In this document: piece by piece, positions 1 to 64,000 of the stretch
Numbering within the stretch: the first letter of the stretch is position 1
Layout of the letters: every line of letters starts with the position of its first letter
Origin: a bacterium
Lineage (GTDB): Bacteria; Myxococcota_A; UBA9160; UBA4427
Reading direction: 5' to 3'
Assembly: GCA_024742285.1 (NCBI GenBank)
Contig: JANSYR010000012.1
Location: forward strand, 162,260 to 226,259
DNA: 64,000 bases
The notes under the pieces: generated by a model
Seen by the model: only the letters and a program-made list of their open reading frames with translations
Databases searched by the model: none
Told to the model about the DNA's origin: nothing
Position numbers and translations under genes: made by a program

Positions 1-141
1 CGACTCGACGTTCCACTCTTCGACCAGATGGTTCTCGTCCTCGGTCTGACCTTCTTGCTGGTCGAGGCCTCCTGGCGCTGGATCGAGCGGCCGATGCTGG
101 AAGGACGCGCGGGGACCGCTCCGCAGGCCGGCGAGCGGTAG
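1..141 (+). CDS. C-terminal end of an acyltransferase-3 family protein (partial)
   Basis: Only the last 46 codons are present; the start lies left of the window. The peptide contains a hydrophobic stretch (LVLGLTFLLVEASWRW) followed by IERP, the usual last transmembrane helix and tail of OafA/YrhL-type integral membrane O-acyltransferases, which acylate cell-surface sugars. The stop codon is at 139-141. A surface-polysaccharide role fits the glycosyltransferase and sulfotransferase genes further right. The call rests on a short segment. Confidence 0.55.
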   Translation, partial: RLDVPLFDQMVLVLGLTFLLVEASWRWIERPMLEGRAGTAPQAGER

Positions 142-182
142 TGCCCGTCGCGATCGAACTGGGCCCGGGCGCTCCAGGCGTC

Positions 183-2192
183 TCAGCGGACGGGGAGATG
201 CCCGATGCGGGGCCGCCGGCGCGATGCAGCCAGGCCGGCGAGACCGATTCCCAGCAGCAGCGCGGTTCCGGGCTCGGGGACGACGCGGACCCGGAACGAC
301 TCGACGACGCGCTCGCCGACGGACACGGTGTCGATCTCGAAGCGGGTCCGTGAGGGGTCGATCCCGACGACGTCGATCCGGTCGAAGCCACCCGAGAGAC
401 CGCCGGGCGCCTCCGCGGTGATCAAGGGGTAGACGCCCAGCCCCGTTTTCGGACCGAAGACCACCTCGAGAACGCCGTCGAGGACCGACGTTCCGGTCCG
501 GATCACGGCGGAACGCTCCGCGTCGGGCTCGTGGTCGAGCACGATCGAGAGCTCGGATCCGGTGCCCAGCTCCATCTCGCCGGAGACGTCGACGCGAGCT
601 CCGGCGAGGCGAAGTGCACCGCGCGCCGAGCCGTCGTCGGACTCGGCGACCCCGATTCGCGCGCGCTGCGTGGAAAGGGATCCGCCGTTCAGCGCGACCG
701 CTCCGTCGGCGTGGCCGTCCGCGAGCGCGACGCCGATCTCGGTTGAGGCGAAGCCTTCGATGGAACCGGAGAAGTCGAGCCGTCCCTTTGCGCTCCCCCG
801 ATCGTCCACCTTGCCGATGGTGAGCAGGCTCGTCTCGGAGGAGGTGCCGCGAATCGACCCGCCGGCGAGATCGAGGATCCCCGTCGCGTGGCCTGCGTCC
901 TCGCGGGCCGACCGATAGAGGCCGGCGACGAGCACGTCGACCGTCAGTTCAGTGTCGCCCTCCACGGTCAGCCTGGTGTCGTAGTCGCCGGCCCCTCGAC
1001 CAACGCCGGCCGACACGTAGCCGGTGTCGTAGAGGTCGTCGGTGAAGGGCGCGCTGCGCAGATCGCCTCCGACGCGGACCGCGGCGTGGACCCGATCCGC
1101 GGGATCGAAGTGGGATTCCGAGCGGTAACGGGTGGTGCCGAGGTAGAGGGCCAGGGTCTCGAGGTCGCCCCCGATCTCGACCGTGCCGGTCACCTCTCTC
1201 GGCGCGGAGACCGGCGTGTCGTTCCGGACGTCGAAGGCGGGAACGAGCTGCCCGACGACCATCACGGTCTGCGCGCCGACGACGTTTCCCGCGACCTCGA
1301 ACGTCCCTGTCGCGGGGCGGCCGGTCCCCGATCCGACGGTGATGTAGTCGAGGATGGCGTCTCCTCCGACTTCGAGCGTTCCGTCGACGGCGACGACCGG
1401 AGCCGACGAGACGCCGACCGCGACGTCGCGCAGGACGGGACCCGACGGCTGGGGGATGCCGAGGGTGACCTCGAGATCGCCTCCGACGGAGAGGCGCCCG
1501 ACGTTGCGGAAGTCGGGATCGAGAACGAATGAACGCTCGCTGAAGGACGTCCCCACCGCGACGCCGGAGAAACCGCGCACCGATCCGCCGACCTCGATCG
1601 CGCCCTCCGAATAGCCCGCTGGCGGGTCCGATTGGCCGATGGAGCCTCGTCCGACCGTGAGCCCGCTCCCGCGGTCGGCGTCCCGACCCGCACTGCCCGT
1701 GAGGTTGCCTCCGACACGCAGCGTGTCCGGTCCAGCCGGGTGGGTCGCCCCCTCGAGGCCGAAGTGAGGCGTTCCCACGACCACGGATCGACCGATGTCG
1801 AGGTTCCCGCCGAAGGCGGCCGCCGCCGGGCCGATCGCCGGAGGCGATCCCTGGAGTACGAGGCGCTCGAAGCGCCATGCCGTGTCGTCTGCGGCGAGAC
1901 TTCCTGGCCCGAGGAAGACGTGGTGCCAGGACGAGGGAACGTCGCCCTCCAGGAACGGGGAGTCGGCGCGGAGCGCGACGGTCGCGCCGTTCTCGACGAT
2001 CACGACGTCGTCGGCGCTTGGTGCGGCGCCGCCGTCCCAGATCGAAGGATCGAACCAGTCCCCTCCGTCTTCGGCCGAGAGCGTCGTCAGGCCGACCTGC
2101 GCCTGGGCAGACCCGCCCGCGCCGCCCGCGACGACCATCAGAAGCGTCAGGACGGGGAGCGCGAAACGCCGTCGCTTCACTCGAGGATCCAT
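183..2192 (-). CDS. PEP-CTERM sorted extracellular repeat protein
   Basis: A 669-residue secreted protein. The ATG at 2192 has an AGGAGG ribosome site about 11 bases upstream and starts a signal peptide (basic MDPRVKRRRF, hydrophobic core, cleavage near AQA). The body is made of repeated Gly-rich beta-strand units of the type VGGDL/VGGNL/LDLAGG, typical of autotransporter-like or beta-helix surface proteins. The C-terminus is a canonical PEP-CTERM signal: VPEPGTALLLGIGLAGLAAS then a basic cluster. Known members are cut and anchored by an exosortase; no exosortase gene is in this window. It is divergent from the gamma-glutamyltransferase-like gene. Open frame continues upstream of the ATG but runs antisense through that gene and is not coding. 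Confidence 0.85.
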   Translation of the reverse strand: MDPRVKRRRFALPVLTLLMVVAGGAGGSAQAQVGLTTLSAEDGGDWFDPSIWDGGAAPSADDVVIVENGATVALRADSPFLEGDVPSSWHHVFLGPGSLAADDTAWRFERLVLQGSPPAIGPAAAAFGGNLDIGRSVVVGTPHFGLEGATHPAGPDTLRVGGNLTGSAGRDADRGSGLTVGRGSIGQSDPPAGYSEGAIEVGGSVRGFSGVAVGTSFSERSFVLDPDFRNVGRLSVGGDLEVTLGIPQPSGPVLRDVAVGVSSAPVVAVDGTLEVGGDAILDYITVGSGTGRPATGTFEVAGNVVGAQTVMVVGQLVPAFDVRNDTPVSAPREVTGTVEIGGDLETLALYLGTTRYRSESHFDPADRVHAAVRVGGDLRSAPFTDDLYDTGYVSAGVGRGAGDYDTRLTVEGDTELTVDVLVAGLYRSAREDAGHATGILDLAGGSIRGTSSETSLLTIGKVDDRGSAKGRLDFSGSIEGFASTEIGVALADGHADGAVALNGGSLSTQRARIGVAESDDGSARGALRLAGARVDVSGEMELGTGSELSIVLDHEPDAERSAVIRTGTSVLDGVLEVVFGPKTGLGVYPLITAEAPGGLSGGFDRIDVVGIDPSRTRFEIDTVSVGERVVESFRVRVVPEPGTALLLGIGLAGLAASRRRPRIGHLPVR

Positions 2193-2567
2193 GGAGCGTC
2201 GAGACCTCCTGGCAGACGACCGCCTCGAAGCGAGCCGTGACCCGCCCGCGCGACGCTGCACCCGGACGTGGTCCTCCGCAGGGCGATGTGGCAGATCGAT
2301 GCGTCCGTCGGCGTCCGGGGGCGGGGCCCGATCCCGAACCGTCGATCGTTCTCGGATTCGATCGACGCGACGCAGGTCGCGCCGCGATCGGTCGGGGCGA
2401 AAGTGACTCACTCTGCTCGACTTCGATCGCGCGCCTCCCGAACCGGCTCGCCAGCGCGCTTCGCCGTTCCGGCTCCGGGCTGCTCCGACGAGCGAGGGCC
2501 GGGCGTCCAGGCCTAGAGTCCGCCGCGGCAGGGCGCGTGGGCGATCGGTGCGGCCGGGAGGGACGGG
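2193..2567. other. Divergent intergenic region, nothing recognised
   Basis: These 375 bases separate the PEP-CTERM gene (minus) from the gamma-glutamyltransferase-like gene (plus). Both promoters should lie here. I could not identify convincing promoter boxes, an operator palindrome or a small gene in it. Confidence 0.5.
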
Positions 2568-4430
2568 ATGGGTTCGAGGCGATCGATTCGGAGGGAGCGG
2601 AGCTCGGTGTACGCGGTCGGAGCCGGGTGGCTGCTGATCGCCGTGGCGCTCGGTTGCGGCGGTCGCGAGCTCATCGCGTTCGACGACCCGACACGGACGC
2701 CGCGACGGACCCTGGAAGCGAGCGAGTACGCCGTCGTCGCCGGGACGCCCTGGGCCGCCGAGGCCATGGACGACGTGCTGGCGCGGGGCGGGAACGCCTT
2801 CGACGCCGCGGTCGCCGGTCTCCTCGTGCTGAACGTGACCTTCGGTGAGGCCGCGAGCTTCCCCAGCATCGCGCCGCTCCTCGTGTGGGACGCCACCGCG
2901 GGGGAGGCGAGCAGCTACGTCGGCGTCGGCACGGCACCCGCCGCCGCCACGATCGAAGCGTTCCGAGCGCGTGGCCACGAGGTCGTCCCGGCGCGCGACG
3001 TGATCGCCCAGCTCGTACCCGCCTCGCCCGACGTGATCGTGGAGCTGCTGCAGCGCCACGGCACCCGCCCCTTCGGCGAGCTGGCCGCGCCCGCGATCGA
3101 GATCGCCGAGGCGGGGTTCGCCATCCATGCGACCACGGCGAGGAACCTCGATCTCAGCTGGATCGAGCGGCTCGGAATGCGATTGCTGCTCCCCTACAAC
3201 GCGAAGGTCTTCACCCAGGGCGAGTGGTGGAAACCGATCCGCGCCGGCGAACGCCTGCGTCGGGTCGATCTGTCCAAGACGCTCGCTGCGCTCGCGCGTA
3301 CCGAGGCCGGCTGCCTGGAGGAGGGAGGCGAAAGGGAGGTCTGCCTCGAAGCCGTCCGCGAGCGGTTCTATGAAGGGGACATTGCCGAGGCGATCGTCGC
3401 GCTCCACGAAGCGCACGACGGGTTCATGACGGCCGAGGATCTGGCGGGTTATGCGGGCAAGTGGGAAGCTCCGCTGCGGGCCCGCTTCGGTGGGTACGAG
3501 CTGCTGTCGAACGGGACCTGGACCCAGGGCATCGCACTGTTGATGGCGGCGCAGATCCTCGATGGCGTCGCGGTCGACGGGCTCGAACACAACAGCGCGC
3601 GCTACGTCCATACCCTCGTCCAGGCGCTCGAGCTCGCGATGGCGGATCGTGAGGCGTACGCCGGCGATCCCGACTTCGTCGACGTGCCCCTCGGCGTCCT
3701 GCTCTCCGAAGCCTTCGCCGCGAAGCGGCGTGCCGAGATGGGGTCGCGTGCATTCGGCGCGCTCCCCCCGCCGGGTGACGTCCCGGGGGATGCCGCCTGG
3801 CGTCCGGCTTCCCCGACGCGTCACGCCTTCTCCGCACCGCCGAGATTCGGTCGCGACACGACCTATCTGGCGGTCGTGGACGGCGAGGGGAACAGCGTGT
3901 CGATGACCCCGAGCGACTTTCCGGTTTCGCCGATGGTGCCCGACACGGGGCTCGTCCTCGGCATCCGCATGACCCAGTTCCGGCTCGATCCAGAGAGCCC
4001 GACGGCCCTCGCGCCGGGGAAACGGCCGCGTGTCACGCCCCACGCCGCGATGCTGCTGCGGGACGGCCGGCACGTCATGAGCTTCGGCACGCCGGGCGCC
4101 GAGATGCAGACCCAGGCGAACCTGCAGGTCCTGCTCAATCATCTCGTGTTCGAGATGGGGATCCAGGAGGCGATCGACCAGCCGCGTTTCCGGTCGCTCA
4201 CCTGGCCGGACTCGTTCTCGCCCCACGATTCCGAGCCCGGCATGATCGAGCTCGAGGCGACGCTCTACGATGCGATCGCCGACGACCTCGAGGCGCTCGG
4301 CTACCGCGTTCGTCGCTGGGACGACTGGGATCCGCACTTCAGCGCGGTCGGCGCGATCCGGCGGCGGGACGACGGCACGCTCGCGGTCGGTGCGGATCCG
4401 CGCGAGGCGACCACGGCGAAGGGCAGATAG
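2568..4430 (+). CDS. Gamma-glutamyltransferase-family lipoprotein (divergent)
   Basis: A 620-residue Ntn-hydrolase of the gamma-glutamyltransferase (GGT) family, which classically transfers or hydrolyses gamma-glutamyl groups such as those of glutathione in the periplasm. The N-terminus carries a lipoprotein-like signal (LLIAVALGC). GGT landmarks are ALGPGG-like start region (AMDDVLARGGNAFDAAVAG), the self-processing and nucleophile threonine context GRDTTYLAVVDGEGNSVSMT, and RVTPHAAMLLRDG near the C-terminus. Two conserved glycine-rich and arginine segments are altered: the usual GIGGGGF becomes SFPSIAPLL, and the DGRETAP motif, whose Arg binds the substrate carboxylate, reads GVGTAPAA. Substrate may therefore differ from glutathione. 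Ribosome site GGAGGG precedes the ATG. Confidence 0.8.
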   Translation: MGSRRSIRRERSSVYAVGAGWLLIAVALGCGGRELIAFDDPTRTPRRTLEASEYAVVAGTPWAAEAMDDVLARGGNAFDAAVAGLLVLNVTFGEAASFPSIAPLLVWDATAGEASSYVGVGTAPAAATIEAFRARGHEVVPARDVIAQLVPASPDVIVELLQRHGTRPFGELAAPAIEIAEAGFAIHATTARNLDLSWIERLGMRLLLPYNAKVFTQGEWWKPIRAGERLRRVDLSKTLAALARTEAGCLEEGGEREVCLEAVRERFYEGDIAEAIVALHEAHDGFMTAEDLAGYAGKWEAPLRARFGGYELLSNGTWTQGIALLMAAQILDGVAVDGLEHNSARYVHTLVQALELAMADREAYAGDPDFVDVPLGVLLSEAFAAKRRAEMGSRAFGALPPPGDVPGDAAWRPASPTRHAFSAPPRFGRDTTYLAVVDGEGNSVSMTPSDFPVSPMVPDTGLVLGIRMTQFRLDPESPTALAPGKRPRVTPHAAMLLRDGRHVMSFGTPGAEMQTQANLQVLLNHLVFEMGIQEAIDQPRFRSLTWPDSFSPHDSEPGMIELEATLYDAIADDLEALGYRVRRWDDWDPHFSAVGAIRRRDDGTLAVGADPREATTAKGR

Positions 4431-4543
4431 GCGCGAAAGTCGCCTGACCGTGGAACCTCGCCTCGGTTCCATGGCCCATTTCGATCGTCCCGAGACGATC
4501 GAGGCCGCCCCTCCGCGAGGGGAGCGAGCCAGAAGGAGCGAGC

Positions 4544-5662
4544 ATGAAATTTCGGAGCATGTCGAGAGGAGCCGGTCGAGTGGTGGGGGCGGCCATCGCT
4601 CTCGGCGGACTGGGCGCGGGCGCGGCGGGGGCGGGCGAGCTGCCGTATCGACTGACGACGATCGACCACGACTACGACGCCGACGGCGTGATGGACGCCC
4701 AGACGGTGATCCAGTACGACGCCGCCGGCGATCCGACCGGCGCGACCTACACGTACACGGGCGACGGTACGCCCGACCGATTCGTGACCGAGGACGACGA
4801 GGCCGCCAGCGAGATCAGCACCTTCGACTTCGACGCGGCGGGCCTGACGACCTCGACGACCCTCGATCGCGTGAACATGGACGCCTCGACCGAATCGATC
4901 GCCGTGGTCCAGACCTACGTGGGCGGGGCTGCGACCCGAAGCGACTCGACCTTCGACTTCGATGGCGTGGTGAGCGCGACGTACTCGACTTTCGCCTACG
5001 CCGGACCCGACCTCGACACCGTCGAGACGCGGGATGCGGGGACGGACGCGCTGCAGACCACGCTGACCCTCGTCTACGGCGGCGACTCGCTGCCCGACGT
5101 GGCGACCCTCGTTTCGCCGGGCAGCATGGGCTTCCCCGGCCTCGAGGTCGAGACGACCTACAACTGGCGCCCCGACGGCCAGCCCGACGATGTCACCTCC
5201 ACCTGGTCCCAGGTCTTCCCGGGCGGGCCCGTCTTCTTCGGCGGCGGCACGGGCGACTACCAGTACGACGCAGAGGGGCGCCGCGTGGTCGAGGTCTTCA
5301 CGGTCGACACCAGCCAGGGCGCCTTCGTCGCCGAGTTCTTCGGCTTCGAGTACCGCAAGACGCTCCACTACGACGAGCTCGATCTGCTCGCCCTCGAAGA
5401 GATCGACATCGACGACGACGGCTCTCTCGACGCGACCCGCACCGCGACCTGGGAAGCCGGCGACTGCACCCCCGTCTTCGTCTGGGCCCCCAACGGACGG
5501 CCGGAGTTCGTCGCCGTGCCCGGCACGCCCTATGTGCCGGGTACGGGCTGGCAGTCCGTGCGGAACTGTCCCGAGCCCGCGACCGGGGTGTCGCTCATGG
5601 CGGGCATCGGCGCGCTCGCATGGCACTCGCGGAGGCGCCGCGCGCGCGCAGCGAGGGCGTAG
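4544..5662 (+). CDS. PEP-CTERM protein with RHS/YD-like acidic repeats
   Basis: A 372-residue secreted protein with an AAGGAGC ribosome site 7 bases before the ATG. The signal peptide ends near AGAG (about residue 27). The mature part is rich in Asp, Thr and Tyr and contains repeating patterns such as YDAAGDPTGATYTY and FDFDAAGLTTSTT, resembling short YD-type repeats and possibly calcium-binding. The C-terminus has CPEPATGVSLMAGIGALAW followed by an Arg-rich tail, a PEP-CTERM sorting signal with a short hydrophobic stretch. It stands alone between the GGT-like gene and a cytochrome P450 remnant. The exact function is unknown. Confidence 0.8.
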   Translation: MKFRSMSRGAGRVVGAAIALGGLGAGAAGAGELPYRLTTIDHDYDADGVMDAQTVIQYDAAGDPTGATYTYTGDGTPDRFVTEDDEAASEISTFDFDAAGLTTSTTLDRVNMDASTESIAVVQTYVGGAATRSDSTFDFDGVVSATYSTFAYAGPDLDTVETRDAGTDALQTTLTLVYGGDSLPDVATLVSPGSMGFPGLEVETTYNWRPDGQPDDVTSTWSQVFPGGPVFFGGGTGDYQYDAEGRRVVEVFTVDTSQGAFVAEFFGFEYRKTLHYDELDLLALEEIDIDDDGSLDATRTATWEAGDCTPVFVWAPNGRPEFVAVPGTPYVPGTGWQSVRNCPEPATGVSLMAGIGALAWHSRRRRARAARA

Positions 5663-5665
5663 CCC

Positions 5666-5800
5666 GTCGTCGAACGCGTAGGGAGCGTCGAAGATCTTCT
5701 CGTCGCGGTTCGCGGAGCCGTCGACCTTCACGACGGCGTCGCCCTTGCGGAGATTCCCGCCGTTCACCCCGCAGTCCTCGGCGACGGTCCGATTTCGCTT
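5666..5800 (-). pseudogene. Cytochrome P450 remnant (about 42 codons)
   Basis: The minus strand encodes RTVAEDCGVNGGNLRKGDAV followed by KVDGSANRDEKIFDAPYAFD. This matches the stretch of bacterial cytochromes P450 between the K helix and the haem-binding loop (pattern ..R.A..D.E.NG..I.KGD.V....GSANRDE.VF.DP..FD). Neither the rest of the enzyme nor the haem-cysteine motif was found on either side, and the frame runs on into the antisense of the neighbouring PEP-CTERM gene. It is best read as a gene fossil. Confidence 0.6.
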
Positions 5801-6091
5801 GCGCCTCGAGCAAGAACGGAACGAGGGCCTCGCGAAGGGATGATGAGCCGGCAGGCTGTAGCGCACTGACACCTCGGGGAGGCGGATCGCCCCTGCCCGC
5901 GTGCCGTCTCCACGGGCTGTCGCGAGCCTCGCGGACCCGGGGCGATCCCAGGGCGGGGCGAGGGAGCCTTGTGGGCACGATTCGGCGCAAGGGCTATCTT
6001 TGCTGACGGACGTTCAGATACATGCCTCGCCGACCCCGGAGCGTGGCCCTTCGCTCCACTGCGGGCTTCTGCCAGGCGGAGGGACGAATCC

Positions 6092-6799
6092 ATGTCGAAG
6101 CGAACGCCGACCGTTCTCCTTCTTCTCCTTCTCGGCCTATCGATGGCGACGGCCTGCGCCACGGGCGAACCGGGCGGCGCCCCGAGCCAGGAGAGTCCGC
6201 CGCCCGTTTCCTCGCCCCCGCCCGCGGAGCGCATCGGCGACCTCGTGAAGGTCGACATCGAGGCGGACGGCGAGCTCTTCATCCGCGAGGACCATCGGAT
6301 CGGCGGCTTCGATGCCGTCTACTTCCCGCTCGCGACGATCGAGTACGCGTCGGGTTCGCCGACTCTGAACGAGCGGACCGAGAACGAGTTCCTCGGACTG
6401 CTCGAGCAGTCCCTCGTCGACAACGCCGAGAGCGGGGGGATCGAGGTCGCCGACCGGGCAGGTCGGTGTGTGATCCGCCTTCAGATCGCCATCGAGGACC
6501 TCGAGATCGCGCGTCGGCGTCGCACGGGCGGCACGGGCGACTGGGCATCGCTGACTTTCGCCATGGAGCTCAGCGATTCGAGAACGGGCGAGCCGCTCGC
6601 GCGCTATGCGAAGCCAGAGCGGATCATGTCGCCCGGCACGGGTGAGAACCGCACGGAGCTGATCCTCGCCAACTACGCCGCCATTCTCGAGAACATCGAT
6701 CTGCCTGCCATCGTGACGGGTGTGACGGCCGAGCCGTCGCCTCCCCGCGACGACTGCGAAGGCGCACTCGCGGGCCTCCGGCCGGACGCCCGACCGTAG
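6092..6799 (+). CDS. Hypothetical lipoprotein
   Basis: A 235-residue predicted lipoprotein. The ATG at 6092 is preceded by GGCGGAGGGA and begins a classical type II signal (MSKRTPTVLLLLLLGLS, lipobox MATAC). A Pro/Ser/Glu-rich linker follows (residues 25-45), then a folded domain with alternating hydrophobic strands (VKVDIEADGELFI, VIRLQIAIEDLEI). Upstream in-frame codons were ignored because they lack a ribosome site. The overall pattern recalls small outer-membrane lipoproteins of the DUF3313/DUF4136 type, but I cannot assign a family. Confidence 0.75.
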   Translation: MSKRTPTVLLLLLLGLSMATACATGEPGGAPSQESPPPVSSPPPAERIGDLVKVDIEADGELFIREDHRIGGFDAVYFPLATIEYASGSPTLNERTENEFLGLLEQSLVDNAESGGIEVADRAGRCVIRLQIAIEDLEIARRRRTGGTGDWASLTFAMELSDSRTGEPLARYAKPERIMSPGTGENRTELILANYAAILENIDLPAIVTGVTAEPSPPRDDCEGALAGLRPDARP

Positions 6800-6897
6800 C
6801 GGCGCGACCTTCGGGGTCTACCTTCCACGGCTTCCGACGCCGCCGCCGCCGCCACCGGCGGACGGGCGCGGGTTCGTTCGCCTCGAATGCGCGGGCG

Positions 6898-7308
6898 CTA
6901 CTTCCAGCCGATGGATTCGTAGCCTCGCTCCGCGAGACAACGGTCGACGTAGTTGACGAAGACCGGATCGGGCTCGGAGGAGCCGATCATCCACGAGAAG
7001 AATCCGATGATCGATCCCGAGACGAGCCCGATCAGCGCGCCGATTCCCGCGCCGCCCCGGATCGCGCCCGTCGCCGCTCCCGTCGCGGTCCCTACGGCCG
7101 CCCCCGCGCCGGTCCTCTTGGCGGCTTCTGCGGCCTGATTCGTATCGAGGTCGGCGTTCTCGGCGAGCGCGATGCAGTCATCGACGTCCTCCTGGGCGAC
7201 GACCTCTCCGACCTGTTCGTAGTACGCGTTCGGGTAGAGCACGGGGCGCTTCGCGCAGCCGACCACGATCCACATCGGAACGAGAAGAAGGACGAGAACC
7301 CGACGCAT
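6898..7308 (-). CDS. Glycine-zipper lipoprotein
   Basis: A 136-residue lipoprotein with signal and lipobox MRRVLVLLLVPMWIVVGC. The centre (about 60-110) is a glycine zipper: alternating small residues GAGAAVGTATGAATGAI followed by a hydrophobic GALIGLVSGSIIGFF segment. Such segments insert in or pack against membranes, as in SmpA/Rick-17kDa-like lipoproteins. A conserved-looking Cys pair (DDCIALAENAD and VDRCLAERGY) flanks the zipper. It converges with the upstream lipoprotein gene and is divergent from the methyltransferase gene. Confidence 0.8.
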   Translation of the reverse strand: MRRVLVLLLVPMWIVVGCAKRPVLYPNAYYEQVGEVVAQEDVDDCIALAENADLDTNQAAEAAKRTGAGAAVGTATGAATGAIRGGAGIGALIGLVSGSIIGFFSWMIGSSEPDPVFVNYVDRCLAERGYESIGWK

Positions 7309-7591
7309 GTGAAACCCTCCGTGCGACGCACTGCGAAGCCGACCGAAACGATACCTTCCTGAACGGGATGAACGCGATCGCCTTCCGTTTCGTCACCGAG
7401 CACGGGTGCGTCGCGGGGCGGACGGCCGTTCCGGCGCAGAAGAACCGCGGGCGGGGCGCTTCGGGGCGGCCCGTCGCGGAGCGCCCGCTGGCAGCGAACT
7501 CCGAGGCGCGCTTTCATTGCCCGCCGGGCGGCGGGCCCCTGTCGGTCGGGATCGGCCGGCCTCGCCTAGCGTCCGATCGCAGAGGCCGACG

Positions 7592-8395
7592 ATGGAAGTC
7601 CACACCGGCAACCCCTACGTGCGAAAGCTGAAGCGCCTCTTCCGGCGCAAGGTCAAGCTGATGCCGCGGGAAGAGGCCGAGAAGTGGCGCCGCGAGCTGG
7701 ATGATCTGTACCGCCGCGACTACGGCCTGAGCGCGCATCCTCTGCAGAGCGATCCGGCGGTGGTGCCACCCGTCGACGTGATCGATCAGGTCCAGGGCCC
7801 GAGCAAGGCGGATCCGACGACGTTCTTCGGAACCGGGGCACGAGAGACGTGCGTCTATCTGAGCGAGCTCGGCGAGATCGGTGTGAAGATGACCGATGTC
7901 GAGCGGATGCTCGACTTCGGCTTCGGCACGGGCCGGATCCTGCTTCACTTCCTGCCCTTCGACGTCGAACGTCACGGGTGCGACGTGAACCAGGCGTCCT
8001 TCGACTGGACGACCCGGACACTCGGCGAACTCGCGGACCTCCGCATGTCGAAGCTCGAGCCCCCCCTCGACTATCCCGACGGATCCTTCGACCTGATCAT
8101 CGCGACCTCGGTCTTCACGCATACGCCCTTTGCGCTGCAGCCGCTCTGGATCGAGGAGTTCGCACGCATCCTGCGACCGGGTGGCACGTCGATCGTCACC
8201 GTCCACGACCCGGACAAGATGCCGGCCTCCGGACGCGAGCGGGGTTGGCTCGAGACGGGCAATCGCAAGGGCATCCACATGCGGACGTTCCTGACCGAGG
8301 ACAAGCTCGCCGAGCTATGGGGCACTTCGCTCGAGTTCGTCGGCCTGCGGCGCTATCCGGGTACCCAGGCCCACGTCATCGCCCGCAAGCCCTGA
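7592..8395 (+). CDS. Class I SAM-dependent methyltransferase
   Basis: A 267-residue cytosolic enzyme. The Rossmann motif I for S-adenosylmethionine is MLDFGFGTGRILLHF (about residues 108-122), followed by the acidic DVNQA end of strand 2 and the SFDLIIATSVFTH motif IV (about 165-178). The LRPGGTSIVTVHDPD segment is the usual post-IV strand. A basic N-terminus (KLKRLFRRKVKLMPREEAEKW) precedes it. Its place beside sulfotransferase and glycosyltransferase genes suggests modification of a surface glycan or lipid, which is inference. The ATG was chosen because upstream codons are poor and unlike the family. Confidence 0.8.
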   Translation: MEVHTGNPYVRKLKRLFRRKVKLMPREEAEKWRRELDDLYRRDYGLSAHPLQSDPAVVPPVDVIDQVQGPSKADPTTFFGTGARETCVYLSELGEIGVKMTDVERMLDFGFGTGRILLHFLPFDVERHGCDVNQASFDWTTRTLGELADLRMSKLEPPLDYPDGSFDLIIATSVFTHTPFALQPLWIEEFARILRPGGTSIVTVHDPDKMPASGRERGWLETGNRKGIHMRTFLTEDKLAELWGTSLEFVGLRRYPGTQAHVIARKP

Positions 8396-8440
8396 GCCGC
8401 CCGCCCGGCTTCGCGAATCGGACGCGAGCGACCGAACGGC

Positions 8441-9400
8441 TCATGCTGCGGCGAGGCGAGGGGCACGCTCAAGCACTTCGAAGGCGTCGTGGCGGACATG
8501 GTCTCGCGCCATTTCGTCGCGCACGAAATCCTCGCTGATCTCGCCCTTCTCGAGGCACTCGCGCAGCAGGCCGAAGAAGAAGGCCTCCTGACGGGGATCC
8601 GGGTGGGGCTTGTAGCGCCCGAGCAGGCCGTAGTCGCCGAAGATCCGTCGACGGGTCCGGCGTAGGACCCCCACGAGCGGAAACGCTCTCGTCCGATCTC
8701 CCGGTACGAAGTCGACGGGAAGGCCCGTCTTCCAGGGCTGGGTCCACCGCTTCGTGTTGTGCAGCAGCTTCGTCTCGCTTCCCAGGTGGTCGAAGTCGTT
8801 CCAGGCGGGCTCGAGCGGTCCGAGGGTCGCAGGATCTTCCAGACGGAGGCCGATCCAGTCGGTGTAGTCGACCTCGCGCGTGAACATCGCGTCGAACGTC
8901 GCTCCGGTCCTCCAATGCTCGAGTCGCGCGCAGTCGAGGAGCATGACGCTGCTCGCCTTGATGCCCGAACGTCCCTTCGAGCCCGTCTTGTGTCGAACGA
9001 CGACCGCGCGTTGGTCCATGTCCCGGCGAAGGAGCTCGGCGGCGTCGCCGACGGCGAAGACGTCCGGATCGATCACGACGGCCCGCCCGCGGTAGCCCAT
9101 CAGCTCGGGGGGCATGAAGCGCAGGGGCGTGAACGACTGCAGGTCGTCCATCCGCCAGATTCGCGTTCGACCATCTCGCAGGTAGGGCTCGCCCTCGCGC
9201 GCGGCCAGGAAGGCGTGGTCCTCGGTCGAGATGAGGCGCACGTCGAACGCATCGGGCGTCGGGCTGTTGCGCCGCAGCGAGTAGCGCGAGACCCGCGCGC
9301 CGAGCATCTGGCGCGGATTCGTCTGTATGAAGACCGTTCCCAGCAACGATTCGAGCTCCCGATGAGCGAAGAACTTGCGCTCGGATCGACTGCGGCGCAA
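8441..9400 (-). CDS. GT8-like glycosyltransferase
   Basis: A 319-residue protein with the layout of glycogenin-type (family 8) transferases: an N-terminal VFIQTNPRQMLGARVSRYSL strand-helix, the metal and nucleotide-sugar binding DxD-like motif in AVVIDPDVF (about 107-115), the ASSVMLLDCARLEHW strand, WNDFDHL, and a final metal ligand in LLHNTKRWTQPW. It would transfer a sugar from a nucleotide donor to a surface glycan. It is the last gene of a four-gene minus-strand run (12508 down to 8441) with 36 bases between it and the ELM1-family gene, consistent with one transcript. Confidence 0.7.
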   Translation of the reverse strand: MRRSRSERKFFAHRELESLLGTVFIQTNPRQMLGARVSRYSLRRNSPTPDAFDVRLISTEDHAFLAAREGEPYLRDGRTRIWRMDDLQSFTPLRFMPPELMGYRGRAVVIDPDVFAVGDAAELLRRDMDQRAVVVRHKTGSKGRSGIKASSVMLLDCARLEHWRTGATFDAMFTREVDYTDWIGLRLEDPATLGPLEPAWNDFDHLGSETKLLHNTKRWTQPWKTGLPVDFVPGDRTRAFPLVGVLRRTRRRIFGDYGLLGRYKPHPDPRQEAFFFGLLRECLEKGEISEDFVRDEMARDHVRHDAFEVLERAPRLAAA

Positions 9401-9436
9401 CCGGACCCGCGAGCGCTCGATCGAGGAGGCGGTCGT

Positions 9437-10564
9437 TCAGTCCGTCGCGTCCCCGTCCTCCCAGGTCCACCCCGGGAAGAGCGACTTCACCCGTTTCGCG
9501 ACCCGCTCGCGCTCGTCGGGAAGCGGAGAGGGGGGGGCGCCGAGCGGATCGCCCGCCCAGACCGCGAAGCCCTCCTTCACGAGCCATTCGTGGAGAACCC
9601 GGAAGTCGCGACTCGCCCAGACCAGTCTCGCGCGAAAGACCGACCGCGCCAGCGCGCAGCGGAATCCTTCGAGGAGACCGGGCCCTCGCGGCGCGAAGAG
9701 CTTCGAGAGCAGACGGCGCCGCATCAGCTCGAGTCGACCGAGACGCCCGCCCGGCAGGCGAAGGATGCCCAGGGGCTTTCCGAGGCTCGCCACCTCGATC
9801 GCCATCGACGCGCTGTCCGCGGTGACCACGAAGCCGTCCGCCAGTCCGAGCAGCCCCAGGTAGGGGTTCTCCTCCGGCTTCGCGTCGGGCTGCCAGCGAT
9901 GCAGGCATGCGCCGTCCGACAGCCCGGTCTCGAGCGCTTCCACGACGGCCGCCGGCGTTCGGCGGCTCGTGGTGACGAAGGGCGTTCCGCCCTCGGCGAG
10001 GACCTGCTTCGAGAGCGCGAGGAGCTCGCTCGTCACCGATCCGTCGTAGACGAAGGGGCGCGTGGGGCCACCGATGAGCAGCGCGACCAGCGGGTGCGGC
10101 AAGCCCTCGAAGCGCGCCCGCCACTCGTCCGCAGCTGCGGCGACGCGGTCTCGATCGATGCGCATCATCGGGAGATGGATCTTCATCACGTTGGGCAGGG
10201 GAGGGAGCAGGATCTCCGCGCCGCCGATGACCAGCGCCATCCGATTCCAGGAGCCGGAGGGCTTGCCGAGCAGCACGATCCTGGTCTTCCCGCCGGAGCG
10301 TTCCTGGATCCAGAGCGCGACGTTCGAGGGCCGCCGGCCACCGGTGACGACCAGATCGGGCCAGGGCGGCTCGAGCGCATCGCTGTGCTCCAGGTCCACG
10401 TAGTCGAGGGTCGGCTTCACCGGCGGCTTGGCCTCCAGCCACTCCGGCAGCATGCGCAGCGCGCGCGTCTCGCAGGGCCAGGGCAGGCCCGAGCCCAGCG
10501 CCTCGATCTGGGCGTTGTCGCCGCCTTTCTCCGACAGCAGGAGCCAGGTTCGCGGCGTCGGCAC
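9437..10564 (-). CDS. ELM1/GtrOC1-family protein (DUF1022-like)
   Basis: A 375-residue protein of the bacterial family named after plant mitochondrial fission protein ELM1. Characteristic segments are WPDLVVTGGRRPSNVALWI (about 68-86), the LGKPSGSWNRMALVI and PLPNVMKIH strands, VALLIGGPTRPF (about 160-171), the TTSRRTPAAVVEAL segment and the C-terminal DGFVVTADSASMAIEVASLG motif. The fold resembles GT-B glycosyltransferases and bacterial members occur in lipopolysaccharide-type clusters. The gene starts 5 bases after the upstream sulfotransferase stop, so they are almost certainly cotranscribed. Confidence 0.8.
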   Translation of the reverse strand: MPTPRTWLLLSEKGGDNAQIEALGSGLPWPCETRALRMLPEWLEAKPPVKPTLDYVDLEHSDALEPPWPDLVVTGGRRPSNVALWIQERSGGKTRIVLLGKPSGSWNRMALVIGGAEILLPPLPNVMKIHLPMMRIDRDRVAAAADEWRARFEGLPHPLVALLIGGPTRPFVYDGSVTSELLALSKQVLAEGGTPFVTTSRRTPAAVVEALETGLSDGACLHRWQPDAKPEENPYLGLLGLADGFVVTADSASMAIEVASLGKPLGILRLPGGRLGRLELMRRRLLSKLFAPRGPGLLEGFRCALARSVFRARLVWASRDFRVLHEWLVKEGFAVWAGDPLGAPPSPLPDERERVAKRVKSLFPGWTWEDGDATD

Positions 10565-10569
10565 GCGGC

Positions 10570-11529
10570 TCAGGCGTCGAGCGCCAGCGGACCGACGGCG
10601 CCGCGGGCGCCGTAGCCGAAGACCGGGGAGAGGTGCTTCGCGACGAGCTCGTCGAGCTCGGCCACCTGCTGCGGGTCGAAGTCCTGCACGTAGCCGCCGA
10701 TCTTCGCGCGACGCACCTTGAAGCTGTTCGGATCCTCACGGTCTCGCAGCGTGAGTCCACCCTGCTTGAAGTGCCCCTGACTCTCGAGACCACGGAGATG
10801 GTCGAAAGAGCCGAAGCGGACCGCTTCCTCGATCTCCTCGTCGCTGAACTGCTCTCCCGCCGTCGCCATCACGGCGCGCAGCGTCTCCTCGGGCTTCGTG
10901 CGGAGATCCTCGTAACGGGTCACGAGTGCGTTCGGATGGTCGGCGAGCCGTCGCTGCCAGTCGTTCAGGAACCCGATCAGGTGAAGCAGGCCGATCTCGC
11001 TGTTCCGAACGAAGTCCCACATGCCGACGGTCTCGCGGTCGACCGGTCGGGTCAGCTCGGCGTTGATCAGCTCCTGCTTGTGCTTCGACTGTCGCTTGGT
11101 GAACTGGTGGTACCAGGAAACGGCGATGTCGCAGGGGTGGCGCGCCAGGAAGACGACCGCCTTGCGATTCATCTCGGCATCCCGCGTCGCGGGTTCGAGG
11201 AGCGCGCCGACGGCGGCTTCGTAGCTGTAGATGCCGTTGCTCGCCGCCATCCGCGGTACCTCGGGCACCTTGCGGGTGAACTCGTCGGTCTTGTGGATCT
11301 GCGAGTCGGGGAAGCCGTGTCGGACCTGGTAGAGCCGCGAGATCATCACCTTGAGCCAGGTGTTCCCGCTCTTGGGGTGGGCGATGATGAGCAGCTGCGC
11401 CTTGCGCGCCTTGGCCACCTCGAGCGACGCGAGGCCTCGTACCCGGAGCGACACCCGCGCGGACGCCGGCAGCGGAGCGGTCCCTCCGATGATCGCGGCC
11501 TTCTTCAGCCAATCGGGCACCCCGCTCAA
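10570..11529 (-). CDS. Sulfotransferase 1
   Basis: A 319-residue PAPS-dependent sulfotransferase. The 5'-phosphosulfate loop is IIAHPKSGNTWLKVMISRLY (about 48-67) and the 3'-phosphate binding segment is LARHPCDIAVSWYHQ (about 125-139). RYEDLRTKPEETL and a C-terminal KVRRAKIGG...F motif complete the family pattern. The enzyme transfers sulfate from PAPS to a hydroxyl, most likely of a surface glycan or lipid given its neighbours. A close paralogue lies immediately upstream with 25 bases between them; the two share the KVRRAK.GG ending and probably arose by duplication. Confidence 0.88.
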   Translation of the reverse strand: MSGVPDWLKKAAIIGGTAPLPASARVSLRVRGLASLEVAKARKAQLLIIAHPKSGNTWLKVMISRLYQVRHGFPDSQIHKTDEFTRKVPEVPRMAASNGIYSYEAAVGALLEPATRDAEMNRKAVVFLARHPCDIAVSWYHQFTKRQSKHKQELINAELTRPVDRETVGMWDFVRNSEIGLLHLIGFLNDWQRRLADHPNALVTRYEDLRTKPEETLRAVMATAGEQFSDEEIEEAVRFGSFDHLRGLESQGHFKQGGLTLRDREDPNSFKVRRAKIGGYVQDFDPQQVAELDELVAKHLSPVFGYGARGAVGPLALDA

Positions 11530-11554
11530 ACGATCACCCCTTTCTCTCGACGGT

Positions 11555-12508
11555 TCATCGACCCGCGCATCGCTCGGATTCGGCGTCGGCGCTCGAATCG
11601 CCCGGACCGTAGCCGAAGCCGGGCCGCAGCCCCGCCTTCACGCGTGCGTCGAGCTCCGCGATCTGATCGGCATCGAAGTAGTCCCGCCAGCCCCCGACCT
11701 TGGCGCGACGCACCTTGTAGGAGTCGCTCCGGCCGCGCTCGCCTGGCAGGAGCCGACTTCCCGCGGCCGACAGCAGCGACTCGTCCTCGAGGCGTCGCAT
11801 GTTGTCGAACCTCGCGTACTCGACGGCGTCCTGCACCTCGTCCGGTTGGGGATCGGCTCCGAGGAAGCGCAGCGCACGCTCGAGCGTCGCCACGGGCTCC
11901 GCGCGAAGATCCTCGTAGCGAACGACCTCGATCGACTCGAGCTCCTCGGCGGCTCGACTCCAGGCGTTGAGGAACGCGATCGCCCGCTCGAGGCCCGCCT
12001 CGTGATCCGCCACGAACTCCCAGATCGTGAGCGCACGACCGTCGGCCGGATAGCGGTTCAGCCACTTCTTGTGGGGGCTCATGCGATTCGCCCACTGGAA
12101 ATACTGGGACACCGCGATGTCGCGGGGATCACGGACCAGCAGGAGCACGGGCCGGTCGCGAAAGTCCTCGGCGAGATCGTCGAAGTGGCCGGTGTAGTCC
12201 CGGAGATAGTTGCCGTGCGTGAAGAAGAGGATCGGGATCTCGGCGTCCTGGCGGTTCAGGTTGTCGTACTCGAAAAACGATCCCGCCGGCAGGCCGTGCC
12301 GGCGTTCGTAGAAGCGCGACAGCATCAAGCGCAACCACGTGCGGCCGCTCTTGCCGTAGGACACGACGGCCCCGTGGGCCCCCTCGAGGAGCAGGGACTC
12401 GCCCCAGCCTCTCAGCCACCTGCCGGCGGCCAGACGCTGGCGGTCGGGTAGGGGAGCGAATCCCCCGACGGTGGCCAGGCGCGAGAGTCCGAAACGAAGG
12501 GAGCGCAT
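11555..12508 (-). CDS. Sulfotransferase 2
   Basis: A 317-residue PAPS-dependent sulfotransferase, paralogue of the gene downstream. Key segments are VVSYGKSGRTWLRLMLSRFY (5'-phosphosulfate loop, about 48-67), LLVRDPRDIAVSQYFQW (3'-phosphate binding, about 122-138), RYEDLRAEPVATL, and KVRRAKVGGWRDYF near the C-terminus. It is the first gene of the minus-strand sulfotransferase-ELM1-GT8 run. The promoter should lie in 12509-12672, shared divergently with the 2OG oxygenase gene. Two sulfotransferases beside a sulfatase gene 4 kb away suggest a sulfated surface compound, an inference. Confidence 0.87.
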   Translation of the reverse strand: MRSLRFGLSRLATVGGFAPLPDRQRLAAGRWLRGWGESLLLEGAHGAVVSYGKSGRTWLRLMLSRFYERRHGLPAGSFFEYDNLNRQDAEIPILFFTHGNYLRDYTGHFDDLAEDFRDRPVLLLVRDPRDIAVSQYFQWANRMSPHKKWLNRYPADGRALTIWEFVADHEAGLERAIAFLNAWSRAAEELESIEVVRYEDLRAEPVATLERALRFLGADPQPDEVQDAVEYARFDNMRRLEDESLLSAAGSRLLPGERGRSDSYKVRRAKVGGWRDYFDADQIAELDARVKAGLRPGFGYGPGDSSADAESERCAGR

Positions 12509-12672
12509 TGGAGATTCCGACGACGCGAATGCGCGCCCCTGAGAAGAGAATACGCGGTAGAGTATCCCCTGGCTCGCGTTCGCGCTTCCGATGAATGGGC
12601 CTCGCCCCCCCCGGAGCGTCCGGTGCCAGAGCGAGCGTTCGTCGCGTCCGTGGCGAAGGGCCGAGGAAGATC

Positions 12673-13311
12673 GTGAGTGACCTGATCGATATCCCGGCCC
12701 TCGAAGGGGCGAAGGCGGAAACGGAGCCCGTTCCCTACCTCGTGGTCCCGAAGTTCCTGCGCCCCGAGGCGCTGGAGGGCATCTCGAACGACTTTCCGCA
12801 CGTCACCGAGCCGCGCAACCACGCGGTCGGCAAGCTCGAATACGGTCCGGTCTTCGCCGAGCTGCTCGAGCAGCTCGCCGAGGAGGAGTGGATTCGCATT
12901 CTCGGTGCGAAGCTCGGCGTCGAGGACCTGCATGAGCTGCCGTCCAACACGACGGTCCGCGGCCTGAGTGAAGCCAGTGACGGCAATATCCACACGGATC
13001 ACTGGAGCAAGGTCGTGACGGTGCTGATCTACCCGAACACGGAGTGGACGGCGGAAGGCGGCCGCCTCCGGATGCTCAACTCGGCGACCGACCTGGATGA
13101 CTACGCGACCGAAGTCGTCCCGGCCGACGGCACCCTGCTCGCCTTCCGGCGATCGCCCCGATCGTTTCACGGCCACGCCCGCTACGTCGGTCCGAGGAAG
13201 CTGATCCAGATCAGCTGGCTGCGCCGAAGCCCGCTGGCGCGCGCCTCGCAGGGCATCGCGCGCTTCGGTACGCATCTGTCGAAGCGCCTGGGCCTGCATC
13301 CGGACAGCTAG
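12673..13311 (+). CDS. 2OG-Fe(II) oxygenase superfamily protein
   Basis: A 212-residue dioxygenase-like protein. I chose the GTG at 12673 because GAGGAAG sits 5-10 bases before it and the protein alignment-like region starts just after; a longer in-frame extension to 12595 is Arg-rich and unlikely. The double-stranded beta-helix iron ligands are visible as HTDHW (His-x-Asp, about residue 112) and the distal His in FHGHARYVG (about 178), followed by RKLIQISW holding the 2-oxoglutarate-binding Arg. WTAEGGRLRML matches the usual GG.L strand. Such proteins hydroxylate small molecules, sugars or peptides; it probably works with the neighbouring glycan genes. Confidence 0.8.
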   Translation: MSDLIDIPALEGAKAETEPVPYLVVPKFLRPEALEGISNDFPHVTEPRNHAVGKLEYGPVFAELLEQLAEEEWIRILGAKLGVEDLHELPSNTTVRGLSEASDGNIHTDHWSKVVTVLIYPNTEWTAEGGRLRMLNSATDLDDYATEVVPADGTLLAFRRSPRSFHGHARYVGPRKLIQISWLRRSPLARASQGIARFGTHLSKRLGLHPDS

Positions 13312-13338
13312 TCCGCCCCACGGCGGATCGCGCCGGAG

Positions 13339-14175
13339 CTAGTTCTCGTCCCGGCGCTGCTGGGGCACGAGGAAGGCTTCGCGTAGGTCCGCGCGTTCGA
13401 GCTCGACGTCGATTCGAAACGGGCCCTCTCGCATCACGAAGCGCCAGGGCAGACGATTCTCTGCATCGAGAGAGATCTCGGCGACGATCGTGGTTTCATC
13501 GAGCTTCCCGGCGATCGGACGACTCACGACGGCGAATCGTTCCACGGGCACCGAACCGCGGCGACGGACCGACCGCCCTCCACGCACGATCTGGTAGTCG
13601 ACGCGCGCGGTGCGCGTCCCGCGCGGCTCCACTTCGACCCGATAGAGCGTCTTGCCCAGGAAATAACAGGCTCGAGACTCCTTGGATCGGACCGTCGTCG
13701 CGGCGGGTCCCCAGGTGAGCCACCAGGCGAGTGCTGCGGGACTCGAGACGACGGGACAGCCGAGCGCCTCGGCGTCATAGGCGTGGAAGGTCTCCTGGCC
13801 AGCAGGCCAGCGCTCCGGGAACTCGAGGGGCTGACCGGGACGCGGCTTCCGCCGAATGCGCGCGACCCCCCGCGGGCCGAACGCATACGACTTGAGGTCC
13901 GGACGAGGTCCCATCGAGAGCTGGCTCAGACGACGTACGACGCCCGTCATCGGATCGAACCGCGCGCGGAGGCGACTGGACTTGTCCGATAGCAGGCGTG
14001 CGTCCAGGGTCGTGCGCAGCTCCGTCCTCCAGTCTCCGCGACCCGGGTCTGCGGCCGTGACCTCCCCCTCCGGCAGCTCGGTCTCGATCTCGAGCTCGGC
14101 GGAGAATCGCGCCAGCCAGTTCCGGCCTTGGAATCGCAGGGTCCGCCAGGCGTTCGCCGGCTCGCCCGCAGACAC
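13339..14175 (-). CDS. Hypothetical protein, probably exported
   Basis: A 278-residue protein read from a GTG at 14175. It is beta-rich, with an internal WLTWGPAATTVRSKESRACY segment and VEVEPRGTRTARVDYQIVRG strand pairs; I recognise no family. The frame stays open upstream and there encodes a signal-peptide-like segment, RRYARAVALAIALG then AIPAASA (about 14254-14337), but no ATG, GTG or TTG is available there. Either the start is a rarer codon such as CTG near 14301 or 14313, or a sequence change has removed it. I therefore suspect a periplasmic or outer-surface protein of about 330 residues. Confidence 0.6.
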   Translation of the reverse strand: MSAGEPANAWRTLRFQGRNWLARFSAELEIETELPEGEVTAADPGRGDWRTELRTTLDARLLSDKSSRLRARFDPMTGVVRRLSQLSMGPRPDLKSYAFGPRGVARIRRKPRPGQPLEFPERWPAGQETFHAYDAEALGCPVVSSPAALAWWLTWGPAATTVRSKESRACYFLGKTLYRVEVEPRGTRTARVDYQIVRGGRSVRRRGSVPVERFAVVSRPIAGKLDETTIVAEISLDAENRLPWRFVMREGPFRIDVELERADLREAFLVPQQRRDEN

Positions 14176-14797
14176 GCTCCCTCGCTCCGCCTCCCGCGTC
14201 TGCTTCCGTGCCTCCTCCCGTAGAAGGGGGGCGCCCGCCGGACCGTCCGTGGAGGCGGCCGACGCCGCTGGAATCGCGCCCGGAGTCGGGAACGAACCCA
14301 GGGCGATCGCCAGGGCGACGGCACGAGCGTACCGGCGGTGGACGCGCCACCGCTCTACGGAGCGTCTCGGGCGGATGGAAGCCTCACTTGCGATTCGGGA
14401 CGTCGTGCGCTCCCGGTCCGTGGACGCGCTCGGCGTCGGGGGACGAGTTCATGCCGGATCGACCGTGGGCGGGAAGTTCGACCGTTCGGCCCACGATCGC
14501 CAGGCCTCGAGCACCGCGTGTGCGTGAATACCCTCGCTTCTCAGCCGATGCCGCGCGACGGTCCGGATGACTTCGGTCGGCGAGGGCCTGCGTTCCGCCC
14601 GATCGCCCGTTGGCGGCGCTTCCCGGAGCGCCTGTCGACCCGCAAGGATCCGCCGTTCCAGAAGGCGTGCGAAGCCGCCTGCGAGGGGTCGCGACGCGTC
14701 GAGGCGCCATTGCTGACCCGGTTCCAGAGCGTATCTTCGGACAGCCTTTGCCGGCGGGGACGCGCTCCCTCGCCCGAGCAATCCAGGAGGGCCCGTC
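14176..14797. other. Gap with an unassigned minus-strand open frame
   Basis: No gene with a recognisable start was found. Nearest 14176-14340 is the signal-like extension of the preceding minus-strand gene. From about 14760 down to the stop at 14449 the minus strand has an open frame whose peptide looks protein-like (for example RPSPTEVIRTVARHRL and LEAWRSWAERSNF), with no ribosome site and no good start. It could be a decayed or unusually initiated gene in the same operon. A ribosome site for the OmpA-family gene (AGGAGG) lies at the right edge. Confidence 0.35.
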
Positions 14798-16315
14798 ATG
14801 CAGATTTCCCGATCCCACCCGTTCCCGCGCGTGACCGGATCAGCACACGGATTCGTCACCCCGTGGATCGTCGGGGTTTCCCTGATCGCGTTCGCCCTGG
14901 GCTCCGTGTCGTGTGCCTCGAGCGGGACGTCCATTGCCGACGCGCAGGTCTTCGCCGAGAACGCGGCGGTCGCCAGCCTGAACACGCAGCTCGAGACGGC
15001 CCGCGCCGCCGGCCACGACGTACTCGCCCCCGACGGCGTGAACGCGGCCAGTGAGCTCCTCGACCAGGCCATCGCCGAGGCCCGCGAGGGCAATCAGACC
15101 GGCGCCGGCAAATTCGCCGAGAAGGGTCTGGCCCGACTCGCCAAGGCGGCCGAGGACTCCGAGACGGCTTCGGAAGCCCTGCGCGACGTGTTGGCCGCGC
15201 GTCGGCGCGCCGCCGAAGCAGGCGCCGAGAGTCTCTTGAGTGATCGCTGGGAGGAGGCCGAGGAGCAGCTCGTCGAGTCGGCCAGCCTGATCGAGGAAGG
15301 AGACCTCGAGGGCGCGATGGACGAGACGCCCGAGCTCATCGAAGCGTACTCGGCCCTCGAGCTCGAGGCGCTGGAGTCGGATGCCACCGCGCTGGCCCGC
15401 GCCGCGATCGACGCCGCGCGCGACGCGGATGCCAAGGACTATGCGCCGCAGACGTTCAAGCGTGCGAGGAAGGAGCTCGAGATCGCGACCGGCATCCTCG
15501 AGACCGACCGAAGTCGCGTCGAGGCCGCCAACGTTCACGCCCGGCAGGCCTCCGCCTTCGCCGCCCGGAGCCAGTACATCGCGGCGCTCGCGAAGGAATT
15601 CGAACGGCGCGACTACGACCGCGAAGAGGTGATCCTCTGGTACCAGGAGCAGCTCTCCGAGGTCGCGAAGCCGCTCGGTGACGAGATCGCGTTCACGCAG
15701 CCCAATCACGAAGTGATCACCGGAACCCGCCTGCGCATCGAGGAGCTCCTCGCGGCCAGTGAGCAGATCGAAGAGGTCGCGCTCGCCGTGCAGGCCGAGA
15801 CGCTGGAGGCCGAGGCCCGGCTCGCGATGGAGTCCGCGCAAGAGGCGCGCTACGACCGGGTCCAGCGACTCTTCAGCGAAGACGAGGCCGTCGTTTCGCG
15901 TCGCGGCAAGAACGTCGTGCTCTCGACGTACGGCTTCGAATTCGCGGTGGGTGACAGCGAGATCGGGTCCTCGAACTTCCCGCTCCTGAACAAGATCTCG
16001 CAGGCCATCGAGGAGTTCGGCGATCCCTCGATCATCGTGAGCGGGCACACGGACGCGACCGGGAGCGACTCGCTCAACCAGCGCCTGTCCACGGAGCGCG
16101 CCAAGAAGGTCGGCGACTTCCTCGTGCAGATCGGCAAGCTCGAACCCGCTCGCGTGAGCACCCGCGGTCTGGGCGAGACGCAGCCCCTCGCGTCGAACGA
16201 GACGGTCGCGGGACGAGCACGCAACCGACGCATCGAGATCCTGATCGTGAACGATCCGAAAGATCTCATGGGCAGCGACCTGCCGGCCGTGAGTGGCGCA
16301 CCGCCGTCGAACTGA
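14798..16315 (+). CDS. OmpA-family lipoprotein with DUF4398-like helical region
   Basis: A 505-residue outer-membrane lipoprotein. AGGAGG precedes the ATG; the signal ends at the lipobox ALGSVSC (about 35-41). Residues 55-340 are a long Ala/Glu-rich helical or coiled-coil region with tandem AEEQLVESASLIEEG-type units, as in DUF4398 proteins. Residues about 365-490 form the OmpA C-terminal peptidoglycan-binding domain: FEFAVGDSEIGSSNFPLLNKI, VSGHTDATGSDSLNQRLSTE and RVSTRGLGETQPLASNETVAGRARNRRIEI carry the Asp and Arg that bind diaminopimelate. It tethers the outer membrane to the cell wall. Confidence 0.9.
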   Translation: MQISRSHPFPRVTGSAHGFVTPWIVGVSLIAFALGSVSCASSGTSIADAQVFAENAAVASLNTQLETARAAGHDVLAPDGVNAASELLDQAIAEAREGNQTGAGKFAEKGLARLAKAAEDSETASEALRDVLAARRRAAEAGAESLLSDRWEEAEEQLVESASLIEEGDLEGAMDETPELIEAYSALELEALESDATALARAAIDAARDADAKDYAPQTFKRARKELEIATGILETDRSRVEAANVHARQASAFAARSQYIAALAKEFERRDYDREEVILWYQEQLSEVAKPLGDEIAFTQPNHEVITGTRLRIEELLAASEQIEEVALAVQAETLEAEARLAMESAQEARYDRVQRLFSEDEAVVSRRGKNVVLSTYGFEFAVGDSEIGSSNFPLLNKISQAIEEFGDPSIIVSGHTDATGSDSLNQRLSTERAKKVGDFLVQIGKLEPARVSTRGLGETQPLASNETVAGRARNRRIEILIVNDPKDLMGSDLPAVSGAPPSN

Positions 16316-16448
16316 ATCGATACGGTGCGGCGAGCGACCCCGCGAGGGGTCGCTCTCGCGCCCTCGGTCGGCGCAACATCGCGCGGGGGGCGTCCTGCGT
16401 CGGGTTCTTCGACTCAACGCACGGCGCGCGTACGTCCCGGAGCACAGC

Positions 16449-18056
16449 ATGATTCGGTTCGATCGCGGACTCGTCCTCGCCATCACGGCGCAGCTGGCCT
16501 GCGCGCTCCTGGCGTGTGCGATGCCCATGAACGGCGGACACCCCTCGACCGCGATTTCCCCCTCGCTCCCGGCGACATCGACCCCGTCCCGTCCGAACGT
16601 CGTGATCCTGCTCGCGGACGACCTCGGCTGGCGCGACGTCGGCTACCACGGCGCCCGGATCGAGACGCCCAACATCGACGCGCTCGCCCGCGAAGGCGTC
16701 GAGCTCGATCGATTCTACGTCCAGCCCGTCTGCACGCCGACGCGGGCCGCCCTGATGACGGGTCGCTCGCCCGTGCGTTCGGGGCTCGCGTTCGGCGTCA
16801 CGCGTCCGTGGGACTACTTCGGGCTGCCCGTCGGCGAGCGGCTGCTCTCCGAGGCCTTCGGCGAGGCGGGCTACCAGACCGCGATCGTCGGGAAATGGCA
16901 CCTCGGTCACGGGCACGAGATGTACACGCCGAATCGGCGAGGATTCGACCACTTCTACGGTCATCTTCTCGGGGCGCTCGACTACTACACGCATTCGCGC
17001 GCGGGCGGGATCGACTGGCAGCGAAACGGCGAGACGATCCGCGAAGAGGGATACGCCACGGATCTCCTCGGCGACGAAGCGGCGCGGCTGATCGCCGAGC
17101 GCGATCCCGCGCGGCCACTCTTCCTCTACGTTCCCTTCAACGCGCCCCATAGTCCCATGCAAGCGCCACAGGAGCTCGTCGAGCGCTACGCGGACCTCTC
17201 GAGTGCGCCCCATCTTCGCGCCCACGACGACTTTCTCGAGAAGGTGGCGGCTCGCCTGGGGCTCCCCCTCGAGGCGGCCTCGAAGATCCTCGATCCGCCC
17301 GGCGAGGCACCGCGCGCGGTCTTCGCGGCGATGGTCCACCGCCTCGACCTCGCCGTCGGCGAGATTCTCGGTGCGCTCGAAGCGGAAGGGATCGCCGACG
17401 ACACGATCGTGTTGTTCTTCTCCGACAACGGGGGGCATGTGTCGCTCGGTGCGAGCAATGCACCGCTCCGCGGGGAGAAGTCGACCGTCTTCGAGGGCGG
17501 CATTCGCGTCCCGGCCGCCCTGCGCTGGCCCGCAGGACTTCGCGGCGGGAGGACGGTCGAGCAGACGCTTACGGTGATGGACGTGTTTCCCACGCTGCTC
17601 GCGGCGGCGGGTGTCGAGGACGCCGGGACCGCGCAGCTCGACGGCTTCGATCGGTGGGCCCAGATCGAGGGCGCCGAGCCCGAGGCGCCGGGAGAGATCT
17701 TCTTCGGCGCGAACGGCGTGCTCGGACGCCAGGAGGCGATCCGAGCCGGCCGTTGGAAGCTGATCCGCGATCGCGGCTTCGGAACCGGACCGCCGGAGAT
17801 CCTGCTCTTCGACGTCGAAGCCGATCCGCTCGAGAAGGTGGATCGAGCGGCCGACGAAGAGACGCGGGTCGCCGACCTCGAAGCGCGCCTCGATCGCTGG
17901 GTGGCCCTGCATCCCCCGGGCGGCACGCTCGGCGTCCACTGGCCCCACCCGAGCTGGATCCCCCCGAGCGACTACAACGCGGCGCTGCGACGAGACACGC
18001 CGGTGGGCACCTCGGGCGAGGCGACGCCGCGGCGGCCGGCCCCCTCTCGCGACTGA
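16449..18056 (+). CDS. Arylsulfatase-family sulfatase (lipoprotein or exported)
   Basis: A 535-residue formylglycine-dependent sulfatase. Start ATG at 16449 follows a GGAG. The N-terminus has an export signal with Cys residues (LACALLACAM) that may be a lipobox. Metal-binding NVVILLADDLGWRDVGYHG is at about 49-67. The formylglycine motif C-x-P-x-R is complete (QPVCTPTRAALMTGRSP, about 95-111), so activation by a formylglycine-generating enzyme is expected. GKWHLGHG, FFSDNGG and LRGEKSTVFEGGIRVP complete the active site. It hydrolyses sulfate esters in the periplasm. The nearby sulfotransferases suggest sulfate turnover, but scavenging is equally possible. Confidence 0.92.
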   Translation: MIRFDRGLVLAITAQLACALLACAMPMNGGHPSTAISPSLPATSTPSRPNVVILLADDLGWRDVGYHGARIETPNIDALAREGVELDRFYVQPVCTPTRAALMTGRSPVRSGLAFGVTRPWDYFGLPVGERLLSEAFGEAGYQTAIVGKWHLGHGHEMYTPNRRGFDHFYGHLLGALDYYTHSRAGGIDWQRNGETIREEGYATDLLGDEAARLIAERDPARPLFLYVPFNAPHSPMQAPQELVERYADLSSAPHLRAHDDFLEKVAARLGLPLEAASKILDPPGEAPRAVFAAMVHRLDLAVGEILGALEAEGIADDTIVLFFSDNGGHVSLGASNAPLRGEKSTVFEGGIRVPAALRWPAGLRGGRTVEQTLTVMDVFPTLLAAAGVEDAGTAQLDGFDRWAQIEGAEPEAPGEIFFGANGVLGRQEAIRAGRWKLIRDRGFGTGPPEILLFDVEADPLEKVDRAADEETRVADLEARLDRWVALHPPGGTLGVHWPHPSWIPPSDYNAALRRDTPVGTSGEATPRRPAPSRD

Positions 18057-18297
18057 AGACATCTCCGAGCAGGGAATCCGATCGAGCGAACAGGGAGCTC
18101 CGGGAGCAAACGAGGGGTTCGATGGTCCCCGCTCCTGATTCGCGTGGGGGTAGGACGTCCAGGCTGCGGTTTCGCCACCACCGCTGGGTCCGTTTCCGAC
18201 TAGCGTGGGCTCGTGCGCGTGCTCGGAGACGCGGGGCGCGGCGCGTCTCGGACCGACCGCCTACCATCGCTCGGGTCTCAGGAAAGGAGTGCGCCAC

Positions 18298-19044
18298 GTG
18301 ATTCGTCGAAGTCGCATCGCAGCGTGGGTCGGCCTCGCGCTGATCCCTTTCAGGGGCTCGACCGCCGTCGCGGACCCGGGGGTGTTCCGGGCGACGTTGG
18401 ATCGGCCGGCGCCGAGAGAGAGCTATTCCGGTCGTGCGGACGTGAGTGGCACCGAGCTGGTCGGGCTGATGCTCGGGGCGCCGGCCGTACTCAGCTTCCC
18501 TCCCGAGGTCACGGTCGTGCAACCGACGCCCGGTGAACCGTCGCGGCTCTGCATTCGGGTCGTCACGCGAGACGGTCTCTTCTGGTCCGACAATCCCTTC
18601 GACATTGCGGCGTCGCCGTCGGCCTCCGTCGTCGCTGGGCCGATTTCCGTCGACGAGCGCCGACTGCTGTCGCGTTATTCGCCCGAGCAGGTGCTGGTGC
18701 GCGCTGCGGTGCCGCAGGGCGGGAAGTGCAGCGACCTGTCCGCGGTGCGGGTGTACGCGCCGGCGCGCGGAGACGACGCGGGGGGCGACGTGCTGCGCGT
18801 CCAGCTGAATACGCACGGGCTCCAGGCACACGCGCGGCTGCTCACGCGTGAAGACACGCCCGAGGTCATCAGCTCGACGGCGTGTGGCTCGGTCGACAAG
18901 GAAGTGGCGGTCGCGGCGGATCGGGAGTGCGTGCTCGACGTCTCCAGCCCGAAGGCAACGGGGCTGGTCGACCTGCACGTCGTGATCCTCTCGCTCGAAC
19001 GTCGACACCTCCACTATCCCGTGCGACTTCCCGGCCGGCCGTGA
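18298..19044 (+). CDS. Hypothetical secreted protein, first gene of a three-gene operon
   Basis: A 248-residue protein. The GTG at 18298 is favoured by AGGAAAGGAG 8 bases upstream and by the signal peptide it creates (VIRRSRIAAWVGLALIPF, cleavage near TAVA). The mature part is beta-rich with four Cys and ends with LHYPVRLPGRP. I do not recognise a family. Its stop overlaps the GTG of the next gene by 4 bases (GTGA), and that gene overlaps the protease gene, so the three are translationally coupled and probably act together at the envelope. Confidence 0.75.
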   Translation: MIRRSRIAAWVGLALIPFRGSTAVADPGVFRATLDRPAPRESYSGRADVSGTELVGLMLGAPAVLSFPPEVTVVQPTPGEPSRLCIRVVTRDGLFWSDNPFDIAASPSASVVAGPISVDERRLLSRYSPEQVLVRAAVPQGGKCSDLSAVRVYAPARGDDAGGDVLRVQLNTHGLQAHARLLTREDTPEVISSTACGSVDKEVAVAADRECVLDVSSPKATGLVDLHVVILSLERRHLHYPVRLPGRP

Positions 19045-20174
19045 GCGACGACCGACCGGGATCGATGTGGGTTCGGATCCGACGCCGACTCCGTCCCTGC
19101 TGCGCCTGGTGCGCGCGCGCGGCCGAGCGCTCCTGGCGTCGGGCGGGTCGCGATATCTGTGACGCCATCGGCGACATGCTGCGGCTCTCCCCGATGCTCG
19201 TGTTCGTCGTGGGAGCGGCGTTCCTGACGCTCGTCCTCTTGCCACGGCCCCAGACCATCATGGCGATCGAGGCCGGGACCGAGACGGTCGCCTTCGAAGT
19301 GGACAATCCGCAGGCGGCGACGATCGGATCGGTCACCGGTCTCGTGTCGGTCGTGCGTCCGAACGCCGACGTCTTCGAAGACGCGGCGACGCCAGAATGT
19401 CGCAAGGGTCGTCTCGAGCCCTCGCTCGGCACGCGCATCCGCTATCGCCGCACCTCCGACTCGCGGACCGAGATCGTCGTCGAGACGCTCGGTGTCGAAG
19501 GCGTCGCAACCCGGTTCGTTCCGGAGAGCGGCGCCGTCGCGATGCTTGGTCCGGGTAGCCTGATCGTGATCGAGTCGGACGGGAAGCGCTCGACCTGCCG
19601 CGCCGACATGCCGCCGCTGCCGATCTGGGGCGCCGCGGAGATCGGAGACGAGGGCGTCATCGTGGGCGGGTCGGGTCGCGCCGGCGCCTTGATCTCCGCC
19701 ACGGTCAAGATCTACGCCCGCGCGCTGGAACGGATCGGCCCCTTCCGATTCGCCCCGGGGCTGTACCTCGCAGGCGAGATCGACGTCCTGCCCGGTTCGC
19801 GCATCGTCGAGGACCACCCGGTCGAGGGACGCCGGCCGGCGGCCTGGGTCGGCTCGGCGCGCATCGATTCGTTTCGAAGGGACGAGCTGTCCGTCGCCGT
19901 GACGACGAGCTCGCCGACGCTGAATCTCTATCGGGCGGGCTTCGAAGGGGCGGACACGCTGGCCGTGAGCGCGCTGGTCCAACAGTTCAAGGACCCCGGC
20001 GTCGTGCGCATCCAGTTCATGCTGGGCGTGCTCTTCGCGGCGGTGAATTTCTTGTTCGGATTCCTACGGACGGCCGACGTGGCCGAGGCCGTGGACGGCG
20101 CGGCGAACGCTGAGCGGCGGGACGCCTCACGCGACTCGGACCGGGCCGAGGGGAGGGATCGAGATGATGATTGA
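19041..20174 (+). CDS. Hypothetical membrane protein, middle gene of operon
   Basis: A 377-residue protein starting at the GTG in the GTGA overlap. The basic N-terminal region is followed by one transmembrane helix (SPMLVFVVGAAFLTLVLL, about 52-69). A long periplasmic beta-rich part follows (for example GVIVGGSGRAGALISATVKI). Near the C-terminus is a second hydrophobic helix (FMLGVLFAAVNFLFGFL, about 330-346) and an acidic/Arg tail. No family recognised. The two-helix layout with the bulk outside suggests a membrane-anchored partner for the secreted protein upstream and the protease downstream. Confidence 0.75.
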   Translation: MSDDRPGSMWVRIRRRLRPCCAWCARAAERSWRRAGRDICDAIGDMLRLSPMLVFVVGAAFLTLVLLPRPQTIMAIEAGTETVAFEVDNPQAATIGSVTGLVSVVRPNADVFEDAATPECRKGRLEPSLGTRIRYRRTSDSRTEIVVETLGVEGVATRFVPESGAVAMLGPGSLIVIESDGKRSTCRADMPPLPIWGAAEIGDEGVIVGGSGRAGALISATVKIYARALERIGPFRFAPGLYLAGEIDVLPGSRIVEDHPVEGRRPAAWVGSARIDSFRRDELSVAVTTSSPTLNLYRAGFEGADTLAVSALVQQFKDPGVVRIQFMLGVLFAAVNFLFGFLRTADVAEAVDGAANAERRDASRDSDRAEGRDRDDD

Positions 20175-21330
20175 CGCGCGCGTCGTGCGCCTGTCGACGA
20201 TCGCACTTCCGCTCGTGGCCTGTCTTCTCGCGACGCCGACGTTCGCCGAGCTGGTGGGGGTCCGGCTCTCGAGCGCAGACAGTGGTCAGGGTTGGCTCTT
20301 CGGTCCGCCGAGCGACGGACACTGCTGGCTCGCGACACCGGCCCACGTGCTGCGGCGGGCCGACGGGGCGCTCGAGCGCGGCATCGTCGGCTTTCGAGAC
20401 GGCACCGAGGCCCAGATCGCCGACGAGCCGGTCCAGCCCGTTCCCGCGATCGACCTCGCGTTCGCGCGCGTTCCCTCCGCTGGACCGTGCTTCAGCCGTC
20501 TCGGGTTGCCCGAGGCGACGCGCCTGATCGAGGCGGCCGAGGACGTCCAGCTCAAGGCGATGAGCGGGGGAAACGTGAAGGGTTTCGTCGTCACGACCGT
20601 CGAGCACGACGCGCGCCGCGGCTACGTGACCGTCCGCTCGCGCAGCGAGGGCGACCGGCTGATGAAGGGGTTCAGCGGCGCGGTCCTCGAGGACACACAG
20701 TCGGGGATCGGCATGTCGAACGTCCCGCTCGCGATGCTGCTGAGCGTCTGCACGCCGAACGATGTCGTCGACCCGTTCGCCGAGTCCGACGCACCGACCT
20801 GTGACGGCGCGAGCCGCTACGGCATCGCGCTTCGTTTCGATCGGATCCGGTCGGTCTTCGACACCCACGTCGGCTCGCGCCCGGTCGCTGGGTCGCCGTC
20901 CGGCGGCGGTGTCGTCGCCGGCGGAGGCGGCGCGAAGACCGTCCGCCTGCTCGGAACGCGCGGACGCACCGTCGACGCCGAATCCGGACCGGGCAACGCG
21001 ATCGACGCCCCGGACCTGGGCGCGTGCTGGTCCGCGACGACGGATCCGAAGCGGCGCATCGCGCTTCGTATCGCGCCGAATGCGCCGATCTCACGCATCT
21101 CCGTACGCGCATGTGCCTACGACGCGACCGGTCTGCCGGACGGCGTCCAGATCAAGCGGCGAACGACGGGCGACCGCGACTGGTCGAGCGTGCGCTACTG
21201 CCGTCGAGGCGCCGCGGGCGTGCCCGCGATCGCGTGCGCCTTCGCCCCCTTCGCCGCCGACGAGGTCGAGCTCGAGTTCCATCGTCGCGGCGGCGACAAG
21301 ATGTCGATCGGCTACGTCGAGATCGAGTAG
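20164..21330 (+). CDS. Exported trypsin-like serine protease with C-terminal beta-sandwich domain
   Basis: A 388-residue protein with signal peptide (VVRLSTIALPLVACLLATPTFA). Residues 28-240 have the chymotrypsin-fold triad order: His in CWLATPAHVL, Asp in AIDLAFARV, Ser in LMKGFSGAVLED (a G-x-S-G motif). After a Gly-rich linker (SGGGVVAGGGGAKTV) the last 130 residues form a separate beta domain with paired Cys (ISVRACAYDATGLPDG), resembling discoidin/F5-8-type carbohydrate-binding domains. It overlaps the upstream gene by 11 bases. Periplasmic or surface proteolysis of a target bound by the C-terminal domain is likely, but the target is unknown. Confidence 0.7.
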   Translation: MMIDARVVRLSTIALPLVACLLATPTFAELVGVRLSSADSGQGWLFGPPSDGHCWLATPAHVLRRADGALERGIVGFRDGTEAQIADEPVQPVPAIDLAFARVPSAGPCFSRLGLPEATRLIEAAEDVQLKAMSGGNVKGFVVTTVEHDARRGYVTVRSRSEGDRLMKGFSGAVLEDTQSGIGMSNVPLAMLLSVCTPNDVVDPFAESDAPTCDGASRYGIALRFDRIRSVFDTHVGSRPVAGSPSGGGVVAGGGGAKTVRLLGTRGRTVDAESGPGNAIDAPDLGACWSATTDPKRRIALRIAPNAPISRISVRACAYDATGLPDGVQIKRRTTGDRDWSSVRYCRRGAAGVPAIACAFAPFAADEVELEFHRRGGDKMSIGYVEIE

Positions 21331-21360
21331 CCACGCTTCGCGTGGGCCGCGCCGGCCACC

Positions 21361-22029
21361 TCAGAGCAGGTCGAGCACCGCGGTCGCGCGCGTGTTGTAC
21401 GGGCACGACAGCAGTCCCACCAGCTTCCCGTCGTCGCCGAGCTCGGCTGAAAGGGAGCAGTTGGCGTAGTGGGTGACGGCGCACTTGCTCGTCATGGTGA
21501 GTTCATCGCCCGAAATGGTTCCGGAGAACGAGTAGGCGTCGTTGGGCGTCGCAACGCCGACCATGCAGGCTCCCTTGATCTTGCCGGTCGAGTAGTCGTA
21601 CTCCAGGACGCGCATCGGCATCACGCTGGAATAGCCGGCGAGCATCTTGGCGTGATTCTTGTACTGGCTCCTCACCGCTTTGATCTTCTGCTCGGATTGT
21701 CCGGCCTCCTCGAGGGCTTTCTCGAACCCCGGCGATCGACTCAGCTTGAAGCTGAGCGTCTCGCGCCCCTTGAGCGCGCCGCGCAAGGCGAGCGTGCGGA
21801 GATCCGAATCCGTGCTCTGGAGCGCGGTGCGAAGCGCGACGCGTCGGATCGTCGCGTTCTCGGACTGGACCGCCTCTTCGTAGGTCACGAGTCGGATGAT
21901 CGGATCGGGATCGTTCAGTCCGTCGGAGAGCGCGACGAGCTGGTCGCGCATGGATTGTGCCGAAGCGGTTCCGGCGGTGACGAAGAGGACGACGAGCAGA
22001 ACGGTCGTCCGGGCGGCGGAAGCGGGCAT
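21361..22029 (-). CDS. Hypothetical exported protein
   Basis: A 222-residue protein; the ATG at 22029 has AGAGGAG upstream and starts a signal peptide (TTVLLVVLFVTAGTASA). Residues 28-85 read like HEAT-type helical pairs (DGLNDPDPIIRLVTYEEAVQ, ATIRRVALRTALQS), suggesting a small repeat domain. The C-terminal half is a beta domain with four Cys (GACMVGV, TSKCAVTHYANCS, LSCPYN). Function is unknown. The longer open frame upstream crosses a separate frameshifted gene and is not part of this protein. Confidence 0.75.
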   Translation of the reverse strand: MPASAARTTVLLVVLFVTAGTASAQSMRDQLVALSDGLNDPDPIIRLVTYEEAVQSENATIRRVALRTALQSTDSDLRTLALRGALKGRETLSFKLSRSPGFEKALEEAGQSEQKIKAVRSQYKNHAKMLAGYSSVMPMRVLEYDYSTGKIKGACMVGVATPNDAYSFSGTISGDELTMTSKCAVTHYANCSLSAELGDDGKLVGLLSCPYNTRATAVLDLL

Positions 22030-22133
22030 CGATGGGCTCCTCTGCGGGTTCCGGAGCCCAACGCTTAGCAGCCGAGAGGCCAGCCTGCCGCGCCCAGGTC
22101 GACCCGCCCCCCCCCCCGCGATACGGACAGCGC

Positions 22134-22374
22134 CTACTGCTCGATGCCAGCACGCGTGTCCTCCAGCCACGCCGGCAGCTCGATTCGGGGGATTCGGGAG
22201 TCGCTCCGCGCCGCGCTCGGCGACCGTCTCGTCGAAGCCTTCGGGATCGGCCGGGAACGATCGCGGGTCGCCCATCATGACCTCGAAGCGCTCGACGCCT
22301 TCGAGGCCCGCGATGAAGGGGCCTAAGGGGGCGCCCTGCTCGAGGGTGATGGGCATGAGGGCGGTGCACTTCAT
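22134..22374 (-). pseudogene. Frameshifted small gene of unknown function
   Basis: The minus strand from an ATG at 22374 reads MKCTALMPITLEQGAPLGPF and on to DPEGFDETVAERGA. At about 22206-22212 the sensible peptide moves to another frame and continues RSDSRIPRIELPAWLEDTR with a stop at 22134. Joined, the roughly 80-residue product looks like a genuine compact protein, so a one-base change appears to have split it. I do not recognise the family. The frame could also be an eroded C-terminus of a larger protein. Confidence 0.45.
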
Positions 22375-22459
22375 CCACGCGCGCGGAACGGTCGACGACG
22401 GTATCGGCCTCGCTTCCCGCAGAGCGCGAACGCGACCGCAGTGGGTCTTCAACGAGCTG

Positions 22460-25400
22460 CTAGCGCACGCACGGGCTCTCGAGGGGGTCATTGGCATAGT
22501 CGGCGTCGAAGGTGATGGAGACGGTCACGATCCGTCCGGGGTCGACCGAGCTCGCCAGTTGCCCGCTCATGACGCCCGTGGCCATCTCGCCGTCCGAGCT
22601 CGTGATGGAAATCGAGGGCGCGGCGAGGCCCAGACTGGCGCCGAGGCTCGGGTTCCACGAGAAGCTCTCGCCGAAGGGAGGGGGGCTCGGGATCTGGACG
22701 GACATGCTGCTGATCGTGCCCGGCAGATCCCCCACGCGCGCGGCCGCAAGACTCGCCGTGAAGAAGGGACTCGGGAAGCCGCCGCCGATCACGTCGCCGA
22801 AGCTCGAAACGTCGACGACGGAGATCTCCCAGTCGCTGTCGAGGTCGATCGTCGCGAGCGTGCCGCCGAAGCTGCCGACTGCTGCACCCGAGGCGTTCGC
22901 CTGGAAATCGCACGCCTCGATGACGTGCTCGAGCGGCTCCGCGTAGCTGTTCCCGATCTCGACCGGAAGGCTTCCCAACGTCGGTGGAAAACGCAGCTTG
23001 GGGTCGATTCGTAGCGTCTCCCCTGGCTCGAGGTCCTCGGGCAGAAAGACCCGCATCGGCATCGTACTTCGCCAGCGATAATCCTCGGGTGGCCCGACGG
23101 CCACCATCGTGTCCTGAGAAAGGGGCAGATCGCTCTCCAGATTCACACCGTCCCGATCGGCGCTGATGAAGCTGATGGTCTCGAGGAACTCGTCGGGGTC
23201 GCCCGGAACGATCAGGTCCTCGAGCTCGAAGCCCTGGACTTCGATCGTGAATCCGAAGCCGTCCGCTGGTAGTCCGTCGCCCAGGGTCCCCGTGAAGTCC
23301 TTCGGCAGAACGGTGCCGTCGGTTCCGGCGGGCAGGAGCGTGTCGGGGTCGAGAATCGTGAGGATTTCGCGGAGGCGTTGGTCGGCACCATCGAAGGCGT
23401 AGAGCAGCTCTGCGGGTTTCTCGTTCTCGTCGATCCAGGCGGTCAAGTCGGCGGCATCGATATCGCCGTCGCCGTCGGGTCCGCCTTCGATGTCCACCCA
23501 GTCGCAATCCGGGTTGACCTGCGGATCCTCTCCCAGGCAGGACTCCGCCTCCTCGACGGTCGTGTCGAAGCAGAAGCCTTCTTCGCAGGCGATCTCCCAT
23601 GCGCGCGAGGTGCGCAGCCCCTTGTCGAGTGCGAGCTCGAAGATCCGCTCTGCCGCAGAGGTGGAGACGTTGTCGTGAACGTACTCGTCCCAGCCCAGGA
23701 ACACGGAGTGTCGACCCATCAACGTGTTCTGGAATCCCGGAACGCGACTGCTTCGACAGGCATCGAGCCAGACGAAGGCGTTCTCGAGCGCCTGAGGGTA
23801 GTGCTGCGTGAAGAAGTCGGGCGTCGCGTCGACAGAGAAGCGCCATCTCGAAGGCTCGCCCTGCGCCGCGATATTCTTCCAGGCACAGCCGATTCCTACG
23901 ACAGGATTCGCGCCGGGCAGATTCGGGCGCGCCGCCTCCCTCAAGTCGGCGCAGTCGATTGCGAACCCACCCAGCGAGAGCGTTTGCATCGACAGCCGCG
24001 TGCCGTTGATCTCGCCCGAGATGGCGTCGCCGTGGGTGGAGACGAAGATCGCGTCGAAGTCGTCCCAGCCCACGTAGTCGTCGATCGTGACCTGATCGTC
24101 CACGTGGTAGACGATCTCCCCGTATTCGGGAAAGCTCGCCAGGGCGGCATTCGCGGCGACATCCGAGTCGTAGTTGAACTGGAAGGAGAAGGGCGCAAGG
24201 ACGAGCGCGCGCTTCTCGCGATCACGACGCCCCTCCTGGTCTCGATCTCGCCCGACGACGCGGTGTCCCAGGGGCCGGCTCGTTCCCGGGAAGGAGGGGA
24301 CGATCGGGTCCGTCGAGACGAAGGGCTCGCCGACCGGTCGAGACTGCGTCCGCGCGGCCTGTGCATCGTGGAAAACGATGGGTGGCGCGCCGACGAGCCG
24401 GAAGGCCAGCGTATGGCCTTCGAGAAACACGTTCGCGACGTCGGGCTCCGCCGCGATGAACGTTCCGACCTGAGAGAGACTCGCGCCCGCGTCGAGCATC
24501 GAGGCAGCCTGGGATCCGATCTCGTCCATGCGATCGGCCATGGCATCCGGAACCGTCGAGAGATCGCAGGGGTAGGCGTCGCGAACGCAGTCGAAGAGGG
24601 GCCCCGCATACTGGAAGGGCGGACCCACGACGTCGCCGAAAGCGGCGACGACCGCAGTCAGGTCGTCGGCGTCGACATCGCCATCCTCGTCGACATCCGC
24701 GGCGTCGCAGGGCGGACCCGCGGCTGGGTCGACGCCCTGGCAGGTGGCGACGAGAGACACGTCCTGCACGTTCACGAAGCCGTCGAGATTGGTATCGGGG
24801 TCCGCCAGCGCCGAACCGGCCAAGACCAGGCCGGCCAGGGTCGAGAACGCCATCGGAGAACGCGTTGCCCGCGAGCCGCTCCGCCGCTGAGTCGCGCGCG
24901 CCCGCGCCAGGAGGCCGAGAAGCACGAGCCCGGCGCTCGAGGCGATCAGGAAGCCGGGCTCCGGGACCTGGATCGTCGCGTTCCGTGCCTCGAGCAGGGG
25001 GATGCGTTCGCCGCCGGCCCCGGCCAGCACGACGTCTCCGAGGACGAGTTCCGTGACTCCCTGACCCGGGCCGGCCATCAGGCTGAGCGTCAGGAGCAGG
25101 CCGCTGGTCGTCGACTCCGAAGCGGTCGCACTCGCGACGGCGAAGTTCACGTCGGGCGCCTGGGTGTCGTTCTCGAGCAGGATCGCTCCGCCGCCGAAAT
25201 AGCCCTCGTCGCTCGCTTGTTGCGGGAGAAGCAGCTGCGAATCGAAGTCGAGATCGAGCTCGATCCCGGCGACGCCCGACTCGGGAGCGATCTGGCTGAT
25301 CCGAACCGCCACGTCGAACACTTCGCCGGGGGAAACCGATCGGCTCGGCTGTACACCGGGAGCTCCCGGATCTGCATCGACTTCGATGACGACCGCGACG

Positions 25401-25546
25401 GCCGGCGCTGCGAGGAGCAGGAGCGCGCCGCTCCACACGAGGAAGGCGACGGCGCTTCTCGACCCCCGCAGAAGACGAGCAACGCACGACGGGAGGGCGC
25501 GCGATGAACGCGCCCGGCAGGCTCGACGAGTCGATCTTCGGGTCAT
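22460..25546 (-). CDS. Fusion-like protein: cohesin-like/PEP-CTERM part plus dockerin and caspase-like peptidase part
   Basis: A 1028-residue open frame starting at the ATG at 25546 (GGAG 7 bases before). Residues 30-53 are a signal peptide. Residues 54-192 resemble a cohesin-type beta-sandwich (VFDVAVRISQ, GIELDLDFDSQLLL). At about 194-215 lies VPEPGFLIASSAGLVLLGLL with a basic tail, a complete PEP-CTERM signal. Met232 (24853) then starts a second signal-like segment (MAFSTLAGLVLAGSALADPD), a dockerin-like calcium pair (DTNLDGFVNVQDV, DVDEDGDVDADDL, about 250-300), and a clan-CD-like peptidase with His505 in DAIFVSTHGD and Cys597 in VWLDACRSS. Another DGDGDIDAADL loop follows. No stop separates the halves; either a true fusion or a lost stop. 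Confidence 0.7.
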   Translation of the reverse strand: MTRRSTRRACRARSSRALPSCVARLLRGSRSAVAFLVWSGALLLLAAPAVAVVIEVDADPGAPGVQPSRSVSPGEVFDVAVRISQIAPESGVAGIELDLDFDSQLLLPQQASDEGYFGGGAILLENDTQAPDVNFAVASATASESTTSGLLLTLSLMAGPGQGVTELVLGDVVLAGAGGERIPLLEARNATIQVPEPGFLIASSAGLVLLGLLARARATQRRSGSRATRSPMAFSTLAGLVLAGSALADPDTNLDGFVNVQDVSLVATCQGVDPAAGPPCDAADVDEDGDVDADDLTAVVAAFGDVVGPPFQYAGPLFDCVRDAYPCDLSTVPDAMADRMDEIGSQAASMLDAGASLSQVGTFIAAEPDVANVFLEGHTLAFRLVGAPPIVFHDAQAARTQSRPVGEPFVSTDPIVPSFPGTSRPLGHRVVGRDRDQEGRRDREKRALVLAPFSFQFNYDSDVAANAALASFPEYGEIVYHVDDQVTIDDYVGWDDFDAIFVSTHGDAISGEINGTRLSMQTLSLGGFAIDCADLREAARPNLPGANPVVGIGCAWKNIAAQGEPSRWRFSVDATPDFFTQHYPQALENAFVWLDACRSSRVPGFQNTLMGRHSVFLGWDEYVHDNVSTSAAERIFELALDKGLRTSRAWEIACEEGFCFDTTVEEAESCLGEDPQVNPDCDWVDIEGGPDGDGDIDAADLTAWIDENEKPAELLYAFDGADQRLREILTILDPDTLLPAGTDGTVLPKDFTGTLGDGLPADGFGFTIEVQGFELEDLIVPGDPDEFLETISFISADRDGVNLESDLPLSQDTMVAVGPPEDYRWRSTMPMRVFLPEDLEPGETLRIDPKLRFPPTLGSLPVEIGNSYAEPLEHVIEACDFQANASGAAVGSFGGTLATIDLDSDWEISVVDVSSFGDVIGGGFPSPFFTASLAAARVGDLPGTISSMSVQIPSPPPFGESFSWNPSLGASLGLAAPSISITSSDGEMATGVMSGQLASSVDPGRIVTVSITFDADYANDPLESPCVR

Positions 25547-25651
25547 CACGGTTCTCCGGGTTCGACGGTTTCGATCGCCGCGGGCAGGCGACGATGGGTC
25601 GGCGTCACGGTCGATGGGATGGAGCCTACCCTCGCCCGATCGAGGGTCGTA

Positions 25652-25663
25652 TGAACCGGTTCA
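25652..25663. promoter_or_regulatory. Perfect 12-base palindrome, possible operator
   Basis: TGAACCGGTTCA lies in the divergent gap between the fusion-like gene (minus, starts 25546) and the secreted-protein gene (plus, starts 25797). A symmetric site in a divergent promoter region is a plausible regulator binding site. No promoter boxes are clear, and a palindrome of this length in high-GC DNA can be chance. Confidence 0.3.
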
Positions 25664-25796
25664 CACAATCGTGATCGTGCCGGAAGCCGGGGTCGGTCAG
25701 AGCACGCACACCCCTTTCGCTGAGACCGGAAATACCCCAGGGCGTGTCCGCGATCTGATAGGATCGTCGAGTCGGCACGCGAGAGGAGGCTCGATC

Positions 25797-26597
25797 ATGA
25801 ACGGGGTCCACTTCAGCGAGAGGTCCCGGGTCTCCGCGTTGCTGCGCTCGCTGGCGATCGTCGTGGTTGCGAGCTGCGCCATTGCGGGCCCGGCGGTCGC
25901 GCAGCTCCTCGTCCCGATCGATTCGGTCGCGAACGTGAGCGGCTCGATCACCAGCACGGTCGGCAACTGGTCCGATGCGCAACAGTCTCCCGATCTCGCG
26001 CCCAACATCCAGGTCCAGCAAGTGATCACGAGTCTGGGGGCCAACAGTCTCGTCAGCGCGAGCCAGAATCTCGCCCTCGACCTGATTCGGGTCGAAACCG
26101 GCTTCTTGGCCAGGACGAGCGGCTCGACTTCGAACGTCGCGATCGACCACGACTACACGCTCCGCTTCAGCCTCACGTCGGCGGCGACCTTCGAGTTTCG
26201 CAACGGGAACAACACCGGCGGCTTTCCCATCGCCTTCGCGCCCGATCCCGGCACGACCGCCTCGCTCGTCTACCGCCTCGAAGATGAAGGCGGATCCGTG
26301 ATCTTCAGCTACGAGGCACCCAACGTGGCGAGCGGCGTGGCCGGGGTCTACGCGTCGGGGACCGTGCCCGCCGGGACCTATCTCTTCTCGGTCGTCGGTT
26401 CTGCGGAAGCCCTGGGCGACCCATGCTGTGTATTTCAGAATGCCCAGCCGCGCGGGAACGTGGCCCTCGATTTCGAGCCCGCACCCGACCCTCCGAGCGT
26501 GTCGGGTCTGGGCGTCATCGCGAGTTCGTTTCTCCTCGTCGCCCTCGTGGTCGTTGCCGCCTTCGCAGGGGAACGCCGGCGGGCGTTCAGCGACTGA
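25797..26597 (+). CDS. Secreted protein with C-terminal membrane anchor/sorting tail
   Basis: A 266-residue protein. GAGAGGAGG precedes the ATG at 25797. The signal peptide (LLRSLAIVVVASCAIAGPAVA) is cleaved near residue 36. The mature domain is beta-rich with FSLTSAATFEFRNGNNTGG and TVPAGTYLFSVVGSAEA, like bacterial pre-peptidase/adhesin beta-sandwiches. The C-terminus has DPPSVSGLGVIASSFLLVAL then GERRR: a short motif, one transmembrane helix and a basic end, the tripartite plan of exosortase-like sorting tails but without the PEP motif. Confidence 0.75.
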   Translation: MNGVHFSERSRVSALLRSLAIVVVASCAIAGPAVAQLLVPIDSVANVSGSITSTVGNWSDAQQSPDLAPNIQVQQVITSLGANSLVSASQNLALDLIRVETGFLARTSGSTSNVAIDHDYTLRFSLTSAATFEFRNGNNTGGFPIAFAPDPGTTASLVYRLEDEGGSVIFSYEAPNVASGVAGVYASGTVPAGTYLFSVVGSAEALGDPCCVFQNAQPRGNVALDFEPAPDPPSVSGLGVIASSFLLVALVVVAAFAGERRRAFSD

Positions 26598-26792
26598 ATC
26601 ACCTGGCGGGCGAGCGGCGGGCGCTACTCGGGTTCGCGTCATAGAGCCGAGGAGTCGAGGAACCGAGAGCAGTCCGGGCCTGGCGCCTGAAGTCGCGAGT
26701 CGAATCGACGGCGCAAGCGAACGGCTGAACTTGCCAACAGAGAAATCCGGCGATCGGCGGCCGGTCGACACGCGTTCCCACGGTTCGCATCA

Positions 26793-27015
26793 TCGAACGC
26801 GCGTCGCGCAAGACCCCGCGGATCCACGCCTACTCCCCAATCGGAACTCAACGGCGTGGAGAGAGCCTCTGAAGAGAAGGACTCGGGGGCGAAGCGCTTC
26901 GAAGCGTACGTCGCCGAGCGCCCGCAAGCGACGACGATGGCGGTGGGGGGAGTCCAGGGCGAACTCGTCTCCAACGGCCGTTCCCTGTCCTGCAGGGAAG
27001 GAACGGGGAGCTTCG
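26793..27015. repeat. Dispersed repeat, copy A
   Basis: This segment is clearly related to 29824-29995. Shared pieces in order are GTCGC(T)CGCGCAAGA-CCCGCGGATCC, GAGAG-GTCTCTGAA-AGAAG-ACTC, ATGGCGGTGGGGGGAG, GCGAA-TCGTCTCC and TTCCCTG...GGGAA-GAAC. Copy A carries about 48 extra bases before the ATGGCGGTGG block. The end forms a hairpin (CGTTCC/TCCCTG against CAGGGA/GGAACG, about 26979-27006). Beyond it both copies adjoin minus-strand coding remnants. It looks like a mobile or structured intergenic repeat family. Confidence 0.6.
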
Positions 27016-27081
27016 GCCGTTTCGGCACCAACGACGTCGACGCAGGGCATCCGCAAGCGGTCGGGGCGACCGGCCGCGATG

Positions 27082-27494
27082 TCACACCGTGGCCGTTCGG
27101 CCGCCCAGCAGCGAGAATCGTTGCAGGGGGGGCGATCCGACGGACGCGCCGAACTCGTCGTACGCGAAGAGGACGGCCTCGCCGGAGCGAGCGTCGCCAT
27201 CCTCGTCGAAGAGCAGGGAGTCGAGAACGCGCTCGTCGACGGGATACGGGAATTCGATCTGCATCTGTTCGGCGGAATCGAGGAGATCGTCGTAGGCGCC
27301 GCGGTATACCCGACGCCGGCCGCGCTGCCCTGCTCCGGGTCATTCAGCCGGATTTCGTCCGAAGCCGTGAACTGCGCGTCGCAGAGAACGGGCGGACCGC
27401 TGACGGCGAGGTTCAACTGATCGGCGTTCAGGAGATCGAGTTCGAGGGCCCGGTCTCCTGGTACGCGAGCATACTCCGTCGACGTCGAGCCCAT
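27082..27494 (-). pseudogene. Frameshifted hypothetical gene next to repeat A
   Basis: From an ATG at 27494 the minus strand reads MGSTSTEYARVPGDRALELD through VLCDAQFTASDEIRLNDPEQ. Near 27305-27330 the plausible peptide shifts frame to YRGAYDDLLDSAEQMQIEF and LLFDEDGDARSGEAVLFAYD, ending with a stop at 27082. Both halves have protein-like composition and the join is natural, so I read it as a roughly 138-codon gene broken by a one-base change. No family recognised; the overlapping plus-strand frame is the amidase remnant only beyond 27558. Confidence 0.35.
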
Positions 27495-27557
27495 GGAACG
27501 GTCGATGTGTGCATGCGCCGCGGAGGCCCGTCCGGGAATCCCCGCGACGACGACGCG

Positions 27558-27776
27558 TTCATGGCGACCGCGAGCGCGGCCTCGGTCTTCACCGCGCTCT
27601 TCAACATGACCGGACAGCCGGCCATGTCCACGCCACGCCCGACGACCGATTCGGGCTTCCCGGTCGGCGTGATGTTCGCCGGCCGGCACGGGGACGAAGC
27701 GACGCTCTACCGTCTGACAGGCCAGCTCGAACGGGCGCAGCCCTGGATCGACCGAAGTCTGCCGGAGCTCGTCTAA
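27558..27776 (+). pseudogene. Amidase C-terminal remnant
   Basis: The 72 codons before the stop at 27776 read ASVFTALFNMTGQPAMSTP, then GFPVGVMFAGRHGDEATLY and LERAQPWIDRSLPELV. This is the standard C-terminal end of amidase-signature enzymes (pattern FN.TGQPA.S.P......P.GV.F.G..G.EATL..LA.QLE.A.PW). The catalytic Ser-Ser-Lys region is absent, so the gene is a truncated fossil. The α/β-hydrolase gene begins 41 bases downstream. Confidence 0.75.
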
Positions 27777-27817
27777 CCTTGGATCGCGGGCGATCCGCCC
27801 GGCCCAGAGGAGACCGC

Positions 27818-28672
27818 ATGCCGGACTACAGCTTCGAAGCGACCAGCCGATTCGTGGACCTTCCCGAAGGACGACTCCACTACCACGAAGCAGGCGACGG
27901 CCCCTGCGTCCTCCTGCTCCATGGGTCTGGCCCGGGGGTGCGCGGCTGGGCGAACTTCGAGAAGAACCTGCCGGTGTTCGCCGAATCGTTCCGGTGCCTG
28001 ATCATCGACTTTCCTGGCTACGGCGACAGCGACGCGGTGGCGGGTGATCCGATGTCGACGTGCGTCGGCGCGGCGGTGGGACTGCTCGACGCGCTCGGAA
28101 TCGACCGCGCCCACCTGATCGGGAACTCGCTCGGCGGTGTGATCGGCTCCCTCGTCGCGGCGCAGCATCCGGAGCGGGTCGACCGCTTCGTGAGCATCGG
28201 TGGCATGGGCATGAACGTCTTCTCGCCATTCCCCGCCGAAGGCATGCGGCTCCTGTCGGCCTTCGCGGAGGAACCCAGCCGGGAGCGGCTGATCGACTGG
28301 CTCCACTCCATGGTCTACGACCCCGCGCTCGTGACCGACGCGCTGATCGAAGAGCGCTTCGCGCAGGCGATGGAGCCGAAGACGCTCGCCACCACGCAGG
28401 CCATCTACACGAAGCAGGCGCTCGGCGCGATCGCGCAGGGGCGGCGCACGAACCCGACGGCGGCCCTGGCCCATCTCGCCGCCATCCAGGCGCCGACGCT
28501 GCTCACCTGGGGTCGGGACGACCGCGTGACGCCGCTGGACGGAAGCCTGGTTCCGATGCGCCTCGTGCCGAACTGCGAGCTCCACGTCTTTCCGGACTGT
28601 GGCCACTGGGTGATGATCGAATGCAAGGAGGGATTCGAGTCCCTCGTGCTGTCCTTCCTGCAGCGGAGCTGA
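27818..28672 (+). CDS. Alpha/beta hydrolase (meta-cleavage-product-hydrolase type)
   Basis: A 284-residue hydrolase with AGAGGAGA before the ATG. HGSGPGVRGWANF (about 36-48) is the oxyanion-hole motif typical of C-C bond hydrolases acting on aromatic ring meta-cleavage products. The nucleophile elbow is LIGNSLGGVIG (Ser about 110), the acid is in TLLTWGRDDRVTPLDG (Asp about 232) and the base is in CGHWVMIE (His about 265). It lies 77 bases upstream of an SDR dehydrogenase gene in the same direction, so the pair may handle one aromatic or cyclic substrate. The specific substrate is not evident. Confidence 0.85.
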   Translation: MPDYSFEATSRFVDLPEGRLHYHEAGDGPCVLLLHGSGPGVRGWANFEKNLPVFAESFRCLIIDFPGYGDSDAVAGDPMSTCVGAAVGLLDALGIDRAHLIGNSLGGVIGSLVAAQHPERVDRFVSIGGMGMNVFSPFPAEGMRLLSAFAEEPSRERLIDWLHSMVYDPALVTDALIEERFAQAMEPKTLATTQAIYTKQALGAIAQGRRTNPTAALAHLAAIQAPTLLTWGRDDRVTPLDGSLVPMRLVPNCELHVFPDCGHWVMIECKEGFESLVLSFLQRS

Positions 28673-28749
28673 GCGCTGCGGGCGCAGGGTGCCGCGAATC
28701 GCGGCGGAGCCGATTCACACACTCCCTCGACCTCCGAGAGGAAGACCTC

Positions 28750-29454
28750 ATGAAAGCCTGTGTCCTCACCGGCGCCGGTGGCGCCATCGGCGGCGCGATC
28801 GCGCGCTCCCTCGTCGACGATGGCTGGCGAGTCCTCGGCCTCGACCTCGCCTTCCGCGACGACGACGGGGAGCCGCCGCCCCTGTCCGAACGCGTCGTCT
28901 GCGACCTGACCGACGAGGCCCGGCTCCGGGACTGCCTGCGCGCCCTCGCCGAGGTCGAGCCCGTTCGCGGCCTCGTCAACTGCGCGGGGCACTATCCCGT
29001 CGAGGCATTCGCGGAGAGCGACTCGACCTCCTGGCGCCAGCAGATCGACGTGAACTTTCTCGCCCCCGCGATCACCTGTCACGCTCTGCTCCCCGGGATG
29101 ATCGACGCGGGATGGGGACGCATCGTGAACATCACCTCGGACTCGAGTCGAACCGGCGCGTCGCGCCTGGCGGTCTACGCGGGGACCAAGGGCGGGCTGC
29201 TCAGCTTCTCGAAGAGCCTCGCCCAGGAGGTCGGCCGAACGGGCGTGACGGTCAACTGCGTATCGCCGGGCACGATCGAGGTCCCGACCACCGACCTGGA
29301 CATGGCCGCCAAGCTCGCCCGCAAGATCCCGGTCGGCCGCCTCGGCGTCCCCGACGACGTGGCTGCCGCCGTGGCGTTCCTGATGAGCGACGCCGCCGAG
29401 TACATCACGGGCGAAGTCCTGTCCGTCGGGGGCGGACTCACGATGGCGAGCTGA
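28750..29454 (+). CDS. Short-chain dehydrogenase/reductase
   Basis: A 234-residue classical SDR oxidoreductase. The cofactor loop is TGAGGAIGGAIA (about 7-18), the end of strand 2 has GLDLAF with Asp, favouring NAD(H), and VCDLTDE and LVNCAGHYP follow. The catalytic set is Ser in IVNITSDSSRTG (about 136), Tyr and Lys in YAGTKGG (about 153 and 157). PGTIEVPTT and ITGEVLSVGGGLTM are the usual C-terminal motifs. AGAGGAAGACCTC precedes the ATG. It is probably cotranscribed with the hydrolase; substrate unknown. Confidence 0.9.
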   Translation: MKACVLTGAGGAIGGAIARSLVDDGWRVLGLDLAFRDDDGEPPPLSERVVCDLTDEARLRDCLRALAEVEPVRGLVNCAGHYPVEAFAESDSTSWRQQIDVNFLAPAITCHALLPGMIDAGWGRIVNITSDSSRTGASRLAVYAGTKGGLLSFSKSLAQEVGRTGVTVNCVSPGTIEVPTTDLDMAAKLARKIPVGRLGVPDDVAAAVAFLMSDAAEYITGEVLSVGGGLTMAS

Positions 29455-29502
29455 TCGGCGACGGGCCTCACGAGCGCACCGTGGGATTCGCCGGACGGGC
29501 GT

Positions 29503-29808
29503 CTACGGCGCGTTCGTCGCGGCGTCGAAGATCGCCCGTCGAAGATCCGTCAGATAGACCCGCATGCGCGTGTGGTTCTGCGGTCCGAGCCGCATCAGCT
29601 GTTTGTCGAGCGGGGGCACCGCCTCGAGCGCCGTGTCCGCGTACGGGTAGAGCACCGTGGGCTGGACGAGCACCGGGTTGCGTGGCGGCTCGGGCGCCTC
29701 GAGGGCGCGGTCGATCGCCTCGATCACGATCGCGCGCGGCGCCTCCTGGGTCCCGAGTTCGCGGAGAGCCGCCCCGAGGATCGGCTCGATTTGCGCGATC
29801 AACGCCGC
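29503..29808 (-). pseudogene. DUF3014 family C-terminal fragment
   Basis: About 100 codons match the end of DUF3014 proteins: ILGAALRELGTQEAPRAIV, LVQPTVLYPYADTALEAV and LDKQLMRLGPQNHTRM. Full family members are about 250-300 residues with an N-terminal anchor; here similarity begins abruptly at about 29808, where a G/C run and repeat copy B start, and a stop codon follows in frame at 29821. The remaining frame opens with a TTG at 29802 without a ribosome site. I read it as a gene truncated by the event that placed the repeat. Confidence 0.65.
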
Positions 29809-29823
29809 CCCCCCTGTCCGCTA

Positions 29824-29995
29824 TCGCGAACGTCGCTCGCGCAAGAGCCCGCGGATCCCTGGCTCTTTCTCGACCGCTAGCTCAGTGCGACAGAGAGCGT
29901 CTCTGAAAAGAAGTACTCAATGGCGGTGGGGGGAGGCTGGTGCGAAGTCGTCTCCGAGGACGCTTCCCTGCTCAACGGGGAAAGAACAGGGAAGC
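29824..29995. repeat. Dispersed repeat, copy B
   Basis: Related to 26793-27015. It shows CGCGCAAGAGCCCGCGGATCC, GAGAGCGTCTCTGAAAAGAA, ATGGCGGTGGGGGGAG and a hairpin TTCCC/GGGAA followed by AGAACAGGGAAG; another AACAGGGAA lies near 30084. Read on the minus strand both copies give SFP..QG...GD.FA..SPHRH with conservative changes, so it may cover the end of an old reading frame. Repeats with AACAGGGAA motifs occur in many environmental bacterial genomes, from memory and not checked here. Confidence 0.6.
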
Positions 29996-30277
29996 CCGCC
30001 CGATTTGCGCGGCGCAAATGCCGGACCAGCAGAGAATCCAGCGCAGAACCAGCCGGCTGGAAAGGAATTCCCTACGGGCTCGAACAGGGAACTCCAGAGG
30101 CGGAACAGAAAATCGATACGCGTATAGGAATAGTATGCGGCGTTCTCGCCACCGCCGATATCGGCGATTCTGATAGATGCCGTCCAGTCGGAGAGCAAAC
30201 GGCCCTTGATGGGGAACTCACCGGCGCCGCTTCTTTCGAGTATTATGCGACGACTCCGCGCGAGGGGATAGCAACAT
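29996..30277. other. Lower-GC gap upstream of a secreted-protein gene
   Basis: This stretch is visibly richer in A and T than its surroundings (for example around 30110-30180). The minus strand stays open and reads protein-like pieces (GEFPIKGRLLSDWTASIRI, YYSYTRIDFLFRLWSSLF), possibly a decayed gene continuing toward repeat B, but no start or family is recognisable. The right end holds GAGGGGATA as ribosome site of the next gene. Confidence 0.35.
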
Positions 30278-31408
30278 ATGCGTCTGTCTATCAGTATCAT
30301 CATCCTTCTCGTCGTTGCTTCTTCAGCGGCGGCTGACATCTCGTCCGGGTCCGTGGAGGTGGTTTCCGGATCCGTTTCTTCAACTTGCGACATCACCGAC
30401 GGCACCGGTGCGGCGCCAGACCCCACGATCGTATTCGCGGTCGAAGGGAACGGCTTCCGTACCGCACACGTCTCCGGTCGTTCGAGCCTCTGGATGCTTG
30501 GTGGCGAGCCGCTCCGGTTGACCGGATCAGATTCCGCCACAGTCTATCTGGGAGGGGTAGTCTCGCAGGGTGTTAGCCATACGATTGCGGATGACGCGTC
30601 GCTAATCGCCGCCTGTGGTGTGCACCCGGGGCTGGATGCTGCGCCCAACAATGGGTCGGGTGGTTCGATTTTCATCTATGAGGACGCCACGATCTCGCCA
30701 TTCGGCGTGGATCTAGGAGATGATGCATATCTCCTGATGCTGGGAGGCACCGTTGCAAACGTCCTGGAGAACGGCGTGGATGCCGCCGGGGACGGAAGTT
30801 TCGCTCGTATCGAAGGCGGTACGATCACTGGCGGACAAGCTTCGCTGCGGGCTCTGCGAACTGCCGAGGTGCTCATCCTCGGTGGAACTTTCAACGGTGA
30901 CTTCATCATCAATGACGACGCCAGAGTGACTGTCGTCGGCTCCGGATTCAACTTTCCTTTCGGGACGATCGTCGGTGGGGCAGGCGGTACGCCGAGTGGA
31001 ACTCTTACAGGCACGCTCGCCGACGGTTCGGTCATCTCGGTCGACTTCAGCCTGGAGGACCATGAGAGTCGACTCGTCTTGCAATCGGGCACGCACCAAC
31101 CGAGCCATCCGACGAACCTTCTCTGCAATGCGTCGGATGCGTCAATCGACGGCGACGACGACGGTTTGCTCGACGTCTTCGAAACGGCGACAGGCGTGTT
31201 CGTATCCATCTTCGATACGGGGACCAGCGCTTTGCTGCCGGACTCGGATAGCGACGGGATCAACGACGGAGACGAGGTGGCAAGAGGTTCGAACCCCAAT
31301 AGTCCGCCCGCTGCCGTTCCGCTGTCGTCGATGTTGGGGTTGCTGATCGTCTCGGCTTGCGCACCAGCCGCTGGACTGTACTTGCTGAGGGACCTCAAGC
31401 GATCCTAG
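30278..31408 (+). CDS. Secreted calcium-binding-repeat protein with C-terminal anchor
   Basis: A 376-residue protein. The signal peptide is MRLSISIIILLVVASSAAA. Residues 40-250 are a beta-helix-like series of short strands (LLMLGGTVANVLENGVD, ARIEGGTITGG, AEVLILGGTFNGDF). Residues about 285-345 contain thrombospondin-type-3-like acidic loops: DGDDDGLLDVFETATG and LPDSDSDGINDGDEVARGSN. The end, AAVPLSSMLGLLIVSACAP then RDLKRS, has a motif, helix and basic tail as in sorting signals. Base composition is lower in GC than the flanks, so recent transfer is possible. A hairpin terminator follows directly. Confidence 0.8.
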   Translation: MRLSISIIILLVVASSAAADISSGSVEVVSGSVSSTCDITDGTGAAPDPTIVFAVEGNGFRTAHVSGRSSLWMLGGEPLRLTGSDSATVYLGGVVSQGVSHTIADDASLIAACGVHPGLDAAPNNGSGGSIFIYEDATISPFGVDLGDDAYLLMLGGTVANVLENGVDAAGDGSFARIEGGTITGGQASLRALRTAEVLILGGTFNGDFIINDDARVTVVGSGFNFPFGTIVGGAGGTPSGTLTGTLADGSVISVDFSLEDHESRLVLQSGTHQPSHPTNLLCNASDASIDGDDDGLLDVFETATGVFVSIFDTGTSALLPDSDSDGINDGDEVARGSNPNSPPAAVPLSSMLGLLIVSACAPAAGLYLLRDLKRS

Positions 31409-31413
31409 AAGCC

Positions 31414-31433
31414 CCGCCCAAAAGGGCGGTTTC
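31414..31433 (+). terminator. Rho-independent terminator
   Basis: CCGCCC-AAAA-GGGCGG followed by TTTC, 5 bases after the stop of the secreted calcium-binding protein. The stem is six perfect G-C pairs with a four-base loop and a short T-run. It marks the left boundary of the conflict island. Confidence 0.8.
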
Positions 31434-31677
31434 GGCATCGGAATCGCTTCTTCCGCATCTGCCCGTAGTGTGCCAGAGCACAGCCGACGAATTTCGCGAG
31501 CAGATTCAACGCGCTGAGAACACGGTGGGAGCTCCGACCTCAGACGATTCTGGCACGCCCTGGCCGGGCTAGCGTTAGTCTCTGGGTCGCGACTCGACCG
31601 TCTCGTCTACGAGGAATCGTCGACCCGACGGGAAGCCGCAGTAATCTACAAGTCGAGCGTAAATGCTGGAGGCTGAA

Positions 31678-33087
31678 ATGGGCCCGAGGCCGCTTTGTTT
31701 CGTCGTCATGCCCTTCGGCAAGAAGCCCGATCCTACGGGTCGAGGCATGATCGATTTCGATCGGATCTACTCCCAGTCGCTGGCTCCAGCGATCGAAGAC
31801 GCCGGGCTCGAGCCGATTCGTGCGGACCATGAGCGTACGGGCGGAGTGATTCACAAGCCGATGTTCGAGCGGTTGCTCTTGTGTGATTTCGCGATCGCCG
31901 ATCTGACGACCGCGAACGCGAACGTCTTCTACGAACTGGGAGTTCGTCACACCGCGAGGCCGGCGACGACCTTGACGATCTTCGCGGATCATCAACCCAT
32001 TCCGTTCGACGTGAACTTTCTGAGTTCCGTTGCCTACGACCTCGGTGAGAACAATCGTTTCGGCGACGAACAGGCGACGGCACTTCGGACGGTCGTTGCC
32101 GACAAGTTGGTGGATCTGCGGAGTCTGGCTGCCAAGCAGTCCGCCGTCGACAGCCCGCTCTTCCAGCTATTGGACGAGTGGCGGCCCAGCGACATCGCCC
32201 GATTGAAGGCCGACGTTTTCCGAGATCGCGTACAGCTGAACGAGACGTACAAGCAGCAGCTAGGGGCCATACGTGAGAAGGCAAAGAATGAGGAGTCGCG
32301 TCAAGACGCCATGGACGAGCTCGCCGAGATTCGAGGAGGCCTTCCGTCCTTCGATGCCGTCGACGCGGGGACGACGATGGATCTCATGCTCACCTATCGC
32401 GCCCTCGAGGACTGGGATGGGATGATCGCGGTCGTCGAGGACATGCCGCAGACGCTCAAACGTCAGGTGTTCGTGCGTGAGCAGCTGGGCTTCGCGCACA
32501 ATCGCCGGGCTGGCGAAACGAAGAATCCGGCGGATCGAGCAGAAGCTCTGAGAGTTCTTTCCGAAGTCGAGGACCAGCAGGGACCCAGCTCCGAGACCTG
32601 CGGGCTGATCGGGCGCATCCACAAGGACAGCTGGAACGCGGCCCTCGAGGCGGGCGATCCTCTCGGCGCCGCGGGGCACTTGAAGATGGCGATCGCGGCC
32701 TACACCCGCGGATTCATGGCGGATCAACGGGATGCCTACCCCGGAATCAATGCCATCACGCTACTCGACATCAAGGGAGACGAGCCGTCGTTGAGGCAGA
32801 AGGAGAGACTCCTGCCCGTCGTCCGGTTCGCGGTCGAGCAGAGACTCGAGGGTCGTCAGCCGGACTATTGGGATCATGCGACGATGCTGGAGTTGTCTGT
32901 CCTGGGGGGCGACGCCGAGTCGGCGAACGAGAGTCTGGCCGATGCGCTCGCGGTGATCAGGGAGACGATGGAGCCTCGGTCGACGGCGAACAACTTGAGG
33001 ATGATTCGGCGAGCGCGCGAGGAGCGCGGTGAGTTGCAGGACTGGCTGGGGCAGGTGATCGAGGAGCTGGAGAAGAGGGCCGGTTGA
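31678..33087 (+). CDS. Deoxyribosyltransferase/TIR-like N-domain with TRAFs-binding (DUF4071-like) TPR domain
   Basis: A 469-residue protein. The ATG at 31678 is preferred over 31663 because GGAGG lies 5 bases before it. Residues 1-130 have the CFVVMPFG start, ICDFAIADLT-like LLLCDFAIADLTTANANVFY and YELGVRH motifs of the nucleoside-deoxyribosyltransferase-like sensor/effector domains common in bacterial conflict systems. Residues about 170-370 match TRAFs-binding (DUF4071-like) helical repeats, seen in MAP3K proteins and in bacterial NTPase-associated proteins (LMLTYRALEDWDGMIAVVED). It is convergent with the AAA+/RelA-like gene, 69 bases apart. A nucleotide-sensing or nucleotide-cleaving role is inferred. 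Confidence 0.7.
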   Translation: MGPRPLCFVVMPFGKKPDPTGRGMIDFDRIYSQSLAPAIEDAGLEPIRADHERTGGVIHKPMFERLLLCDFAIADLTTANANVFYELGVRHTARPATTLTIFADHQPIPFDVNFLSSVAYDLGENNRFGDEQATALRTVVADKLVDLRSLAAKQSAVDSPLFQLLDEWRPSDIARLKADVFRDRVQLNETYKQQLGAIREKAKNEESRQDAMDELAEIRGGLPSFDAVDAGTTMDLMLTYRALEDWDGMIAVVEDMPQTLKRQVFVREQLGFAHNRRAGETKNPADRAEALRVLSEVEDQQGPSSETCGLIGRIHKDSWNAALEAGDPLGAAGHLKMAIAAYTRGFMADQRDAYPGINAITLLDIKGDEPSLRQKERLLPVVRFAVEQRLEGRQPDYWDHATMLELSVLGGDAESANESLADALAVIRETMEPRSTANNLRMIRRAREERGELQDWLGQVIEELEKRAG

Positions 33088-33156
33088 CGGACATTCGCCG
33101 TCTCGATCGACTTTGCGCCGGGACGGCGGAGGGTCGTCCGAGCTGATCGTCCCGAC

Positions 33157-35928
33157 TCATCCGTCGCCGTTGCTCGGAATCCCGCCCCACTCGGGGAAGC
33201 GCTCGGTCAACCCGTCTCGAAGCACCTGCTGGGCCTCGCCGAGTCCGCTCGGCGCGAATCGACTTCCCGCGATCCGATCCAGCGACTCGATCGTCGTCTG
33301 GATCATGAACCCCGCCCGCGAGCACGCGATCCCCCGCCGAAGGGCTTCGAGGCTCTCGATCGGATCGTCTCGCAGTAGGGTGAACTTACCGAGATCGAAC
33401 CACGCCCACGGCAGATTGATTTCTGCCGCGGCCTGGTCACGGCAGCGCGCAGTCGCGCGCTCGATGTCCATCGCCCGGGCGCTCGGGAAGTCGACGTCCG
33501 GCGTGAGCGCCATCTCCATCTCGAGCAACCCCCACAGAGCATAGGGGTCACCCGGATCGAGCGTATGGGCGCGCCCGTAGTATTCACGCGCGCGTTCTCC
33601 CTCTCCGCTGCGCTTGAGCGTTCCGGCGAGTGAGGCCATCGCGTCGGGGTCCGCATGCACGTCGGCCGCGGCCCGTGTGAGTAGGGCCTGACCCCTCTGG
33701 TGAGCAGCGGACTCGGGTTCGAGCCGGTGCTTCTGGCAGATCGCGACGCCCATGTCACGCAACGCGGGTTGGTATCCCGCCTCCGCATGCGACTCGAGGG
33801 TCTCGATCGCGCGGTCCCAATCCTCGATGCTGATCGCGAGCTTGGCGAGACGCACGGCGACGCTGGGGTCGGGATCGTATTCGAGGACCTTGTCGAGGAT
33901 GTCGATCTCGCGAAGGGTCTCTTCGAGGGTCAGCTGCGCGGGGTAGGTCGTTCGGTAGGTGCGGAAACCGGCGCGAAGTCGCGAGAAGGAGACGTCGACT
34001 GCCTGGAGGACCCGCGAGAGTTCATCGAGCTCCTGGCGCCAGCGTTCGGGAAGCGGCAGCGGAACGTCTCGGCCCATCTCGTGATTCACGTTCGCCCAGG
34101 CATCTTCCAGAACGGTCCGTACCTCGATCTCGGCTTCGAGCCCGCAGACTTCGTTCGGCACCTTCACGCCGAGCACGCTCTCGGCGGCCTTCGCTCGCGT
34201 TTCGTCGAGGCTGACGACGAGGCGCACGGGATGGTATCCCGAGCCGAGCACCTGAGCGGCGACGTCGCTCTGGTCGATGCTCTTCGATTCGACCTCGAAG
34301 TAGCGCTCGATGAAATGAACGATCCGGGTCGCTTGTTCGCGAGTGTGGACCACCACCCTTCCTCCGCACAGGTCGGGCAGCGCCTCCACCAGGTCGCCGC
34401 TGCGCTGGAGAATCTCGGCAACCCGCGCGACCGACTTCGCGCGCGTTTCGATCAGTGAAAGGGGCGCATGGTCGCGTACGCCCGCTTCGAGGATGCGTTC
34501 CAGGACACCTGCGAACCGCTCGTACCGAGGGCGGATCCGGTTGAACCGACGGATCTCGTTGTCGAGCGAGTGCTGGGCCTCGTGCTGCGATCGCCGTTCG
34601 CCACTGATCCCGGCATCGGAGACGGATCGGGTGTTCGCGCCCGGAAGCGGCGAGTCCCCACGGATCTCCCAGGCCTCGTAGAGCGCATCGGCATCCGGGC
34701 TCAGGTCCCCGTAGCGAAGGGCATAGGTCGTTTCGAGCAGTCCCTGGAGTTCGCGGACACTGCCTGGCCAGCTGTGAGCGGACAGGATCGAGATGATTTC
34801 GGAAGACAGCCTGGCGTCGGGTTGCTGGGTCACCTTCTCGCGCCAGATCTCCTGCGCATGGGCTTCGATGTCATCGCGACGCTCGGCGAGGCCCGGGACT
34901 CGAATGACCACTCGAGCCAGACGTTGGGCCAGGTCATCGCGGAACTCGCGATGCCGCGCCATCGCGAAGAGCTCCCGGTTCGTGCTCGCGATCATGCGCG
35001 CCGACACCGGGATGTTCTCTCGACCGCCGATGCGCCGGACGGTGCCCTCCTCGAGCGCCCGCAGGATCTTTGCCTGGTGTGGAAGGCTCAGCTCACCGAC
35101 TTCGTCGAGGAGAAGAGTTCCTCGCTCCTTGCTGGCGAGCTCCCAGAGCCCGACGCGCGCGGCGACCCCCGTTGCCGCATCGGGTGCGACACCGAAGAGT
35201 TCTGCCTCGAACATGTCGGGTGCGATCGCCGCGCAGTTCACGTCGACGAACCTGCCCCCCGCGGCGCCTCTCCCGAGATGGTGGATCGCCTTCGCGACGA
35301 CTTCCTTGCCCGCACCGGTGGGGCCGAGGATCAAGACCGGAACGTCGGCGAACTCCCGGGCATTCGCGGCAACCTCGATCAATCGCCTGACCTTCTGAGC
35401 CGCAGGAGATTTGCCCTTGAAGGTCTCCCGCCAATCCATCGTGCCTTCGGCCCACTCGTCGAGTCGGGCCTCTCCCTGGTGGGCAGGCTGGTCCGGGAAA
35501 CCCTCCGTAGGCTCACCGTGCTCACGAACGTCATCGGGAGCCTCGGCTGCCAGTTCGTCGAAGAGATCCTGTGAAACGCCGAGGAAGTGAAGGCTTCGAT
35601 CCCCGGCCCGCTCTTCCTTCAGAAGAAAGTTGCGGACACTCGTCAGGAGCTTCGCGGCCGTCTTGTAGTTTCCGTCGAGCGCGACCGGCTTCTCTCCCTT
35701 GAGATACGCAGCCAGGCCCTTCCTGGGGTCGCGTGCCTTGAGCGGAGCGATCCGACCGCTCGCCCCCTTGGATCGCATGAGCCTTCCTAGTGCCGACGTC
35801 TCCATCACGAAGATCAACGGGCGCGGACCGGACTCGAGGAGCACGTCGATCCGATCGGCCTCGACCGGGCAGATCCGAAGCGTTTCGGTCGTCTCTTCTC
35901 TGGAAAGCTCGAGGGCGAACTCGCTCAT
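33157..35928 (-). CDS. NtrC-type AAA+ protein fused to RelA/SpoT-like domain and TPRs
   Basis: A 923-residue protein. Residues 1-130 are an unassigned N-domain. Residues 170-400 are a bacterial-enhancer-binding AAA+ domain: Walker A GPTGAGKE (202-209), ELFG, Walker B LLLDEVGEL (272-280), and HSWPGSVREL near 385. The sigma-54-contact GAFTGA is degenerate (DAATGV, 250-255). Residues 465-650 match the RelA/SpoT nucleotidyltransferase: DLCGGRVVV (519-527), GYHPVRLVV (564-572, usual Y.S.H) and EIEVRTVLEDAWANVNHE (600-617, usual EIQIRT...W...H). Residues 680-900 are TPR-like. No HTH is seen. It is divergent from the Ub/Pup operon, so it may regulate it, or synthesise an alarmone. Confidence 0.75.
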   Translation of the reverse strand: MSEFALELSREETTETLRICPVEADRIDVLLESGPRPLIFVMETSALGRLMRSKGASGRIAPLKARDPRKGLAAYLKGEKPVALDGNYKTAAKLLTSVRNFLLKEERAGDRSLHFLGVSQDLFDELAAEAPDDVREHGEPTEGFPDQPAHQGEARLDEWAEGTMDWRETFKGKSPAAQKVRRLIEVAANAREFADVPVLILGPTGAGKEVVAKAIHHLGRGAAGGRFVDVNCAAIAPDMFEAELFGVAPDAATGVAARVGLWELASKERGTLLLDEVGELSLPHQAKILRALEEGTVRRIGGRENIPVSARMIASTNRELFAMARHREFRDDLAQRLARVVIRVPGLAERRDDIEAHAQEIWREKVTQQPDARLSSEIISILSAHSWPGSVRELQGLLETTYALRYGDLSPDADALYEAWEIRGDSPLPGANTRSVSDAGISGERRSQHEAQHSLDNEIRRFNRIRPRYERFAGVLERILEAGVRDHAPLSLIETRAKSVARVAEILQRSGDLVEALPDLCGGRVVVHTREQATRIVHFIERYFEVESKSIDQSDVAAQVLGSGYHPVRLVVSLDETRAKAAESVLGVKVPNEVCGLEAEIEVRTVLEDAWANVNHEMGRDVPLPLPERWRQELDELSRVLQAVDVSFSRLRAGFRTYRTTYPAQLTLEETLREIDILDKVLEYDPDPSVAVRLAKLAISIEDWDRAIETLESHAEAGYQPALRDMGVAICQKHRLEPESAAHQRGQALLTRAAADVHADPDAMASLAGTLKRSGEGERAREYYGRAHTLDPGDPYALWGLLEMEMALTPDVDFPSARAMDIERATARCRDQAAAEINLPWAWFDLGKFTLLRDDPIESLEALRRGIACSRAGFMIQTTIESLDRIAGSRFAPSGLGEAQQVLRDGLTERFPEWGGIPSNGDG

Positions 35929-36260
35929 GCCTGCTCGCTTGCGTGGCCTGGAGGCTCCGAAGGATCGACCCGAAAGACGGGGTCGCGCTTCGACCCGCTC
36001 ATGATCGCACTTTCGGTGGGGCTCGCCCCTCGACTCGCAGGGAGGCGTCCGGTCCCCCGGTCTGCGCGGCCCCAGACATCAGAGCCCGGGCCGTACTCGC
36101 GACTCGAAAGAGGTGTTGCCAGAGCTTCGGCGTGTCGCCGCGGGTGAGCGGGTGACGCGGTCTCGCGTGGTGCGCGCGAGCTCGACACTTCTCTACTCGA
36201 ACTCAACTGGACTCAACCCGCTCGTGCGCAAAGTCCTTGCGTATCGCGCACTTCCCGCGT

Positions 36261-36276
36261 TGGTACGTGCCGTGCA
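36261..36276 (+). promoter_or_regulatory. Sigma-54 (-24/-12) promoter candidate
   Basis: TGGTACGTGCCGTGCA matches the sigma-54 consensus TGGCACGNNNNTTGCW at 10 of 12 fixed positions with exact GG-to-GC spacing. It lies 77 bases before the ATG at 36353, the first gene of the Ub/Pup operon. Two direct ACTCAAC repeats (36201-36207 and 36211-36217) about 45-60 bases upstream could be activator sites. The divergent gene encodes an NtrC-type AAA+ domain, the class of protein that activates such promoters. Confidence 0.55.
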
Positions 36277-36352
36277 TAGAGAGGGTGAGAACGGCCAGCC
36301 CGCGAGTCCTATCCGGCTTCGCTCGCGGCGCGTCGCATACGGAGAAAACGGA

Positions 36353-36979
36353 ATGGCGCAGCTCTTCGTTCCCAGCACGATCGAAGACGGATCTCAGGAT
36401 TGGTCGGTTCTGCCGTTGCCGGTGAATCTCTACCGGCTCTCCTCTTCGAGCTCGAAGTCCCGTCTCGATTCAAGGCCGAAGCGGCTCGTCGAGTCACTCA
36501 CGATCGATGCTGTCGAGTCAGTGGACGCCGAACGGATCGCCAGCGATGGAGCGCTCCTGATCCGGTATGGCGAGTCGCCCCGCGAGTCGAAGGCGTCGAC
36601 GCCAGCGGTCGCGTCGGGGGGCTGGGCGATTCTCTGGGAGCCGGGAAATCGGATCAGCATCAACGGCGTCGCGACCGCGACGGGTGTCGCCATCCTGCGG
36701 AATCGCGATGAGATCGCTCTCGATGGTGGTTCCCGGCTGTACTTCTCGACCGAGCGTCTGGCGGCGGTCGAGACCTACGTCGACGCGGACTCGCCTCGTT
36801 GTCCCCGATGCACTCTGCCGATTGAGCGCGGTGAGCGCTACGTGCGATGTCCCGGCTGCAGCGTGCTTCACCACCAGGAGTCGGATCGGGAGTGCTTCAC
36901 CTACTCGTCCACTTGCGCGCTCTGCGACCAGCCGACCTCGCTCGATACCGGCTTTCGCTGGTCGCCGGAGGGGCTCTAG
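36353..36979 (+). CDS. RING-like zinc-finger protein, candidate E3 of the operon
   Basis: A 208-residue protein. The ATG at 36353 follows GGAG and is preferred over upstream in-frame codons, which are Arg-rich and overlap the promoter. Residues 75-145 look like a beta-sandwich (GGWAILWEPGNRISINGV, LRNRDEIALDGGSRLYF), compatible with an FHA-like fold. Residues about 148-195 are a treble-clef/RING-type finger: CPRC, CPGC, a His pair in SVLHHQESDREC and CALC. Prokaryotic RING-like domains in E1-E2-Ubl operons have been proposed as E3s. Its stop abuts the GTG of the E1 gene (no gap). Confidence 0.65.
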   Translation: MAQLFVPSTIEDGSQDWSVLPLPVNLYRLSSSSSKSRLDSRPKRLVESLTIDAVESVDAERIASDGALLIRYGESPRESKASTPAVASGGWAILWEPGNRISINGVATATGVAILRNRDEIALDGGSRLYFSTERLAAVETYVDADSPRCPRCTLPIERGERYVRCPGCSVLHHQESDRECFTYSSTCALCDQPTSLDTGFRWSPEGL

Positions 36980-38143
36980 GTGTCGACGCGGGGAAACGCA
37001 TTGGCTGGCTCTCTCGCCGCGACGCTCGAGGCGATCGAGGTCCACAAGCTGGTCTCGGGGCAGGGCCTGCAGTCCATCGCGGGGAACGAGGTGCTCTTCG
37101 ACGCCAGCGTCCCGACGCATCTGGTGACGCGCCTCGTCCGCAATCCGGATTGTCGGTTCTCGCACGAGCGATTCGAGTTGCGCGACGCCCGGATCCGGAC
37201 CCTGGGCGAGGCCCTCGCGCTGGTGCCGGGACCGCTTGCCGACAAGCGCCTCTGGGTCCCCGACGATTCCTTCGTCTCGCGGCTCGTCTGCGTCGCCTGC
37301 GCTGCCGAGGCGAAGCTCTGTTGCCTTCGCGGCTCGATCGGGGAGGATGGGACCGCTTGCCCGGACTGCGGGCAGCCTCGGGCGATTCGGGGATTCGACC
37401 TGCGAGAGCGGGTGCTGGGGCGTGATCTCCGTTCCGAAGACCTCGCCCGGCCGCTCGCGGAGCTCGGTCTCCGCGAGCACGAGGTCTTCGGTGTCGAGTC
37501 GGCGTCGTCGGGGCCTCGATACTTCGTCCTCGCGGATAGTCGGCTGCCGGCGAACGACGCGTCGGGCGTGACGCTCTTGATCGCGGGGCTGGGCAACATC
37601 GGCTCCTTCCTCGTTCCGCTCGTGGCGAGGATGGAGCCCATCGCGCGCCTCGTGCTCGTCGACCCGGACGTCTACGAGCCGGACCAGCAGCTCGGTCAGG
37701 ACGTCGGGGCCGCCGCAGCCGGTCGTCCGAAGGTCGAGGTCCAGGCCGAGCGCGCGCTCGCGATCCGGCCCGAGCTCGAGCTCGAGACCTTCGCCGAGCG
37801 GGTCGAACGGCTGCCTCTGGGCAAGCTCCGGGGCGCCATCGTGGCGAGCTGCCTCGACAGCCGCGCAGCCCGCCTCCAGCTCGCCTCGCGCGTCTGGCGC
37901 GTCGGGAGCCCCTTCGTCGACGCAGCCGTCGGCGGCGGATCGAGTCTCCTCGTTCGAACGAACGCCTACCGGCCGGGGCCTGACGTCGCCTGCTTCGAAT
38001 GTGAACTCGACGAGACCGACTACGCGTCGCTCGATCAGGTCTTTCCCTGCGAGGGGGCGGCCCCCGGTTCGGAGGACGACGGGCCGCACGCGTTCTCCGT
38101 CGAATCCGAAACCCAGCCCTCTGCGGGCTCCGCAACCGTCTGA
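36980..38143 (+). CDS. ThiF/E1-like activating enzyme, apparently circularly permuted
   Basis: A 387-residue E1-type adenylating enzyme starting at a GTG directly after the previous stop. The nucleotide half is C-terminal: GLGNIGS (203-209), VDPDVYEPDQQLGQ (227-240), GRPKVEV (248-254), SCLDSRAARLQLA (290-302) and CFEC (338-341) plus Cys357. The frame ends just after QPSAGSATV. The N-terminus instead reads GSLAATLEAIEVHKLVSG (10-27), NEVLFDA (36-42) and RNPDC (54-58), which normally follow that point in ThiF proteins. A zinc site CVAC...CPDC (104-130) joins the two. The Arg-finger motif NRQ is LGQ here, so an Arg is missing. It should activate the Ubl for the adjacent E2. Confidence 0.75.
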   Translation: MSTRGNALAGSLAATLEAIEVHKLVSGQGLQSIAGNEVLFDASVPTHLVTRLVRNPDCRFSHERFELRDARIRTLGEALALVPGPLADKRLWVPDDSFVSRLVCVACAAEAKLCCLRGSIGEDGTACPDCGQPRAIRGFDLRERVLGRDLRSEDLARPLAELGLREHEVFGVESASSGPRYFVLADSRLPANDASGVTLLIAGLGNIGSFLVPLVARMEPIARLVLVDPDVYEPDQQLGQDVGAAAAGRPKVEVQAERALAIRPELELETFAERVERLPLGKLRGAIVASCLDSRAARLQLASRVWRVGSPFVDAAVGGGSSLLVRTNAYRPGPDVACFECELDETDYASLDQVFPCEGAAPGSEDDGPHAFSVESETQPSAGSATV

Positions 38144-38157
38144 CCCGAGGTCGAACC

Positions 38158-38670
38158 GTGGACGAGATTCTGAACTCCTTCTTGAAGAGCCAGCGCGAGG
38201 AAGGCCTCCGGCTCGCCGCCGAGAGCGATCTCCTCGAGCTGATCCCCGCGGACGACAGCTGCTTCGTCGCGATCTTCTCGTGCAAGGGGCTGGTGCGCGC
38301 CGCGGAGGGCGAGGTTCGCGAGCGCGATCACTTCGAGGTCGGTATCCGCTTTCCAGAGGACTACCTGCGGTACGTCGATCCGAGCGTGGTCCTCACCTGG
38401 CTCTCTCCGTCCGAGATCTGGCACCCGAACATCCGCGCCCCCTTCATCTGTCTCGGCCACATCGCGCCGGGGACGCCGCTCGTCGATCTCCTCCATCGGT
38501 GCTTCGAGATCATCACCTTCGACAACGTCACCATGCACGAGGGCGACGCGTTGAACCCGCACGCGTGCGCGTGGGCTCGGCACAACCGCGAGCGCTTTCC
38601 GGTCGACACGCGCCCGATCAAACATGGCTCGTCGAACGCGGGCGTCGAGTTCCTGGAGGTGGGATCGTGA
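38158..38670 (+). CDS. E2-like ubiquitin-conjugating enzyme
   Basis: A 170-residue protein starting at a GTG 14 bases after the E1 stop. The UBC-fold signature is IWHPNIRAPFICLGHIAPGT (about 87-106): His89-Pro90-Asn91 motif and catalytic Cys98 seven residues later, as in eukaryotic E2 enzymes (HPNI...G.ICLD). A preceding strand-strand unit VGIRFPEDYLRYVDPSVVLTW fits the E2 beta-sheet, and LVDLLHRCFEIIT is the usual crossover helix. It should accept the Ubl from the E1 as a thioester. Its stop overlaps the next GTG by 4 bases. Confidence 0.82.
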   Translation: MDEILNSFLKSQREEGLRLAAESDLLELIPADDSCFVAIFSCKGLVRAAEGEVRERDHFEVGIRFPEDYLRYVDPSVVLTWLSPSEIWHPNIRAPFICLGHIAPGTPLVDLLHRCFEIITFDNVTMHEGDALNPHACAWARHNRERFPVDTRPIKHGSSNAGVEFLEVGS

Positions 38671-39398
38671 TTCGCTCCGTGGAACGACGCGAGGACGGTT
38701 GGGTGGTTCGCGACGGTCCCTTGCCGAACGCTGCGGCTTCTCGCCCCGGCGGCAGCGATCTCGCCGAGCTGCTCGTCGAGACGAGTGATGCGCCCGGTCC
38801 CGACTTCAAGGTCGTGGCCGATGGCGCGTCGGGGCTCCGGCTCCGAGCCGAGCGGCACGAGTCCGATACGCCGACCACGGCGGGTTCGCTCGATTTCCGC
38901 GCCGGACGCGAGCACGACGGCGCGGATGCGAAGAGCTGTCCGGCTTCCTTCGATCTCGAGGGTCTGTGCCGCGAGGCGGGCTGGCCCTTCGAGGCTCGTT
39001 CCGACGGCGCGCTGGTGGTCGATCTCGGTGTCCGCGACGCCTACGTGCCGGCAGTCGTCGAGGCGCGCTCCTCTGTCCTGTCCGTCGAGGCGCCACTCGT
39101 CTCGAACCTTCCGGGCGAGGGGGCGCGGCGCAAGGCCGTAGCCGCGCTCCTGCTGCGGGCCAACGGAGCCTTTCGGATGGTGTGCGGTCGGATGCGTTCG
39201 TGCGGCGAGCGCTGCGAGGCGCTTCTCGAAGCGAAACTGCCCGCGACCGCGAACGCGTCGGAGCTGGAAGTTGCGCTCGGTTCCGTTGCGATTGCGGCCA
39301 GGCACTGTGCGATCGAGGCGCGGATGCTCGCAACCGACGAACGGGTCGCGCGGGCCTATCTGCAGATCAGTGGCGAGGTCGGCGGGGACGCACCGTAG
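38667..39398 (+). CDS. YbjN/CesT-like helper protein of the Ub-like operon
   Basis: A 243-residue protein starting at the GTG in the GTGA overlap with the E2 gene. Residues about 95-235 have a one-helix, antiparallel-sheet, long-helix pattern: LCREAGWPFEARSDGALVVD, AVVEARSSVLSVEAPLVSNL, KAVAALLLRANGAFRMVCGR, then helical LEVALGSVAIAARHCAIEAR. This resembles YbjN or type III chaperone (CesT-like) folds, which bind and present other proteins. The assignment is tentative. Translational coupling to E2 argues for a partner of E2 or the Ubl. Confidence 0.6.
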   Translation: MIRSVERREDGWVVRDGPLPNAAASRPGGSDLAELLVETSDAPGPDFKVVADGASGLRLRAERHESDTPTTAGSLDFRAGREHDGADAKSCPASFDLEGLCREAGWPFEARSDGALVVDLGVRDAYVPAVVEARSSVLSVEAPLVSNLPGEGARRKAVAALLLRANGAFRMVCGRMRSCGERCEALLEAKLPATANASELEVALGSVAIAARHCAIEARMLATDERVARAYLQISGEVGGDAP

Positions 39399-39462
39399 GT
39401 GGGTTCCAGGCTTCGCCGGCCATACCGGGCGGAAACGTCCACAACAGAAGGAGGAAATGGAG

Positions 39463-39744
39463 ATGGAATCAGCAACCGCAACGCTGGATCTCTTCGCTCG
39501 CGACATGACCGGGCAGAAGCGATTCCGGCTGAGCAAGGTGCCGTTGAAGGCGAGCGTCGGCGAGATCGTTCGCGGCGCGGTCGCCCGCATGGGCCTCAGC
39601 GTGGAGGATCGCGACGGTCGCGAGCTCGACTACCGCGCCCGCAGCGAGCGGGAAGGACGGCAGATCCAGAACTCGGAGCGCGTCGGCGACGCACTTCGCC
39701 CCGATGACGAGATCGTCCTGACGCCTCGAATCAGTGCCGGCTGA
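39463..39744 (+). CDS. Ubiquitin-like modifier (beta-grasp, C-terminal AG)
   Basis: A 93-residue protein. AAGGAGG lies 9 bases before the ATG at 39463; the ATG at 39457 is too close. Strand patterns follow the beta-grasp fold: LDLFARDMTGQKRFRLSKVP, VGEIVRGAVARMGLSVEDRD, DYRARSEREGRQIQNSERVG, DALRPDDEIVLTPRISAG. The VGDAL..DDE.VL segment matches bacterial Ubls encoded with E1 and E2. The C-terminus ends Ala-Gly instead of Gly-Gly and is exposed without further residues, so it would need no processing. It is the likely substrate of the E1-E2 pair. Confidence 0.78.
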   Translation: MESATATLDLFARDMTGQKRFRLSKVPLKASVGEIVRGAVARMGLSVEDRDGRELDYRARSEREGRQIQNSERVGDALRPDDEIVLTPRISAG

Positions 39745-39835
39745 GAGCTGGAGGGTCCTGGCTCGCGCGTCGAGCGAGTCAGGGCCCGAGGAGTCGGGAT
39801 TCGCGAATCGAATCGGTCAGGAGAGGGCCTAGACC

Positions 39836-40924
39836 ATGTCCGGAGCAGAACGAACGGCGAGTGCAACGACGCCCCTGCGCGGGTCCCAGAGCAGGGGCTA
39901 TCGCTACGCAATCGAGTACATGAAGCAGGACGGCACGCATCTCGGTGTCGTTCCGATCGAGCCCGACTTCGAGCCGACGATCGATTGGACCTACTTCCTC
40001 GGAGTTCGGCGTGCCGAACTGCCCGCCGTGGTCGACTCGGCGGAGGGGGTGGTTTCGCCGCTTTGGAGCAACGAGCTGGGCGAGCCCTATTGCCACGGCT
40101 TCCGGGTCGAGGTGACGAAGCGAGGCGGGGGCCGGGTGGTCCACTGCGATTTTCCGGAGAGCTTCTTTCAGCGCCTTGCGGACGCTGGATCGGCAGAGTG
40201 GTTCGAGAAGGGCGATCTCGAGCCCGGTGAGCGATACGCCTACCGGGTCTGTGCCTACCCGATCGCCTCCGATCTGTCCGAGGGCCGCCCCGTTGATTCC
40301 GCGCTGGAGGCCGCAGCCTCGTTCGAGGTCGAAGCCGTCCCGGAGCCGATTCCGCTCGTCGAGAGTCGTCTCGAAACGTTCGCGGAACGGGCAGAAGCCG
40401 ACGAAGTGCACGTCGAAGGCGAGATGCCCGTCTTCATCGTCCGCTCCGTGATCGACGAGGCGTGTGATCTCGCGCGAAGCGCGGGTCGGAACGAGACCGG
40501 CGGCATCCTCATCGGCCACATCCACCAGGACCCGACGAAGCCCGAGGTGTTCGTCGAGATCACCGCGCAGATCCCTGCACGACATGCCGAAGCCTCCGAG
40601 TCGAGCTTCTCCTTCACGCACGACACCTGGTGCGCGGCGGACGCCGCAGTCCAGCTTCGCGGGCGCGGCGAGTCGTTTCTCGGTTGGTGGCATTCGCACC
40701 CTCGCTGGTGCAATCCGGAGTGCCCCGAGACGCGCCGGAAGGATTGCGTTCTGGCGCGCCCCTTTTTCAGTGCGGACGACATCCATCTGCATCGCGTCTG
40801 CTTCCCGCATCCGTATCAGGTTTCGCTGCTGATCAGCGATCTCCCCGAGTCCGGACCGTCCCCGGCGCTCTTCGGCTGGCAGGCAGGGGCGATCTCGGCG
40901 CGTGGCTACTTCGCGATGCCGTGA
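39836..40924 (+). CDS. JAMM/MPN metalloprotease (deconjugase)
   Basis: A 362-residue protein. Residues 1-190 are an unassigned N-terminal domain with beta content (FEPTIDWTYFLGVRRAELPA). Residues 197-335 are a JAMM domain: Glu220 in NETGGILIGHI, HSHP (286-289) and FFSADD with Ser312 and Asp315, giving the E, H-x-H and S..D zinc set. Between HSHP and the Asp lies an unusual Cys-containing insert (WCNPECPETRRKDC, 291-304), possibly a second zinc site. Such enzymes remove ubiquitin-like tags from targets. Confidence 0.82.
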   Translation: MSGAERTASATTPLRGSQSRGYRYAIEYMKQDGTHLGVVPIEPDFEPTIDWTYFLGVRRAELPAVVDSAEGVVSPLWSNELGEPYCHGFRVEVTKRGGGRVVHCDFPESFFQRLADAGSAEWFEKGDLEPGERYAYRVCAYPIASDLSEGRPVDSALEAAASFEVEAVPEPIPLVESRLETFAERAEADEVHVEGEMPVFIVRSVIDEACDLARSAGRNETGGILIGHIHQDPTKPEVFVEITAQIPARHAEASESSFSFTHDTWCAADAAVQLRGRGESFLGWWHSHPRWCNPECPETRRKDCVLARPFFSADDIHLHRVCFPHPYQVSLLISDLPESGPSPALFGWQAGAISARGYFAMP

Positions 40925-40994
40925 GAGAGATGCGAAGCCCGTCCAGTTCATCGAAAAGAATCGAGCCGAGAGACCCCAACCCCAGGAGTAGAAG

Positions 40995-42587
40995 ATGCCC
41001 AGGCTCCAGCGAAACCAGACCCCCGACAGCTCGCTACCGACACCGACGGCGCTCCTCGAGGAGAACCAGCAGCTGATGGCTGCGCTCGAACAGGCGCAAG
41101 CGACGCAGACGAAGCTGCGCGAGCTGATCGAACAGATCACGGCCGCCCCCTGGTTCCCGGCTCTCTTCCAGAAGCTGGTCGATACGCCACAGGGGATGCG
41201 CGCGATGGTTTGGGTGGGGGCGATGCCACGCCTCGTCAATTTGCACCCCTCCGTCGACGGTCCGACGTTGCCCTCGGGCAGCAACGTCTACCTCGATCAC
41301 GAGCAGGCGACGCTGATGGCGGCAGCGAAGGGGGCCTTCGTGACGCCCACCGAGTCGGCGACCTTCGAGCGGCTCACGCAGGACGGACGGGTCGTCGTAC
41401 GTTCGCGAGACGAGGAGATCGTTCTCGAACGAGCGGCTTGTCTCGACGATCGCGAGTTCCGATCGGGTAGCAAGGTGCTCTTCGATCGGCCCTCGCGGAT
41501 CGCGCTCGAGACGATGGATGGAGTAGAGGGCAAACAGTATCAGCTCGAGGATCTCGGTGAACTCTCCCGCGGCGATGTCGGGGGCCATGCGCAGACCCTC
41601 GACGATCTGATCTCGCTGTTCTCGGCGAGTCTCGTCGAGCCCGAGTTGGCACGTCTCTATCGGATGACCGGCCGACGCGCCGCACTCATGTACGGTCCGC
41701 CCGGGTGTGGCAAGACGTTGATGGCCAAGACCGCGGCTGCCGAGATCCAGCGCATGACGGGCAAGCGCTGCCGGTTCGCGGTGGTCCGGCCCGGGGAGTT
41801 CGAGAGCAGCTACGTCGGCGAATCCGAGGCCAACATCCGCGCCTGTTTCCGGTCGCTTCGCGAGGCTGCGGGCGACGACATGGCCGTTCTCTTCCTCGAC
41901 GAGATCGAGTCGATCGGTCGGATCCGGGGCGGCGCCGGTGGACGTCACCAGGATCGCTTCCTGGCCGCTCTGCTCGCGGAGATCGACGGCTTCTGCGAGC
42001 GCGGGAAGGTGTCGATCCTCGCGGCCACCAACCGCCGCGACCTGCTCGACCCGGCGCTTCTGTCGCGGCTCGCGGATACCCAGATCGCCGTTCCGCGCCC
42101 GAACCTCCAGGCCGCACGCGAAATCCTCGCGATCCAGCTGCCGGTCTCGCTCCCCTACTACGAGATGGCTGAGGCGGAAGCGGACGGGCAGTCCGCGGCA
42201 GAGGCGCGGAGCCGCGTGATCGAGACGGCGATCTCGCGTCTGTACCCCCCGAACGCGGACAACGAAGTGTCCCGCCTCACGCTTCGTGACGGGACCCAGC
42301 GGACCGTCCACGCGCGGGAGCTCATGAGCGGCCGACTCCTCGATCAGATCGCCCTCTCCATCCGCGAAAAGGCCTTCCGCCGGCATGTCGCTGGAGACGA
42401 CGGCGGTCTCCGCATCCCGGATGCGCTCGCCGCGGTGGAGACCTGCCTCGCCGAACTCTCGACGACGCTCACCGTCCACAACGCGCGCGCCTATCTCGAC
42501 GACCTGCCGCAGGACGTCGACGTCGTGCGCGTCGAGCCGATTCGCACCAAGCCCGAACGGAGGCACCGCTACTACAATGCCGCCTGA
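40995..42587 (+). CDS. ARC/Mpa-like AAA+ ATPase
   Basis: A 530-residue AAA+ protein of the proteasome-ATPase style. An N-terminal helix rich in Gln/Glu (about 18-50, LEENQQLMAALEQAQATQT) is a predicted coiled coil; in Mpa this part binds Pup. Residues 65-180 look like the OB-fold region. The AAA+ core has Walker A GPPGCGKT (234-241), ESSYVGESEANI, Walker B VLFLDEIES (298-306), AATN (343-346) and Arg358. The C-terminus RHRYYNAA lacks the HbYX/GQYL proteasome-docking tail. CAGGAG precedes the ATG. It probably unfolds tagged proteins for an unknown partner; no 20S subunits are present here. Confidence 0.78.
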   Translation: MPRLQRNQTPDSSLPTPTALLEENQQLMAALEQAQATQTKLRELIEQITAAPWFPALFQKLVDTPQGMRAMVWVGAMPRLVNLHPSVDGPTLPSGSNVYLDHEQATLMAAAKGAFVTPTESATFERLTQDGRVVVRSRDEEIVLERAACLDDREFRSGSKVLFDRPSRIALETMDGVEGKQYQLEDLGELSRGDVGGHAQTLDDLISLFSASLVEPELARLYRMTGRRAALMYGPPGCGKTLMAKTAAAEIQRMTGKRCRFAVVRPGEFESSYVGESEANIRACFRSLREAAGDDMAVLFLDEIESIGRIRGGAGGRHQDRFLAALLAEIDGFCERGKVSILAATNRRDLLDPALLSRLADTQIAVPRPNLQAAREILAIQLPVSLPYYEMAEAEADGQSAAEARSRVIETAISRLYPPNADNEVSRLTLRDGTQRTVHARELMSGRLLDQIALSIREKAFRRHVAGDDGGLRIPDALAAVETCLAELSTTLTVHNARAYLDDLPQDVDVVRVEPIRTKPERRHRYYNAA

Positions 42588-44163
42588 ACTTCGACGACTT
42601 CGGTCGGTCCCCAAGCTCGTGGGGGCCGACTTCGAGCTCGGCAACTTCATCCTCGGCCTCGAGGCCCGCGATGGGACAGGACGCGAAGCCTCTCGCGCGC
42701 TGCTCGCCGAGGTCGATGGCGTCCCCGCGAAGAACCGCTCCTACCGCTCCTCAAGCAGCGTCGTGTCCTACGACGGGTTCGGCGGGGAGTACGGTGGGGC
42801 TTACGGCTACGGCTGGGGCGACTGGTACGGGGGGAGCGCGCGCGATCCCCAGGATCAGGGCCGGGTCTTCCTCGAGAGCAACGGCGCAAGCGTCTACATC
42901 GACCTGGATCATCTCGAATGTGCCGTGCCGGAGGTGCTGAGCGCCTTCGACCTGGCTGCGGCGTCGGCGGCCATGCTTCGGATCGCGCGCGAGGCACAGG
43001 TGCGCGCCAACGAGAAGCTCCCGGCCGGGCAGAGCTTGCAGGTCTTGATCAACAACTCCGACTCGCTCTCTCACAGCTACGGGTCGCATCTCAACTTTCT
43101 CGTCAGCCGCGCTGCCTGGGAGGACATCCTCGAGCGTCGCCCCCATTTCTTGCAGTTCCTCGCGACTCACCAGCTGTCTTCGATGATTTACTCCGGGCAG
43201 GGGAAGGTGGGCTCCGAGAACGGCCGTCCCGACGTGAACTACCAGATCTCCCAGCGCGCGGACTTCCTCGAGACGGTCGCAGCGACGCAAACCACGTTTC
43301 GTCGTCCGATCGTGAATGCCCGGGACGAGACGCTTTGCGGCGATAGCGGCGAGCTCGCGCGTCTGCACTGCATCAGCTTCGACAACACTCTCTGCTTCGG
43401 GGCCAGCATCCTCAAGGTCGGCGCGATGCAGATCGTGCTCGCGATGATCGAGGCCGAGGACGTCGACACCCGGTGCTCGGTCGACGACCTCGTCGGCGCC
43501 GCCGTCGCATGGAGCCACGATCCGAGCCTCGAACGGCGTGTTCGCCGGGTCGAGGGCGGGGAAGCGACGGCGATCGAAACGCAGCAGCGGATCCTCGAGC
43601 ACGCGTTCGCCCATCGAGATCGCCACGGCTTCGAGACCGTGCCGCGCGCCGACGAGATCCTGGCGCTCTGGGACGACACGCTCTCGAGGCTCGCGGGCGG
43701 CGACCGCGACGCGCTCGCGGGCCGCATCGATTGGATCCTCAAGGAGCGGATCCTCGAGCGTGCGCTCGAGCAGCGCGATGATCTCGACTGGAAGTCGCCG
43801 GAGCTCAAGTACCTCGATCAGATCTACAGCAGCCTCGATCCCGAGGAAGGTCTCTTCTGGCCCCACCTGCGTTCGGGGCTGGTGGAGCGCTGGATCAGCG
43901 AGGAAGAGATCGAGCGCTTCCTGCACGAGCCGCCCGAGAACACGCGCGCGTGGACCCGCGCGATGGTTCTGCGCCGCTTCGAGCGGCACGAGATCCTGAA
44001 GGTCGACTGGGACGAGATCACGATCCTGCTCGATACGAGGACCGGGCGGCAGGAGTTCACGCTCCGCCTCGATGACCCGCTCGGATTCACCCGCGCCACT
44101 TCCGAAGCGCTCTTCGAGCGCGAAACCCAAACCCCAGAAGGAGACTCCAATGCGAACGCGTGA
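42577..44163 (+). CDS. dop: Dop-like deamidase/depupylase (PafA/Dop family)
   Basis: A 528-residue member of the PafA/Dop glutamine-synthetase-like superfamily. The first motif is LVGADFELGNF (14-24, usual G.ETE..), the aspartate motif is NGASVYIDLDHLECAVPE (Asp109), and INNSDSLSHSYGSHLNFLVSR, GQGKVG, YQISQRADFLE, NARDE and LHCISFDNTLCFG follow in Dop order. A Gly/Tyr-rich segment (about 66-86, FGGEYGGAYGYGWGDWYGG) sits where Dop has its extra loop. By family role it would convert the Pup C-terminal Gln to Glu and remove Pup. It overlaps the AAA+ gene by 11 bases and the pup gene by 14. Confidence 0.8.
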   Translation: MPPELRRLRSVPKLVGADFELGNFILGLEARDGTGREASRALLAEVDGVPAKNRSYRSSSSVVSYDGFGGEYGGAYGYGWGDWYGGSARDPQDQGRVFLESNGASVYIDLDHLECAVPEVLSAFDLAAASAAMLRIAREAQVRANEKLPAGQSLQVLINNSDSLSHSYGSHLNFLVSRAAWEDILERRPHFLQFLATHQLSSMIYSGQGKVGSENGRPDVNYQISQRADFLETVAATQTTFRRPIVNARDETLCGDSGELARLHCISFDNTLCFGASILKVGAMQIVLAMIEAEDVDTRCSVDDLVGAAVAWSHDPSLERRVRRVEGGEATAIETQQRILEHAFAHRDRHGFETVPRADEILALWDDTLSRLAGGDRDALAGRIDWILKERILERALEQRDDLDWKSPELKYLDQIYSSLDPEEGLFWPHLRSGLVERWISEEEIERFLHEPPENTRAWTRAMVLRRFERHEILKVDWDEITILLDTRTGRQEFTLRLDDPLGFTRATSEALFERETQTPEGDSNANA

Positions 44164-44359
44164 CCTGAACCAGAACGACCAGCGGAATGTGACCCCCGAC
44201 ACCGGGGCCGCTCCGACGGGCGCCGGACCGTCGGCGATCGACGAGACCCGGCGCCGCGCGCAGCGGTTGCTGGACCTCGCCGACGACACGATCAGCCAGG
44301 CGCTGTCCCAGAACAGCGAGCGGTTCCTCGCCCAGAACCGCCAGCAGGGAGGTCAGTAG
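44150..44359 (+). CDS. pup: Pup-like modifier protein ending in GGQ
   Basis: A 69-residue protein with AGAAGGAG 6 bases before the ATG. The N-terminus is disordered (Asn, Pro, Gly, Thr rich). The C-terminal part DETRRRAQRLLDLADDTISQ through NSERFLAQNRQQGGQ matches Pup: a helical region followed by the di-glycine and a terminal glutamine. Mycobacterial Pup also ends GGQ and needs Dop deamidation before ligation. It is less acidic than mycobacterial Pup. Its position between dop and pafA is the classic arrangement. Confidence 0.85.
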   Translation: MRTRDLNQNDQRNVTPDTGAAPTGAGPSAIDETRRRAQRLLDLADDTISQALSQNSERFLAQNRQQGGQ

Positions 44360-44361
44360 AC

Positions 44362-46860
44362 ATGATGGACGAGACCCTCTTCGGAATGGAGACCGAGTTG
44401 GCCTTCTCCGCCTTGCGAATCGGCGAGGAAGACCCGAACCAGGAGATCCTGTTCGATCTCCCGCGGCCCATGCATTCCGCCGTCTCGTCCACCGTTGCAG
44501 ATCTGCTCGTCGCCGACTTCTTCAAGCTGGCCGACGAGCAGATCTGCTCCCTTCGCGACTATCAGACCAACGGGATCTATCTCGCCAACGGGTCGCGCCT
44601 CTATTTGGACGCGGGTCGTCACCCCGAGTTCTGCACGCCGGAGTGCCGAAGCCCTGAAGAGCTCGTACGGTGGCAGCTCGCCGGCGAGCGGATCCTCGCG
44701 GGGCTCGTCGAAGATCTCGCCATCCTGCGCCCCGACCACGCCTTCGCCCTGTTTCGCTGCAACGTCGACTACGGCGGGATGCAGAGTACGTGGGGCTGCC
44801 ATGAGAGCTACCAGCATCGATCCGACGAAGTGCAGATGAGCCGACATCTGATCCCGCATCTCGTCTCACGAATCATCTACACCGGCGCGGGCGGGCTCAA
44901 CAACCGCATCGACCGCCCGCAGTTCCTCATCTCGCCGCGCGTTCCCCACCTGATGCACACGGTCGGAGCAGACTCTCAGCACGAGCGCGCGCTCTATCAC
45001 ACGAAGGACGAACAGCTCGGGGAGAGCGACTTCCACCGCCTCCACCTCATCTGCGGCGAGAGCAACTCGTCGCAGCTTTCGACCTACCTCAAGTTCGGCA
45101 CGACGGCGCTGATCGTGCGCCTGATCGAGGCCGGGCTCTGCGAGGGAGGGGAGCTGGGTTTCGATCGGCCCCTCGAGGTGATGAACCGGATCGCGCGCGA
45201 CGTTCGTTGCGAGAAAGAGAGCCGCGTCTCGGGCGGTCGGCGTCTCACGGCGATCCAGATTCAGCGCGAGTACCTCGCGATGGTGGAGGAGCAGCTCGAT
45301 GCGGACTTCATGCCCGATTGGGCTCCGCGCGTCTGCGAGCGCTGGCGCGAGGCGCTCGACGACCTCGAGAACGACTCGCCTTCGCTCTCGACGCGTCTCG
45401 ACTGGAAGATCAAGCACGCTCTCTTCGAGGACCGCCTCGAGCGACGAGGCACGTCGTGGAGCGAGCTGACGAGATGGGAGGGGCTCGGAGCCGAGCTCTG
45501 CGAGATCGACACGCGGTTCGGAGAGCTCGGATCGGCGGGTCTTTTCCGACGCCTCGACGAGGCTGGGGCACTCGAGCATCGCCTGTCGGAGCTCGGCAGC
45601 GTCGAGGAGGCGATGGAATCGGCGCCGCCCGGCGGGAGGGCGGAGGTCCGCGGTCGTGCGATCCGGGAGCTCCGAGAGAAGGACGACTCCGGTCGCTACC
45701 GCTGTGGATGGGAAGCCATTCTCGACGACGAGGAGGGCCGCACCTTCGACATGTCCGATCCCTTCGGCCGGAACGCAGAATGGCGCGACGCCGATCTGGG
45801 CTGGCGGCGGCGCTCTCCGCATTCCCGCTTCCGCCACAACCTGCTCGACGAGCTGAACCAGGGCGTCGGTCTTTACAGCGGCTGCATGTTCAGCGACGCA
45901 GTCGAGCGACTCGCTGCAGTCGCCCAACGCGCCCGGGCTGCTGGGGAGCACGAGATCGAGTCTCAGGCGCGTTTCTGGTCGGCGTCGGCCTATCACGACG
46001 CCGGACGGCTTCGGCAGGCGGAACGTGTGCTCTCGCCGATTCTGGAGACCGTCGTGGAGAACGCCAGCCTCGAAACGGCCTGCCGCGTGCTGACGCGACA
46101 CGCCGTGATCCTGATCGACGGACCGGCCGAGCGCTCCCGGATCGAGGAGTCGATCGCGCGAGCGCGGCGTTGCATGGAGGAGGGCGACGGCGTCCGCGGC
46201 GCTTCGCGGATCGCGCTGGCGGAGGCACGGCTATTTGGCGCGATCGGAGACTACGGCTCGGCGATCCTGCGAATGGAGGAGGCGCTCCGGCTCGAACGAG
46301 ACGACTACATCTCGTTCGCCAGGAGCTCTCACCAGCGCTGGATGATCTACTACCTCCTGCGAGTGAAGCGGTTGGATCGGGCCAACTTCTACCTCGAGGA
46401 GTGGTTCGACGAGGTCAAGCGGGGCGTCGGACGCCCCGAGAGCCGGATCATGTTCCATTGCGCCGAGTCCCTGATCGCGCGCGCTCGGGGAGATCACGAC
46501 CGCGCCTTCGAGCGCGCTCGCGATGCGGTCGAGCACGCCGAGGGCGCCGATCGCAATCGCTACCGAACGAGCGCGAGATGCGCTCTCGTCGAGAGCGCGA
46601 TCGAGGTCGGCGATCTCAATGCCGCGCGGCCGCACGTCGAGGCCCTCGAGAGGTGGGAGGAAATCGAGATCGGGGAGCAGCATTGCGACGTCCACCTCGT
46701 CACGGCGGCCTACCACCGGGCTGTGGAGGGACGGGAACGTGAGGCCAAGGCCGTGCTCGCGGAGGCGGCCGCGCTGGGTGTCGCTCGTCGGATGGATCGC
46801 CTGCTGGGCACGCGCCATCACGAGAGGGAGATGGGGGAGGGGTTGCGGCCTGTGGGGTAG
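44362..46860 (+). CDS. pafA: PafA-like Pup ligase with C-terminal TPR-like extension
   Basis: An 832-residue protein starting 2 bases after pup, with its ribosome site (GGGAGG) inside the pup end. Residues 1-470 are the ligase: LFGMETELAFS (6-16), NGSRLYLDAGRHPEFCTPEC (76-95, catalytic-region Asp83), NVDYGGMQSTWGCHESYQH, TGAGGLNN, LHLICGESNSSQLSTYLKFG and TTALIVRLIEAG. PafA ligates deamidated Pup to lysines. Residues about 490-830 are extra: helical repeats of TPR type (ARFWSASAYHDAGRLRQAER, ARARRCMEEGDGVRGASRIA). Usual PafA is about 450-500 residues. The tail may select targets or link to the Ub-like branch. Confidence 0.85.
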   Translation: MMDETLFGMETELAFSALRIGEEDPNQEILFDLPRPMHSAVSSTVADLLVADFFKLADEQICSLRDYQTNGIYLANGSRLYLDAGRHPEFCTPECRSPEELVRWQLAGERILAGLVEDLAILRPDHAFALFRCNVDYGGMQSTWGCHESYQHRSDEVQMSRHLIPHLVSRIIYTGAGGLNNRIDRPQFLISPRVPHLMHTVGADSQHERALYHTKDEQLGESDFHRLHLICGESNSSQLSTYLKFGTTALIVRLIEAGLCEGGELGFDRPLEVMNRIARDVRCEKESRVSGGRRLTAIQIQREYLAMVEEQLDADFMPDWAPRVCERWREALDDLENDSPSLSTRLDWKIKHALFEDRLERRGTSWSELTRWEGLGAELCEIDTRFGELGSAGLFRRLDEAGALEHRLSELGSVEEAMESAPPGGRAEVRGRAIRELREKDDSGRYRCGWEAILDDEEGRTFDMSDPFGRNAEWRDADLGWRRRSPHSRFRHNLLDELNQGVGLYSGCMFSDAVERLAAVAQRARAAGEHEIESQARFWSASAYHDAGRLRQAERVLSPILETVVENASLETACRVLTRHAVILIDGPAERSRIEESIARARRCMEEGDGVRGASRIALAEARLFGAIGDYGSAILRMEEALRLERDDYISFARSSHQRWMIYYLLRVKRLDRANFYLEEWFDEVKRGVGRPESRIMFHCAESLIARARGDHDRAFERARDAVEHAEGADRNRYRTSARCALVESAIEVGDLNAARPHVEALERWEEIEIGEQHCDVHLVTAAYHRAVEGREREAKAVLAEAAALGVARRMDRLLGTRHHEREMGEGLRPVG

Positions 46861-47142
46861 CCGTGAGGCAAGCATCTGGGCCGGGGCGAACAGCTGGCAC
46901 CCGAGAGGGCGATCTGACACCGGAATGACCCGGAAGAGGTGTGCTTCTGGTCGAGATGCGTCGGGCATCGTCACTCCTCGGAATCGACTAAGATCGACCT
47001 TGCTGCTCATCTCCAAGGGTGACCGACAGCGTACGGCGCGCGTTCGCCCTGGATGAGTGCAGCCTCGACCTGGCCAGAGGCTCTCCGATGATGGTGCTAG
47101 CGTCTTTCGAGTAGCCGTCCGATCCTATCCGGAGCGCTGAGC

Positions 47143-49839
47143 ATGGCGACGACGACGAAGCCCGGCCCGCTCGTCACCCTAGTCACGGGTGACGTCACGA
47201 TGGATTGGAACGTCGCGCACATCCGCCGCCAATCCGTCGCCTCTATCAGCTGGAGCGGTGAGGATGTGGCTCGTCTCTGCTGGCAACGCGGTGGTGCGGC
47301 TCTCGTGGCTGATCTGGTTTCGGCCGTCGCTTCGCGCGTCGCGAAAACGAGTTCGCTCGAGATCGAGCTGCACTCGGTGGCCGCACCGAGTGAGGCACCG
47401 AGTCCGGCGGAGACAGGCTTCACGCGCTCGCATGCCCGATGGTCGCCCTTCAGTGATGGCAAGGCGGACAATCGAAAGCGCTGGCGTGTCTCGGATTTTC
47501 TCGGTCTGGACGTCATCTCCTCGGAATCGACGGTGGGGAACGGCTCGTGCGCACGAGTGGATCGCGACGAGCCTGGCGCCCCCGAGATCGTCGTCCTCGA
47601 CGATGCCGACCTGGGCTTTCGCGACGATCGCGATCTCTGGCCGAAAGCCATCGTCGACTCCGAGCAGCGTCCCTGGATCGTGCTGAAGATGTCCAGACCC
47701 GTGGCGAGTGGGCGGCTCTGGGACGAGCTCATTCGTTATCACGCCGAGCGACTGATCGTGATCGTCACGATCGGAGACCTGCGGCGAACCGCAGTGCAGG
47801 TGAGTCATGGGGTCTCCTGGGAGGAGACGGCTGAGGACCTCACCTGGGAGCTCACGTTCAACCCCGACGTCAACGGCCTATCGCGCTGCGCCCACGCCAT
47901 CGTTTCGCTCGACACTGCCGGTGCGATGCTGCTCACGGGTGGCACGGAGCAGCCCGCCAGGGCGGAGCTTCTCTTTGATCCGAAGTGCATGGAAGGCGAG
48001 TGGACTGAAGGGCGGCGGGGGGGAATGATCGGCAACACGGCGACGCTCACGGCGGCGATCGTCCGATCGTTGTTTCTCGACCCTGAAGAGCCCGATCTTG
48101 TTGCCGGGATCCGAGCCGGCATTTCGGCCATGCGCGACCTTTTTGAGCTGGGATACGAGGCTGGAGACCCCAGCCGCCCCGAGCTTCGGTTCCCCATCGA
48201 CCGAATCGCCGACCGAATCTGTAGTGCGACCGATCATGAACGCACCGGAGCAGAGGCTCTCGCGATTGCGACGGTGCAGCCGCCCCTCCGCGAGCAGCGG
48301 ATCTCGCGGAATCTCGCTGCAGGCACAGCCACCGAAGATCGCGACGGCGAGTGGCGGATCCTCGCGCAGGCTCACGGCGGCGACCTCGATCGTCTCGCCG
48401 CCGAGATCGTGCTCCATGGACTCGAGCATACGCTTCGGGGGATCCCCCAAGCCCGATTCGGCGGGCTCCGAACCGTCGACCGGCGAGAGATCGAGGCTCT
48501 CCGCTCGATTGGTGGCCTGATCACCCAGTACTGCAGAGGTCGGGAAACCCGGCCACTTTCCTTCGCCATCTTCGGGCCGCCGGGTGCAGGGAAGTCCTTT
48601 GCCGTGAAGCAAGTCGCCGAGTTCGTTCAGCCGGGAACGATCGAGCCGGTCACGTTCAACCTATCGCAGCTCGACGGTCCTTCCGATCTCCTGGGAGCCT
48701 TCCACCAGGTCCGCGACATCAGTCTGAAGGGGAAGCTTCCGCTCGTCTTCTGGGACGAGTTCGACACCAGTCTCGCCGGAGATCCGCTCGGGTGGCTTCG
48801 CTACTTCCTTGCGCCGATGCAGGACGGAGAGTTCCAGGAAGGTCAGATCACGCATCCGATCGGTCGTGTGATCTTCGCCTTCGCGGGTGGAACCGCGGAG
48901 CGGATGAGTGCGTTCGGCAAAGGCGTTCCGGCCGAGCGGCAGAAGGCCCTCAAGCTCCCGGACTTCACGAGCCGCCTTCGCGGCTTCCTCGACGTCCTCG
49001 GACCAAATCGTCAGACGACGACTCGAAGCACGGACCCCTACTTCGTCATCCGGAGAGCGATCCTGCTTCGGTCGCTCTTCGAGAGGGTGACGGGGCAGGT
49101 CATCCGCAATGGAGAGCTCCAGATCGATCGGGGCGTGCTGCGTGCACTGCTCCGCGTCGAGACCTATCGGCACGGTGCGCGCTCGATCGAGTCTCTGCTT
49201 TCGACGAGCCTGCTCGTCGGCGAGAGCCGCTTCAATCGCTCCTCGCTGCCTCCGGAGGCTCAGCTCGACCTCCACGTCGACGCGCAGGAGTTTCTGGCGC
49301 TCGTCCACCTGCTCGAGCTCGAAGGGGAGCTGCTGGACGGCGCTGCCCGCGCGATCCACGATGGCTTCTGCCGCAGTCGCGAGGCCGACGGGTATCGGTT
49401 CGGGGAGAAGACCGACGATGCGGCGATGACGCATAGCGCGCTCAGGCCCTTCGACGAGCTTCCGCTGAACGAGCAGGAGCAGAATCGCGACGCGGCGCGC
49501 GACATCCCCCGCAAGCTGGCGACGCGTCGCTACGTGATGATGCCCGACCGTCGCGACGAATCACGCTTCGAGTTCCCGAATGATGACCTGGACGCGCTCG
49601 CCGCGGCCGAGCACCAGCGTTGGATGGACAAGAAACTCGTGGACGGGTGGACCCCGGCGCCCGAGCTCGAGGTGCCCGACAAGGACAATAAGCGGCATCC
49701 GGATCTGGTTCCCTACGAGGATCTCTCCGACAAGGAGCAGGAGAAGGACCGGGAGCAGATTCGCGAGCTCGTCGATGTCCTTGCGGCGGTTGGGTACACG
49801 GTTGTGCGCCTCCGGGATCGCGATCCAGGAACCAACTGA
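47143..49839 (+). CDS. AAA+ ATPase with N-terminal kinase-like and C-terminal RyR domains
   Basis: An 898-residue protein. The N-terminal 320 residues have a LVTLVTGDVTMDWNV start and IVVLDDADLGFR and LIVIVTIGDLR strands, possibly a PfkB/ribokinase-like fold; this part is tentative. The central AAA+ domain has Walker A GPPGAGKS (478-485) and Walker B LVFWDEFD (535-541). The C-terminus (about 817-895) is a RyR domain: AAAEHQRWMDKKLVDGW, HPDLVPYEDLSDKEQEKDR and LAAVGY. RyR domains in bacteria occur in conflict systems and are proposed to sense nucleotide signals. It lies 282 bases after pafA in the same direction and may belong to the same module or be separate. Confidence 0.72.
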   Translation: MATTTKPGPLVTLVTGDVTMDWNVAHIRRQSVASISWSGEDVARLCWQRGGAALVADLVSAVASRVAKTSSLEIELHSVAAPSEAPSPAETGFTRSHARWSPFSDGKADNRKRWRVSDFLGLDVISSESTVGNGSCARVDRDEPGAPEIVVLDDADLGFRDDRDLWPKAIVDSEQRPWIVLKMSRPVASGRLWDELIRYHAERLIVIVTIGDLRRTAVQVSHGVSWEETAEDLTWELTFNPDVNGLSRCAHAIVSLDTAGAMLLTGGTEQPARAELLFDPKCMEGEWTEGRRGGMIGNTATLTAAIVRSLFLDPEEPDLVAGIRAGISAMRDLFELGYEAGDPSRPELRFPIDRIADRICSATDHERTGAEALAIATVQPPLREQRISRNLAAGTATEDRDGEWRILAQAHGGDLDRLAAEIVLHGLEHTLRGIPQARFGGLRTVDRREIEALRSIGGLITQYCRGRETRPLSFAIFGPPGAGKSFAVKQVAEFVQPGTIEPVTFNLSQLDGPSDLLGAFHQVRDISLKGKLPLVFWDEFDTSLAGDPLGWLRYFLAPMQDGEFQEGQITHPIGRVIFAFAGGTAERMSAFGKGVPAERQKALKLPDFTSRLRGFLDVLGPNRQTTTRSTDPYFVIRRAILLRSLFERVTGQVIRNGELQIDRGVLRALLRVETYRHGARSIESLLSTSLLVGESRFNRSSLPPEAQLDLHVDAQEFLALVHLLELEGELLDGAARAIHDGFCRSREADGYRFGEKTDDAAMTHSALRPFDELPLNEQEQNRDAARDIPRKLATRRYVMMPDRRDESRFEFPNDDLDALAAAEHQRWMDKKLVDGWTPAPELEVPDKDNKRHPDLVPYEDLSDKEQEKDREQIRELVDVLAAVGYTVVRLRDRDPGTN

Positions 49840-50103
49840 ACAGGCTCGGCGGGGCTATTTCCCGGGTTCGTTGGATTGGGCCATGCGCGTTCCCGGAGCT
49901 TCCGTGTGACAGGTGTCAGGGGCATCGTTCCTCGTCGAGGCCTCTCGCGCCCTTCGAAGCCTTCTCGTGAGCTTCTGCGCTGGGTGCAGTCGCCGGTCTC
50001 CCTTCGATGGTTGGCCGCATCTTCGGCATAATGAGTAGGGCTTGCCGTCAGGGGTGCCCGGCTCGTTCGGTCGCCGGCTCCGTCTCATTTCACACGTGGT
50101 GCC

Positions 50104-51732
50104 ATGTCCGAGGATTCCATTTCTGTTCCCTACGTCGTCCCGATCTGGCTGGTCGGATTCGCGGGACATCGTCCCTCGAACTCGAAAGGGCGTTCGGGTC
50201 AGGAGCTCGAGCAATGCTCGGCCGCGATCCGTACAAAGCTTCGGGAGCTGGCCCAGCAGGCGGAGCGAGCCTGTGGCACGATCGAACTCGTCAGCGGCGC
50301 GGCCAGCGGAGCTGACCTCGTCGCGATCGCTGCCGCCGATGATCTAGAGATTCCCGTTCATCTGCTGCTTCCCCTCGACGAGGAATCCTTCTTCCAGGAT
50401 TTCGCCGATTCGCCGGACGACTTGTCGAAGGCGAAGCGATACATCGAACGTGCACACGATCCTGGTTCGGGCTGGACGATCCGTGTCGCGGATGGGGACC
50501 AGAAACGACCCGACTGCTATCACGACGCGAGCCTACAGCTCCTCGAGATCGTGAATGTGCTCGTCGCCGTCCTCAGGCCGGGAGAGGCCGACGGCGACCG
50601 GATGGGAGGAACGGCCGAGACGGTTCGGCTCGCGAACGCCGATCACATGGACCTTCCGACCATTCTGATCGATCCTGAGAATGGTGGATCGGTCTACAAA
50701 GACGTCGACCTTCCCGTCTCGACCGCTGGCGCGACCTACAGACTTCTCCGAGACATCAATGGTGATTTGAGTAGCTCGGCCGCTCATTCGGGCGGATATG
50801 ATGGGCAGCGGGGACTCGGGGCGGAAGAATCCGTTTGGCAGATCTTTCGCTCTCTCGACAACGTGGCGAACGCCTCAGGCCAGACATACCGGGGATCTCT
50901 TCGGGCTTCTGTCCTCCTCCATTTTTTCGCAACCGCGTGCGCAGCGATCGTCGCTTCGTTCTCAGCTCTCTTCATCGACGCATTGGTCGTCGTTCCCAAG
51001 CTCCTCACGACGCTAGAGCTCCTGCTCGTGCTGGCCGCACTGCTTCTCCTGGGGCGCACGCACAGACTTGGTACGAACCCGACGTGGCGACGATCGCGAT
51101 TCGCAGCTGAGCTCGCAGACGGTCTCATCTGCAGCGCGGCGCTTACCGACCCCCTTCGCCCGCGGATCGCGCGTCATGACAACACGTGGAACCTCTTCGC
51201 CGTATCTCTCGCGCTTCGCGCGAACCGGGAGCAGCGTCAGCGCCTCGCGGACCTCGATCATGTCAGACGGATTGGTCGATTGTTCGAGGAGTACGGTAGG
51301 AAGCGCTTGGAGTATCAACGCGATCAGTACTTCGGTGAGCAACAGAAATATTCTCTCGTCAGTTTCCAGCGGTGGAGCCTTGTCTCCAGGCTGACCTCAG
51401 TTGGCGCGATCGGCGTCATTGCGCTTGCCCTCATGTTGAAGGTCGGCGCACCGACCTTCTCCGCCACCCCGGTCGGGTCCTTCGCAGTGCTCTTCCTGCC
51501 GATCCTGCTGCCTCTCGTGGCCGGGCTGGCATCCACGATGATCATCTCACTCGACGCCGGGCGTCGCTCTGCGCGATATGAGGAGGTCCTGCAGCGCCTG
51601 GATCATTTTCTCAGCATCCGGGACGGACTGCGTACGGAGTCGTCGATGCGCCTCTTCGTCGAGCGCGCCGAGCACGTACTCGAGGACGAGCTGGTGGAGT
51701 GGCACGCGACTGCGTCGTCGGTCAATCACTGA
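50104..51732 (+). CDS. SLOG-SLATT membrane protein
   Basis: A 542-residue protein. Residues 12-200 form a SLOG/LOG-like Rossmann domain: LVGFAGHRPS at 16-25 and IELVSGAASGADLVAIAAAD (60-79), the glycine-rich motif proposed to bind nucleotide-derived signals. Two hydrophobic pairs follow: about 268-290 with 295-318, and about 432-446 with 459-480. The latter, preceded by YGRKRLEYQRDQYFGEQQKY, matches SLATT (SMODS and SLOG-associated 2TM) effectors, which are predicted to form membrane pores after signal binding. No ribosome site is obvious. It stands alone, consistent with a self-contained abortive-infection effector. Confidence 0.7.
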   Translation: MSEDSISVPYVVPIWLVGFAGHRPSNSKGRSGQELEQCSAAIRTKLRELAQQAERACGTIELVSGAASGADLVAIAAADDLEIPVHLLLPLDEESFFQDFADSPDDLSKAKRYIERAHDPGSGWTIRVADGDQKRPDCYHDASLQLLEIVNVLVAVLRPGEADGDRMGGTAETVRLANADHMDLPTILIDPENGGSVYKDVDLPVSTAGATYRLLRDINGDLSSSAAHSGGYDGQRGLGAEESVWQIFRSLDNVANASGQTYRGSLRASVLLHFFATACAAIVASFSALFIDALVVVPKLLTTLELLLVLAALLLLGRTHRLGTNPTWRRSRFAAELADGLICSAALTDPLRPRIARHDNTWNLFAVSLALRANREQRQRLADLDHVRRIGRLFEEYGRKRLEYQRDQYFGEQQKYSLVSFQRWSLVSRLTSVGAIGVIALALMLKVGAPTFSATPVGSFAVLFLPILLPLVAGLASTMIISLDAGRRSARYEEVLQRLDHFLSIRDGLRTESSMRLFVERAEHVLEDELVEWHATASSVNH

Positions 51733-51750
51733 TCGAGCGAGCTAGGAACG

Positions 51751-52080
51751 CTAGAACTTGGATAGCGCGTGTTTGGATGGTCGCTGAAGCGACCGCTCAA
51801 CCGATCCTCGGCGCTCGTGGAAGAGCATGATTGAGATCGTCTTCGGCGCGATCGGCTGTCCGTCCAGATACATATCTGGATCACCGAGATTGATTCTTCG
51901 CAGAGCGGCTTCGGCAGCCGCCACGCCTAAGTCGTGGTTATCCGCCCAGATTGCCCCGTTCAGATCGAAGATCGACTGGCAGGTTTGCGGCGGGACTCCT
52001 CCGTTTATCGGCGCTGCGAACCCTCTAAAGCGATCAGCTGAAAGTGAGTAGATCCGGAAACTCCTGCCCAGGTTCGCCCG
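51751..52080 (-). other. Open frame overlapping the 3' end of the WD40 gene
   Basis: On the minus strand a 109-codon frame, offset from the WD40 gene, opens after a stop near 52083 and ends at 51751. Its peptide looks protein-like (ANLGRSFRIYSLSADRFRGF, TCQSIFDLNGAIWADNHDLG, DPDMYLDGQPIAPKTISIM). No good start codon or ribosome site exists; possible starts are a CTG or a late GTG. It may be an extra C-terminal segment reached by a frameshift in the WD40 gene, a decayed gene, or chance. Confidence 0.3.
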
Positions 52081-55000
52081 TCAGGTAGAGCGGCGAAATG
52101 GCGACGAGGCGATTCAGCAAACCACGCGATCGGCGTATCATGAAGACGCCGACGGATCACAAGGTCCATATCCTGGGTTGCCGCCACGAACACTCCATGG
52201 CTGGGCCTTGACCAGTCCGGGACGATGTCTGTATCACTATCAAACTGTTCGATCGCTTGACCCGATCGGACGTCCCAGACGATCACGGAGTTTTCCAGGT
52301 CTCGCGAGATTATGCGGGTACCGTCTGGGCTGATCGATACGTGCATCACGCCGCGTGCGTGGCCTACGAGAACGGACTGTATGCTCCCCGTTCTCGCATC
52401 CCAGACACGAACGGTTCGGTCCAGAGAGCCGGAGACGATGAAACATCCGTCCGGGCTGTATGCCACGCATCGGACCGAGTCTTCATGACCCAACAGGGCT
52501 GCATATTGATGTCCGCTGTCTGTATCCCATATCCGTACAGATTTGTCGGTCGAGCCCGACGCGGCACGGTCGCCGCGCGGGCTGCCCGCGACGGTCCAGA
52601 CCTCACCCTGATGCCGGCGGAAGACAACCCGTTCTTCTCCACGACTGATCGTCCAAACACGCGCGGTCTTATCCATGGAGCCCGAGACTATGGTTGTGCC
52701 GTCTGGACCAAACGACGCACTTGTGACCTCGTGACTGTGTCCGCGAAGAACTTCATTAGTTCTTCCGGTCCGCGCATCCCAGATTCGAATCGTTCGATCC
52801 CGAGACCCAGTTGCGACTCGTGCCCCATCCGGACTGATCGTCATACTTCGCACGGAGTCTTCATGTCCAATGAGCTGCGCGTGCTGACGACCGATCTCAG
52901 AGTCCCAAACGCGCGCGGTAGAGTCCGAAGAGCCAGAGGCGAAACGATCACCGTTGCCAATGAACGATACGGAGTTCACGCCTCGCTCATGACCGCGGAA
53001 AATGGCCTGGGTCTCTCCTGTGGTCGCATTCCAGGTGCGCACGGTCTTGTCCAGTGAGCCTGAGATGATGCGGGTTCCGTCGGGACTGAACGACGCGCTC
53101 ATCACGCCGCGATCGTGTCCTCGGAGGCATGCCATCAAGTCTCCGGTCTCGACATCCCACAAGCGAAGGGTGTTATCACGAGATCCCGAGACTATTCGTG
53201 CGCTGTCAGGGCTGAACGAGACGCTCGTTACCGAGTCTTCGTGGCCGCGAAGAACTAGCTCGATCCTTCCTGTTTGCGCATTCCAGATGCGCACCGTGCT
53301 ATCCCACGATCCGGAAGCGATGCGCTTTCCGTCGGAACTCATGGAGACGCTGGTCACGCCGCGATCGTGACCCTTAAGTACAGAACATCGCTCCCCGGTA
53401 TCGGCGTCCCATACGCATACTGTCTTGTCCCAGGAACCTGATACGACGCGACTGTCATCCGGATTGAAACAAACGCTTGCTACATATCCCTCGTGACCCT
53501 CGATTACCGTTCTTGCCGCCTTCGCTTCGACATCCCAGACGCATACCGTGTTGTCCCAAGAGCCAGAAACGACCGCAGATTGATTGTGGCTGAATGAGAC
53601 ACATTCCACTTGTTGATCGTGGCCTTGCAGGACTGCATGCGTGTCTCCTGTCTCAGCGTTCCAGATTCGAACGCTATTGTCGTCGGAGCTCGACGCAATC
53701 CGGGAGCCGTCCCTGTCGGCAGAGACACTCGTTACCGACCGTCCGTGTCCGCGGAGGACGGCGAGCTGATCGGTACCCAGATGAACCGATGGCGGGCGCA
53801 TCGCCCGCAGCCAAATAAATCCGGGAGCTGCGGCCTCTCTTTCTGTCCGCCATCGTTCGAGCAGATTGCTGAGATTCTCCCCAGCGCTTGCCGCAGCAAG
53901 CCCCGTACTCGCTTCCGCTTCGTAGTACGACTCGGCTTCAACGCTGTCGTACCACCAGCAGCTGTTCCATAGGCTTTGAAAAAGTCCTTGTGGATAGTCA
54001 GCAGCATGCCTTGCTATGAAGTGAACGTCGCGGCCGAGAGCTTTCGAAAGCAGGGTGACGACCCGGTGCGTCCGATGTGACTTCGGGAGAGCCTCTGACG
54101 TCCGGCGAAAATCCGCGACAAGCTCGAAGATCTGCCCCGCAGTGGTTCGCCTCTCCAAATACTGGAGGTCAAGCAGGATCGATACCAGACTCTCCCAGTC
54201 CCCGGTATTCAGCAGATGCGCCGGAAGATGTCTCAAGGCGTAAGGCGACATTCCGTCCACCCCGGCCATGTACTCCTTCCAACAGGCTGCGGCGAGTTGG
54301 ATCTCTGCTTCTGTCTCGTCGCACCAGAACTCGCCTGCAGCCTGTCGGTTCACCAACCAGTCACGAATCGATTTGTGGAACAGCTGATAGCAATCGTCAT
54401 CCGCGTCGCGATTCGCTTCCAGGAAGGCTCTGAGTTCCAAGAGATACTGATTCGCAGTTTCGGCCGACTCGTCAATCACACCGCGAATCGTCGAGAAGGG
54501 CAGCGGGGCACGTGCCGCCACAAACGCTCTCAGAAGTGGGCGGATCCTCGTGTTGTAGACCGCGATGTCTGCGTATCGGCGTGCGAAACTCACGGCATAG
54601 AAATCCTCGAGCTCGGGCATTAGTTGCCCAAGGTCATCGAGTTCGAGGGTTCCCTGTTCCAACTCGTCGAGTACCAACTTCGCGTACAGAAAGAGTCCGG
54701 AGGCCAATTCCTCTACGCGGTTGATGATCAGATCGCGGATCGCTGCCGGTTCGTCGCGTACAGAACCGCTGGCGACACGCGCGCTGATGTAGTCGATAAG
54801 GTCCAACTTGTTTTCGTTGCGGCTTGCCATCAGCTCGAGTACGTCGAACGTCCGGAGGCGCTTCACGACCGAGTCTTCTGGCCGCGTCGTGGCGATGATG
54901 CGCAACCAAGGTGGAAGGTCAGGGGCCTGTTGCACGATTACGTCCAGTACGGACTCCTGACCTGGCCTTCCCTCGGAAGCTTCGTCTCTTCCTGCGCCCA

Positions 55001-56000
55001 CCCTCGACCATGCGTCTGCTTCGTCGAGGGAGTCGACAATGATGAGAAAAGGAGCTGCGGGCGGAGGCAAAGCAGTGGTCGGTTCTACGATGAGTTGCCT
55101 GAACGCGTCTGACGCCGAGGAGCGTCGGCGCTCTGGCTCCCTCACCGCAAGCACCGCATCGTATCCAGGCAATCGGGCGTGAAGCTGCGCTACCAAGGCG
55201 GCGACGAACTGCTGGGGATCAAGCGACGCCGTATTCTGTCGAATGCAGAAATGCAGAGCGACGACGTCACTACGGCGGGTCAAAGCTGCCGCGATCGCGC
55301 TTTTGCCGAGGCCCGGCGCGGCGACCACGACAAACGCGCGTTTCTTCGAGTTCTCCAGCCATCGATCGATCTCGGATCTCAGCCACACGCGCCCCACGAA
55401 ATTCTGCGTGAACTTCGCGATCTCTACCGAGAAATCTATCGGTGATACCCCGCCGACCATAGAAAGTAGTGGGGCTTTCAGTGCGTGCTCGTCGCCGTCC
55501 AAGAACCGAAGCAGGGCTGATAGACCCGTCTCGTACCTTTCCGAGAAATCGACCCAGTTTCGGCGGGCCAAGAGCAGTGTCGGCTTCACGTTCGAATCGG
55601 ACTCGATTCGGATTGGCACCACCTGCCTGTTTTCATTGATCGCGTAGACGATCTCGTCTCGGCAAACGCTGTCTTCTTCGACCGAACGCGGTGACATGAT
55701 CGCCGCCACTACGCGAGACGACTGGATCCCTCGCTCGATTCTTACGTCGAAGTCAGCCCCTGATTCGATGCTCTCCAAGTCGAGCCACACCGATTGGCCG
55801 TGTTTCTTCAAGTCCCGCGCCAAGCGCTCCGCGAACCCGCGCGCGTCCTTTCGGCCATAGCTGAGAAAAACCGATTCGCTCTTGCGCGTCCCCGACTCCC
55901 CCGATGATGGCTTGGGCTCGCGCGGAAGTTGACCGTGTGTCCCGCAGACCCAGAAATCCCCGATCTGGGTGGCTTGGCGCTGACACCGGGGGCAGATCAT
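52005..56000 (-). CDS. Zinc-ribbon TIR-STAND NTPase-WD40 protein
   Basis: A 1331-residue protein. The ATG at 56000 has GGAGG 9 bases upstream; a longer start at 56048 is less likely. Residues 1-25 form a small zinc knuckle (Cys3, Cys6, Cys19, His22). The TIR domain (43-170) begins SVFLSYGRKD with VWLDLESIESGADFDVRIER; TIR domains in bacteria commonly cleave NAD. The NACHT/STAND NTPase has Walker A APGLGKSA (228-235) and Walker B FLIIVDSLDE (318-327). From about 740 on lie twelve clear WD40 repeats (GHDRGVTSVSMSSDG...SGSWDSTVRIW type) plus degenerate ones, probably two propellers. Typical defence sensor: propeller recognises, NTPase oligomerises, TIR acts. Confidence 0.88.
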   Translation of the reverse strand: MICPRCQRQATQIGDFWVCGTHGQLPREPKPSSGESGTRKSESVFLSYGRKDARGFAERLARDLKKHGQSVWLDLESIESGADFDVRIERGIQSSRVVAAIMSPRSVEEDSVCRDEIVYAINENRQVVPIRIESDSNVKPTLLLARRNWVDFSERYETGLSALLRFLDGDEHALKAPLLSMVGGVSPIDFSVEIAKFTQNFVGRVWLRSEIDRWLENSKKRAFVVVAAPGLGKSAIAAALTRRSDVVALHFCIRQNTASLDPQQFVAALVAQLHARLPGYDAVLAVREPERRRSSASDAFRQLIVEPTTALPPPAAPFLIIVDSLDEADAWSRVGAGRDEASEGRPGQESVLDVIVQQAPDLPPWLRIIATTRPEDSVVKRLRTFDVLELMASRNENKLDLIDYISARVASGSVRDEPAAIRDLIINRVEELASGLFLYAKLVLDELEQGTLELDDLGQLMPELEDFYAVSFARRYADIAVYNTRIRPLLRAFVAARAPLPFSTIRGVIDESAETANQYLLELRAFLEANRDADDDCYQLFHKSIRDWLVNRQAAGEFWCDETEAEIQLAAACWKEYMAGVDGMSPYALRHLPAHLLNTGDWESLVSILLDLQYLERRTTAGQIFELVADFRRTSEALPKSHRTHRVVTLLSKALGRDVHFIARHAADYPQGLFQSLWNSCWWYDSVEAESYYEAEASTGLAAASAGENLSNLLERWRTEREAAAPGFIWLRAMRPPSVHLGTDQLAVLRGHGRSVTSVSADRDGSRIASSSDDNSVRIWNAETGDTHAVLQGHDQQVECVSFSHNQSAVVSGSWDNTVCVWDVEAKAARTVIEGHEGYVASVCFNPDDSRVVSGSWDKTVCVWDADTGERCSVLKGHDRGVTSVSMSSDGKRIASGSWDSTVRIWNAQTGRIELVLRGHEDSVTSVSFSPDSARIVSGSRDNTLRLWDVETGDLMACLRGHDRGVMSASFSPDGTRIISGSLDKTVRTWNATTGETQAIFRGHERGVNSVSFIGNGDRFASGSSDSTARVWDSEIGRQHAQLIGHEDSVRSMTISPDGARVATGSRDRTIRIWDARTGRTNEVLRGHSHEVTSASFGPDGTTIVSGSMDKTARVWTISRGEERVVFRRHQGEVWTVAGSPRGDRAASGSTDKSVRIWDTDSGHQYAALLGHEDSVRCVAYSPDGCFIVSGSLDRTVRVWDARTGSIQSVLVGHARGVMHVSISPDGTRIISRDLENSVIVWDVRSGQAIEQFDSDTDIVPDWSRPSHGVFVAATQDMDLVIRRRLHDTPIAWFAESPRRHFAALPDGRTWAGVSGSTHFQLIALEGSQRR

Positions 56001-56323
56001 CGATCGCGGCCTCCGTTGGTTGACACGCTGCGCGGCGACATGAGGCATCCGGATTGTTCAATGCGTCGTGAACGCATCTGCATCTGAGACACGTAGCCCT
56101 CCGGTTGGGGCCCATAATCGATGCGCGAAGTATAGCGCCGGTCCGATCTCGCAAGTGGTGGCGATCCGATATCGGCGGAGCGACTCTGTAGGTCACGGCT
56201 CGGAGCGTTCACCTTGCGAACGCGGCATCGGACGCGATAGAGCCTGGGGTCGTCGCTGTCGGAACGGGCTCGAAAGCGTGCGCTTGAGAGTCTGGCGACC
56301 CGACGACTACGATTGGAAGCCGA

Positions 56324-57562
56324 ATGAAACGGAAAGACGGAGTCATTGTCGGGATCGACATCGGGACGACAAGGATCTGTGTGGCCGTAGGCGAAGAAAC
56401 GGAGGCTGGTCTCGACATCATCGGTGTTGGGACTCATCCGAGCCAGGGAGTGCGAAGGGGCGTCGTAGTCGACTCAGACGCGGCCGCCGGATCGATCAAG
56501 CAAGCGATTGAGCAAGCCGAAGCGATGTCTGGCTGCGAGATCACGTCAGCATATGCGGGTATCTCCGGAAGTCACATTCAATCATTCAATTCCCACGGGA
56601 TCGTCGCGGTCAAGGATCGAGAGGTTCGCGATGGAGATGTCAGACGCGTCATCGACGTGGCCAAGGCTACTTCCATTCCGATGGATCGCGAGGTCATTCA
56701 TGTGATTCCGCAAGAGTTCATCCTCGATGACCAGGATGGGATCCGTGAGCCACTAGGAATGACCGGAGTTCGCCTCGAGGTGAAGGTCCATATCGTTACG
56801 GCTCACGTGACCGCAGCGCAGCAGGTAACAGAGTGCTGTAACCGAGCCGGGATCAATGTGGCTGATGTCGTGCTCGGAGCAGGAGCGACCGCATCTTCGG
56901 TTCTTTCGGATGACGAACGCGAGCTAGGCGTGTGCATGCTCGACATCGGTGGGGGTACCACCGATATTGCGGTCTTCGGTGGCGGTTCGGTCAAACACAC
57001 TTCGGTTCTGGACATGGGCGCTTGCGATTTCTCGGAAGACATCGCAGCCAATCTAGGAACGTCATTCGAGGTCACGGATCGCTGCAAGGAGGAGTCGAGC
57101 TTCGTGTCGGTAGTCGACTCCGCGGACGTCGCTGACCTCACGGAGTCGAGCGTAGGTGGAGATGAGGAACGTGAAGTCGCCCGCCATGCGATGCGCCAGA
57201 CGATTGATGCTCGTGCAGGGCAGGTCTTGACGGAGGCGCTGTCGAGGCTGTCTGAGGACGGCTTCGACGATCGAAATTTGTGCGGGGTTGTACTTACTGG
57301 TGGTGGGGCAGAGCTCGCAGGGCTTCTGGAGAGAGCCGAGAAGGAGTTCGGGCTTCCGACGCGAATCGGATCAGTGATCAAGGTATCTAGCTCCGGAAAC
57401 CTCGAGCTGGATCCGACATGGGCAACGGCGGTTGGACTCGCGCTGTTTGGTACGTGGCAACAGCGAACGAGTCGCTCAAGCCGTTTCCGAATTCGGGATG
57501 AATCGATCTTTGGGCGAGTGAAGCAGCGGATGCGCGACTGGTTTTTCGCCGAGTTTGACTGA
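56324..57562 (+). CDS. FtsA-like actin-fold protein
   Basis: A 412-residue protein with full FtsA layout: VGIDIGTTRICVAVGE (phosphate 1), AYAGISGSHIQSFNSHGIV in the 1C domain, IPQEFILDDQDGI, MLDIGGGTTDIAVFGGGSVK (phosphate 2), GVVLTGGGAELAGL (adenosine), and a C-terminal amphipathic helix FGRVKQRMRDWFFAEF like the membrane-targeting helix of FtsA. FtsA normally tethers FtsZ to the membrane in division. No ftsZ, ftsQ or mur genes are near; instead it sits among TIR and STAND genes, 720 bases before a fused paralogue. A specialised role is likely. Confidence 0.82.
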   Translation: MKRKDGVIVGIDIGTTRICVAVGEETEAGLDIIGVGTHPSQGVRRGVVVDSDAAAGSIKQAIEQAEAMSGCEITSAYAGISGSHIQSFNSHGIVAVKDREVRDGDVRRVIDVAKATSIPMDREVIHVIPQEFILDDQDGIREPLGMTGVRLEVKVHIVTAHVTAAQQVTECCNRAGINVADVVLGAGATASSVLSDDERELGVCMLDIGGGTTDIAVFGGGSVKHTSVLDMGACDFSEDIAANLGTSFEVTDRCKEESSFVSVVDSADVADLTESSVGGDEEREVARHAMRQTIDARAGQVLTEALSRLSEDGFDDRNLCGVVLTGGGAELAGLLERAEKEFGLPTRIGSVIKVSSSGNLELDPTWATAVGLALFGTWQQRTSRSSRFRIRDESIFGRVKQRMRDWFFAEFD

Positions 57563-58281
57563 TCGAGAGTGGGTACGCAGCGCCGCGGTCGAATCAGATT
57601 CGTCGACTCTTGCGAGCCCTCGACAGTGTGCGATTAGTTGGCCGAACTCAGGGAATGGAAGATTCAGTTTGCCGGACGAGATGCCGATTATGCGTCTCGG
57701 CTTGCATCTCCCGAATGGGATCGTCTGGCTCAGCCGGGATTGGGCGTTCAAGGTGTCTTTTCGGTACAGCCGGTATCTGCTATCTGCGAATCCGATAGCG
57801 AGCGACCTGCCGCGCAGAGAGTGCACTTCTCTGGGCGCGCTTCAGTAGGCCCTCCGCTTCCGCATGTTCGGCGGGCTCGACCGGGTAGGACGCGAAGTCG
57901 TTCAGGGCGGAGGCGAGCCTGGTTGGCGGGGCCTTCGTTGGGAATTCGGGGGTACGCCGGTCCGGCCGGGCGGCTCCCTATAGGTTGCATCCGCACGCAG
58001 GTGCTCCACAAGGTTGTCGCGTCAGACCGCGATTCTCAGTTGCGTCCGGCCGTGCTGCCGGGAGGATTCGAGTCCGAGGCCCCGGTTGGGAAGGCTCGGC
58101 TCCTTCCGGTTGAATCCCCCGTCATCGACGAGCCAATCGGGTCCGCGCCGATCGAGCGGCTGAAAGCAGATTGCCCGCAGGGGGCGGGAGATCCCCGACC
58201 ACTGTACCTTTCGACTGATACGGCGGCGTGCAACTCGTGCCGATGGGTCGCGTCGCGAATTTGCGGGTACCCGTACGCATC
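57563..58281. other. Gap between the two FtsA-like genes
   Basis: No convincing gene. On the minus strand about 57960 down to a stop near 57778 reads protein-like (PTKAPPTRLASALNDFASYP, VEPAEHAEAEGLLKRAQRS), possibly a decayed gene end. A GTG at 58228 gives an in-frame extension of the downstream fusion gene (VANLRVPVRI) that I consider less likely than the ATG at 58282. Confidence 0.3.
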
Positions 58282-60459
58282 ATGGAACCTCTCTTCGTTG
58301 CATGGGATTTCGAGGCTCGTGGCGTTCGGGACTATCTCGACGCCTTCTACCGGCTGAGAGATTCGTACGAGCTCGACCCGATGATTCCCAGCGTTGGAGG
58401 TGTCGCTCCGGGGCTGATCTGGGAGGAGTCGATCCAAGCCAACATCCGGTCCGCTCGCTTCTTCGCGGCGTTTCTCGACCTGCCGAATGTGAATACTGCC
58501 ATGGAGCTGGGGTTCGCATTGTCCGCCCCCGGCGATCGTCGTGTTCTCCAGACGTATCGCGGCGCGACACGACCGGAATGGCTCTCGAGCCGTCCCTTCA
58601 GTCTATACGCGCAGGAGCGGGCGCCCGACGTACCGTTCAGCGCGCGCGACGGTTCGGGCTTCGATCGACTCATCATCGAGCGAAGCGCGCCGCCTCCCCC
58701 TTCCGGACGGCGCGGAATACCCAACCGGACTATCCTTCTCTGTCCTCGGGAAACCGGAGGGGATCGTGTTGCGCTCGTTGCGCACGCAGCGATCGACGAG
58801 CTCGAGATCGTCGATTCGTCAGACCTCGATCATGCGGCGCTCGTACACCTTCTGCGTTCCGCGGATAGCGTGATCTGGGCAATTCCGCCGGCGCTGGACC
58901 ACGAGCGGGACGGCGCGGCCAACGCTGGCATGGCCTTCATTGCGGGCTATGCCCTCGGATTGGGACTCGACCTGCGGGTGCTTGTTCCCTCGCAGGGTGT
59001 CCGACCGATCGCGGACGTGGAGAGCTTCAGAGGGGCCAGGCACGAGGATCTCGGCCAGTTCCTCGACTTCGTCGTTCAGTGGGCCGAGGAGTTTCGCGAC
59101 GAGCGGAGAGTCGCTCGTGTCTCGTCGACGAATCCGGACGAAAGCTACTCGGACCCCGCCTCGCTGACGAACGCGCCCTTGCCGATTGCGCAAATTCGCC
59201 CCCGACGATCGACTTCCTCGCGGCGGGCCCTGGGCACTGTCGCAGCGGGACTGGACATCGGGACCAGCAAAATCTGCGTGGTCGCCGTCGATGGTGAGTG
59301 CGAGGGTGACGTCGCGAGCGTAGTCGGGGTCGGGACGCATCCCTCTCGGGGACTCCGGAAGGGAGTAGTCGTCGACATCGAGGCGACGATCGAGTCCGTT
59401 CGCGCAGCGGTCGAAGAGGCCGAGTTGATGGCCGACTGCGAGATTCGCGAAGTCTGCGTCGGAATCGCTGGGGGGCACATCCGTGCAATCAACTCCCGAG
59501 GATCGGCGCCGATCCGGACCGGCGAAGTGACTGAGCGCGACGTCCAGAGCGTCTTCGAGGCAGCCAAGGCGGTCGCCGTCCCGCTGGATCGTGAGATATT
59601 GCTCGCCCTTCCGCAGGAGTATCTCGTCGACGGGGAGTCGGTTCGGGGCAACCCGGTCGGCAAACTGGGGGAGGGATTGGAAGTTCGTCTTCATATCGTT
59701 TCGGGAGCCGTGACGGCAGCAACCAACCTCGTGAAGATCGCAAACAAGGCCGGTCTCGACGTCTCAGACATCGTGCTGGACCCGATGGCGTCCTCCGCCG
59801 CGGCGTTGACCGAGAACGAGCGGGATCTAGGCGTATGTCTGATCGACATCGGCGGCGGGACCGCGGACATCGCACGCTTCTCCCGTGGGGCGATCGAACA
59901 TTCTGCCGTTCTCGGCATGGGCGGATATCAGATGTCGAATGACATTGCGGTCGGTCTTCGTACTCCGTTCGATGAAGCAGAGCGGATCAAGAAGAGGTTC
60001 GGCTCCGCCTCCGCGCGGCATGTCGAGGGTGAAGACGTCATTCGCCTGGCATCAGTCGGAGGACGTCCGCCGCGTGAGATCTCACGAAGAATACTCTGCG
60101 AGATCATTGAATCTCGTGTCGAAGAGATCCTCGGACTGTGCCGGAGCGAGATTCTCATGGATCGACTCCAGGACGACCTGGGCGCCGGCATCGTGCTCAC
60201 CGGAGGGGCCTCGAAGCTCCCAGGAATTGGGGACTTCGCGGGCAAGCTCTTCGAGGCGCCCGTTCGGATCGGATCGCCGTGCAACGTCGGTGGACTCACC
60301 GACGTCGTGAACGGTCCCATGTACTCGACGGGTGTTGGACTCGCGTTGCATGCCCGATCGCTGCGTCCGTACCGACCGCGATTTCCCGTTCGGGGCAATT
60401 GGTCGTTCAGTCGAGTGCTCGATCGAATGCGTGATTGGTACAACCAGGAGTTTGACTGA
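58282..60459 (+). CDS. Deoxyribosyltransferase/TIR-like domains fused to FtsA
   Basis: A 725-residue protein starting MEPLFVAWDFEARG at 58282. Residues 1-150 resemble nucleoside-deoxyribosyltransferase/TIR-like effectors: LIWEESIQANIRSARFFAAF, then NVNTAMELGFALS. Residues about 160-290 form a second similar Rossmann unit (SADSVIWAIPP, NAGMAFIAGYALGLGLDLRV). From about 323 a complete FtsA follows: AGLDIGTSKICVVAVDGE, IAGGHIRAINSRGSAP, LIDIGGGTADIARFSRGAIE, GIVLTGGASKLPGI and the amphipathic tail FSRVLDRMRDWYNQEF. It is a paralogue of the FtsA-like gene upstream. The fusion suggests a nucleotide-related effector triggered by, or aimed at, division filaments. Confidence 0.78.
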   Translation: MEPLFVAWDFEARGVRDYLDAFYRLRDSYELDPMIPSVGGVAPGLIWEESIQANIRSARFFAAFLDLPNVNTAMELGFALSAPGDRRVLQTYRGATRPEWLSSRPFSLYAQERAPDVPFSARDGSGFDRLIIERSAPPPPSGRRGIPNRTILLCPRETGGDRVALVAHAAIDELEIVDSSDLDHAALVHLLRSADSVIWAIPPALDHERDGAANAGMAFIAGYALGLGLDLRVLVPSQGVRPIADVESFRGARHEDLGQFLDFVVQWAEEFRDERRVARVSSTNPDESYSDPASLTNAPLPIAQIRPRRSTSSRRALGTVAAGLDIGTSKICVVAVDGECEGDVASVVGVGTHPSRGLRKGVVVDIEATIESVRAAVEEAELMADCEIREVCVGIAGGHIRAINSRGSAPIRTGEVTERDVQSVFEAAKAVAVPLDREILLALPQEYLVDGESVRGNPVGKLGEGLEVRLHIVSGAVTAATNLVKIANKAGLDVSDIVLDPMASSAAALTENERDLGVCLIDIGGGTADIARFSRGAIEHSAVLGMGGYQMSNDIAVGLRTPFDEAERIKKRFGSASARHVEGEDVIRLASVGGRPPREISRRILCEIIESRVEEILGLCRSEILMDRLQDDLGAGIVLTGGASKLPGIGDFAGKLFEAPVRIGSPCNVGGLTDVVNGPMYSTGVGLALHARSLRPYRPRFPVRGNWSFSRVLDRMRDWYNQEFD

Positions 60460-60649
60460 TTCATGTCGCTCGAGCGCGAGTCGGAGAAGCGCCGCATGAC
60501 CACAGGAGCCGAATTAGGCATTCGCGACATGTAGAAGCGACGAGACTTCAGTCGTTCCGGTACGGTGCCAAGACTCGATCGACGCCTACGCTGCTATCGC
60601 GTAGTAGCGAAGTATTCCGCCGAGACTTTCACGCCACTCGACCGGACTG

Positions 60650-61001
60650 CTACGGGCAAGATCATCGTCGCGCCGGTCGATCAGTCGGTTGCCGATCCCC
60701 TTGTGGTTCCGCTTTCGGTGATAGCGCTCGACGTACTCGCTGACGACTCGGCGAAGGATCGCGTTCCCCGATCGGAATCACCTGGGCGACGCACTCGGAC
60801 TTCGCCGATCGAACGAACCGCCCTGCGTATGCGTTCAGATTGGGGCTTTGGACAGGGAGCTCCACGGGATCGATGCCTGCGCGTCTCGGAGATTCAGCGA
60901 ACGCGCGAGTGAACAGCGGGTCGCGACCGTGGATCAAGTATCGGCAATCCAACAGAAAGCCGTCTTCGCGATCGACCAGATTCCGGGTGATTCGCTGCAT
61001 C
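60650..61001 (-). pseudogene. Integrase-core transposase remnant
   Basis: The minus strand reads [53 protein letters not shown], then in another frame [20 protein letters not shown]. This matches the rve/DDE region of a transposase family with the ending ERNHQGLGNRLI. The third catalytic residue appears changed (usual AYAERF is AYAGRF), a frameshift splits it, and its 5' part is cut off exactly where the IS3 element starts at 61002. It was an older transposon interrupted by IS3. Confidence 0.75.
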
Positions 61002-61069
61002 TGACATGCCCCCGGAGAACTGAGGCGTTTTGAATTCCAATCCGCCGATGGATACGATTGGCGGACTGG

Positions 61070-61336
61070 ATGAAGCGCAGCAGATTCAGTGAAGAGCAGA
61101 TCGTCGACGCGTTGAAGCGGGTCGAGAACGGCCGAGGGATACCAGAACTCGTTCGAGAGCTCGGGATCACGGAGACGACCTTCTGCCGATGGCGCCGGAA
61201 GTACGGCGGCATGGAGGTCTCGGACCCGCGGCGGCTGAAGGAGCTCGAGGAAGAGAACCGGAAGCGCAAGCTGATGGTGGCCGACCAAGCGCTCGGCATC
61301 GTCGCGCTCAAAGACTTCGTCTCGAAGAAATGGTGA
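61070..61336 (+). CDS. IS3 OrfA transposase helper
   Basis: An 88-residue OrfA with helix-turn-helix ([34 protein letters not shown]) and a leucine-zipper-like tail ([20 protein letters not shown]). It binds the IS ends. I took the ATG at 61070 ([10 protein letters not shown]) as the family start. OrfB begins at 61330, overlapping by 7 bases, the place where programmed frameshifting normally makes the OrfAB fusion in IS3 elements. Confidence 0.88.
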
Positions 61337-62151
61337 AGCCGAAGGCCGAGAGAGCGGCGGTTCACCGTGCGCAGGAGGCCCACGGTCTCAGCGAACGCCG
61401 TGCCTGGCGACTGGTCGGGATCGGATGTCGGAGCTTGAACTACCAGGCTCGTCCGGATCGCGACGGGGAACTCCGCGAGCGGCTGCAAGAGCTGGCGTCG
61501 AAGTGGCGTCGGTTCGGCTATCGCGGCCTGCGTCGTCTCTTTAGGTGAGAGGGCTGGGAGATCAACCAGAAGCGCGCCTACCGGGTCTATCGCGAGATTG
61601 GGCTACAGGTGCGTCGACGGAAGCGGAGGCGTCTCAAGCGGGCTCCGCGCGGCCCCATGCCGCTGCCCTCGTCTCGCAACGAGGTCTGGGCGATGGACTT
61701 CGTCCACGACGCCCTGGTCGACGGCCGCAGGATCCGCGCGCTTACGATCGTCGATCTCTGCACGAGAGAGGCGCCGTGGATCGAGTTCTCGACCTCGATC
61801 CCGGGGGACCGAGTCGTTCGCATGCTCGCGCGGCTCGGGGAAGTCCATGGACTTCCCCGGCGGATCACATGCGACAACGGTCCCGAGTTCGTGAACCTTG
61901 CGCTCACGACCTGGGCAGAGGATCGTGGGATCGATCTTGACTACATCGAGCCCGGGGAGCCAGCGCAAATCGCCTTTGCCGAGAGCTTCTACGGGACGCT
62001 CCGAGGCGAATGCCTGAACGAGCACGGGTTCACGAGTCTTCGCGCTGCCCGGCGGAAGTTCGAGGCATGGCGGAGGCGTAAGAACGAGTAACGACCTCAC
62101 GGCTCATTGGGCGAGCTGACGCCGAGGGAGTTCGCAGCAGGGCTGGCATAG
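61330..62151 (+). pseudogene. IS3 OrfB transposase broken by two stop codons
   Basis: The OrfB frame ([20 protein letters not shown]) is interrupted by TGA at 61546-61548 (RRLFR* before EGWEINQKRAYRVYR) and by TAA at 62089-62091 (NE* before RPHGSLGELTPREFAAGLA), the true stop being at 62149. The DDE triad is still visible: WAMDFVHDAL, TCDNGPEFV and IAFAESFYGTLRGECLN. Both stops look like single-base changes, so the IS is probably unable to move by itself. Confidence 0.88.
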
Positions 62152-62326
62152 CGACTGCCCCAGTTGATAGGGGCACGTCAGAACGAGCACGCGATTGGGC
62201 ACGAAGTCAGAGCGGACCGCCTCAGCCAGCACCGCGAGCATGTAGACTGTCGAGCGCAAGCGGGCCCAGATGTCCTCTCAAACTCCGCGGGGGGCGTCTC
62301 GAGTCAACCCGTCGACGAGTGAACGC

Positions 62327-64000
62327 ATGGCGATTCGCAGGATCTTCCTCTCATACTCACGCGACGATGACGAACCATTCGTTCGGCGACTATTCGACGA
62401 TCTCACTGATGCAGGATTCGACGTCTGGTTCGACCGCGAGTCCATCGAATCGCGAGCGCTGAGCTTCTACCAGGAAATCCAGGACGCGATCTCGCGATGT
62501 GACCGTCTGCTCCTGGTGCTCGGTCCGAACGCCGTGAAATCGGACTACGTCAACCAGGAGTGGCGATTCGCACTCGAGACCGGCACATGCGTGAACCCGA
62601 TCCTGCGCGCCGGTCGACCCGACAGCAACGACGACGCCTACGTTCTCGTCCCTGAAGAACTCTTTTTTCTCCACGTGGAAGACTTTCGAAGCGACGCCGA
62701 CTACGCAGTCGCGCTGCGTAGTCTGACTCGGCAGCTGTCGGAGCCGTTGCCAGACATCGGAAAGCTGGTCGCCGTTCCGACACTGCCCGGCACGGTCGTC
62801 CGCAATCGCGAGCGTTTGACGGAACTTCGCGATCACCTCCTCCTTGCAGTCAGAACGCCGACGGTCGAAAGCGGAGAAGAGATGCGCATCAGCATCCACG
62901 GGATGGGTGGTATCGGGAAGAGTGTGCTGGCAAACTCTCTTGCGAGAGACCACGAGGTCAGACTTGCTTTCCCCGACGGAGTGTATTGGATTCCGGTTGG
63001 CCGGAGCCCGAGACTCCTTGACCTCCAGCGCCAGCTGATCGTCGCGCTGGGAGACGACACCGCCGTCGACGACATTCCCTCCGCGCTCCAGCGGCTCCGC
63101 GAACTCATCTCGGATCGGAGACTGCTCTTGATCCTGGACGACGTCTGGGAGCGTGCGCACGCAGAGGCATTCGACATCGTCGCTCCGCGCTCCAGGCTTC
63201 TGCTGACGACGCGGGATGCAGGTTTTTCCGCCGCATTCGCGGGGAAGTCGTACGCCGTTCAGTCCCCCAGCCAGGAGGAAGCGGTCTCGATTCTTGCGAG
63301 ATCGTCCGAACAGTCTGCCGGGCAACTGCCCGAGGCGGCGCGCGACGTCGCGGAGGCCTGCGGAAGGTTGCCTCTCGCTTTGTCTCTCTGTGGCGGCATG
63401 GCGAGAAAGGGCGCGCCGTGGGATCGGATCCTTCGACTCCTGAGAGATGCGCGCCTCGAGCTCGTCAGGGACCGGCATCGAGTTCAGGCGTCGCATCAGA
63501 ATCTCTGGAATGTGATCGAAGTCAGTGTCCGTGAGCTCGAGGCCGATGAACAGGACCGCCTCGCCGAACTCGCCACTTTTCTTGGTAACCAAGGGACGCC
63601 CGAGGCGGCCGTCGCAACCTTGTGGTCCCACAGCGGCGAGCTCGACGAACTCTCGACCGGGGACCTGCTGGACGAACTGCGGGACCGCTCTCTCGTGCGG
63701 CTCGACCTTCCGGTGTCGGTCGAGGATGAACGACTCGGCCGAGTGGTGTTCGTCCACGATCTCGTCTTTAATTTCTCGAGCCGGAAACTCACGGATAGAC
63801 TCGGCGAGCATCGTTCTCCGGATGATTCGCTGCTCGAAGCGTATCGATCGAACTGCCCGAACGGTTGGAGCTCGGGCCCGAACGATGGCTACTACTTCGA
63901 GAATCTTCCGCGCCATCTTCATCTGTCGGGTCGGGGCGAGGAACTGGGCGACGTCCTGCTCGACATGGACTTCGTGGAGGCCAAGCTCTCCGCAACGGGC
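62327..64000 (+). CDS. TIR-NB-ARC protein, plant-R-protein-like (partial, runs off the window)
   Basis: 558 codons are visible and the frame is open to the last base. Residues 4-140 are a TIR domain: RIFLSYSRDDDEPFVRRL, FDVWFDRESIES, LVLGPNAVKSDYVNQEW. The NB-ARC NTPase has P-loop HGMGGIGKSVLA (191-202), kinase-2 RRLLLILDDVWE, RSRLLLTTRD, CGRLPLALSLCGG (GLPL) and VFVHDLVFNF (MHD-like). The order TIR then NB-ARC is that of plant TNL resistance proteins and bacterial antiphage STAND proteins. A C-terminal sensor (WD40, TPR or LRR) presumably lies right of the window. Confidence 0.87.
   Translation, partial: MAIRRIFLSYSRDDDEPFVRRLFDDLTDAGFDVWFDRESIESRALSFYQEIQDAISRCDRLLLVLGPNAVKSDYVNQEWRFALETGTCVNPILRAGRPDSNDDAYVLVPEELFFLHVEDFRSDADYAVALRSLTRQLSEPLPDIGKLVAVPTLPGTVVRNRERLTELRDHLLLAVRTPTVESGEEMRISIHGMGGIGKSVLANSLARDHEVRLAFPDGVYWIPVGRSPRLLDLQRQLIVALGDDTAVDDIPSALQRLRELISDRRLLLILDDVWERAHAEAFDIVAPRSRLLLTTRDAGFSAAFAGKSYAVQSPSQEEAVSILARSSEQSAGQLPEAARDVAEACGRLPLALSLCGGMARKGAPWDRILRLLRDARLELVRDRHRVQASHQNLWNVIEVSVRELEADEQDRLAELATFLGNQGTPEAAVATLWSHSGELDELSTGDLLDELRDRSLVRLDLPVSVEDERLGRVVFVHDLVFNFSSRKLTDRLGEHRSPDDSLLEAYRSNCPNGWSSGPNDGYYFENLPRHLHLSGRGEELGDVLLDMDFVEAKLSATG

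Follow-up and report, generated by a model that had tools for sequence, protein, structure and literature searches.

The window (the whole 64,000-nucleotide stretch of DNA that was analysed) carries, at positions 36353-46860 of its + strand, an operon that is best read as two chemically unrelated tagging systems, one ubiquitin-like and one of the Pup type, arranged around a single AAA+ unfoldase. Judged from its sequence, the operon is a recurrent two-tag cassette of sporadic distribution and differs from known proteasome systems. The ten genes encode, in order: a RING protein, an E1, an E2, a protein referred to here as gene 4, a Ubl, a JAMM isopeptidase, an Mpa/Rpt-like AAA+ protein, Dop, Pup and PafA. 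In the ORF map of the window all ten open reading frames are on the + strand, with small overlaps and a largest gap of 91 bp, as the original prediction had stated (one strand, overlaps or gaps of at most about 90 bases), and the gene assignments made there all hold on profile, alignment and structure-prediction evidence.

A candidate sigma-54 promoter, TGGTACGTGCCGTGCA, was located at 36261..36276 (+ strand), 76 bp 5' of the RING gene. The site departs from TGGCACGN4TTGCW at two positions but keeps GG/GC, such sites number 3 in the 64 kb, and it was equalled in 114/3000 shuffles of the intergenic region: as a promoter of the operon it is weak and only suggestive. No sigma-70 promoters or terminators above chance level were obtained by scanning. 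The divergent neighbour of the site is a sigma-54-activator gene.

The RING protein (36353..36979, + strand, 208 aa) is a candidate E3: its zinc ligands C150, C153, C166, C169, C181, C188 and C191 are invariant in the family alignment, and Prok-RING_1 was matched by 8/8 family members, the match of the window protein alone being weak (E = 0.005, under the curated cut-off). An FHA domain guessed by eye in this protein was rejected (no match in a Pfam search). The E1 (36980..38143, + strand, 387 aa) has a single domain of the ThiF family (2.5e-16) and a predicted catalytic Cys357 in VFPC. Its two-segment BLAST matches to the E1s of L033 to L037 come in swapped order, and on this evidence the E1 of the window's lineage is a natural circular permutant; the permuted E1s were grouped as a single origin in 24% of bootstrap trees. 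No paper on a circularly permuted E1 was found in the open-licence literature. The E2 (38158..38670, + strand, 170 aa) carries HPN and a catalytic Cys98 and matches Pfam UQ_con (E 0.0095). With its profile, 112 PDB sequences were matched at E<=1, and among the matches listed (60) all were E2s.

Gene 4 (38667..39398, + strand) is predicted to adopt a YbjN / type-III-secretion-chaperone fold at residues 91-225 (model pLDDT 84; Foldseek to the YbjN family 1.4e-4; VIA-align Z 11.6); it was also found in relatives of the operon and is possibly a substrate adaptor. The Ubl (39457..39744, + strand, 95 aa), the start codon of which was corrected to the ATG at 39457, had no match in Pfam and is predicted to be a beta-grasp protein (model pLDDT 90; Foldseek to SUMO2, 2e-5, and also to Caldiarchaeum ubiquitin). 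It ends in Ala-Gly, as do the Ubls of all complete relatives, and the lysine of a GQK in the beta1-beta2 turn is retained in 13/16. The JAMM isopeptidase (39836..40924, + strand, 362 aa) matches Prok-JAB (3.4e-8) with E220, H286, H288, S312 and D315; the E, HxH, SxxD motif is kept in 18/18 aligned proteins, and divergent members differ around HxH. The signatures originally read by eye in this half, i.e. HPN...C in the E2, the beta-grasp of the Ubl and E/HSHP/S..D in the JAMM protein, were recovered, the beta-grasp as a predicted fold.

The Pup half begins with the Mpa/ARC-like AAA+ protein (40995..42587, + strand), which has a short coiled coil and an OB domain and matches NCBIfam pup_AAA (1.9e-72) and the Pfam proteasomal-ATPase OB domain. 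In a tree the operon AAA+ proteins form a clade separate from standard Mpa. When C-termini were compared, the docking motif GQYL/HbYX was present in 0/17 operon AAA+ proteins and in 4/4 standard Mpa; GQYL is needed for opening the mycobacterial 20S (PMC12288473). The Dop-like deamidase/depupylase (42577..44163, + strand, 528 aa) matches Pup_ligase (7e-93), and its profile is closer to Dop (1.3e-94) than to PafA (2e-58) in the PDB. Its signature is GxDxE in place of GxExE in 18/18 aligned proteins, a change which could weaken activity. The Pup-like tag (44150..44359, + strand, 69 aa) ends in RQQGGQ, and the top three PDB matches of its profile were all Pup (best E=0.0066). Pup C-termini in relatives read GG[QE], or [TPS]G[QE] in L035, L149, L150 and L151. 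The PafA-like Pup ligase (44362..46860, + strand, 832 aa; Pup_ligase 1.5e-89) has the D-x3-H spacing of the PafA type and an intact GxExE, found in nearly all aligned operon members. In the window and its nearest relative only, PafA has a C-terminal extension of ~350 residues with a weak TPR_19 match, the length in other relatives being about 500-560 aa. Operon Dop proteins form one clade and operon PafA proteins another (support 100/100 each). Both the GGQ end of Pup and its position between Dop and PafA are as first described.

The ten-gene order is also found in Planctomycetota (L033, L144, L145, L146, L149 and L150), Acidobacteriota, Verrucomicrobiota and other deltaproteobacterial genomes. 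When Dop alone was used as the query, the ubiquitin-like half adjoined in 9/12 new cases; it was absent from the standard Pup loci examined. A chance neighbourhood of the two halves was rejected on the strength of this recurrence and of Dop-first sampling. The original prediction had depended on the halves co-occurring elsewhere: since the gene assignments hold and both related and distant genomes carry the two halves together, it survives. Co-divergence of the halves, assessed by distance correlation over eight operons, gave r 0.59 (p 0.014), a correlation carried by the window-L018 pair: without it, r fell to 0.23 (p 0.24). Carriage as phage or plasmid cargo was considered and rejected: viral contigs gave no Dop match and plasmids no E2 match. 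The two Dop matches among plasmid records are distant and actinobacterial (one is an 11.8 Mb Nonomuraea record). Phage records gave a single match, on an unannotated and unverified 'Bacteriophage sp.' scaffold with Mpa-, Dop- and PafA-like genes.

The best model, which we consider evenly poised between right and wrong, is that the two tags are read by one unfoldase working without a 20S chamber; conjugation, a substrate common to both tags, the succession of steps and the outcome are what we infer here. The E1, E2 and RING proteins would join the Ubl to chosen proteins via its Ala-Gly end, and the GQK lysine may permit chains; gene 4 may present targets as a chaperone-like adaptor. Dop would deamidate the terminal Gln of Pup, and PafA would link the new Glu to lysines on the same targets or on their attached Ubl. 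The folded Ubl would provide specificity (target choice) and the disordered Pup a thread to be gripped by the Mpa-like ring, which would unfold the target, with JAMM and Dop acting as erasers of Ubl and Pup, respectively. Such an assembly may be likened to Rpn11 and Rpt in the 26S cap, minus the 20S chamber. The target would be forcibly unfolded or disassembled, or passed to another protease.

An anti-phage or abortive-infection role, in which tagging and unfolding would activate or disarm a nearby effector such as the AAA-RyR/SLATT pair downstream of the operon, concerns purpose and is compatible with the two-tag model. Conflict-type domains (TIR, NB-ARC, SLATT, RyR, NACHT, STAND) lie near the operon in the window, L033, L034 and L173, the distribution is sporadic, and related Ubl modules were assigned to conflict systems by Kaur et al. 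2020 (PMC7159879). However, the flanks in L036, L144, L146 and L150 look like ordinary genes, the RyR/SLATT pair is common to just two loci, and neither Dop nor PafA was matched by PADLOC. No paper on an anti-phage Pup system was found in the open-licence literature. We regard this role as tentative, its prospects falling a little short of even. The island had at first been taken to suggest defence: the conflict-gene-rich surroundings stand, but a defence role is not established, given the relatives amid ordinary genes.

A stricter form of the two-tag model, which we find rather doubtful, is an AND gate: Ubl and Pup would both be required before the AAA+ protein unfolds a protein, as in a 'regulatory particle without a core' in which JAMM and Dop form a pair of erasers and, in this lineage, the E1 is permuted. 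It is unlikely that one tag instead regulates the other system, with Pup switching off the E1, E2, RING, JAMM or AAA+ proteins, or the Ubl modifying PafA or Dop. In its favour, Dop-Pup-PafA is a 3' block that can be replaced by a different tagging module: in G232, a Pup-less variant known from one intact locus, the ubiquitin-like half and the AAA+ gene are followed by a second E1/JAB/Ubl set where the Pup half would be. The AAA+ protein that stays with the set is nevertheless of the Pup-reading type (pup_AAA), which fits Pup-delivered substrates, and because the second set replaces Pup in G232, 'one unfoldase, two tags' may be a conserved design.

Ordinary proteasomal degradation, with the AAA+ protein feeding a host 20S encoded elsewhere in the genome, is quite improbable. 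No 20S subunits are encoded within the operon. The window's own genome has a separate standard locus on contig C22 (PrcA, PrcB, Mpa, Dop, Pup, PafA), and G296 and G383 likewise encode a 20S proteasome plus another Pup locus; the two systems could therefore cross-talk in these three genomes. Against this reading, the operon AAA+ proteins lack the terminal docking motif, and in 14 other operon-bearing genomes no 20S subunit was detected (at most HslV), an absence that is strong only in aggregate because the genomes are mostly drafts. A regulated two-step tagging, or ubiquitin-like control of pupylation, with degradation or inactivation by the AAA+ protein had been proposed: two tags around one AAA+ protein remain the best reading, and conventional degradation is not supported. 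The preservation of gene order and overlapping frames across several phyla and the outcome of Dop-first sampling leave close to refuted the idea that two unrelated systems merely share, with no functional link, an island full of conflict genes, which tend to cluster.

Ubiquitin-like tagging and pupylation are usually treated as separate, convergent solutions to one problem. With a conserved cassette that has both tags and a proteasome-type unfoldase but no 20S, it can be tested whether unfolding driven by tags preceded degradation driven by tags, and whether a pair of tags is read by bacteria as a single signal. If the model is true, Pup would gain a proteasome-independent role, and compact enzymes for tagging tools would become available.

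The joined locus had been thought unrecorded, which proved incorrect: one sentence of Kaur et al. 2020 (eLife, PMC7159879) pairs Ubl and Pup systems in Thermofonsia and Planctomycetes, and no fuller description was found in the open-licence literature. The pairing is alike (E1, E2, RING, JAB and Ubl beside Pup conjugation genes), and the operon relatives likewise include Planctomycetota. That passage is without gene-by-gene anatomy, analysis of the Mpa-like AAA+ protein, host proteasome status or the permuted E1, and Acidobacteriota, Verrucomicrobiota and deltaproteobacteria are absent from it. What is new is the complete anatomy, the broad distribution, the absent proteasome, the permuted E1 in the window, and one relative with a second ubiquitin-like module in place of the Pup half. 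The FtsH-ternary systems (Kaur et al. 2020, PMC7159879), which feature EAD1 along with vWA, MoxR and double-FtsH proteins, have RING, E1, E2, Ubl and JAB modules in common with the operon; vWA, MoxR, FtsH, EAD1 and caspase were not found in its ten genes. Bil (BilABCD) also combines E1, E2, JAMM and Ubl in one operon, with a tandem-Ubl BilA and an E1 with two adenylation domains (PMC11354881). The operon has a single-domain Ubl and a single ThiF domain instead. CBASS type II comprises a CD-NTase, a fused E1-E2 (Cap2) and a JAB (Cap3). It has E1, E2 and JAMM in common with the operon, which encodes E1 and E2 separately and contains no CD-NTase. Compared with both Bil and CBASS type II, the operon additionally has RING, the protein with the chaperone fold, an AAA+ protein and the Pup half. 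With the Pup-proteasome system the operon shares homologous genes in the same order, AAA-Dop-Pup-PafA, Dop and PafA flanking a Pup whose C-terminus is G[EQ]. It differs in that 20S genes are missing from the locus and were not found in most hosts, that GQYL is absent, that Dop has GxDxE, that the proteins fall into distinct clades and that a ubiquitin-like half is attached. By analogy, the 26S proteasome cap (Rpn11 and the Rpt ring) would be similar in pairing a JAMM isopeptidase with an AAA+ ring of the proteasome type, the operon dispensing with the core particle and adding a second, unrelated tag.

The operon consists of ten genes on the forward strand (window 36353-46860), overlapping or separated by gaps of at most 91 bp, in the order RING, E1, E2, gene 4, Ubl, JAMM, Mpa-like AAA+, Dop-like, Pup-like and PafA-like. 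Pfam/NCBIfam profiles identified the E1 as ThiF (2.5e-16), the JAMM protease as Prok-JAB (3e-8), the AAA+ ATPase as pup_AAA (2e-72) and the Dop-like and PafA-like enzymes as Pup_ligase (7e-93 and 1.5e-89, respectively). The gene assignments of the original prediction, including the weak ones (E2, Ubl, Pup and RING), were upheld by profile searches and a structure model of the Ubl, as follows: the E2 family profile matched 112 distinct PDB sequences at E≤1, the 60 listed all being E2s, and the HPN and Cys motif was retained across relatives with a single exception (HPQ); Prok-RING_1 was present in 8/8 members of the RING family, the window's own match scoring below the curated cut-off; the Pup profile, searched against 177,635 distinct PDB sequences, returned Pup as its top three matches (best E 0.0066, alignment covering the GGQ end). 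The Ubl was modelled (pLDDT 90) with a beta-grasp topology, and Foldseek ranked SUMO2, Caldiarchaeum ubiquitin in complex with its Rpn11 homologue, and ubiquitin highest.

Neighbourhood comparison showed that the joined arrangement recurs in related and distant genomes. The complete gene set was found in identical order at five loci: L018 (the bacterial order to which the window belongs), L033 (Planctomycetota), L034 (Acidobacteriota), L035 (unclassified) and L036 (a deltaproteobacterial MAG). In Verrucomicrobiota (L037) the operon runs into the end of its contig; L032 and L125 form one operon over a contig break, joined by identical Ubl sequence. Against bias towards expected neighbours, whole phyla were searched in a second sampling that used no profile but that of Dop. 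The score distribution was close to bimodal, with the operon type at 619-873 bits and the standard type at about 130-250, apart from low-scoring divergent joint loci in Planctomycetota; an intermediate at 365 bits was a standard Pup-20S locus (G732). Twelve genomes with the joint type, or with a divergent branch of it, were newly found, and in 9 of these the ubiquitin-like half accompanied the Pup half. Both halves were contiguous in G400, G397, G434, G869, G403 and G650; contigs apparently break inside the operon in G836 and G576; G985 carries E2 through PafA on one contig and RING and E1 on another; in G704 a degenerate RING-E1 remnant adjoins Dop; G949 was contig-limited; and neither the ubiquitin-like half nor Pup was found at the operon-type locus of G435 (12.6 kb contig). 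At that locus (L147), operon-type PafA and Dop stand in swapped order. None of the standard Pup loci that were inspected (L030, L126, L127, L129-L132, L148, L177) has ubiquitin-like genes. Three loci (L149, L150, L151) represent the joint system's divergent branch in planctomycetes, and their Pups end in PGE, SGQ and SGE.

The window E1 (36980-38143) is a natural circular permutant, which aligned with the E1s of L033-L037 as two blocks in swapped order: L033 residues 16-186 correspond to window residues 198-369 (E 4e-47), and 182-364 to 2-183 (E 7e-21). The cut point lies directly after the predicted catalytic-cysteine loop. The permuted order is common to the window, L018 and L032, and the standard order was seen in six other relatives. 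Since three separate genomes carry the permuted form, an assembly error is unlikely. The L032 E1 bears an apparent remnant of a duplicated joint near its C-terminus.

The Ubl ends in Ala-Gly in every complete relative; in about half the sequence stops there, and in about half 1 to 11 residues follow, which is what a precursor to be trimmed by the JAMM protease would show. The lysine in the GQK turn is kept in 13/16, and we read it as the topological counterpart of ubiquitin Lys11. For gene 4 (38667-39398, +), no family match was found. Its predicted fold (pLDDT 84, about 95 in the second half) is a YbjN/type-III-secretion-chaperone domain (Foldseek E 1.4e-4 to the YbjN family; VIA-align Z 11.6, falling sharply to 5.5 outside the family). 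Folds of this kind bind flexible peptide segments, so gene 4 can reasonably be guessed to encode an adaptor for substrates or tags.

In the trees, operon Dops and operon PafAs each formed a clade of their own (100/100 in both cases), and operon AAA+ proteins were set apart from standard Mpa. Every operon Dop carries GxDxE, in contrast to GxExE in standard Dop and PafA. Two residues lie between the active-site Asp and the His in Dops, and nearly all PafAs have three there, a spacing that supports both names. A third, very divergent Pup-ligase paralogue stands alone at L122 55-1983 (G232) and L123 2748-4550 (G344). Mpa-, Dop- and PafA-like genes were also seen in L128 (MT835496.1), a 159 kb unverified record labelled 'Bacteriophage sp.' that is possibly mislabelled bacterial DNA.

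The C-terminal GQYL, needed for opening of the mycobacterial 20S (PMC12288473), was present in 4/4 standard Mpa and in 0/17 operon AAA+ proteins, most of which retain a resembling HRYL-like motif with additional residues after it. No 20S was detected in 14 genomes with linked halves, which gave only HslV or no proteasome-family protein assignable to 20S (G985 gave a further short match that was left unassigned); most operon-bearing genomes are drafts, so that single absences are weak, but the 14 together are not. In three operon-bearing genomes (the window's own, G296 and G383), 20S subunits occur together with an additional, standard Dop or Dop/PafA locus; in the window's genome the Pup of the standard locus ends in GGE and that of the operon in GGQ.

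A variant in G232 (L020 8569-17201) retains the run from RING to AAA without Dop-Pup-PafA; the AAA gene is followed by a ThiS-like Ubl, one further protein, a PRTRC_A-like JAB and a PRTRC-type ThiF E1. L019 (G344) is, by eye, an apparently decayed copy. This one intact locus hints that the AAA+ protein may require a second module for tagging, whichever its chemistry. We give an even chance to a model of two tags and one unfoldase, in which both halves would conjugate their tags to a common substrate and unfolding would be the outcome.

Upstream of the operon lie a TPR-S protein and a divergent gene (33157-35928, -) whose product fuses a sigma-54 activator AAA+ domain to a RelA/SpoT domain and TPRs; a candidate sigma-54 site is at 36261-36276. 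Downstream are an AAA-RyR protein and a SLATT-like membrane protein (47143-51732), then, in a conflict island, a long TIR/STAND-like WD40 protein, beside it two FtsA paralogues (56324-57562 and 58228-60459, the second with about 330 extra N-terminal residues), and a TIR-NB-ARC-APAF1-like protein (62270-64000) running past the window end. The AAA-RyR and SLATT neighbours recur at L034 (1207-5996), together with TIR genes; lying close to two operons of distant relationship, the pair may form a conflict cassette of its own. Other relatives have ordinary flanking genes. A defence role for the operon is plausible, and we place conflict or defence as its purpose slightly below an even chance.

The coupling had been predicted as unrecorded, and this did not hold: according to one sentence of Kaur et al. 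2020 (PMC7159879), Thermofonsia and Planctomycetes have a Pup system coupled to a Ubl system related to the FtsH-ternary ones, and a link to target degradation is suggested there. No experimental study of the joint system was found in the open-licence literature. Pup without proteasome linkage was described in Rhodopirellula and Plesiocystis, with membrane-inserted ligases (Iyer et al., 2008); those loci differ from the operon in arrangement.
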